Origin: Dysgonamonadaceae bacterium
GTDB taxonomy: Bacteria > Bacteroidota > Bacteroidia > Bacteroidales > Azobacteroidaceae
Length of the DNA: 34,809 bases
Assembly: GCA_031275735.1 (NCBI GenBank)
Contig: JAISOJ010000030.1
Coordinates: 1 to 34,809, forward strand
Direction of reading: 5' to 3'
Positions 1-34,809 of this stretch are shown piece after piece (positions within the stretch are counted from its first letter, which is position 1; every line of letters starts with the position of its first letter). The notes beneath the pieces were generated by a model, which was not told where the DNA came from, did no database searches, and was given only the letters and a program-made list of their open reading frames with translations. The translations under genes were made by a program, and so were the position numbers.

Positions 1-525
<525 letters not shown>

Positions 526-1080
526 CTATTTCACTCGTTTTTCATTTTTGTTGATGAAATCTTTCCAGCTAGTATATTGTGATTTGGAAGAAGGGCGGTT
601 ATTTTGAAAAAAATGGCAGATGGCGGCAGCTAAGCCGTCAGTAGCGTCCATTTGAGAAAACATCTTTTCCTGAGGAATTTTCAAATACCGTTGCAGCATA
701 TCTGCCACTTGTTCTTTTGCTGCATTGCCGTTTCCGGTAATAGCCATTTTTATTTTCAAAGGAGCATATTCAAAAATAGGAAGCCCCCTTGATAAAGCTG
801 CCGCCATGGCTACCCCCTGAGCACGTCCTAATTTAAGCATACTTTGTACATTTTTTCCGAAAAAAGGAGATTCAATAGCCAATTCGTCGGGATGAAATTC
901 GTCGATCAAACTGACAATCCGTTCAAAAATACGCCGCAAACGCATGTAATGGTCCTCGTACTTATTAAGTTCCAAAATGCCCATTGCTAACAAAAGGGGT
1001 TTGTTGCCAACAATTTCTATCAATCCATAACCCATAATGGTAGTTCCCGGATCAACGCCTAATATTATTTTTTCTTTCAC
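526..1080 (-). CDS. ruvC: Crossover junction endodeoxyribonuclease RuvC
   Basis: RuvC is the dimeric nuclease that resolves Holliday junctions after RuvAB branch migration, in the cytoplasm. The 184-residue length fits the family (about 160-190). The RNase H-like acidic residues are visible: D10 in GVDPGTT, E70 in LAIESPF, and D145 and D148 in [10 protein letters not shown]. The start at 1080 puts the first strand right at the N-terminus, as in other RuvC proteins. The last 25 residues are a basic tail. A -7 box lies upstream at 1100-1107. The gene is divergent from the tRNA-Ala gene. Identification is secure. Confidence 0.97.
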
Positions 1081-1099
1081 TCAATTACAAATTTATGGA

Positions 1100-1107
1100 C
1101 AAATATA
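1100..1107 (-). promoter_or_regulatory. Bacteroidetes -7 box for ruvC
   Basis: Read on the minus strand this is TATATTTG, a full match to TANNTTTG, 20 bases upstream of the ruvC start. No good -33 TTTG is seen at the expected spacing, so only the -7 element is claimed. Confidence 0.5.
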
Positions 1108-1131
1108 ATTAGTTTATTTAGAAAAAACTAT

Positions 1132-1139
1132 TAACTTTG
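1132..1139 (+). promoter_or_regulatory. Bacteroidetes -7 box for tRNA-Ala
   Basis: TAACTTTG matches TANNTTTG and ends 18 bases before the mature tRNA 5' end, a normal distance for a short tRNA leader. With the ruvC box it forms a compact divergent promoter region. The -33 element is not clear. Confidence 0.55.
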
Positions 1140-1157
1140 CAACGAAATTTTGGAAAA

Positions 1158-1231
1158 GGGGCATTAGCTCATCTGGCTAGAGCGTTAGACTGGCAGTCTA
1201 AAGGTGACGAGTTCGAGTCTCGTATGCTCCA
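1158..1231 (+). tRNA. tRNA-Ala (anticodon GGC)
   Basis: The cloverleaf folds fully by eye. The acceptor stem GGGGCAT pairs with ATGCTCC and includes the G3-U70 wobble pair that marks alanine tRNAs. The D stem is GCTC/GAGC. The anticodon stem TTAGA/TCTAA closes the loop CTGGCAG, giving anticodon GGC. The T-loop is TTCGAGT. The discriminator is A, and CCA is not fully encoded. Confidence 0.97.
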
Positions 1232-1271
1232 CAAATAACAGTGATTATTAACGATTTAAAGATAATACACT

Positions 1272-1314
1272 AAAAAGCACCCGATAAATAATAAATTCGG
1301 GTGCTTTTATTTTG
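1272..1314 (+). terminator. Rho-independent terminator after tRNA-Ala
   Basis: A 12-bp perfect stem (1273-1284 with 1297-1308, core GCACCCGA/TCGGGTGC) closes a 12-base AT loop. The arms are A-rich on the left and T-rich on the right, followed by more T residues. The near-symmetric A/T flanks could let it work in both directions, but no gene enters from the right. Confidence 0.88.
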
Positions 1315-1364
1315 CACCCCTCAACGTTATAAAGACATAAACTAAAATTTCACCTTTTGGGGTG

Positions 1365-1396
1365 ATTGACTTGTATTTGAAACCGCACTACTTTTG
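1365..1396 (+). promoter_or_regulatory. Candidate promoter for the small lipoprotein gene
   Basis: TACTTTTG at 1389-1396 fits the -7 consensus, and ATTG at 1365-1368 sits 20 bases upstream as a partial -33 element. It lies just after the tRNA terminator, so the next gene needs its own promoter. The leader to the preferred start at 1508 would be about 100 bases. Confidence 0.5.
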
Positions 1397-1507
1397 TATC
1401 GTGACCATAACCCTAATATTAAATGAAAAACTTTATATACTAAATTATAAATAATTGAAGGTCAATTTATGTGTGAACTATTGAATATAAACTCTAATAT
1501 AAAAGTT

Positions 1508-1774
1508 ATGAAAAGGAAAATTTTGGCAATGGTTATTGTGATTTTGATAATGACTCCTCTTCTTGGTTGTGAAGATCGCATTGAAACCAGCAAAGAAAAA
1601 GGCGTAAAAGCCTCTGAAGAATTTTGCGAGTGTCTGAATAACAAAAATTCGCTCACTCACTGCGAAGACAAGTTAAACGAGAGCTACGGTTATTATTCCA
1701 ATAACGACGATTTCATCAAGGCGTTTAACGACGCAAATGACTGTGATGTAACCATCAGTAAGAAAACGAAATAA
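1508..1774 (+). CDS. Small putative lipoprotein, function unknown
   Basis: I do not recognise this 88-residue protein. Its N-terminus is a basic start (MKRK), a hydrophobic stretch and a lipobox-like LLGC with the Cys at residue 21, so it is probably lipidated and anchored in an envelope membrane. I chose the ATG at 1508 rather than the in-frame ATG at 1469 because the extra 13 residues would precede a normal signal peptide. The mature part is acidic, about 67 residues, with three further Cys early on (two in CEC, one in HCED) and one near the end. It converges with the PqqD-like gene, leaving only 9 bases between them. Confidence 0.7.
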   Translation: MKRKILAMVIVILIMTPLLGCEDRIETSKEKGVKASEEFCECLNNKNSLTHCEDKLNESYGYYSNNDDFIKAFNDANDCDVTISKKTK

Positions 1775-1783
1775 ATGCAATGT

Positions 1784-2113
1784 TTACTTCTTATATTTTA
1801 TGAACCCTTGTTTGTGTAATTGGGAGAGATAAGTAGCGATACGGTATTCGTAATTTTTTTCGTGATTGAAATGTTCCGCTAACGCTTCTGTAATTTCTCT
1901 CAGCGTTCGTTTGCCGTCGATGAAATCCCAAACGGCGGTACCGTGCTCTTCCAACCGAACACGAATAAGGGATGATTTGTTTTTAGGCACAAAATATTTT
2001 TGCATGAATTTACTTCTGAAACGAGGGAAAGCTATCACTGATAGTTCTCCCTCTTTTTCAGTTGTAATGTGTTCGCTGATGACCGGAACTAAATCGAAAA
2101 GATTCTTCATCAT
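1784..2113 (-). CDS. PqqD-like (RRE-fold) small protein
   Basis: The 109-residue protein resembles the PqqD family, a small winged-helix fold that in RiPP pathways binds leader peptides (RiPP recognition element). The core (about residues 50-109) shows strands followed by GTAVWDFIDGKRTLREI, then a helix and a final basic strand. No radical-SAM or other RiPP enzyme is nearby, so the classic PQQ role is not supported. Its ATG directly follows the OPT transporter stop codon with no spacer, implying translational coupling. I infer a peptide-binding or regulatory role linked to peptide uptake; the family call is fairly good, the function is not known. Confidence 0.7.
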   Translation of the reverse strand: MMKNLFDLVPVISEHITTEKEGELSVIAFPRFRSKFMQKYFVPKNKSSLIRVRLEEHGTAVWDFIDGKRTLREITEALAEHFNHEKNYEYRIATYLSQLHKQGFIKYKK

Positions 2114-4126
2114 TTACCGTTTCACTGCTTTCAGCGGAATATTTACAAAGAAGTATCCAATAACGGCTACTACGATCAAACCGATGATGTATTGCGGCTG
2201 TTGGATGGATAACAAATCCGAGAAGAAAATATTAAACATAGCAAAAACGGCCACGACTAATCCCATCAATGCTTCGCCGGCAATCATACCCGAAGCGAGT
2301 AAAACGCCGGTATTCTCAACCGTTGCCAATTGTCCTTCGTTGTATTTCCTACGGGCTACGTACAAATCTAAAATGCCTTTAATCAATCCGCCGGCAAAAA
2401 TGGCGAATACGGTGCTGAATGGCAAATACATTCCTACAAATATCAACATCGGGCTTTTGATGCCCATTAGTATGAAAGCGACTCCCAGAATCATTCCGGA
2501 AATAATCAAAGCCCAAGCCATTTGTCCGCCGACGATGCCTTGCGAAAGAGTAGCCATCAAACCGGCTTGAGGAGCGGAAAGGTTCTTGCTTCCGAACCCG
2601 CCTTCATATCCCTGCTGAATACCCATATTGATATCGCCTTGGTTCAGGATAATCAATACGCCGAACATCACGAAACCGGAGATAATCACGCCGATAATAT
2701 CACCGACCTGCATCCGCCAAGGCGTACCGCCGAGAATATGCCCGGCTTTCAAATCCTGAAACATTTCACCGCCGACGGCAGCAGCTACGCATACAATCGC
2801 CGCAATACCCAATACGGCAGCTACGCCTCCAGCGCCTTTTATGCCGCAAGCGACCAAAATCAATGCGGTAACAACCAAAGCCGTCAACGTCAATCCACTG
2901 ATCGGATTGTTGCTCGAACCAATGATACCCACTAAATAGCCGGAAACAGCAGCGAAGAAAAAAGCCAACACAATCATAATGGTCGACGCTACGATAGCCA
3001 CCAAAACAGATGTATGGAATATGAAATAGGTAATAATGAATGTCAATACTGCGGCAATGCAAATACCGATTAATATCCAGGACGACTTCAAATCTTTCTC
3101 GGTACGTTCCACGCTTTCTCCGGAACCTTGAGCAGCTCGTTTCAGGTCTTTTACCGAACGTTTCAGACCGACGCCCAGACTACTACGCATCCGGTACAGA
3201 GTGAAACATGCGGCAACGAGCATACCGCCGATAGCAATAATCCGGACAATTTCCCGCCAAACAATATTAGCGGCATTCTCCCATGCAACCAGCGAATTAG
3301 CGTCTAATCCTTGATTTACCTGAAGCGATTCGACGAAAGAACCACCCAATACGGCAAGCAACATCGGTACCATCAAGCCCCAAGCCATCACCGAACCGCT
3401 AAAGTTCAAAGCCGACAAGCGCGGACCAATGATGTATCCCACGCCCAAGTAGGCCGGACTGATGGAAGGCCCTCCGGCTAAAAATCCACCTTGCAAAGTT
3501 TTTCCACTGGCTAAAGTAGCAGAAGTGGATTTGAAAAAAGAAGTCCATTCGGTGGCAAAAAGACGAAGGTCGCCGGCAATTTTCACCAACGCGCCGACAA
3601 TCATTGCCGAGAAAAGATACTTGGACCCGCCTGCGCCGCTTTGTCCCGTTTTATGGATTTCGGCTGCCGCCACGCTTTCGGGAAAAGGGAGTTCCTTGTC
3701 TTCCACCATTACGCGGCGAAGCAAGGCCACAAAAAGTACGCCTAACGTTCCGCCTGTTATTAAGATTAATGAAGCGGTCAGGTAACTGCTTAACGAACTG
3801 AACGCCTCCCCGCTCCATACGCCGGAGATATAGAATGCCGGCAAAGTAAAGATGGCGCCTGCGGCTACCGACTCTCCAATCGAACCGACAGTACGGGTGA
3901 AATTTTCTTCCAAGATGCTTCCTTTAAAAAAGCGTAGGACCGCCATCCCAATTACTGCCGCGGGATAAGTGGCGGCAATCGTCATCCCTGCTTTTAACCC
4001 AAGGTAAGCATTAGCGGCGCCTAATACGACCGCTAAAACCAAACCGATGAGCAAAGCTCTTACAGTAAATTCTTTCAAGTTTGTACCGGATGAAACGAAC
4101 GGTACAAATTTTTTATCATCTGCCAT
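2114..4126 (-). CDS. OPT family oligopeptide transporter
   Basis: A 670-residue inner-membrane protein of the oligopeptide transporter (OPT) family, which moves small peptides or metal-peptide chelates with protons. The length is typical. Hydrophobic segments run almost end to end. Family-like motifs include the early NAYLGLKAGMTIAATYPAAV stretch (about residues 39-58) and a later GGEMFQDLKAGHILGGTP segment. A soluble basic loop near residues 320-345 separates the two halves. It follows the POT gene by 60 bases with no clear promoter and is immediately followed by the PqqD-like gene, so the three form one operon. The substrate is inferred only. Confidence 0.92.
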   Translation of the reverse strand: MADDKKFVPFVSSGTNLKEFTVRALLIGLVLAVVLGAANAYLGLKAGMTIAATYPAAVIGMAVLRFFKGSILEENFTRTVGSIGESVAAGAIFTLPAFYISGVWSGEAFSSLSSYLTASLILITGGTLGVLFVALLRRVMVEDKELPFPESVAAAEIHKTGQSGAGGSKYLFSAMIVGALVKIAGDLRLFATEWTSFFKSTSATLASGKTLQGGFLAGGPSISPAYLGVGYIIGPRLSALNFSGSVMAWGLMVPMLLAVLGGSFVESLQVNQGLDANSLVAWENAANIVWREIVRIIAIGGMLVAACFTLYRMRSSLGVGLKRSVKDLKRAAQGSGESVERTEKDLKSSWILIGICIAAVLTFIITYFIFHTSVLVAIVASTIMIVLAFFFAAVSGYLVGIIGSSNNPISGLTLTALVVTALILVACGIKGAGGVAAVLGIAAIVCVAAAVGGEMFQDLKAGHILGGTPWRMQVGDIIGVIISGFVMFGVLIILNQGDINMGIQQGYEGGFGSKNLSAPQAGLMATLSQGIVGGQMAWALIISGMILGVAFILMGIKSPMLIFVGMYLPFSTVFAIFAGGLIKGILDLYVARRKYNEGQLATVENTGVLLASGMIAGEALMGLVVAVFAMFNIFFSDLLSIQQPQYIIGLIVVAVIGYFFVNIPLKAVKR

Positions 4127-4186
4127 AGTTTATAAATTAAAATTTAAGAATTATGAATAAAAAATCAAATCAAGAAAGGCGAGCCT

Positions 4187-6181
4187 TTATTTCGTCGCTT
4201 TTTCCAACCTTTTCATAATCGAAAAAATGAACAAAGCAGAAAGAAGACAACAGATCACGAGTACTCCCCAGAAAACGGCAAGCGGCAATTTATCCCAAAA
4301 AGCGCCCATGATACCGACCAGAAGATTTCCGATCGCCGTAGAAGCGAACCAGCCTCCTTGCATCAAACCTTTGTATTGTGGCGGCGCTACTTTAGCGACA
4401 AATGAAATACCCATCGGACTCAAAAACAATTCAGCTAAAGTGAGTATCAGATAGGTACCGATAAGCCAGTTGGGTGAAACCAAGGTATCCGAAACGCCGT
4501 TGATATCCGCCGGAGCCACTTGTCCGATAGAAACCGCCAAAAGCACAACAAACCCAATGGCAGCCATCAACATACCGTACCCGATTTTGCGGGGAGCAGA
4601 AGGCTCTTTCCCCTTATTGGCAAGGAAAGTGAACAATCCAACAGACAAAGGTGTAAGCAAAATGATAAACAGTGGATTAAACTGCTGAAAAATCTGCGGA
4701 GTAATCGTGATAATGTCCTGCGATTCAATGGCGCTTTTAACATCAATCAGATAATCGGCTGCCAATCCTGCTATTCCGAGTATAATCAGGGTAATACCAG
4801 GTTTGACTTTGCGATTTCCACCGAAAAGCCCAATGGTGGACAAATAGATACCATATATAAATACAATAAAAGGTATAATCGCCAACAAGGAGAACATCAT
4901 GTTGTGAAGCGGCGAGATTTGGCTTTGCGTATAATCCCGCGCAAAGAAAGTCATACAAAGCCCGTTTTGATGGAACGACATCCAAAAGAATATAACCACA
5001 AAAAAGACAAGAAAGAGGGCAATCATTCGCTCTTTCACTTCTGCTGGAGAAAGAATAACCAATTCTTCATTTTTCTTTCCGCTTTTTTCCGCATCTTTCA
5101 GTTGCTGTTTATGCGTTCGGTCGACCGCTTTCCATGTTTTTTTGAAGATCAGGAATATCAATACCGAAATCAACATACTGATGCACGCAATAGCAAACGC
5201 CAAATTGTATGATTTTCCTAATGCGTTGGTAACATAGTATTTTCCAAAATTAACGGGAAATGCCCGAAGGTCGTCACTGTCGCCGAAAATAGCAGGATCG
5301 ATAACGGTAATCTGTTCAACTCTGTTTCTTACGGCAGCTTGGGCGTCTTTATCTTTGGGATTTCTGCTGTCGAGCAGCAGATATTCTTCCCGCGTAATTT
5401 GCATGGACGATTCGGTTAATTTTCCAGCGATGGTAAGTTGATTCAATCCGGCTGCTTTCAGTTTGAAAAGAATTTCTTTTTCATCGTTAGGGAAAATAAC
5501 TCCGTATTCTTTTTTCTCTTCTTTGATGATTTTTATACTGTCTTCCGCTGTTTTTACGTCTTTATGTTTGGCAAAAATTTCTGCGTAAAATGTTTTTTCA
5601 TCAACTACTTTATCGTTCAGAGCCACGTAATTTTTGGCGATAGACGCATCGTAGATAAAATTATCTTTTGCCAGGAAAGCATTGTTAATGCTGTTTGCCA
5701 CACTTGGAGCAAAGAATGCGCCGATATTGATAAACATATAAAATATGGAAAAAGCAATATCGCGTTTCCCTTTATATTCGTTGGATTCATAGAGATTGCC
5801 GACAAGTACTTGTAAATTGCCTTTAAAGAATCCTGTGCCTAAAGAAATTAATAGAAGGGCGGCAAACATCATGATTTGACCGAAAGTATTCGCCTCGCTT
5901 GGCACCGCAAGCAGCAAATAACCGGCAAACATCACGCTGATACCTAACAAAATTGTTTTTCCATAACCCATCACTTTATCGGCGATAACCCCGCCCAATA
6001 AGGGTAAAAAATAAACTAAACCCAAGAAAAGTCCGTAAATAAGACTGGTTGCCGAGGATGAAAATCCAAATTTAGCTTGCATATACAAGGTTAAAATAGC
6101 TAACATGGTATAATAACCAAAGCGCTCGCCCATATTTGTTAACGCAAGCACTATTAACCCTTTAGGATGATTTTTGAACAT
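4187..6181 (-). CDS. POT/PTR2 family proton-dependent peptide transporter
   Basis: A major-facilitator peptide symporter for di- and tripeptides in the inner membrane. Family marks are the MGERFGYYTM motif in helix 1 (residues 17-26), GGVIADKVMGYGKTI (63-77) and LAELFLSPMGISFVAKVAP near the C-terminus. Two points are unusual. The first Glu of the canonical ExxER proton-coupling motif is Asn16 here (NMGER). A soluble segment of about 150 residues (about 172-322) interrupts the helices, making it 664 residues against about 450-500 for simple bacterial POT proteins. It is first in the POT-OPT-PqqD operon, with a promoter at 6220-6250. Confidence 0.93.
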   Translation of the reverse strand: MFKNHPKGLIVLALTNMGERFGYYTMLAILTLYMQAKFGFSSSATSLIYGLFLGLVYFLPLLGGVIADKVMGYGKTILLGISVMFAGYLLLAVPSEANTFGQIMMFAALLLISLGTGFFKGNLQVLVGNLYESNEYKGKRDIAFSIFYMFINIGAFFAPSVANSINNAFLAKDNFIYDASIAKNYVALNDKVVDEKTFYAEIFAKHKDVKTAEDSIKIIKEEKKEYGVIFPNDEKEILFKLKAAGLNQLTIAGKLTESSMQITREEYLLLDSRNPKDKDAQAAVRNRVEQITVIDPAIFGDSDDLRAFPVNFGKYYVTNALGKSYNLAFAIACISMLISVLIFLIFKKTWKAVDRTHKQQLKDAEKSGKKNEELVILSPAEVKERMIALFLVFFVVIFFWMSFHQNGLCMTFFARDYTQSQISPLHNMMFSLLAIIPFIVFIYGIYLSTIGLFGGNRKVKPGITLIILGIAGLAADYLIDVKSAIESQDIITITPQIFQQFNPLFIILLTPLSVGLFTFLANKGKEPSAPRKIGYGMLMAAIGFVVLLAVSIGQVAPADINGVSDTLVSPNWLIGTYLILTLAELFLSPMGISFVAKVAPPQYKGLMQGGWFASTAIGNLLVGIMGAFWDKLPLAVFWGVLVICCLLSALFIFSIMKRLEKATK

Positions 6182-6219
6182 AATTTCCTTTGTATTATTT
6201 AATATTTTTAATTATTTTG

Positions 6220-6250
6220 CAAAGATAAACAAAAAAATTAAAATACCTAA
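6220..6250 (-). promoter_or_regulatory. Promoter of the POT-OPT-PqqD operon
   Basis: On the minus strand TATCTTTG (6220-6227) matches the -7 box and TTAG (6247-6250) is a partial -33 element at a 19-base spacing. It lies in the 83-base gap after the last exporter gene, so the peptide operon is probably transcribed separately. Confidence 0.6.
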
Positions 6251-6264
6251 AGTATAAAAAACTT

Positions 6265-7659
6265 CTACCTCACATCGTACCTCTCGAACCGGATGATGGC
6301 CAGCACGAACATCACGCCCATGTAAGCAAGCATCACCATGAGATATTTGAGCGTTTCGGCCAGCCGCTCCGCAATGCTCGCCGGATGCTCCGCGTACTGC
6401 GGTATTTCCTCGTAGGCAACCGGCTTCCGAGTCGTCGAATAATCTTCGTAGGGATTGTACCAGTGAGGACTTTTGTCGTCTTTGGCGTCAACATCCTTGA
6501 ACCATTGCAGGTACTGTATTTTGAAGTTCTGCAAGTCGGTGTAGTTGCCTTTCAGACGGAGGTAACCGCCGTCGAGCAGCGCTTCCGTGCCGTATTCGAA
6601 CACGGCGAGGGGCGAAATCCACGCCCAGCGACGGGTGTTTTTCACCTGACGGAACTGGGCGGCATAGTGTTCGTCCCAGAACTGGGCCTCGTTTTTGCCG
6701 AACGCCATCTGCATGTTTGCCCTGATTTCGTGCTGGGGAAGAAACGGGTTACTACCGTTTGACATCCATTTACCATCGGGGAACGTGGCTTCTATCTCCT
6801 TGCGTTTTTCCCAAATTTTGAACATTACCATGTTCCCTCTTTCCACCGGCCAGGCGATCGTACCGAGCGTCTGCGAAAAGTTGGGGATAGCGATCAGGAA
6901 TACCAACCACAGCGATACCGACACGAGCAGGCTGATGTTGGAGTTGGCGCACATCACCGAGGCAAGCAACCCTACGGCGCTCATGCTGCCGGTGAAGAAG
7001 ACGACGAAAAGCAGGAACAGCCCGATTTCGGAAAACGTCTCGCCCGTGATGTTCACCGCAGGCGAGAGCATCAGGATAAGCAACGCAAGCAGGATCCCCG
7101 CCAGAGCGCAAGCTATGAGCAATATGTTGATGGCGATGAATTTCCCGAGTAGAATGCGGCTTCGCTTCACCGGATTGGACAGACTGAGCGCCAGTGTGCG
7201 CCCTTCTTTCTCGCCCGACACGGCATCGAACGAAAAGATGATGGCAAGAAAGCTGAACAGCACCGTCAGGATAAAGCCCCAGCTGATGCGCTCCGACGGC
7301 ATCACCAGTGGGTTGTCGCTGCTGACATTACCGGAAAACCGTAGCCAGTGGAAAGCGGTATATTCAAGTGTATTGGGCATGTTCGGCTCGCCGCAATCGG
7401 AAATGAAACCGTTGTTGCGCGGCGGCAACCGGTATTCCCGTCGATGGATGACTACGTTTGTTGCACTAAGGCCCGCCCTGTCGCGCAGCTGCTGTTCCTG
7501 ACCGGCGACAATCTCGCGGTAGCTTTTGACCGCTTGATCGTATTCGCCGATGTACGTCAGCGACGAAATGGCAAACATTACCAGCACAATACTCAGTGTG
7601 ATGGGCAGGCGCAGCTCATAAAGGAACTGCTGTAACTCGTGAAGAATTAAATTTTTCAT
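6265..7659 (-). CDS. ABC-2 type permease (DUF3526-like), second of a pair
   Basis: A 464-residue membrane subunit of an ABC transporter. One N-terminal helix (about 17-35) is followed by about 90 extracytoplasmic residues, a cluster of helices (about 128-262) including the FSFDAVSGEKEGRTLALSLSNPVKRSRILLGK stretch seen in ABC-2/NosY-like permeases, a second large soluble region (about 265-435) and a final helix. It ends in RFERYDVR, almost the same as the RYDVR-like end (FIKYDVR) of its neighbour, so the two are paralogues. It is last in the exporter operon, 74 bases after the other permease. The pair probably forms a heterodimer with the ATPase at 9325. Substrate unknown. Confidence 0.88.
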   Translation of the reverse strand: MKNLILHELQQFLYELRLPITLSIVLVMFAISSLTYIGEYDQAVKSYREIVAGQEQQLRDRAGLSATNVVIHRREYRLPPRNNGFISDCGEPNMPNTLEYTAFHWLRFSGNVSSDNPLVMPSERISWGFILTVLFSFLAIIFSFDAVSGEKEGRTLALSLSNPVKRSRILLGKFIAINILLIACALAGILLALLILMLSPAVNITGETFSEIGLFLLFVVFFTGSMSAVGLLASVMCANSNISLLVSVSLWLVFLIAIPNFSQTLGTIAWPVERGNMVMFKIWEKRKEIEATFPDGKWMSNGSNPFLPQHEIRANMQMAFGKNEAQFWDEHYAAQFRQVKNTRRWAWISPLAVFEYGTEALLDGGYLRLKGNYTDLQNFKIQYLQWFKDVDAKDDKSPHWYNPYEDYSTTRKPVAYEEIPQYAEHPASIAERLAETLKYLMVMLAYMGVMFVLAIIRFERYDVR

Positions 7660-7733
7660 ACGTTTATATTTTTATTTGCCACTAATGTATTAATTTGTAT
7701 TTGTCTTTGGATTAGTGTATTAGTGGTTTAAGT

Positions 7734-9287
7734 TTACCTGACGTCGTATTTGATGAACGACATGAACGAGAGCCAAAACAGGAGAATACACATAATCAGT
7801 ATCCCTGCGATGAGGTACAGTTGTTCGAACAAATCGTCTCCCAGCGTAGGTTGTACGTAAGCAAAACGGGGAAACGACTGCGTATCCTGATAAGCTATCG
7901 AGTTGAAATCAAATGTGGAAGTCGCTTTGGCTTCTTCTCTCCATCTGGCTGCTTGCTCATTTGATTCGTCCCAGTCGTTGGGAAATTCGGATTCCTTCTG
8001 CGGGGTGAAGTATGCGTAGGACGAGAAAATTTTGTTTTGCACAAAGTATCCGTAAAACATATCCTGAAACTGCCTGGCTTGATCCATGAAATGCACCTCG
8101 CTGTCTGTACCCGTGCGGCAGAGTGATGTGGCAATCAGCTTGAGTATGCCGGCAGGCGAAAGGCACGAGAGGTAGCGTACGGTTTTCTCTTGACGATAGA
8201 TCTGTTGCAGGTAATCGGACTGAATCGCCCACTTTTTATTGCAGTTGGCCAGCAGGATGGGGTTGGCCAGCTCCTTTTTGCGTCGTTCGTATTCCATGCT
8301 TTCCCTTGGCGTAAACATCGTTGCATGTGCACCGTCCCAGTCCATATCCCAGCAATAGGCCCAACCGAACAAATTCAGGTTTTCATTTTTCAGAATCTCT
8401 TCCACTTCCTTCGCTTGCACGTCCCACCACTGCTTGTCGATTTGATCGGTGTAGAAGTCTACCTGCCTGTAATCGTCTGTGGGCGAAATGTTTTTGCCGA
8501 ACCAAGCGGCGGTATTGGGCAGTAGGAACAACAAGATGCACCAGATAAACAGGTTCAGGATGATGCTTGCCGTCGAACTTTTGGTCCGGCTGGAAATGAA
8601 TCCACCCAAGAAGACGAAAAACCCGAAGTATATCAGACTTAGCAGCAACAGCGCTCCGATACGTCCGTAGTCGCCAGACGAAAACTGCACCGAGGGCGAA
8701 AGCTGTATAATCAGCAGTATCACCAGAAAACAGATGACCAAAATCGGCGTCAGCGTAAGGAATATCCCTGCAATCTTGCCGAGAAAAAATGTCGAACGGC
8801 TCACCGGATGACTGAGCGCCAGCTTGAGCGTTCCCTGTTCCTTTTCGCGCGAAAGCATATCGTACGAAAACAGTATGCCCAGCAGTGAGAGCAGTATGGC
8901 AATTGCCATGGCGAAATCCATCGACATGAACTTGCTCATAAGCGGGTTTTCGTTCAGCGAAACAATGTCTGTCGAAAACACCGGTTTTTCTTTGCGGTCG
9001 AGCTTCACCTTCGAACCGGTTTGTTCGGTAATGCCCTTGCTAAAGATGCTTAGCGACGAAACCGGTTTTACCAGTATCGGATTCACCTGCGCATAAGTGT
9101 GCGCCTTCATATATATATCCTCTGCCGTTTTTATGTCCACCTCGTACTGCGCAAGGCGGTTCGTGTGCGTCCGGATACCCGTGTAAACGGTATAGGGTAT
9201 CAGCGCCAGGCACAACAGTAAACCGACGATAAAACCGGGCGTTACGATGTTGTTCCGAAATTCTTTTTTAGCTATAAACCAAACCAT
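7734..9287 (-). CDS. ABC-2 type permease (DUF3526-like), first of a pair
   Basis: A 517-residue paralogue of the neighbouring permease with the same plan: N-terminal helix (about 17-36), an extracytoplasmic region (to about 125), a helix block (about 128-265) with FSYDMLSREKEQGTLKLALSHPVSRSTFFLGK, a large soluble region (about 270-480) and a C-terminal helix. The conserved amphipathic stretch after helix 2 is probably where the ATPase couples, as in ABC-2 permeases generally. It starts 37 bases after the ATPase stop. The large soluble domains suggest contact with the periplasmic partner at 10167 rather than only a small-molecule pore; that is inference. Confidence 0.88.
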   Translation of the reverse strand: MVWFIAKKEFRNNIVTPGFIVGLLLCLALIPYTVYTGIRTHTNRLAQYEVDIKTAEDIYMKAHTYAQVNPILVKPVSSLSIFSKGITEQTGSKVKLDRKEKPVFSTDIVSLNENPLMSKFMSMDFAMAIAILLSLLGILFSYDMLSREKEQGTLKLALSHPVSRSTFFLGKIAGIFLTLTPILVICFLVILLIIQLSPSVQFSSGDYGRIGALLLLSLIYFGFFVFLGGFISSRTKSSTASIILNLFIWCILLFLLPNTAAWFGKNISPTDDYRQVDFYTDQIDKQWWDVQAKEVEEILKNENLNLFGWAYCWDMDWDGAHATMFTPRESMEYERRKKELANPILLANCNKKWAIQSDYLQQIYRQEKTVRYLSCLSPAGILKLIATSLCRTGTDSEVHFMDQARQFQDMFYGYFVQNKIFSSYAYFTPQKESEFPNDWDESNEQAARWREEAKATSTFDFNSIAYQDTQSFPRFAYVQPTLGDDLFEQLYLIAGILIMCILLFWLSFMSFIKYDVR

Positions 9288-9324
9288 AGTTTAATTATGA
9301 GTTATGAGTTATGAGTTTTTCCGT

Positions 9325-10059
9325 TTATTTCACTGTTTCGGCATACATGACAGATTCCTGCATGTAATCGAGGTAGATGCGCTCGAGATCGTCTTGGAGG
9401 AACTGTTCGCGTGTACGCAACATCACCAGGCGGCCTTCTTTCATGATTCCTACGCGGTCGGCAGCGGTTTTGGCGCGAAAAATGTCGTGTGTACACATCA
9501 GGATGGATTTTCCCTGATCGCGCAGTTTCATCAGCAGTTGCATCAGTTCGGCTGCCGATTTGGGGTCAAGGCCCGAAGTAGGCTCGTCGAGCAGGATGTT
9601 GGAAGTGTCCTTTATCATGGCAATGGCCAATCCTACTTTTTGCCGCATCCCTTTTGAGAAGGTTTTCAACTTTTTCTCGAAAGCGTCGTCTTGAAGTCCC
9701 ACGTTACGCATGGCGTCGTAATAGTTTTGCTTGGTGAGGTGGTTTTTACCTCCCAGCTTGGCAAAGAAGTCGAGATTCTGCCTTGCAGTAAAGTTTCCGT
9801 ACAGCATTACGTTTTCGGAAACATAGGAAACGTAGCGTTTGGTTTCCAACGGGTTTTTCATTACATCGACGCCGTCGATCAGGGCTTGACCCGAAGTAGG
9901 TTCGATAAAATTCAAAAACAGGTTGATGGTGGTGGTTTTACCTGCGCCGTTGGCACCCAGAAGGAAAAAGATTTCTCCCTGCGTGATTTCGAGGTTAAGG
10001 GCGTCCAATGCCAATTGTCCGTCTTCGTAGCGTTTCGTTAAATTAATTGCTTGTAACAT
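9325..10059 (-). CDS. ABC transporter ATP-binding protein
   Basis: The 244-residue nucleotide-binding subunit that powers the two permeases. All motifs are present: Walker A GANGAGKT (35-42), a signature FSKGMRQ (134-140; the non-LSGGQ form usual in ABC-2 exporters), Walker B ILLDEP (155-160) followed by TSGLDP, and the switch His191 in CTHD. It lies between the periplasmic protein and the permeases, which matches an exporter operon. The nearest general types are drug, gliding (GldA-like) and NosF-like ATPases; the sequence does not decide the cargo. Confidence 0.95.
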   Translation of the reverse strand: MLQAINLTKRYEDGQLALDALNLEITQGEIFFLLGANGAGKTTTINLFLNFIEPTSGQALIDGVDVMKNPLETKRYVSYVSENVMLYGNFTARQNLDFFAKLGGKNHLTKQNYYDAMRNVGLQDDAFEKKLKTFSKGMRQKVGLAIAMIKDTSNILLDEPTSGLDPKSAAELMQLLMKLRDQGKSILMCTHDIFRAKTAADRVGIMKEGRLVMLRTREQFLQDDLERIYLDYMQESVMYAETVK

Positions 10060-10122
10060 ATATTCTAAAAATTTAGTTGTTAATTATTCCTGTTTTTATT
10101 TGTGAATGACGCGAATTTTGTA

Positions 10123-10148
10123 GTAGAACAAGGCATGACTTGCCCTAC
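10123..10148. repeat. REP-like imperfect palindrome
   Basis: A 26-base imperfect palindrome starting GTAG and ending CTAC, with inner CAAG/CTTG and central CATG, in the 107-base gap between the periplasmic protein gene and the ATPase gene. It looks like the short palindromic repeats (REP/MITE type) scattered in many genomes. As a hairpin it could tune read-through or mRNA stability within the operon. Only one copy was noticed. Confidence 0.5.
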
Positions 10149-10166
10149 ATGCTACGTACTTTCCAT

Positions 10167-11690
10167 TTACCTGCGGCTAAGTTTGATTCCAAACCAGACT
10201 AATCCTCCGATTACTCCGACGAGCAGCAGGAGCAACAGCACCGTGCCGAATACCGATGTTTTAGCGTTCATTTGTATGCGGATCGTTTTGTCTTCGGTAT
10301 CTACCTTGCGGTTGTCGGCCAGGGCTTCGGTTTTGATTTTTACTTCTTGTGCGCCTACGCCGCTGTCTTGGGGGGGCCGGATGGTGACTTGTACGGAGAT
10401 TTCTTTTTCAGGATCGAGCGTACGGATCAGGTCGGGCGTGATGATGGCTATCCAGTTGATTGGACTGTCGGCGCTGATTTTGATGTTGTCGAGGCGTCGT
10501 GTACCGGCGTTACGAACGGTGAGATTCATCGTCACACTGTCGCCCGTCGATATTTCGTGATAGAGGTTGGTGGCCCGGACTTCGATTTTTCCCTTTCCGC
10601 GCGGCACAAGCTCCAGCAGTTCTCTGCCGCACGAAAGGGCTGCGAGTTGTTCGGACGTGAAGGTGGAGAGGTCTTTTCCGGCGATTTGATTGTATTGTTC
10701 GCCGGTGAACGTGAAGACGTGGAATTTTAGCGGTTGGTCGATGCGTATCCGTTCGTCGTCGCGATCGGGCAGGTACACGCGCAGGGACAGTTTTTTTGTG
10801 TTTACTCCTTGTGCAAATTTGATTTGCGATATTTTACTGTTGCTTTCATCCAAAAACTCGCAGGTGATTTGCTGCGGTAGCCCTGCGACCATTAGCCGGT
10901 AAACGTCGTCGGAAGTAGAGAAGCGTTCGAGGGTTAGTGCATAGGTGGCGCTCGAACTGAGGTCGGCTTCCTGCGAAAACTGCATCGAACTGATGTCAAT
11001 CACGTTGATACTTGCATCCTGTTTCAGGTAAACATTTTTTTCGCTTGTCCGACCGTTGTAGTTGAGCGAGACGCTCAGGTTTTCGGCATCCTTGAGGAGT
11101 TCGAAGTCAGCGGAAGCCTCCTGCCCGATTTCGATAGAAGGAATCTGGTATTCGTAAGGCGACCCGATGATGGTGTGATCGGCGATGTCTGCGAGCGAAA
11201 CGAAGATGTTATAGACTTTTCCGGCTCGCATTTCGGGTGTAAAGACGTCGAAATGTTCCTTAAACTGGTTCAGGTATTCTTCATTGCCTTCGAGGGTGCT
11301 CTTGAGGGTGATTTTGACACGACGTTCTCCGCCGACAGTCTGGTACTTTACTGCCCGTTCGATAATCACATAGGATTGTTGCGAAATCAGTTGCAGGATC
11401 AATTTCTGATAATCGACTTCGCGGCTCAGCAGGGCGTTTTTCGATTTGGTGTAGTCGTTTGCCGAGATCGCTTTTTCGTCGTAGAGCCGCGTATCATTTT
11501 CAAATTGCTGGCGGGCTACTTCGTAGTCGGCGCGCGCCTTTTTCAGGTCAAGCAGGATGGCCGCCTTGTTTGTTCCTTCGTTTTGTCCCTGAACCGCAAA
11601 GCATACGGCCAGTATCAGGGAGAAGATAATCGTGTTTCGTTGTATGAAACGTTTTAAGGCAGAATCTGCCGGGTGCAAAAAATGTATCAT
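10167..11690 (-). CDS. Membrane-anchored periplasmic protein with adaptor-like hairpin and NEW3-type domain
   Basis: A 507-residue protein between tolC and the ABC ATPase. Visible in order: a basic N-terminus and signal or anchor segment (about 14-36); a charged helical hairpin (about 45-104) with LYDEKAISANDY at its turn, very like the helical hairpin of HlyD/MacA/AcrA adaptors, including L69 and S76 at the spacing of the adaptor RLS motif (Arg is at 68 rather than 65); several beta-rich regions; a NEW3-like Ig-type domain (about 370-455, with RNAGTRRLDNIKISADSP); and a C-terminal membrane helix (about 481-503) with a basic tail. No lipoyl/barrel-sandwich domain is apparent. I infer an unusual adaptor linking the inner-membrane ABC complex to TolC. 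The NEW3 call is fair; the adaptor role is a hypothesis. Confidence 0.75.
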   Translation of the reverse strand: MIHFLHPADSALKRFIQRNTIIFSLILAVCFAVQGQNEGTNKAAILLDLKKARADYEVARQQFENDTRLYDEKAISANDYTKSKNALLSREVDYQKLILQLISQQSYVIIERAVKYQTVGGERRVKITLKSTLEGNEEYLNQFKEHFDVFTPEMRAGKVYNIFVSLADIADHTIIGSPYEYQIPSIEIGQEASADFELLKDAENLSVSLNYNGRTSEKNVYLKQDASINVIDISSMQFSQEADLSSSATYALTLERFSTSDDVYRLMVAGLPQQITCEFLDESNSKISQIKFAQGVNTKKLSLRVYLPDRDDERIRIDQPLKFHVFTFTGEQYNQIAGKDLSTFTSEQLAALSCGRELLELVPRGKGKIEVRATNLYHEISTGDSVTMNLTVRNAGTRRLDNIKISADSPINWIAIITPDLIRTLDPEKEISVQVTIRPPQDSGVGAQEVKIKTEALADNRKVDTEDKTIRIQMNAKTSVFGTVLLLLLLVGVIGGLVWFGIKLSRR

Positions 11691-11725
11691 TTTTTATTTA
11701 TTGATTTTAATTGATTGTATCCAAT

Positions 11726-13237
11726 TCATTTTTCTTCATTAATCCTGTAGCTTCTGTTGTTTTCGAAGTCCCACATGGTGCGTCGTTTCAAATCGGCCAG
11801 TGCAAGACGGTAAGTGATGTACGCGTCGATGAAGGCGAGCTGCACCTGCGAGAGCCGTTCCTGTTCCGTAGCCAATTCCTGACCGGAGAGGTCGCCATTT
11901 TCGAAGCGCAGGCGTGAGATGCGGTAGCTGTTTGTGGCGTTGTCCTTGTTTTTCTGGTTGATACGGAAGCGCTTTTCGGCTTCGTGTACTGTGCGGACAA
12001 TTTCGCGGATTTCCTTTACGATCAGGTTGTTTGTGTTTTCGAGTTTCAGTTGTTTTTCCTTCAGCCGGATGGTTTGACTTTTGACGATGTTGCGTCCGCG
12101 CCCCCAGTCGAGTATCGGTACGGTGAGTGTGAAGGTGATGCCGCGGTTGGGTGGACGCATCGCGAAGTTGTCGAACGACGAGCGGAAAAGTTCCTGTGCA
12201 TTGCCGGGTTGCGTACTAAGTCCCGTAAAATCGTAGTAGGCATAAATATTCCCCTTAATTTCGCGTTCCCGTTTGGCGCGGTCGATTTCTATTTGTTGCA
12301 GTTTGACGTCGTATTCTTCTTCTTTCACTTCCAAGCGATTGGCCAAGGCTTGTTCGATAGCGGTCGGCAGGTCTATCACTACGGGTTCAAAGTCCATTTC
12401 GGCAATGATGTCAATTTCCTCGTTCATGTCTATTCCGATTAGCAGTTTGAACTCATCTTTTTGGAGTTCGTATTCTCCAGCGCTTTCCGAGAGGTTGACA
12501 TCGCTTTGCAGGGCGTTGATTTCCGTCACCAGCAGGTCTCCTTCGGGGATGTTTCCGGTTTCGAACTTGAGTTTGGCAATGCGCAACGCTTCCTGTGCAT
12601 TGCGTAGCTGTTCTTCGTCGATTTGTTTTTTGTAAGCGGCCTTATAGACTTCGTAAAAACCTCGGGTGACGTTGTAAACAATGTCCATCTGCGTTCGGGT
12701 AAAAAACAGTTCCGCACGCTCGTACTGGTACTGGGCAACTTTCAGGTTTTCGCGCAACTTGTTTTTGGTGAACACGGGCTGGTCGAAAATTAATCCGAAT
12801 TGGCTGAATGCCTGTTTCCGCTTGAGGGTAGAATAATCCTGGGCGAAAGTAGTGCGGAGGTTTTCGTGATAGAGGTTGCCCGTCAAGGCGAGGTTTCCAC
12901 CGGTGGGCAGGACGTAGGTGAATTTCAGGTTTCCACCGAATTGTATGGAGCTTGTCGAGTTATAGACCGGCAGGTCGTCGGTTTGTTCGATGGCCGATAC
13001 CTGTTCGTTCCACGAGGGGGTAAAAAGGTTCAGATCCAATCTCGGCTTGAACTGCGCCTTGTAATAGAGGTATTCGTACTGCATGGCTTGGCGGTCTTCG
13101 TCGTTCAACTGCACTGTGTAGCTCTCGTGCAGCGCGATGTTAACCGCCTGTTCGATAGTGAGGGTCGTTTTTTGCTGTGCATGTAGCGGTTGTAACCATA
13201 TCAGTCCTAAAATGGGTAAAATAAGATCTATTTTCAT
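11726..13237 (-). CDS. TolC family outer-membrane efflux protein
   Basis: A 503-residue outer-membrane channel of the TolC/OEP type, a trimer that exports substrates across the outer membrane and periplasm. It has a signal peptide (residues 1-20, ending HA) and then LTIEQAVNIALHES, the usual start of the first OEP repeat. Two similar halves follow with long alternating helices; the phrases FYEVYKAAYKKQIDEEQLRNAQEALRIAKLKFETGNI and RISRLRFENGDLSGQELATEQERLSQVQLAFIDAYITYRLALADL are typical periplasmic barrel helices. It is first in the exporter operon, directly downstream of a sigma-54 promoter, with the periplasmic partner gene 35 bases after it. Confidence 0.95.
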   Translation of the reverse strand: MKIDLILPILGLIWLQPLHAQQKTTLTIEQAVNIALHESYTVQLNDEDRQAMQYEYLYYKAQFKPRLDLNLFTPSWNEQVSAIEQTDDLPVYNSTSSIQFGGNLKFTYVLPTGGNLALTGNLYHENLRTTFAQDYSTLKRKQAFSQFGLIFDQPVFTKNKLRENLKVAQYQYERAELFFTRTQMDIVYNVTRGFYEVYKAAYKKQIDEEQLRNAQEALRIAKLKFETGNIPEGDLLVTEINALQSDVNLSESAGEYELQKDEFKLLIGIDMNEEIDIIAEMDFEPVVIDLPTAIEQALANRLEVKEEEYDVKLQQIEIDRAKREREIKGNIYAYYDFTGLSTQPGNAQELFRSSFDNFAMRPPNRGITFTLTVPILDWGRGRNIVKSQTIRLKEKQLKLENTNNLIVKEIREIVRTVHEAEKRFRINQKNKDNATNSYRISRLRFENGDLSGQELATEQERLSQVQLAFIDAYITYRLALADLKRRTMWDFENNRSYRINEEK

Positions 13238-13266
13238 TTAAATGGTATTTTTACTTCAATATTACA

Positions 13267-13282
13267 GGCAAAAAATATGCCA
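13267..13282 (-). promoter_or_regulatory. Sigma-54 (-24/-12) promoter of the exporter operon
   Basis: On the minus strand the 16-mer TGGCATATTTTTTGCC keeps the invariant GG and GC with exactly 10 bases between them (consensus TGGCACGNNNNTTGCW). It lies 30 bases upstream of the tolC start, leaving room for a short leader. The gene directly upstream encodes a sigma-54 activator, so the match is supported by context. No TANNTTTG box was seen at a better place. Confidence 0.82.
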
Positions 13283-13349
13283 AACATCGTAAAATATTGA
13301 TATATAATATTTTAAAAATAAATCAAGATTAGTATTTTTTATAAAATCC

Positions 13350-13395
13350 GGTAAATAATTACCCATTCGGCTTAGTATTGGGTAAGTAGTTACCC
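13350..13395. promoter_or_regulatory. Tandem palindromic enhancer sites for the sigma-54 activator
   Basis: Two palindromes share the form GGTAA-N4-TTACC: 13350-13363 (spacer ATAA) and 13380-13395 (GGGTAA-GTAG-TTACCC). Their centres are 31 bases apart, close to three helical turns, so both face the same side of the DNA. They lie about 70-115 bases upstream of the -24 element, the classic enhancer position for NtrC-type activators. The protein encoded at 13404-14774 is the obvious candidate to bind them. Confidence 0.8.
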
Positions 13396-13403
13396 GTCTA
13401 ATT

Positions 13404-14774
13404 TCAGCGGTCTATACCATACTTCTTCATCTTATTAAAGAGCGTTTTCCTGCTGATATTCAATGCTTCGGAGGTTATCTTACGATTGTAATTATAACGT
13501 TTCAGGGTTTCTTCTATCAAGTTTTTCTCTGCCGCCGAGTTGATTTTATTGATGAGATTCGGTTCACTATCATCCAATAATTTCATTTCGGTGGACAGGG
13601 GATAAGTTTTGATTCGCATCGGCAACCGATCCACATCAATGACGTTGCCCTGCGATAGAATCATAGCGCTTTGTACGGCGTTTTCCAGATCGCGGATATT
13701 TCCCGGCCACTCATATTGTGTTAGCCTGTTGATTGCTTGTTGAGTAATACCGGTAACATTCAGATCCAGTATCTTGTTGTATTTTAATATAAAATGGTCG
13801 ATCAATCGCGGAATATCGTCGCGACGTTCACGCAAAGGAGGGACTTGTATGGTAAATACATTCAGGCGATAAAACAAATCCAAACGAAAAGTACCCTCTC
13901 CAACTTTTTCTTCCAAATTACAGTTGGTGGCAGCAATGATACGCACATCCACTGCGATGGATTTTTTGCCGCCCAAGCGGGCAATCGTCTTGTTTTCCAG
14001 CGCTCGCAACAATTTTACCTGTGCTTCTAACGGTAATTCGCCTATTTCGTCGAGGAAAAGCGTTCCGCCGTCGGCTTGTTCAAATGGTCCCCTGCGCATC
14101 TCCCGCGCATCGGTGAAAGCGCCTTTTTCGTGCCCAAACAATTCGCTTTCGACAAGCGGCAATGGTATCGCTCCGCAATTGACTGTTATGAATTGCTTGT
14201 TCGAGCGCGAACTGAAATTGTGTACGGAACGTGCAATCAATTCTTTACCTACCCCGCTTTCGCCCAGTATCAGCACAGTGGCTGAGGTAGCGGCAACTTT
14301 ATGTACCTGAGCCATTACCTGCTGCAATTGAGCGCTACTACCTATAATTTGTCCGAATGAATACGTTTCATTAAAGCATTCTTTCAGTCGGTTCAATTCG
14401 CCCGACATCCTTCTGTATTCGAGAGAGCGGCGTATAGTAAGCAACAGTTTATCGTTGTCGAACGGTTTTTCTATAAAATCGTATGCACCGTTCTTAATTG
14501 CATCCACCGCAAGAGAAATAGATCCGTGCGCAGTAACAATGATAACCACCGTTTCGGGATACTTGTCCTTTATTTGCTTGAGCGCTTCTACCCCCATCAT
14601 ATCCGGCATTCGCTGGTCCAACAGCGTTACATCCGGATGAAAACGTTCTACTTCCTCGACAGCTGATAATCCATTATCCACCGTCAATACTTCGTACCCT
14701 TCGTTCCGTAGTAAAAGGGCCATTATCTTCCTGATTTTAGCTTCATCATCCGCTATTAAAATGCGTACTTTCAT
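13404..14774 (-). CDS. Sigma-54-dependent NtrC-family response regulator
   Basis: A 456-residue activator with the standard three parts: receiver (1-120; acidic pocket D9/D10, phosphoacceptor D53, T80, K102), AAA+ domain (about 138-370) with Walker A GESGVGKE (170-177), GAFTDA loop (217-222; the sigma-54 contact, Asp replacing the second Gly of GAFTGA) and Walker B GTLFLDEIGE (236-245), and a Fis-type HTH at the C-terminus (KITSEALNISRKTLFNKMKKYGI). It would contact sigma-54 RNA polymerase in the cytoplasm after phosphorylation by the overlapping kinase gene. The next gene downstream, tolC, has a sigma-54 promoter and tandem palindromes, so this is probably its local activator. Confidence 0.96.
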   Translation of the reverse strand: MKVRILIADDEAKIRKIMALLLRNEGYEVLTVDNGLSAVEEVERFHPDVTLLDQRMPDMMGVEALKQIKDKYPETVVIIVTAHGSISLAVDAIKNGAYDFIEKPFDNDKLLLTIRRSLEYRRMSGELNRLKECFNETYSFGQIIGSSAQLQQVMAQVHKVAATSATVLILGESGVGKELIARSVHNFSSRSNKQFITVNCGAIPLPLVESELFGHEKGAFTDAREMRRGPFEQADGGTLFLDEIGELPLEAQVKLLRALENKTIARLGGKKSIAVDVRIIAATNCNLEEKVGEGTFRLDLFYRLNVFTIQVPPLRERRDDIPRLIDHFILKYNKILDLNVTGITQQAINRLTQYEWPGNIRDLENAVQSAMILSQGNVIDVDRLPMRIKTYPLSTEMKLLDDSEPNLINKINSAAEKNLIEETLKRYNYNRKITSEALNISRKTLFNKMKKYGIDR

Positions 14775-16047
14775 TAATTATATTGTTTAGTTTTTTTATC
14801 GCTTGAGGTAATTTTATCACCACCGTAACGCCTTTGCCGGGCAAGCTATTCACCTCCATTTCACCGCCGTGCCGGCTGATAATACCGTACGAAATGGGTA
14901 AACCAAGTCCTGTTCCATCTTTCTTGGTGGTGTAGAAAGGGTTAAAAATATTTTCGAGGTCGGCTTGTTCAATCCCTTTACCCGAATCTATTACGGAGAT
15001 CAGCAGGTAGCGCGACTGATAATCCGACGGACGTCTGGTTTCAATACTTAGCGTCAATCGTTTTTCCTCGCTGTCTTCCATAGCTTCCACTGCGTTGAGA
15101 ATGACGTTGAGAAATACCTGTTTCAATTGCGACACATCAGCAGTAACGACAGTGTCCTTGGCGCGAACATCAAGTTCTACGCCAATTTCTTGCCGGACAA
15201 TGGTATTATTAAGTAATACGAGCGTTTGCTGTAATAATTGTACAACATCCACTCGGACGACTTCCAGTTTGGATGGTTTGGATAACGACAGCAAGCCCTG
15301 TAATATTTTGTTGATGCAATCCACCTCTTCCATTAATTCGTTGACCATTTCCAACTTGTCCGGATCTTGCATTCCTTTACCCAGATACTGTATCGTGCTA
15401 CGGATGGCGGTTAGCGGATTGCGGATTTCATGCACTGCTCCCGCCGCCAATTGTCCCAGTACGGCTAGCCGGTCGGCGCGGTACATCTTCTTGATCCGTG
15501 CGCTTTGTTCTTCATAAAGGGAGGTGTTTTCGATGGCAAAAGCCACCTGATCAAACAACAGATTCAACAGGCTAATGTCTTGTTCGGAAAAATGTTGTCC
15601 GTCGGAACGTTTACCCAGCAGAACGAAGCCGCTGAGACGGTTCATCACTTTTAACGGGAAAACCAGTTCGATACCGCCTTTGCGGATCAAATCCCTTTCT
15701 TTGTCCGAAAGATAAGTCATTATACTCTCCGAACGGGAGACCTGAAAGCATGTCTCATTGATAGACAACCAGTGCGCCAATTTGCTGTGGATCGTAAAAT
15801 GTATATTTTGAAAGATATTATCGTTTTGTTTTTTCCCGACATAGGTGTATTTTTCCGTTTCGGAATCTAACAAAAAAATACCAATCCGTTCAATAAGAGA
15901 AACTTGTACAATTTTCGAAATAATATTGGTTATCAGCAAATCTTTGTCGACAATCAACATCAACGACCGATTAAATTCGGCAAGGAATATACGCAAAAAT
16001 TCCTGTTCGATCAATGATTTATATTGTTTCTTTTTAATTAAATTCAT
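14746..16047 (-). CDS. Cytoplasmic GAF-domain sensor histidine kinase
   Basis: A 433-residue kinase with no membrane segment. A GAF-like sensory domain covers about 20-175, a short coiled linker follows, then HisKA with His206 in GAVHEIRNPLTA, and the ATPase domain with N-box NVILNAVEAM (around N318), G1 DSGKGI (354-359), F-box FNPFYTTK (368-375) and G2 GTGLGL (378-383). It overlaps the regulator gene by 29 bases, a tight pair. The lack of membrane helices suggests an internal signal (ligand, redox or envelope stress relayed by another factor). The signal cannot be read from the sequence. Confidence 0.95.
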   Translation of the reverse strand: MNLIKKKQYKSLIEQEFLRIFLAEFNRSLMLIVDKDLLITNIISKIVQVSLIERIGIFLLDSETEKYTYVGKKQNDNIFQNIHFTIHSKLAHWLSINETCFQVSRSESIMTYLSDKERDLIRKGGIELVFPLKVMNRLSGFVLLGKRSDGQHFSEQDISLLNLLFDQVAFAIENTSLYEEQSARIKKMYRADRLAVLGQLAAGAVHEIRNPLTAIRSTIQYLGKGMQDPDKLEMVNELMEEVDCINKILQGLLSLSKPSKLEVVRVDVVQLLQQTLVLLNNTIVRQEIGVELDVRAKDTVVTADVSQLKQVFLNVILNAVEAMEDSEEKRLTLSIETRRPSDYQSRYLLISVIDSGKGIEQADLENIFNPFYTTKKDGTGLGLPISYGIISRHGGEMEVNSLPGKGVTVVIKLPQAIKKLNNIINESTHFNSG

Positions 16048-16069
16048 TTCACGCGATTTTTATCACTTA

Positions 16070-16077
16070 CAAAAGTA
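16070..16077 (-). promoter_or_regulatory. -7 box for the kinase-regulator pair
   Basis: TACTTTTG on the minus strand matches TANNTTTG, 22 bases upstream of the kinase start. It implies that the regulatory genes are made from a housekeeping promoter, while the exporter uses sigma-54. Confidence 0.5.
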
Positions 16078-16176
16078 ATGATTATATTGCAATATGTGAA
16101 TGAAAGATTTATATAAAAATATCGGATACGTTCATTTCGATTTGTGAAATCGTACCTTCCGATTAAAAATTTGGAT

Positions 16177-16184
16177 TACCTTTG
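16177..16184 (+). promoter_or_regulatory. -7 box for the HAD hydrolase gene
   Basis: TACCTTTG fits TANNTTTG, 26 bases before the ATG at 16211. No good -33 TTTG at 19-21 bases was seen. It is divergent from the kinase promoter. Confidence 0.5.
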
Positions 16185-16210
16185 TAAGTCTTTTAATAAA
16201 CAATGATGAA

Positions 16211-16831
16211 ATGAAAAATAATATTGCAGCGCTTTTCGATTTAGACGGAGTAATTATTGATACGGAATCACAATACGATATTTTTTGGCGTGAGATAGGT
16301 CAAAAATACCAATTAGGCATTGAAAATATCGAGCAATTCGTCAAAGGAACCACTCTTTCCAATATAATGTCAACTTACTTTAGTTATTTGCCTGTAAAAG
16401 AACAGGAAAAATTGGAAACCGTTCTTCGTAATTTTGAATTACAAATGGATATGATTCCGATTCCGGGCGCTCTGGAATTTTTAGCTGAATTAAAAAGAAG
16501 CGAAATCAAAATGGGATTAGTGACCAGCTCGGACGATGAAAAATTAGATTATATTTTCCGTTCGTTGCCTATCCGGACGTATTTCGATACATTGGTCACA
16601 GCCAACAGGGTTATAAAAGGGAAACCTGACCCTGCGTGTTACCTTTTGGCAGCCAGCGATCTGCATGTTCTTCCGGAAAATTGCTACGTGTTTGAAGATT
16701 CTTTCAATGGTATTGCCGCCGGTAATGCTGCCGGAATGAAAGTAATCGGTCTTTCCACAACCAATTCCACCGAAAGCATCCGCGATAAAGTAATAAAAGT
16801 AATACCGGATTTTCGGGGATTTTCGTTATAA
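16211..16831 (+). CDS. HAD-superfamily hydrolase, beta-phosphoglucomutase/phosphatase type
   Basis: A 206-residue cytoplasmic enzyme of HAD subfamily IA. Motif I is DLDGVIIDTE (nucleophile D10, acid/base D12), motif II TSS (about 105-107), motif III the KGKPDP segment (K138), and motif IV FEDSFNGIAA (E162/D163). A helical cap of about residues 16-80 follows motif I. Such proteins act on sugar phosphates, phosphoglycolate or similar small phosphates; the exact substrate cannot be told. It stands alone and is convergent with a broken regulator gene whose last frame runs into its 3' end. Confidence 0.92.
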   Translation: MKNNIAALFDLDGVIIDTESQYDIFWREIGQKYQLGIENIEQFVKGTTLSNIMSTYFSYLPVKEQEKLETVLRNFELQMDMIPIPGALEFLAELKRSEIKMGLVTSSDDEKLDYIFRSLPIRTYFDTLVTANRVIKGKPDPACYLLAASDLHVLPENCYVFEDSFNGIAAGNAAGMKVIGLSTTNSTESIRDKVIKVIPDFRGFSL

Positions 16832-17755
16832 CTATAATTTTATCTTGTCGAATCCTTTTTACAAAATCTGTAGGACTTTCGTTGTAATAATCTTTGAGAC
16901 ATTTGGCAAAATCAGAAGAGGTAGTAAAGCCGACGTCGTAAGCTACTTCTGAAATATTAGCTTCGGTAGTCGATAACAGGCGATAAGCTCTTCTTAATCG
17001 CATTATCCACAGCAATTCGTTAGGAGAATAGTTGGTGAGGGATTTTACTTTACGAAAGAGTTGGGTGCATGAAAGTCTGAGATGTCACCCCAAGTCTTCC
17101 AGATTCAATTCCGAATCTGAGAGGTTTTTCTCTATTAATCCCTTAATTTTCGAAAGGGAAGAACGGTCGATATCATTGCTTTCGCTGGCGATATTTTCAG
17201 AGAATAAATTTTCGCTGAACAATTCTTTCAACCGTTTCCGGCTTTCAATCGGATTAGCAACGCGAATCTCTAAAACATCCGAATTGAAAGGTTTGGTTAT
17301 ATAATCATCGGATCCGCTTTGAAGTCCGATAATTTGTTGTTCTTCTAATTAGCAGATAGTCAGTAATATAATTGGAATATGGATGGTCGAGAGCTCGATT
17401 TCAGTTTTTGGCGCAATTCGACGCCGTCCATTTTCGGCATCACCACATCGCTGATTATTATATTGGGAATGTGTTTCACTGCTTTGCGGAAACCTTCTTT
17501 TCCATCGATGGCCTCTAAAACGGTATATTGCTTGTCGTTCAATATCGTTTTTATGCAGGAACGAATATCAGGGTTGTCGTTCACAACCAAAACTGTACAG
17601 GTGTTTTCGCCTAAAGTTTCTTCATCGGAAAGTATTCCGTTACCAGCCATATTTTCATTTTGAAATAAATGCGTTCCATCTTCTCAATGTCTGCCTGCAT
17701 CGAAAAGTCTTCATTCGAAAAAACATTGAAATCGAAATGCAAACGCCATGTTTTC
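16830..17755 (-). pseudogene. Broken hybrid two-component regulator (receiver plus AraC HTH remnant)
   Basis: Pieces of one protein can be read in order on the minus strand: a linker (about 17755-17650), a receiver domain (about 17600-17400, TVLVVNDNPDIRSC, then IIISDVVMPKMDGVEL with the phosphoacceptor Asp), the receiver end (GLQSGSDDYITKPF) and an AraC-type HTH (ISEVAYDVGFTTSSDFAKCLKDYYNESPTDF). The frame is broken by a 1-base indel near 17400, a TAA at 17349-17351 and a TGA at 17085-17087 that probably replaced a Trp codon. The order receiver-AraC is that of Bacteroidetes hybrid two-component systems controlling polysaccharide loci. The sensor and kinase half is gone, replaced by phage DNA. 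Confidence 0.85.
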
Positions 17756-19020
17756 ACCATTTGCCGGGTTCGTTTAGTTTTAGTTTTGCTTCCAGTTTTT
17801 TGGAATTGGCTTCGGCGTCCAGTTTTTTGTTTTGGGTGTTGAAATTGTCGAGCAGGGTTATGCGGTTGTTCAGGTATTTTTCTTCGGCGGCCAGGAGGAG
17901 CATTTGGTGTTGGGTTTCGGTTTGCCATTCTTTTTCTTCGTTCAGGTTGATGATTAGCTGCCGTTCTTTGTAGGCGTTTTCCAGGTTTTGGAGTTCGGTT
18001 TCCAGGATGGATTTTTCGGTTATTGTTGGGCGTTTGGGTGTATTTTCTTTTTCTTCTATTCCTAGTTTTTGCAGGTGTTCCATTTCCTCATTCCGTTTTT
18101 TCAGTTTTTGGTTAGCGGCTATTAGTTCGTTTTCTGTTTTGGCGTTTTCAACTTCTTTTTCGGCTAGTTCGATTTCTTCTTTTTTGGCGGCTATCAGCGA
18201 CCGGGTTTCTTCGGTTTGGGAGGAAGTGAGGTTTATGTCGGTGATCCGATTTTGAGCTAATTTTTTCAGGCTTGCAATTTGTTTATCGATTTCGGCTAGT
18301 TCTTCCTGTGCTTTTCTTCTTTGTTTCACCATTTTTTGAGCCGTTCTTATTCGAATGGGGCCGGTTTCTGTTTTTAGATTTTCAATATATTCGTTTGCTT
18401 CATCCAGTTTTATTTGCGGCTCTATCTATTCTTTTTCTAATAGTTTTTCTTCGATTGCTTTCAGGGCGATTTGTTTTTGCAGTGCGTCGATGTATTTTTT
18501 TATTTCTTCTGTGTTATGGTTGATTAGTTTTCCTTCTTGGTCGAGCATTCCGTTGTATGAGGGCATGATTTCTCGGAGTTCGTTTATTTTTTTTCGTCGG
18601 AATTCATTGGCGTTTTTTTCGTTTTCAATGGCGTCGACGAGCATTTCTATTTTGGTTTTTTGTTCTGCAAATTCTTGTGCTGCTTTTAGGTTTACGTCGT
18701 TTAGCATTTTTTGTTGTGCTGTTAGTTCGGAGGTTTTTTTAGCGGCATTGTAGCAGGTACTCCAATGGCGACGATGGCGGAAATGATAAGTCCCCAGGGT
18801 GTTTTTGTAAATGCAAAGCGCAGCGCTTCTTGTGCGGCATAGGCCAGGGTGGATGCCATGATTTTTTTGTTCCAAAGGTCGACTAATATTTGGACGGCTA
18901 TTTTTCCTTTGGTGATGGCTACGTAGGCGGCTATTCCGGCTGCTTGTGCAAAATCGCCTGTTTTTTTTACTTCTTCGTTTAATTCTGCTGCGCTTATCCC
19001 TAAATTATCGAGAATTAGGG
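17754..19020 (-). pseudogene. Decayed phage tail tape-measure gene
   Basis: The minus strand encodes long charged coiled coils rich in Lys, Glu and Gln, preceded by a hydrophobic stretch (TPWGLIISAIVAIGV around 18800-18760) and AAYVAITKGKIAVQILVDLWNKKI, a plan typical of tape-measure proteins of Bacteroides-type prophages. The frame shifts near 18750, an in-frame TAG lies at 18426-18428, and reading then resumes through EANEYIENLKTETGP to a truncated end at 17754. Both ends are cut: the left end abuts the regulator pseudogene, the right end an integrase fragment. Tape measure is the best reading; another coiled-coil phage protein is possible. Confidence 0.7.
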
Positions 19021-19080
19021 ATCCCTAAAAAACGGCGGAAAGTGATCCTTCGAAAGCGGTCTATTACCTGGTCGAATCCA

Positions 19081-19305
19081 TTATAAACGGTATAGGAAGA
19101 AAATCATCGGTTTTACCGTTTTTTCCACCTTTATCCAGCAATTGGCTAAGATTGTGTGGTCGGCTATTTCTCCTTTTTTAATCCCTGATTTATGTACGTA
19201 CATTGAAGTTTTTATATAATCCGTCTTTGAATTATGGCTGATGCGGATGTAAACCGTATTCAATTCTTTGTCTTTTGTTCTAATTGCAGGGCTGAACGTT
19301 GCCAT
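19081..19305 (-). pseudogene. Tyrosine recombinase (integrase) N-terminal fragment
   Basis: The 74-codon frame begins MATFSPAIRTKDKE and continues with VYIRISHNSKTDYIKTSMYVHK, the arm-type DNA-binding N-terminus of Bacteroidetes phage/ICE integrases. Family likeness stops near residue 58 (ILANC); the rest is out-of-register sequence, and the catalytic domain is absent. It lies 160 bases from a tRNA-His 3' fragment, the normal place for an integrase at an attachment site. Confidence 0.8.
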
Positions 19306-19466
19306 AATTTGTAATTTATTTGTAATTTTTATGTGTAAAAATAGTAAAATAATCTGAATATTTTGAAAAAAAATGGAAATAAAAACAATTTTATAAATGG
19401 GTTGAAGGAAGTTGTATACTTATTATCTAATTGGTTATTAGTATATTGATGATTTATTATTTTCAG

Positions 19467-19503
19467 GGTGAAAGATGGGGTTCGAACCCACGACCCTCAG
19501 AAG
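19467..19503 (-). other. tRNA-His 3' fragment, probable attachment-site remnant
   Basis: On the minus strand this reads as a tRNA 3' end: T stem GTGGG/CCCAT around TTCGAAC, then the acceptor strand CTTTCAC and C73. A C discriminator is specific to tRNA-His, and the preceding bases also fit that gene. The 5' part and anticodon arm are absent, so it is not a functional tRNA. With an integrase fragment next to it, it is best read as one attachment end of an element that used a tRNA-His gene. Confidence 0.75.
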
Positions 19504-19589
19504 AAACGCTGTAATTCCGTGTATTGAAATCTTCGTTGATTACACGTTCCATCACAATCGTTTGCAGATGGACGAATGGTCATTTTTTA

Positions 19590-20915
19590 TCAGAATATCA
19601 TACTGAAAACCGTCGTTTTTTCTATAGAGAAAGAATGTTGCAATTTGCCTCCATGCAAACGCATGATATATCGGGAAACGCTAAGTCCGATACCGGAACC
19701 CGAAGATTTGGTCGTGAAAAAAGGAACAAAAATATTGGGTAAGATATCTTCCGGAATAGGTTTGCCTGTGTTGGCGATATTAACGCTTAGTTTATCCGGA
19801 GCTGATTGGTTGACCGAAAACATAATTTTTTCTCCCTTGTTGGCCTCAATGGCTTCGATGGCGTTTTTCAGCAGATTAATTAATACTTGAGTAATCAGGT
19901 TTTCATCAGCATGGATAATAACCGGTTCAAGAAGAGAAACAATTAATTCGATATTTTTCTTCCTGATAGCCGCTTCATGCAATTTGATGACTTTATCAAT
20001 CGCAGTGTTCAAGTTAAAATCCTGCTTTTTCGGCTTAGGAATTGCAGTGAATTTACGATACGATTCAACGAAAGATAACAAGCCCGAAGCTGTGGAGTTG
20101 ATAGTTTTGAAAGCTCCGAGCGTGTTTCGTTTTAAATCTTCCGAATAAATAGGAGCATTTTGATGCAGGAAAAGCATGGTTTCGCTCAAAGAAGTAATGG
20201 GAGCAATGGAATTCATAATCTCGTGAGTCATCACGCGGATAAGTCGAATCCACGATTCCATTTCTTTCATTTCCAGTTCGTCGCCTATATTATTCAAAGT
20301 AATGATTCGCATCAATCCCCGTTTAAGACAGATTTGTGAAACATACAGACTGATTTGCAATTCTTCCCGTTCGTTCGTTAATGTAATTTGGACGTTATCG
20401 CCGCTTCTCAGTTGATGAAACAGTTTAGGATAAGTTTCATTAATAACTTGTAACTGATTGATATGCGAAAGCACAGGAAGTCCCAACATATTTAATGTCG
20501 GTTGATTTATTCGCTGAACAATGCCTTTGTCGTCGATGATGATAATACCCGTTGAAACGCTTTCGAGAATCAGACTTAGGAACTTTTCATTTTCAATTAC
20601 TTCCTTGCGGGCATTTACCAGGATTTCTTTGATACGGTTCATCACTTTGTTCATTTCTTTTTCCTGTGTCGAAAGTTTGGTTTCTGAAAAATGAAAAGTG
20701 TAATCGCCGTTTTCTAAGGCGTTAAGCAGAAAATGAAAATTTTGGTTATACGATTGGTAGCCTTTTTTTAATCCGAAAAAACAAAAGAAAATCACTCCTA
20801 TACCCAAAATAGCATACAAGTAGTTAGCAGTAAAGAAGAAAAAAGTAGTTACAGCGACTGCCAAAACCAGTAGTGCCGTATAAGCATAAAGTCTGTATTG
20901 AATGGATCTGAACAC
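19590..20915 (-). CDS. Membrane sensor histidine kinase with PAS domain (NtrY/AtoS-like)
   Basis: A 441-residue inner-membrane kinase: two helices with almost no loop (about 10-49), a HAMP-like linker (about 62-100), a PAS domain (about 110-210), HisKA with His231 in MTHEIMNSIAP, and an ATPase domain with N-box LLKNAIEAI, ANTGKPI in place of a classic DxGxG, FVPFFTTK and GSGIGLSVSRYI. The tiny periplasmic loop suggests membrane or cytoplasmic sensing. It is the last gene of the group regulator, peroxidase fusion, kinase, and probably phosphorylates the regulator at 22336. It starts 145 bases after the peroxidase fusion stop. Confidence 0.94.
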   Translation of the reverse strand: MFRSIQYRLYAYTALLVLAVAVTTFFFFTANYLYAILGIGVIFFCFFGLKKGYQSYNQNFHFLLNALENGDYTFHFSETKLSTQEKEMNKVMNRIKEILVNARKEVIENEKFLSLILESVSTGIIIIDDKGIVQRINQPTLNMLGLPVLSHINQLQVINETYPKLFHQLRSGDNVQITLTNEREELQISLYVSQICLKRGLMRIITLNNIGDELEMKEMESWIRLIRVMTHEIMNSIAPITSLSETMLFLHQNAPIYSEDLKRNTLGAFKTINSTASGLLSFVESYRKFTAIPKPKKQDFNLNTAIDKVIKLHEAAIRKKNIELIVSLLEPVIIHADENLITQVLINLLKNAIEAIEANKGEKIMFSVNQSAPDKLSVNIANTGKPIPEDILPNIFVPFFTTKSSGSGIGLSVSRYIMRLHGGKLQHSFSIEKTTVFSMIF

Positions 20916-21060
20916 GTGTTTATGAAGTATGAAGTATTATGCTTGGTATAATTTTGTGTGTATCAGTAGGAGAAAAGGAAAAGGGAAATCACAATGTGTT
21001 CTTTACAAGTAACAAAATGATGCGCGTTTCCTTCCTCCTGTTTCCTGTACAATTTAACTC

Positions 21061-22281
21061 TTAGTTTCCTATGATCCATTTGATGATTTCCTCCGACTGG
21101 GGAGATTCTTTAGGTTCGATGGATTTTACCCACCGACCATTCTCGTCGATTAGGAATTTCTGGAAATTCCAGGTGACTTCGGCGTCAGCCACGCCGTTAG
21201 CTTCCTTTGTTGTTAACCAGCGGTAAAGCGGAGCGATATCGTCGCCTTTCACGGAAATTTTCGCCATCATCGGGAAGGTAACGCCGTAATTAGATGTACA
21301 AAACGCTTTGATCTCCTCATTAGCGCCTGGTTCTTGCGCTCCGAAATTGTTTGCCGGAAAACCGACAATCACAAAATTATTATCTTTGTATTGCTCATAA
21401 AGTTCTTGTAATTGAGCGTATTGGGGAGTTAATCCACATTTGGACGCCACATTGACAATCATTATTTTTTTTCCTTTTAAATTGAATAATGGAAAGTCGT
21501 CGCCGTCAATAGTTTTTACTGTAAAACTATAAATTGTTGATTTTGAACGATTTTCTATTAGAAAGGTCATCATCATGCGATGCACGTCTTCCGGATTATC
21601 AAAGCGGATATTCTCTTTTTTTACAAAATCCTTGAGTTCTTTTTTACAACATCCGATGGCTTTAGCCAAAGAGGAAGCCGAATCGAAACGTCTGAATTTA
21701 CCGTCCTTTTTCATGTAGTAAGTGCTTTTGAGAAAGGCAACCATCCCTTCGTTATAGGTATAACGAGGAGCCGAAGTCGTTCCGGTTTCCGAAGTTTTGT
21801 AAGAAGTTGTGCTATAACTTTGCGCATAATGTCCAAGACCAACTTTTTTACCTACGGAAACCCATTTAGGTTCCCATTCAACATAATAAGCGCCTTCTCC
21901 TACGGGAACACGTTCTAAAATTCCATTTTTAGGGGTAAACTCAAAAACCCTACCCGCAATAATAACCTGACTTACATTTCCAGGCTCTGCAAAAGTCATA
22001 ATGACGCTATCTTCTATGTATTGAATTTGTCGGGTAACAATAGAATAATTGAACTGTCCGTTCATTTTAATCCCGTTTTTTAATATAGCAGTTCCGTTTT
22101 CATATTGAGGAAATAATAAATCGGAAGGAGAAGGGCGTTGGGCCTTTGATGTTCCCATACACAGCAGGATCGACAAATAAAATAGAAGCTTTTTTGTACA
22201 AAAAAAAGAGGAAGAGTGGAGGATAGCAAACGAGGGGTTAGTCACATTCTCTTGACTGTTGTTTGTAAATGTCTGTCTCAT
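21061..22281 (-). CDS. Secreted two-domain protein ending in glutathione peroxidase
   Basis: A 406-residue fusion. After a long N-terminal region with a signal peptide (about 30-48, ending KAQ), residues about 50-245 form a beta-rich domain like secreted Bacteroidetes proteins of unknown function (an ILKNG, RVFEF and EGAYYVE pattern; a CC pair at 211-212). Residues about 248-406 are a glutathione peroxidase: peroxidatic Cys282 in SKCGLTPQY, Gln316 in FGAQEPG, Trp371/Asn372 in WNFQKFL, the full catalytic tetrad. These enzymes reduce peroxides, usually with thioredoxin in bacteria. Export would place it in the envelope. It sits between a sigma-54 regulator and its likely kinase. The long N-terminus makes the start uncertain. 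Confidence 0.88.
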   Translation of the reverse strand: MRQTFTNNSQENVTNPSFAILHSSSFFCTKKLLFYLSILLCMGTSKAQRPSPSDLLFPQYENGTAILKNGIKMNGQFNYSIVTRQIQYIEDSVIMTFAEPGNVSQVIIAGRVFEFTPKNGILERVPVGEGAYYVEWEPKWVSVGKKVGLGHYAQSYSTTSYKTSETGTTSAPRYTYNEGMVAFLKSTYYMKKDGKFRRFDSASSLAKAIGCCKKELKDFVKKENIRFDNPEDVHRMMMTFLIENRSKSTIYSFTVKTIDGDDFPLFNLKGKKIMIVNVASKCGLTPQYAQLQELYEQYKDNNFVIVGFPANNFGAQEPGANEEIKAFCTSNYGVTFPMMAKISVKGDDIAPLYRWLTTKEANGVADAEVTWNFQKFLIDENGRWVKSIEPKESPQSEEIIKWIIGN

Positions 22282-22335
22282 AATTCAATTATTTTTATGT
22301 GAATGAATGACAAAAATAAAATAAAGTTTTGGTAT

Positions 22336-23700
22336 TCACAAATTATATTTTTTTATTTTGCTGTACAAAGTCGGTCGGGTTATTCCCAATTCTGCCGCTA
22401 TGGCCGACAGATTATCCTTATTGCGTTCCAAAGCGTTTTGTATTAAAACTTTTTCTACCTCTTCCAAAGTCATATTGTCAAACTTGATATCGATTTGATT
22501 GGTTTTATTCAAATAAAAATCGCTAGTGTCCAAAACATTCGTATCCGAAAGAATGATTGCCTTTTCCACGGTATGTTGCAATTCGCGAACGTTTCCCGGC
22601 CAGTGATAGGCTGTTAATTTATCAATTGCGCCGGATGAAAGATTTATTTTTTCTTTGTGGTATTTTTTCGCATATTTTGCAAGGAAAAAAGCGATTAACA
22701 GAGGAATATCTTTTTTTCGTTCCCTCAATGGCGGAATTTCCATCTGAATAGTGTTGATACGATACAATAAATCTTCTCGAAATTCCCCTTTCCGTACCAA
22801 TTCCTGCAAATTACGGTTAGTTGCGCATATCAAACGGATATCAATAGGGATAGGTTTATTATCGCCTACTTTGACTATTTGTCGCGATTGCAAAACATTC
22901 AACAGTTTCGCTTGCAATGAATAAGATAAATTGCCGATTTCATCCAAAAATAAAGTTCCACCGTTAGCAGCTTCAAATTTACCTGTCCGGTCGGTTTTAG
23001 CGTCGGTGAAAGAACCTTTCACATGTCCAAACAGTTCGCTCTCGAAAAGCGATTCGCTGACGGCGCCCATATCAACCGTTATCAGGACTTCCTTGTTGCG
23101 TGAAGAAAGTCGTTGGATTTCGTGGGCAATCACTTCTTTTCCCGTACCGTTTTCACCGGTAATCAGGATATTAGCGTCTGTTTGGGCAACTTTTTGCATC
23201 AAGCGTTGCAATTGCTGTATGGATTCGGAAACACCCCAGCAAATATCTTGTTCCTTATTCAATTCCCTGTTCAGGACGAGTTGTTTTTCCCGCAATTGCT
23301 TGACTTCCTTACGCGATTCCCGTAGCGAATAAGCCGCTTGCAGGGAGGCAATCAGCTTGGCGTTGTCCCAAGGTTTAATTATAAAATCGGAAGCTCCTTG
23401 TTTCAAAGACTTTATTGCCAGCTCAATGTCGGCATATGCCGTGAATAGTACGACAGGAATATCTGCATCCATTTTTTTTATTTCCGACAACCAATACAAT
23501 CCTTCGTTTCCAGTATTAATTCCTGCTGAAAAATTCATATCCAGCAAGACAACGTCGGGTGTAATCTCCTTTAACAGACTATGAAGTTGTTTGGGTGACG
23601 ATAAAAGGGTGACGGATCCGAAATAATTTTCAAGTAAAATTTGCAATGCCGTCAATACATTTTTGTTGTCGTCTATAATCAGGATACTACCTTTTTTCAT
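22336..23700 (-). CDS. Sigma-54-dependent NtrC-family response regulator
   Basis: A 454-residue activator: receiver (1-125; D10/D11 pocket, phosphoacceptor D54, K109), AAA+ domain with Walker A GENGTGKE (182-189), GSFTDA loop (229-234) in place of GAFTGA, Walker B GTLFLDEIGN (248-257) and RELQHTVEKAIIL, and a Fis-like HTH (LSAIAAELGITRPTLYSKIKKYNL). It is first in the group with the peroxidase fusion (54 bases later) and the PAS kinase. Its target promoter is not evident: I found no -24/-12 motif in the gaps of this group, so it may act elsewhere. Confidence 0.95.
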   Translation of the reverse strand: MKKGSILIIDDNKNVLTALQILLENYFGSVTLLSSPKQLHSLLKEITPDVVLLDMNFSAGINTGNEGLYWLSEIKKMDADIPVVLFTAYADIELAIKSLKQGASDFIIKPWDNAKLIASLQAAYSLRESRKEVKQLREKQLVLNRELNKEQDICWGVSESIQQLQRLMQKVAQTDANILITGENGTGKEVIAHEIQRLSSRNKEVLITVDMGAVSESLFESELFGHVKGSFTDAKTDRTGKFEAANGGTLFLDEIGNLSYSLQAKLLNVLQSRQIVKVGDNKPIPIDIRLICATNRNLQELVRKGEFREDLLYRINTIQMEIPPLRERKKDIPLLIAFFLAKYAKKYHKEKINLSSGAIDKLTAYHWPGNVRELQHTVEKAIILSDTNVLDTSDFYLNKTNQIDIKFDNMTLEEVEKVLIQNALERNKDNLSAIAAELGITRPTLYSKIKKYNL

Positions 23701-23729
23701 TTCATTTCTTATTATTCATAATTCAGGAA

Positions 23730-23737
23730 CAAAAATA
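23730..23737 (-). promoter_or_regulatory. -7 box upstream of the second regulator
   Basis: TATTTTTG on the minus strand fits TANNTTTG, 29 bases upstream of the start at 23700. The -33 element is not clear. The rest of the gap up to 23945 shows no gene. Confidence 0.4.
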
Positions 23738-23945
23738 AGGATTATTTTTTTATTTTTCAGGCTCTCAAGTGATCTTAACGGACGCTTTATAATTATTTGT
23801 GATTTATATGACTTATCGTTGGCTTCGAATATAGATAAGACGTGCAACATTGATTACCTGCATTTGCAACAATCTTTACAGCCTATGTTCCTTTTCATCC
23901 CTACTTTTGCCGGAAAATTTAGTCGCTTAAATTAATTAATTTCAA

Positions 23946-24355
23946 ATGAGAAAAACACATCATTTAAAAATAGAATTGAAGAAGACCCCCAAAAGTGAAA
24001 TCAACAAACAAAAGGCACTGACCGAATAGCAACGCGACCAATTGATTAAACTTTCCAAACAAATGGAAGAAGCTACTCACGCCAAACTGGTTTTTTCACC
24101 AATATCTCACATGAGTTCCATACGCCGCTGTTAATTTCCTGTCCAATAAGTTTTTTATTGTCCGATAAATTTATTGGCGTAAAACAACGGCGTTTAGTTG
24201 CTTTAGTTCAAGAAAACATCAAAATTTTGCTGAAACTCATTGGCCAGATTATTGATTGCCGAAAAATATGAAAACGGAAAATTAAACCTGGATTTGAGTG
24301 TGCACGATTTAAAAAAACAATTTATCGAATGGAACACATCCGAACAGAAACCCTA
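23946..24355 (+). pseudogene. Decayed phage-type ORFs upstream of the tail gene
   Basis: An ATG at 23946 opens a lysine-rich frame stopped by TAG at 24027-24029; reading resumes after it (QRDQLIKLSKQMEEATHAKLVF) to a TAA. Further on, a second fragment reads SLARLLIAEKYENGKLNLDLSVHDLKKQ and ends at TAA 24353-24355, overlapping the next start. I do not recognise the products. Charge, broken frames and neighbours suggest former small phage structural genes. A TACTTTTG box at 23902-23909 may be their old promoter. Confidence 0.5.
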
Positions 24356-25236
24356 AAAACCTACGGAAAAAAAGAACCCAAGCAGAACTGGGATATAAAA
24401 CCCTGGAAGAATTCCTGTTTATCCGCGACATGCTGCAAAGCAACCAGCAATACCTGACAGAAACAAGCGGATGGCGGCAGCAAGTAGACATCAGCTGCGA
24501 AAACTTCCGCCATGCCGTCCATCCATTCGAACCCGGAACCATCCCCCTCACTATAAAATACAAGGATAACGATTCCAATTACTTCCCAGACGAATTTTCC
24601 AAAACAGAGCCAACATTCACAACCGAAATCATCGTAGAATTTACCACCACCCAAAACAACGAAACAATAAACGACGCCGTACAGCTGAACGCTAACAATG
24701 CGAGCAATGGAACTGCCCAAATCGACTGGGGAGACGGATACGTAGAAAATATAAATGTACAGCCGCTAACCTGTATTCCGCACACCTACATCCTGCCCGG
24801 CGCTTACCAGGTAAACATAAAAGCCTCCCAATCCGTACACAACATTACTTTCGCTACTTTATATAAACCCCAAGATGACTACGAAAGACCAAACATCCGG
24901 CAATACCTTACCCGGATATTAAAAATAAAAAGCAGCACGCTCGCCAACCTGGAAGAAAACTTTGAACTGGAAACACCCAACGTCCAAAGCATGACAGGCA
25001 CATTCTACTATTGCGGAATGACTCAATTACCCGGCAATCTGCTGAACCAAATCAAAGCAACAACCTTATACTGGACTTTCCGTAATATGCGTTTAACATC
25101 CATCCACAACGATTTGTTTGCCGGACCAATTAGCCAGCACCTGTACAACACAGCCGATTTATTCCGTGGAAATCCATTACAATCCTATCCGGATGCCTTA
25201 TTTAGATACTACAGCCAATTGAAAGGACTGAATTAA
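24329..25236 (+). pseudogene. Truncated, frameshifted phage tail-fibre-like gene with BspA-type repeats
   Basis: The best start is the ATG at 24329 (MEHIRTETLKTYG), which overlaps the preceding fragment; one base lost in the run of seven A at about 24366-24373 puts the rest (AELGYKTLEEFLFIRDMLQSN and on) in the next frame, open from about 24430. Features: a PKD-like strand (QIDWGDGYVENINV, about 24718-24760) and BspA/DUF285-like repeats (MTGTFYYC, LYWTFRNMRLTSIHNDLF, TADLFRGNPLQSYPDALF) that stop abruptly at 25236 in mid-repeat. The layout resembles tail-fibre or receptor-binding proteins of Bacteroides phages. A surface BspA-like protein is the alternative. Confidence 0.6.
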
Positions 25237-25352
25237 ATGGCTATTTGTCGAGATAGGGCGAATGACGGGCGAATTTGGTTTGTTACATTAAAATGACTAC
25301 CTATATAGCTTGTTTATTTTCGTTACTACAAAGAATTAAATCTTTTTTTTAT

Positions 25353-25360
25353 TACTTTTG
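25353..25360 (+). promoter_or_regulatory. -7 box of the FAH-porU-porV operon
   Basis: TACTTTTG matches TANNTTTG, 31 bases before the ATG at 25392, in the 155-base gap after phage DNA. The -33 element is weak. It is the only clear promoter-like site before the whole plus-strand operon that runs to xseA. Confidence 0.5.
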
Positions 25361-25391
25361 CTTCAGAAATGAATCAAATGACGATTAAAAT

Positions 25392-26009
25392 ATGAAAATC
25401 ATTTGTGTGGAAACGAATTACACATCTCGCAATAAAGAGATGTTTCATACGTTATTTAATAACGAACCGGTAATTTCTTTGAAAGTAGATTCTTCTTTGT
25501 TAAAAGACGGAAAACCTTTTTATATTCCGGGATTCTCTTCGGATGTACAATATGAAACGGAGATTGTAGTGAGAATAAATCGTTTAGGTAAAAACATTGC
25601 TCAGCGGTTTGCTTGCCGTTATTACAATGAAATAACCGTAGGTATTGATATGACAGCAAAGGATTTACAACAACAGTTAAAGGCAAATGCTCATCCGTGG
25701 GAACTTAGTAAAGCGTTTGATAATTCGGCAATAATAGGAAAATTTATTTCTTTGGAAGAAGTAGACAATGACATAAATAATCTACCGTTCCATTTGGATA
25801 TTAATGGAATAACTGTACAGGAAGGAAATACAAATGATCAAATTTTTAAAATAGATGAGATAATTGCTTATGTTAGCCGTTTTTTTACCTTGAAAATGGG
25901 CGACCTGATTTACACAGGGACTCCGGCTGGCGGGGGAAAGGTTAATATAAATGATCACTTACAGGGATATATTAGAAGAACAAAATTGTTGGACTTTTAC
26001 GTGAAATGA
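25392..26009 (+). CDS. Fumarylacetoacetate hydrolase (FAH) family protein
   Basis: A 205-residue cytoplasmic enzyme of the FAH/2-keto-pentenoate hydratase fold, which cleaves or decarboxylates 2-oxo acids with a divalent metal. Metal ligands E55, E57 (QYETEIV) and D86 (VGIDMTAKDLQ) are in place, and the late FFTLKMGDLIYTGTPAGGG is the family signature. At 205 residues it matches the short single-domain members, such as oxaloacetate decarboxylase-like proteins; the exact substrate is unknown. It starts the operon and ends 4 bases before porU, so it is co-transcribed with type IX genes, though no functional tie is obvious. Confidence 0.93.
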   Translation: MKIICVETNYTSRNKEMFHTLFNNEPVISLKVDSSLLKDGKPFYIPGFSSDVQYETEIVVRINRLGKNIAQRFACRYYNEITVGIDMTAKDLQQQLKANAHPWELSKAFDNSAIIGKFISLEEVDNDINNLPFHLDINGITVQEGNTNDQIFKIDEIIAYVSRFFTLKMGDLIYTGTPAGGGKVNINDHLQGYIRRTKLLDFYVK

Positions 26010-26013
26010 AAAA

Positions 26014-29000
26014 ATGAAAATTAATAAAACTTATTTGGCCATAGGAATCGCGACCGCTTGCCATATTATATTCAGTTGTTCTACGCAAGCGAAAAATGAC
26101 GCTTCCCGTTATGCGAAAAATTCTGTATTGTCGTCCGGAAAATGGATACAAATACAGGTAAATGAAAATGGCATATATAAATTGACCTATGAAGACATAA
26201 AAAAGATGGGTATTAATGATCCGGCTAAAGTAAAAATCTTTGGTTACGGTGGTTGGATATTGAGCGAAAATTTTACAAAATCTTATATTGACGATCTTCC
26301 CGAGGTAGCTGTTTGGATGAATAAAGGTTCGGACGGTGTATTTAACGCGGGGGATTTTCTCCTTTTTTATGGACGCGGGCCTATCAAGTGGGCTTACAAT
26401 GAAAGTAGCGATTTTTATGAACACGAAAACAATCCATACGCCACTTTGGGTTCGTATTTTCTTACCGAAAGCACCGATGGACCTAAAATAATGCAAGTAT
26501 TGAATTCGTCTTCCGTACCTGCAACGGCTGTTAATCTGACGACTTTTGATGATTATGCTGTTTACGAAAAAGACGAAAGGGAAATTATTACCTCCGGACG
26601 TCTGCTGTTTGGAGAAAGTTTTGTCGGTAAAAACACGCAGAAATTTTCATTTTCTATCCCCGGTATTACATCTGATCCCGGAAATTTACGCATATCTTTT
26701 GCTGCCTCTCCACTAAAAGGTAATCCCGTCAATTTATCTGTATCGATTGAAAATCAAGAATTGTTGAATCTTCCGATTCAGCCGCCGAGCAATGAATACG
26801 AAAAAGCTAAATTAGTAAACCATACCGCCAACTGGGTAGGAGAAAAAAAAGAACAAGTAGTAGCGACAATTAACTATAATGCGGATGGACAAACAGCTGC
26901 TTATTTAGATTATATTGTTTTGAATATGAAACGCCGCTTGCAATTTTACAATACGGGCTATACTTTTTTTAGAAACAAAGAAAATCTTTTTTCCGATGTA
27001 AAATACATTATTGATAATGCGAACGAACAATCCTTAGTTTGGGATATAACTTCCAATTACGAAGCAATGATTATGAATGTTGTCCGCGAGGGGAATAAAT
27101 TGAGTTTCGAAACCCCTAAAGATGATGTTTTACATGAGTACGTGATGGTCGATTATAGTAAATCTTTTCCTGTTCCTACACTGATTGGTGAAATAAACAA
27201 TCAGGATCTGCATGGACTGCAAAAGATTGATTATGTAATTATCGCTCCCGAAGTGTATTTTACACAAGCGGGTTTATTAGCAGAACGACATCGGAATGCC
27301 GGTTTAAATGTCGTTGTTGTCCAACCCGAATGGGTATATAATGAATTTTCGTCCGGCACCCCTGACGCCACAGCTTACCGCCGTTTTATGAAAATGTTTT
27401 ATGATCGCGCTACTACCGAAGAGGAAAAACCCAAATATCTTCTTCTTTTTGGCGATGGTATTTTTGATAATCGGCATTTGACCAAATTGGGTACCAAAAT
27501 AGATTCGCGCTATTATTTATTAACATTTCAAATGAAAAGTTCTGTTGATGAACGGACTTCGTATGGAACAGATGATTATTTCGGTTTCTTGGATGATAAT
27601 GAAGGAGTAACTTTTTCTTCCGACAGATTGGATATAGGAATCGGACGATTTCCCGTAAGCTCGGTAAATCAAGCCGAAAATGTTGTGCAAAAAATAGTTG
27701 CCTATATGGATGATACTTATAAAACGGAATGGAAAAATAAAATTATTTCTACGGCCGATAATGCCGACCTCAACAGTTCTCCTACACATGGAAATCACGC
27801 CAAAACAATAGCCAATTATATTGAAGTAAATCATCCCCAATATATGATAACCAAATCGTATATGGACGTATTCAAACCGGTTACCCTGAATGGGAAAACA
27901 ACGTTTCCGGAAGCCAAGAAAAAATTCCTGACCGCTTTGAGTGAAGGATGCTTTTTGTTGAACTATACCGGTCATGGAAGTAAAACGGCATGGTCGGCAG
28001 AAGATATGTTGAATATTGTCGACGTCCGGAAAATGGATTTTGAAGGTCTTCCCTTATGGATAACCGCTACGTGCGATTTCGGATGGTTTGACGGGATTGA
28101 CACATCCGGCGGGGAAGAGGCTTTTCTGAACAAAAAAGGCGGCGCAATCGCTTTGTATACGACTTCACGCGTGGTTGTTACAATCAATAATTTATATATA
28201 AATGAAAGACTGGTAAAGAATATTTTTTCTAAGCCCAATGGCAAAAGGCTTCGTTTAGGCGATATTTTACGCATTAGTAAAAACGAGATGGGAACTGATG
28301 CTAATAAATTGAATTACGTGTTATTAGGAGATCCTGGCTTGAAACTGAATTATCCGGAATTCAACGTTGAAGTAAAAAAAATTAACGGAGAAACGGTTGA
28401 TAATGATAAAACTTATGTTTTCAAAGCTCTTGACAACATCGTATTGGAAGGTGAAATAACCGACGCCGGCGGAAGTCTGGTTCCGGATTTTAACGGATAT
28501 ATGAAAACCACCGTATTCGACAGTAAGCAAACAGTAAAAGGATTCTCCCCCTACCCTACGGTAAATGATACTTCTTATTTTACTTATGTCGATTATCCTA
28601 ACCGGGTTTTTATAGGAGATGATAGTATAAAGAACGGAAAATTTTCAATTTCTTTTACCGTTCCTTTGGATATATCTTATACCAAAGAAAAAGGTAAAAT
28701 TAATTTCTATGCTTATGATGAAAATTCCAACCGGGATGCTAATGGTTATTATTTAAATTACATGTTGTTCGGTTCAAATGATACAAATGGTGATACCGGA
28801 TTTCCGGAAATCCGGAAGTTATTTCTAAACTCTGAATCTTTTGAAAGCGGAGACAACGTCAACGAAACGCCTTTCTTTGTCGCTCGCGTCTATGACGCAA
28901 AAGGAATCAATATGAGCGGAAACGGATTAGGTCATGACATTACTATTTGCATTGATGGTTCTCCTACAACTACTTACTCGCTTAATTCTTATTATGTTCC

Positions 29001-29454
29001 AGTGGATAAAAATGAAGGAGAAATCAAATTTTCTATTCCGGAAATTGCTCCGGGTAAACATCAATTGGCATTTAAAGTGTGGAACATACTGAATCGTTCC
29101 TCAAGCGATTCGATTTATTTTAATGTGGTTAAAGGCTTGAAACCTAATTTATACGATATAACGGCAACCAATATTCCGGCGCGAGAATTTACTAAATTCC
29201 GTTTATTGCACGATAGACCCGAATCGACGATTGATGTGGAAATATTTGTTTACGATTTGACGGGACGTACAGTTTGGAGTCATAAAGAAACCGGCTCTTC
29301 TTCTTGGTTGAAACAATACGATATAGAGTGGAATTTAATTAATGGATTCGGAACCCGGGTGGAGCAAGGAATTTATGTTTACCGCGCTATTATACGTACT
29401 CCCGAAGGGGATGAAGCAACAAAAGCTAAAAAATTAATTATATTGAAGCAATAA
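26014..29454 (+). CDS. porU: Type IX secretion system protease/transpeptidase PorU
   Basis: PorU is the surface C25 (gingipain-like) enzyme that removes the C-terminal signal of type IX cargo and attaches cargo to anionic lipopolysaccharide. The 1146-residue length is typical. N-terminus: signal peptide (about 1-26), then SVLSSGKWIQIQVNENGIYKLTY and GYGGW, the PorU prodomain pattern. The catalytic pair is His654 (NYTGHGSK) and Cys687 (ATCDFGWFDG), 33 residues apart as in gingipains. An EEAF and GGAIALYTTSR stretch follows. The C-terminus is beta-rich with a FlgD-like end (FVYDLTGRTVW, GIYVYRAIIRT). porV follows, as expected for the attachment complex. Confidence 0.97.
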   Translation: MKINKTYLAIGIATACHIIFSCSTQAKNDASRYAKNSVLSSGKWIQIQVNENGIYKLTYEDIKKMGINDPAKVKIFGYGGWILSENFTKSYIDDLPEVAVWMNKGSDGVFNAGDFLLFYGRGPIKWAYNESSDFYEHENNPYATLGSYFLTESTDGPKIMQVLNSSSVPATAVNLTTFDDYAVYEKDEREIITSGRLLFGESFVGKNTQKFSFSIPGITSDPGNLRISFAASPLKGNPVNLSVSIENQELLNLPIQPPSNEYEKAKLVNHTANWVGEKKEQVVATINYNADGQTAAYLDYIVLNMKRRLQFYNTGYTFFRNKENLFSDVKYIIDNANEQSLVWDITSNYEAMIMNVVREGNKLSFETPKDDVLHEYVMVDYSKSFPVPTLIGEINNQDLHGLQKIDYVIIAPEVYFTQAGLLAERHRNAGLNVVVVQPEWVYNEFSSGTPDATAYRRFMKMFYDRATTEEEKPKYLLLFGDGIFDNRHLTKLGTKIDSRYYLLTFQMKSSVDERTSYGTDDYFGFLDDNEGVTFSSDRLDIGIGRFPVSSVNQAENVVQKIVAYMDDTYKTEWKNKIISTADNADLNSSPTHGNHAKTIANYIEVNHPQYMITKSYMDVFKPVTLNGKTTFPEAKKKFLTALSEGCFLLNYTGHGSKTAWSAEDMLNIVDVRKMDFEGLPLWITATCDFGWFDGIDTSGGEEAFLNKKGGAIALYTTSRVVVTINNLYINERLVKNIFSKPNGKRLRLGDILRISKNEMGTDANKLNYVLLGDPGLKLNYPEFNVEVKKINGETVDNDKTYVFKALDNIVLEGEITDAGGSLVPDFNGYMKTTVFDSKQTVKGFSPYPTVNDTSYFTYVDYPNRVFIGDDSIKNGKFSISFTVPLDISYTKEKGKINFYAYDENSNRDANGYYLNYMLFGSNDTNGDTGFPEIRKLFLNSESFESGDNVNETPFFVARVYDAKGINMSGNGLGHDITICIDGSPTTTYSLNSYYVPVDKNEGEIKFSIPEIAPGKHQLAFKVWNILNRSSSDSIYFNVVKGLKPNLYDITATNIPAREFTKFRLLHDRPESTIDVEIFVYDLTGRTVWSHKETGSSSWLKQYDIEWNLINGFGTRVEQGIYVYRAIIRTPEGDEATKAKKLIILKQ

Positions 29455-29568
29455 AATAATACAATTAATAGTTTATACAAAGAAACAGAAATGTGGCGTT
29501 GATTAAGAAGGCGGCCTCATTACGAACGAGGTAATTCTTTGGCGTTACATGAAATAGAATCAAAATAC

Positions 29569-30765
29569 ATGAAGAGAATGAATGTAATTAAATTTTTAAC
29601 AATTATTTTTTTGATAATTTGTACTACGTTTATAATAAAAGCGGCAGACGACGACGGAACGAATGCCTTTAATCCGGTTACGGTGAGCGTACCCTCTCTG
29701 ACTATTGCACCTGACGCCCGCGGAGGAGGTATGGGAGACATTGGCGTTGCGACTGAACCCGATATGTCTTCTCAATACTGGAATCCGGCAAAATACGCTT
29801 TTGCTTATAGTAAAGCCGGCGTTAATCTATCTTACACGCCTTGGTTAAGAAATTTGGTAGATGATATTGATTTGGTTTTTCTTTCCGGATATTACAAGTT
29901 AGGAGATAGCGACCGGCAAGCCATTGGGGCTTCTTTGCGCTATTTTTCTTTAGGGAGTATAACCATAACCGACAGAAGCGGCAAGGAACTTACCCGCGTT
30001 AGTCCATACGAGATGGCTGTGGATGCCGGTTTTTCGATTAAAACTTCCGAAACATTCTCCATAGCAGGAACTTTCCGGTTTATTTATTCGGATATGGGAA
30101 CTAACATCGACGGCGCGTCCGACCTGCAACCCGGCTATGCCCTGGCCGCCGATATAGCCGGATATTACAATAATTACCTGATGATAGGTAATAATGAATG
30201 TTTATTGGGTTTAGGAATTAATGTATCCAATATAGGTTCTAAAATTTCTTACGACGGAGGGAATACCACTTACTTCATACCAACAAACTTACGTATAGGA
30301 AGTTCCTTGCTTTTCCCTTTGGATAATTACAATACGCTTTCGTTGAATATAGATGCAAACAAATACTTAGTGCCTACTCAGCCTCTTTTGCCGGAAGGAA
30401 CAGAACAGGAAGCGGAACGGCAAACGATTTTGGAAAAATATCGTTCTACCGGTTCTATTGCCGGTATTTTCAAATCGTTTAGCGACGCACCCGGAGGCGC
30501 TAAAGAAGAATTTCAAGAAATCATGTGGTCTTTTGGAGCAGAATATGCTTATGACAATAAATTTTTTGTACGGGGTGGCTATTTTTATGAAAACCCTTAT
30601 AAAGGTAACCGGCAATATTTTTCATTAGGCGCCGGATTCAAATTTATGTCATTTCAATTAGACGCCGCATACTTGATTTCTACCGTCCCATCTAATCCTT
30701 TGGATCAAACGCTTCGTTTTTCTTTAACTTTCGATATGGATGGTTTAAAAAGCTTGATGAGGTAA
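29569..30765 (+). CDS. porV: Type IX secretion outer-membrane shuttle protein PorV
   Basis: PorV (LptO, PG27) is an FadL-like outer-membrane beta-barrel that receives cargo from the SprA/Sov translocon and hands it to PorU. I prefer the ATG at 29569, giving about 398 residues with a signal peptide ending KAA; the ATG at 29539 would add 10 charged residues before it, and 29578 is also possible. The mature start ADDDGTNAFNPVTVSVPSLTIAPDARGGGMGDIGVA, then QYWNPAKYAF, is a strong family mark. Alternating barrel strands run to the end. Its stop overlaps the ispF start by one base. Confidence 0.96.
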   Translation: MKRMNVIKFLTIIFLIICTTFIIKAADDDGTNAFNPVTVSVPSLTIAPDARGGGMGDIGVATEPDMSSQYWNPAKYAFAYSKAGVNLSYTPWLRNLVDDIDLVFLSGYYKLGDSDRQAIGASLRYFSLGSITITDRSGKELTRVSPYEMAVDAGFSIKTSETFSIAGTFRFIYSDMGTNIDGASDLQPGYALAADIAGYYNNYLMIGNNECLLGLGINVSNIGSKISYDGGNTTYFIPTNLRIGSSLLFPLDNYNTLSLNIDANKYLVPTQPLLPEGTEQEAERQTILEKYRSTGSIAGIFKSFSDAPGGAKEEFQEIMWSFGAEYAYDNKFFVRGGYFYENPYKGNRQYFSLGAGFKFMSFQLDAAYLISTVPSNPLDQTLRFSLTFDMDGLKSLMR

Positions 30766-31265
30766 TGGGAAAAATCCGAATAGGTTTTGGGTATGATGTG
30801 CACCGATTTGCAGAAAAACGCGATTTATGGCTAGGGGGTGTTAAGTTGCCTTACGAAAAAGGATTAAAAGGACATTCAGATGCCGACGTCCTTATTCACG
30901 CTCTATGTGATTCGCTGCTAGGAGCAGTCAATGCAAGGAATATCGGCTACTATTTTCCGGATACGGATGTTGCTTTTAAAAATATCGACAGCAAAATCAT
31001 TCTGCAAAAAACGATGGAAATAGTGCGTTCCAAAGGGTATGAGTTAGGCAATGTAGATGTCACGATTTGTACTGAAAAACCCAAACTCAATCCGTTTATT
31101 CCGCAAATGCAGTCGTGCTTGGCAAAAATTATGGAAGTGGAAGAAAACGATGTTTCGATAAAAGCTACAACTTCCGAAAAGATGGGATTTATTGGACGGG
31201 AAGAAGGTATTGCAGCTTATGCAACTGCGTTGGTAATAAAAAACGACCGGCCGGACGCCGATTAA
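30765..31265 (+). CDS. ispF: 2-C-methyl-D-erythritol 2,4-cyclodiphosphate synthase
   Basis: IspF forms the cyclodiphosphate of the non-mevalonate isoprenoid pathway in the cytoplasm, as a trimer with Zn. The 166-residue length fits. Zn ligands are D11 and H13 (GYDVHRF) and H45 (ADVLIHALCDSLLGA); the family marks GHSDAD, EKPKLNPFIPQM and TTSEKMGFIGREEGIAA are all present. The ATG overlaps the porV stop, so translation is coupled. An isoprenoid gene within a secretion operon is probably only shared expression. Confidence 0.98.
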   Translation: MGKIRIGFGYDVHRFAEKRDLWLGGVKLPYEKGLKGHSDADVLIHALCDSLLGAVNARNIGYYFPDTDVAFKNIDSKIILQKTMEIVRSKGYELGNVDVTICTEKPKLNPFIPQMQSCLAKIMEVEENDVSIKATTSEKMGFIGREEGIAAYATALVIKNDRPDAD

Positions 31266-31308
31266 TGATAATGATCTGTACTGTTGTTTTTCAAAAAAAA
31301 ATAGACTT

Positions 31309-32922
31309 ATGATGAAATTTTCCGCACTATTTATTTTTCTTTTTTACTCATCCATTTTTTATGCACAAGAAACGGTTATGTACCGGCTTATCCTTACGGA
31401 CAAAGGCGTTTCGGAATATAGCATTGACGAGCCCGAAAAGTTTCTTTCTCAAAAATCGATTGACCGGCGAATGAGGCAAGGATTTTCAATTGATGAAACG
31501 GATTTGCCGATTAGTCCTACTTACTTCGATGCTTTGATTGAGGCGGGAGCGTCTATTCAAACATACAGTAAATGGGTCAAAACGGTAGTAGTAACTTTGG
31601 ATGATGAAGAATCTCCGGATATTGTCAAAAATCTTCCTTTTGTCGCAGAGTGTTATCCGGTTTTCAGAGGCCTTGCGACGTACAGCAGAGAAAAGGAAAG
31701 GAAAGGAGAAAAAGAAGAATATCCTGTTTTTACTCCGGAAAATGGAGATTTTGACGATTATGGAGACGCCTGGACTCAGATTAGCCTTAGTAATGGACAT
31801 TTACTTCATAATCGAGGTTTTAAAGGAAACGATATAACGATTGCCGTATTGGACGGAGGATTTCGGGGCGCCAATGCGGCCAATTATTTTGATCACAGTA
31901 AAATTCTCGGCGTAAAAAATTTTACTCATCAAAATGAAAATCTTTTTTACAGTTCGATCGATCACGGAACAAAAGTTCTTTCTTGTATGCTTACCAATAA
32001 TCCATCGGAAATGATAGGGACAGCGCCGGAAGCTAGCTATTATCTTTTCAAAACGGAAGTAAACGGAAGCGAATTTCCTGTAGAAGAAGATTATTGGATA
32101 GCAGCCGTAGAATACGCCGATAGTTTGGGTGTAGATATCGTATCCACTTCTTTAGGGTATTTCACGTTCGACGATCCGAATATGAACCACGTTCAAATGC
32201 AATTGGACGGAGAAACAGTTCCTATCAGTCGCGCAGCATCTATGGCGGCCTATAAAGGTATGATTTTATGTAATTCCGCCGGAAATGAAAGGGTTAGCGA
32301 TTGGAGAAAAATCATTTTTCCTGCTGATGCCAAAAACATTCTTACTGTCGGCGCAATAGCCGGCGATTCTTCCCTGGCTTATTTTTCCTCTGTGGGTTAT
32401 ACAAGCGATGAAAGAGTTAAGCCCGATATCATGGCAATGGGATTGGACGTTACGGTAATTGGAGCTTACGGAAAAGAGAAATCCAACGGCACTTCTTTTT
32501 CTTGTCCTATTATTTCCGGCTTAACCGCTTCTTTATGGCAAGCATTACCTAGTTTTAACAGCTTGAAATTGATGGATTTAATTCGTAAATCCGCCGATCG
32601 TTACCAAAATCCGGATGGTGAATATGGATACGGAATACCCGATTATTTTAAGGCTTATACGGAAGGTTTGTTTGAGTCGTTGATTCCTTCTAAGCTTATT
32701 TCGGATCATTTAGTATTCGATTCAAAAGAGAGCCGGATTTATGTCAGAGGCGGTAATGATTCCCAAACCCGTTTATCCATCTATACCAGTATGGGAATTA
32801 AAGTTTTGGATACCCGTATGGTATCGGATTATTTGGATGTTTCTTATTTAAATAAGGGAATTTACATTGTTTGCTTCCAAAATGGGAATAAGCAATATAC
32901 AGGGAAGTTTGTTATACGATAG
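31309..32922 (+). CDS. S8 (subtilisin-like) serine protease with type IX sorting domain
   Basis: A 537-residue secreted subtilase. A signal peptide (about 1-19, ending YAQ) precedes a prodomain-like region (about 20-150). The catalytic triad is Asp182 (AVLDGGF), His219 (DHGTKV) and Ser396 (NGTSFSCP), with an oxyanion Asn in CNSAGNE. The last about 70 residues (SRIYVRGG, LSIYTSMGIKVLDT, YLNKGIYIVCFQNGNKQYTGKFVIR) look like a type A C-terminal sorting domain, so the enzyme is likely exported by the type IX system and processed by PorU from the same operon. xseA starts 3 bases after its stop. Confidence 0.94.
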   Translation: MMKFSALFIFLFYSSIFYAQETVMYRLILTDKGVSEYSIDEPEKFLSQKSIDRRMRQGFSIDETDLPISPTYFDALIEAGASIQTYSKWVKTVVVTLDDEESPDIVKNLPFVAECYPVFRGLATYSREKERKGEKEEYPVFTPENGDFDDYGDAWTQISLSNGHLLHNRGFKGNDITIAVLDGGFRGANAANYFDHSKILGVKNFTHQNENLFYSSIDHGTKVLSCMLTNNPSEMIGTAPEASYYLFKTEVNGSEFPVEEDYWIAAVEYADSLGVDIVSTSLGYFTFDDPNMNHVQMQLDGETVPISRAASMAAYKGMILCNSAGNERVSDWRKIIFPADAKNILTVGAIAGDSSLAYFSSVGYTSDERVKPDIMAMGLDVTVIGAYGKEKSNGTSFSCPIISGLTASLWQALPSFNSLKLMDLIRKSADRYQNPDGEYGYGIPDYFKAYTEGLFESLIPSKLISDHLVFDSKESRIYVRGGNDSQTRLSIYTSMGIKVLDTRMVSDYLDVSYLNKGIYIVCFQNGNKQYTGKFVIR

Positions 32923-32925
32923 GAA

Positions 32926-34161
32926 ATGGATTTTTATACTCTTTCCCAATTGAATGCTGTAATCGCCAATAAGGTGAAACAGGCTTTTCCTGATACCTAC
33001 TGGCTTTTGGCAGAAACCAGCGACGTTCGGTTCAATAATGGCAATTGTTACTTGGAGTTTATTGAAAAAGAAGAAAAAAGCAATAATATCATAGCTAAAG
33101 CAAGGGCTTATATCTGGAAAAATATTCTACAGTTACTAAAACCTTATTTCGAAGAAAATGCCGGTCAAGCTTTTGTATCGGGAATTAAAGTCTTAGTGAA
33201 AGTTTCGATCGATTTTAATCCGGTATATGGTTACGGTTTAACTGTTTATGATATAGACCCTACCTATACTTTGGGCGATATACAGCGACGGCGACAGGAA
33301 ATTCTCCGGCAATTGGAAGAGGAAGGCGTTCTTAACTTAAACAAAGAATTGGAAATGCCTTTAATACCTCAAAGAGTGGCTGTTGTTACTTCTCCTACGG
33401 CTGCCGGTTATGAAGATTTCCTAAACCATTTGCGTCACAACAAATACGGTTTTGTATTTTATCCCCGACTGTTTCCGTCCATTATGCAAGGGGAGCAAAC
33501 GGAAAATTCGATCATAGCCGCTTTGGAAAATATTTATGCCTATAGCGGTCAATTCGACGTCGTAGTAATTATTCGGGGGGGAGGAGCCTCTTCGGATTTG
33601 CTGGCGTTCGATTCGTATTTATTAGCTTCCCATTGCGCTCAATTTCCTTTACCGGTTATCACCGGCATCGGACATGAAAGAGATAATACCGTACTCGATT
33701 TCGTGGCTTATCATCGGGCCAAAACCCCGACGGCAGTTGCTGATTACCTGGTAGGGGTATTGGAAGAAACATCGGGGGCTTTAGAGGAAATTCGGGATTC
33801 GATTTTTTCAGGCGTAACTCAAATCATCAATACTTCGAACGAGCTTCTTCAAAAAATGACGCTCCATTTTCCGCTATATTTAAATGTGTTTTTGGAAAAA
33901 CAAAATTATGCGGTAAAAATATTAGCTGCCGATATTCAACATTTGGTTAAGCAATTCTTTCAGGATAAAAAAACGGAATTAAAAGAAAAAGAATCTTTTT
34001 TCCAATTGTCTTCTCCCGAATATATTCTTTCCAAAGGCTATTCAATTACTTTGAAGGAAGGTAAGGCTGTAAAAACGGTAAAAACGTTGAAAGATAAAGA
34101 TATTATCCGGACAATACTGGCCGAAGGCGAAGTAATCAGCGTCGTAGAAATGATGCAATGA
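32926..34161 (+). CDS. xseA: Exodeoxyribonuclease VII large subunit
   Basis: XseA is the catalytic subunit of exonuclease VII, which degrades single-stranded DNA. The 411-residue length is normal. An OB-fold N-terminal domain (about 1-105) is followed by the catalytic domain with RVAVVTSPTAAGYEDF, IIRGGGASSDLLAFD, TGIGHERD and HRAKTPTAVADY, then a helical region and a C-terminal beta segment with the family phrase PEYILSKGYSIT. The small subunit gene xseB would be expected next but is not seen. Confidence 0.97.
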   Translation: MDFYTLSQLNAVIANKVKQAFPDTYWLLAETSDVRFNNGNCYLEFIEKEEKSNNIIAKARAYIWKNILQLLKPYFEENAGQAFVSGIKVLVKVSIDFNPVYGYGLTVYDIDPTYTLGDIQRRRQEILRQLEEEGVLNLNKELEMPLIPQRVAVVTSPTAAGYEDFLNHLRHNKYGFVFYPRLFPSIMQGEQTENSIIAALENIYAYSGQFDVVVIIRGGGASSDLLAFDSYLLASHCAQFPLPVITGIGHERDNTVLDFVAYHRAKTPTAVADYLVGVLEETSGALEEIRDSIFSGVTQIINTSNELLQKMTLHFPLYLNVFLEKQNYAVKILAADIQHLVKQFFQDKKTELKEKESFFQLSSPEYILSKGYSITLKEGKAVKTVKTLKDKDIIRTILAEGEVISVVEMMQ

Positions 34162-34178
34162 TCCTTTTGATAATCATT
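34157..34178 (+). terminator. Weak candidate terminator after xseA
   Basis: A 6-bp stem AATGAT/ATCATT overlaps the xseA stop codon and is followed by a run of T. The stem is short and AT-only, so termination would be inefficient. No other hairpin was seen in the 34162-34433 gap. Confidence 0.3.
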
Positions 34179-34414
34179 TTTTTTTCGTTTTAACTTTTAA
34201 ACCACTCACTTAACTTTCATGTCTAACAAATACACAAAATTTTGAAAATAAGGGAATTGCGTATTAAACCTATAGCGACAAACTACTTGTCACTCGTCAA
34301 CCCGTTTACTCATTTTCGTATGAAACAAGACTTTTAATACCAGGGCTGACGCATCTAATTTTTCAGGAGTTTAATAAGGTATTTTGGTCATGGCTTAAAT
34401 CAGTTGAAATGTTG

Positions 34415-34422
34415 TATCTTTG
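34415..34422 (+). promoter_or_regulatory. -7 box before the insA fragment
   Basis: TATCTTTG fits TANNTTTG and ends 11 bases before the ATG at 34434. It lies downstream of the ATG at 34404, which argues against that earlier start. Confidence 0.45.
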
Positions 34423-34433
34423 CAGAAAAAAAG

Positions 34434-34688
34434 ATGAAACATATGCAAACCATAAGTTGTCCCCACAGCAGTTCAAAGGATTTAGTGAAGAACGGGCACA
34501 GTGAAAACGGCAGCCAGCGCTGGCGGTGCAACACGTGCCGCAAAAGTTTTCAGTTGGATTACCGCTATAATGCAAGAAAACAGGGAATAAAAGAACAGAT
34601 TGCAGCGCTAACCCTGAACAGTTCCGACGTTCGCGACATAAGCCGGAGAGTCGAATTATTCAATTTCATTCAATTCATAACACTTTAA
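34434..34688 (+). pseudogene. IS1-family InsA-like transposase N-terminal fragment
   Basis: The frame encodes an IS1-type zinc-finger N-terminus: CPHSSSKDLVKNG, then QRWRCNTCRKSFQLDYRYNA and KEQIAALTLNSSDVRDI. I chose the ATG at 34434 because the promoter box overlaps the earlier one at 34404. The finger is degenerate: the usual CPxC is CPHS, so the second Cys is Ser. Similarity ends after RDIS (about 34640), followed by unrelated residues and a stop. No InsB catalytic part follows, so the element is truncated and inactive. Confidence 0.75.
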
Positions 34689-34703
34689 CAAGGGGTGTAA
34701 TTT

Positions 34704-34808
34704 TTATTTAATGTTAAATCCTATTTTGTTTATCTTTTTCCAAAACTGTTCCCATTTACCATCCGTTTCATTGAAACATCTTAAGACTAATATATTTTTG
34801 GCTCCGGC
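34704..34808 (-). CDS. Partial C-terminus of a probable transposase
   Basis: Entering from the right edge on the minus strand, 34 codons run to a TAA at 34704-34706. The phrase GAKNILVLRCFNETDGKWEQFW resembles C-terminal ends of ISKra4- or ISL3-like transposases (GAxxILxLR, then a Trp-rich WxxFW). Only this tail lies in the window, so the family is a guess and I cannot say if the gene is intact. Confidence 0.4.
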   Translation of the reverse strand, partial: AGAKNILVLRCFNETDGKWEQFWKKINKIGFNIK

Positions 34809-34809
34809 A

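Follow-up and report, generated by a model that had tools for sequence, protein, structure and literature searches.

The five-gene operon on the minus strand of the window (the whole 34,809-nucleotide stretch analysed here) probably encodes a trans-envelope NosY-like ABC exporter, in which a protein with a NEW3 domain would act as a lipoyl-less, C-terminally anchored periplasmic adaptor, making the machine a new tripartite variant. In transcription order, and with intergenic gaps of 35, 107, 37 and 74 nt, the genes are:

11726-13237, minus strand: OEP/TolC-family outer-membrane efflux protein, first gene of the operon (Pfam OEP, 2.4e-37)
10167-11690, minus strand: 507-residue hairpin/NEW3 protein, proposed lipoyl-less periplasmic adaptor (AlphaFold2; NEW3 domain; adaptor-like hairpin profile)
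9325-10059, minus strand: ABC ATPase (Pfam ABC_tran, 1e-27)
7734-9287, minus strand: ABC-2 permease A, NosY-like core with a presumably periplasmic helical insert (ABC2_membrane_2, DUF3526)
6265-7659, minus strand: ABC-2 permease B (Pfam ABC2_membrane_2, 2e-37)

Gene calls and Pfam agree with the order given in the original prediction, and no HlyD/MacA-type adaptor gene was found among the five, as it had also stated. OEP, ABC ATPase and permeases are encoded together and conserved, as in a tripartite ABC exporter. The six-helix ABC-2 core of the permeases superposes on NosY. By hydropathy, the first membrane segment is followed by non-hydrophobic stretches of ~89 and 233 residues in permease A, and of ~90 and 181 residues in permease B, in keeping with the very large soluble domains announced for both. 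Compared to NosDFY, ~230 residues are inserted before the last membrane helix, the two permeases are different, an OEP gene belongs to the operon, and none of the five operon proteins has a Pfam match to a NosD-type beta-helix family. In E. coli, YbhG forms with YbhFSR an ABC-2 type exporter made of an adaptor, an ATPase and two permeases; YbhG is a normal HlyD-type adaptor, unlike the NEW3 protein. An anti-phage role was considered and rejected, as PADLOC matches the ATPase alone, the other four operon proteins being without a match.

The NEW3 protein and its predicted fold

Prediction of the protein alone with AlphaFold2 gave a model of mean pLDDT 91.3, with an N-terminal hairpin, Ig-like beta-domains up to NEW3, and a C-terminal membrane helix:

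11376-11582, minus strand: two-helix hairpin, residues 37-105 (helices 37-71 and 77-105; model, adaptor profile match)
11463-11498, minus strand: hairpin tip, residues 65-76, position of the R-x3-L-x6-S TolC-contact motif (N-L-S here)
10266-10592, minus strand: NEW3 Ig-like domain, residues 367-475
10173-10253, minus strand: C-terminal membrane helix, residues 480-506 (DSSP on the model; hydropathy)

The hairpin, originally placed at about residues 45-104, is present in the model, with limits that differ from those predicted. Pfam recognises the NEW3 domain (NPCBM_assoc/NEW3, residues 381-453, 1.6e-12, 47.9 bits for a curated cut-off of 24.4) and, with its C-terminal membrane helix, the product is a NEW3-domain membrane protein; the NEW3-like Ig domains and C-terminal anchor proposed earlier are borne out. 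The N-terminal hydrophobic segment (helix 8-35) was taken as a putative cleaved signal peptide.

The claim that no lipoyl domain is evident also held. At E≤1, Pfam gave no HlyD, biotin-lipoyl or RND-MFP family for the NEW3 protein, and the model has no strand before the hairpin, hence no lipoyl domain split by it. Neither a lipoyl domain nor an adaptor-type barrel was recognised by sequence profiles or among the fold matches listed, which show Ig-like domains. A barrel in residues ~163-246, hinted at in several rows where adaptor positions ~206-283 are matched weakly (per-domain E between 0.7 and >100), was not supported by profile-profile comparison (1.3%). A SHOCT-type short helical hairpin, suggested by the turn sequence, is absent from the five Pfam families at E≤1, and a PDB single-sequence search with the protein returned no relative at E≤1.

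Adaptors are described as carrying hairpin, lipoyl and barrel domains (PMC4446572; PMC13328181). With the HlyD, RND-MFP, MacA and EmrA adaptors, the NEW3 protein has in common an alpha-hairpin with an R-x3-L-x6-S type tip, a gene beside TolC and transporter genes, and inner-membrane anchoring; it differs by the lack of a recognised lipoyl or barrel domain and, in the model, of strands before the hairpin, and by its Ig-like/NEW3 domains and C-terminal anchor. BesA of Borrelia, a solved adaptor, is described as having kept the lipoyl, barrel and membrane-proximal domains and lost the hairpin (PMC3807786); it too stands outside the four-domain plan, as the opposite case. Hairpin-less NEW3 membrane proteins (L026-L030, 287-389 residues, no hairpin seen in the sequences) share the NEW3-type C-terminal part (residues ~355 on), with a Pfam NEW3 match in L026, the one tested. 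An ABC ATPase gene adjoins in the 5 loci examined (from 7 partial matches), which suggests that the hairpin is a module added to such proteins.

Likeness of the hairpin to known adaptors

An adaptor profile was built from 12 adaptors of the window's own genome. Aligned with same-genome adaptors by hhalign, the hairpin reached a probability of 96.4% (E 1.3e-9, 49 columns), against a profile-profile probability of 0.5% for residues 104-476. Efflux adaptors made up 17 of the 26 matches of a PDB profile search at E≤10, including the top four (best 4l8j, 5.4e-5); 3 of these adaptor matches had E<0.002 and 14 of the 17 had E>0.03, the latter count being a point against the adaptor reading. In NCBIfam, TIGR00999 (1.6e-4, residues 40-98) and RND_mfp (0.0031, residues 47-95) matched weakly, at the hairpin only and far under their cut-offs. 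At the level of sequence, the adaptor-like part of the NEW3 protein is the hairpin only. The likeness extends to OEP helices (87% probability), a further point against the adaptor reading. When the hairpin was searched in its own genome, self left out, 8 of 9 matches coincided with adaptor-family matches and 1 with an OEP gene. For a candidate hairpin-only adaptor from the same genome (C34), inspection of the sequences revealed an HlyD-like gene, whose neighbour encodes a peptidase-type ABC transporter.

Applied to 993 ORFs from 81 sources at E≤0.01, the adaptor profile gave 58 matches, corresponding to 4 strong adaptors and 54 NEW3-family members, the latter matched at the hairpin wherever match ranges were given. 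Another 26 of 80 labelled NEW3-family genes failed to reach E 0.01, which also speaks against an adaptor.

R-x3-L-x6-S is described as the TolC-contact motif of adaptor hairpins (PMC3391258). Its columns fall at the hairpin turn, with R in 65, L in 68 and S in 58 of 74 rows, all three being found together in 45 rows only. The original prediction placed the tip close to that of adaptors: the position of the motif at the turn agrees, but the residues at the three TolC-contact positions are N-L-S, not R-L-S. The alpha-helical hairpin with a TolC-contact tip motif that marks the adaptor family is present, with this reading. Throughout the TolC-linked clade, window included, the motif arginine is replaced by N (once K). 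Its absence there and the incomplete motif elsewhere weigh against the adaptor reading. An N-L-S tip adjoining its own TolC would be a natural variant for probing how strictly the arginine is needed.

Gene neighbourhood in relatives and competing explanations

Relatives of the NEW3 protein come from many diderm phyla, their genes being taken from a greedy longest-ORF list in which some labels are false ORFs over real genes. All 4 of the same-order orthologues share the window's five genes in identical order (L144 with two more permease ORFs); L156, a member of the genus, has kept OEP and NEW3, with no ATPase seen up to the contig end. In the window's clade, each of the 9 members examined has OEP as the gene next upstream of NEW3, in L033 across a 534-nt gap. 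At other loci, the survey seldom shows an OEP gene in that place (1 of 75). Overall, an OEP gene is found near the NEW3 gene in 5 of 80 sources (window included; L099, without a NEW3 label, left out), 4 of these 5 being clade members; a PDZ-protein gene lies directly upstream of the NEW3 gene in 48 of the 80. Both proportions are points against the adaptor reading.

As predicted, none of the stretches examined, many of whose contigs end early, showed a normal adaptor gene within the operon. Strong matches to the adaptor profile occur in 3 of 81 sources (L062 and L083 with one apiece, L035 with two), none closer than 4 kb to the NEW3 gene. Among 6 further stretches, L147 has one such match, which lies upstream of the operon at a distance of 3.5 kb, beyond a gene on the opposite strand. 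The window's genome also has an ordinary set, OEP - HlyD - ABC-2 permease - ABC-2 permease, and by comparison the NEW3 gene occupies the adaptor gene's place.

The NEW3 protein might instead be a NosD-like or mechanotransmission accessory, the periplasmic part of a NosFY-type ABC machine with a moving or sensing task at the inner membrane. Its hairpin would then contact the permeases, another periplasmic protein or itself, and TolC would have joined the operon in one clade only. We consider this unlikely: the hairpin sequence is adaptor-like with conserved TolC-contact positions, all 24 of the other family genomes tested carry OEP genes, against 7 of 14 control genomes, so that a shared TolC is possible, and no monoderm species appears in the record titles of the best 80 of 97 relatives, several of which give only 'bacterium'. 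It is improbable that the hairpin binds TolC while the machine is completed by a normal adaptor encoded at another locus, the NEW3 protein being an auxiliary fourth part. The genome does hold many normal adaptor genes (24 stretches matched by RND_mfp), but no stretch examined has one inside the operon or nearer than 3.5 kb, and two hairpin proteins would presumably compete for the single TolC tip.

The hairpin could finally be an ordinary oligomerisation coiled coil, whose adaptor likeness results from convergent heptad patterns. Two-helix hairpins are common, and 1 of 50 heptad-block shuffles did reach 94% probability (median 5.8%), one more point against an adaptor. The real alignment score of 59.3, however, lies above all 100 shuffles (maximum 47.4 for 50 heptad-block shuffles, 17.4 for 50 column shuffles), and control alignments with kinase, permease, regulator, ATPase and PDZ proteins all stayed below 1%. 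Moreover, arginine is an atypical core residue for a coiled coil, yet most rows retain the R at position 65. We therefore give this explanation very little credit.

Hairpin profiles and clade synteny support the originally proposed new adaptor class in a tripartite exporter, the adaptor role itself being what we infer from them. As an adaptor, the NEW3 protein would be tethered to the inner membrane through its C-terminal helix, with the Ig-like domains rising from the membrane, NEW3 closest to it, and the adaptor-type hairpin at the free N-terminus, its tip docking onto TolC at its periplasmic end. OEP/TolC would serve as the outer-membrane duct, with the ATPase and the two NosY-like permeases placed in the inner membrane; ATP hydrolysis would set both permeases in motion, large periplasmic domains included, and the substrate would pass to TolC. 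Docking, oligomeric state and stoichiometry, transport direction and the nature of the substrate are all suppositions of this scheme. We lean, by a narrower measure of confidence, towards a second, separately assembled adaptor class across many diderm phyla, with an Ig/NEW3 scaffold, a C-terminal anchor and only the TolC-docking hairpin in common with known adaptors; it would serve NosY-like exporters with a same-operon or shared TolC, a PDZ protein standing alongside in most lineages.

If true, this would be the reverse of BesA, the hairpin alone having moved onto another scaffold. TolC docking would be separated from the rest of the adaptor, allowing a direct test of tip-to-tip docking models, and the widespread NEW3 + ABC-2 operon would gain a function. 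The open PMC literature yielded nothing on the NEW3 domain with ABC transporter and TolC, nor on NEW3 or DUF3526 with ABC transporter and permease; COG1470, NPCBM-associated and NEW3 gave no such exporter, judged by the listed entries, and other topics no such system in titles among the matches listed. The searched text of PMC8277102 does not mention NEW3.

Putative regulatory features upstream of the operon

Upstream of the OEP gene lie the following features:

13268-13282, minus strand: sigma-54-type -24/-12 box TGGCAT-N5-TTGC, 1 mismatch, ending 30 nt before the OEP start codon
13404-14774, minus strand: sigma-54-activating response regulator (Pfam Response_reg, Sigma54_activat, HTH_8)
14746-16047, minus strand: histidine kinase with GAF domain, the regulator's partner (Pfam HATPase_c, HisKA, GAF_3)

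The response regulator is likely the regulator of the exporter operon. Scored with the sigma-54 -24/-12 consensus, an equally good box appeared once when the 350-nt upstream region was shuffled 500 times; over the whole window, the 20 boxes with up to 2 mismatches (23.75 expected) are no commoner than chance. Boxes with 1-2 mismatches were found near the OEP start in L143, L144, L145, L146 and L156, those of L143, L145 and L146 holding only if the start codon lies further inside the called OEP ORF. L032 and L033 have boxes with 4 and 3 mismatches respectively; L031 does not figure in this comparison, since its OEP gene runs off the end of the contig. All 5 of the orthologous stretches examined have a homologue of the regulator, with a kinase, divergent to OEP. 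The pair is also present in L033, while in L032 a permease ORF lies upstream of OEP instead.

The exporter operon and its upstream region

The exporter is encoded by a compact unit of five minus-strand genes, separated by gaps of 35 to 107 nt.

Genes of the exporter operon, in order of transcription
11726-13237, minus strand: OEP/TolC, first transcribed (Pfam OEP)
10167-11690, minus strand: NEW3 protein, 507 residues, second (Pfam NEW3, PF10633, residues 381-453, 47.9 bits, cut-off 24.4)
9325-10059, minus strand: ABC ATPase, third (Pfam ABC_tran)
7734-9287, minus strand: permease A, fourth (Pfam ABC2_membrane_2)
6265-7659, minus strand: permease B, last (Pfam ABC2_membrane_2)

Upstream of OEP, genes on the same strand encode a sigma-54-activating response regulator and a GAF-domain histidine kinase (Pfam). 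A −24/−12-type box with one mismatch to the consensus ends 30 nt ahead of the OEP start codon, and was equalled by 1 in 500 shuffles of the upstream region. Window-wide, boxes with at most two mismatches were not more frequent than expected by chance. At 19590-23700 (minus strand), a glutathione-peroxidase-domain gene sits between another sigma-54 response regulator gene and one with a histidine-kinase-type ATPase domain.

Minus-strand OPT and POT peptide-transporter genes (2114-4126 and 4187-6181) come after the exporter, spaced by 60 and 83 nt. In four stretches of relatives (L143-L146), the ORFs following the operon are mostly opposite in strand and different in size.

Comparison of the hairpin with efflux adaptors

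The original prediction of an adaptor-like hairpin in the NEW3 protein is supported by profile-profile comparison. The hairpin (predicted helices 37-71 and 77-105) matched 12 adaptors of its own genome with a probability of 96.4% (E 1.3e-9, 49 columns), versus 0.5% for residues 104-476, so that by these profiles the adaptor likeness appears to lie in the hairpin and to be absent from the remainder of the protein. OEP proteins gave 87% with the hairpin, and control alignments (kinase, permease, PDZ protein, regulator, ATPase) less than 1% each. The hairpin-adaptor score, 59.3, exceeded those of all 50 heptad-block shuffles (best 47.4, corresponding to 93.8%; median 22.0) and all 50 column shuffles (best 17.4).

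A profile built from 44 hairpins was searched against all PDB sequences (E≤10). Judging by molecule names, 17 of the 26 matches were efflux adaptors, among which 4l8j, a “putative efflux transporter”, was counted by interpretation of that name. The best were 4l8j (5.4e-5), 2k32 (0.0011) and MexJ (0.0018); 6vej, ZneB, AcrA, MacA, EmrA and MexC-like chains were weaker (E >0.03), and the 9 others were SmpB, splicing-factor, flagellin and antibody chains. On its own genome, the hairpin profile found nine non-self places, 8 overlapping RND_mfp matches and 1 an OEP gene. Conversely, an adaptor profile run on 993 ORFs from 81 sources gave 58 matches at E≤0.01, namely 4 strong adaptors and 54 members of the NEW3-protein family; 26 of the 80 genes labelled as family members fell short of this threshold. 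NCBIfam matches to the NEW3 protein (TIGR00999, 1.6e-4; RND_mfp, 0.0031) covered the hairpin only, both weak and far under cut-off.

A split lipoyl domain is a defining feature of the adaptor family. None was recognised in the NEW3 protein, which is therefore not classed as a member of that family; on function, as distinct from membership, the evidence favours an adaptor.

The motif RxxxLxxxxxxS at the adaptor hairpin tip is described as the TolC interface, where mutations alter binding or function, the serine position being partly tolerant (PMC3391258); it is not absolute among known adaptors (PMC4446572). Of 74 aligned rows, 65 have R, 68 L and 58 S in the equivalent tip columns, and 45 have the full triple. 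Columns inside the motif vary more, save two hydrophobic ones preceding the serine. In the window and its nearest relatives, R is replaced by N, once by K.

Relatives and their gene neighbourhoods

Among 198 genomes of the order, four full-length orthologues of the NEW3 protein were found (51-65% identity), and among 38 of the genus one more (65%) and a 41-residue fragment. The latter (L157, 7874-7993), which lies in a short open frame and is 68% identical to residues 427-467, is possibly a gene remnant. Matches occur in 2 of 37 other genus genomes, one as a fragment only, many of these genomes being incomplete. Operon GC is 49.3% versus 39.2% in the remainder of the window. Sparse distribution and GC together fit recent acquisition, of which they are no proof. 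Gene by gene, GC is 0.48-0.54 within the operon (6265-13237) and 0.38-0.45 in other genes measured, with the exception of OPT (0.48).

In all four order members, a divergent response-regulator/kinase pair is followed by OEP, NEW3 protein, ATPase, permease A and permease B, L144 having two additional permease ORFs ahead of the ATPase. In the genus member, the OEP and NEW3 genes are present along with the regulator pair; from there to the contig end no ATPase was recognised, and a permease match lies on the opposite strand. OEP is next upstream of the NEW3 gene in 9 of 9 cases (window, L031, L032, L033, the order members and the genus member), with a 534-nt gap and a doubtful ORF in between in L033, and a permease ORF upstream of OEP replacing the regulator pair in L032. 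In an 81-row tree (midpoint root, for drawing only), one group (100/100) holds all eight OEP-linked members included; L073, also OEP-bearing, is on a long branch away from them.

Of 395 genomes of the phylum, 32 matched, 25 over the full length (own genome included) and 7 in the C-terminal NEW3/membrane part only. In the GTDB species collection, 97 relatives were found; the best 80, almost all metagenome bins and several titled only “bacterium”, include Balneola, Rhodothermia, Ignavibacteria, Zixiibacteriota, KSB1, Latescibacterota, Calditrichota, Gemmatimonadota, Krumholzibacteriota, Acidobacteriota, two gammaproteobacterial bins and others. Neighbourhoods were counted in the 80 sources where a NEW3 gene was labelled (the window is among them, L099 is not), as lower bounds because many contigs are cut short. 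A PDZ-protein gene lies immediately upstream in at least 48, and an OEP gene within 4 kb in at least 5. Both upstream PDZ proteins tested contain PDZ_2 (Pfam); by eye, these proteins were judged to be secreted. An opposite-strand histidine kinase gene lies within 4.5 kb in at least 43 of the 80, which suggests an envelope signal as inducer of these loci. Many loci have a two-component pair ahead of the PDZ gene; at L074 (6121-8014) that position is taken by a BlaI-like regulator (by eye) and a BlaR1-type M56 peptidase (Pfam, 3.4e-25).

Additional permease ORFs, up to 4 near the NEW3 gene, occur at L034, L035, L037, L038, L050, L144, L031 and L032, suggesting repeated duplication. At five other loci (L026-L030), hairpin-less NEW3 membrane proteins, possibly the ancestral form, all adjoin an ABC ATPase gene, with a permease match next in 3.

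A putative adaptor role

The operon, its conservation, the predicted fold and the adaptor-type hairpin are supported by computation, and the NEW3 protein is rather likely to be the adaptor of the exporter. The hairpin tip would dock to TolC, the NEW3 end would be held close to the permeases, and ATP would power substrate transfer. No conventional adaptor gene was seen inside the operon in the stretches searched with the adaptor profile. Strong matches lie at least 4 kb from the NEW3 gene in L062, L083 and L035 (two); another, in L147, is separated from the operon by 3.5 kb on the upstream side, beyond an opposite-strand gene. Elsewhere in the window's own genome, a conventional set reads OEP, HlyD, ABC-2 permease, ABC-2 permease, the HlyD gene holding the place taken by the NEW3 gene in the operon. 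The chief point against an adaptor role is that a TolC gene was not seen at most family loci; such loci would be accounted for if they relied on a TolC that also serves other pumps. OEP proteins are encoded by 24 of 24 other genomes tested with a full-length family member, versus 7 of 14 control genomes.

Elsewhere in the window, the plus strand at 26014-32922 carries genes of type IX secretion together with a likely substrate: a Peptidase C25 protein of 1146 residues, PorV, and a subtilase ending in a secretion-system sorting tail.
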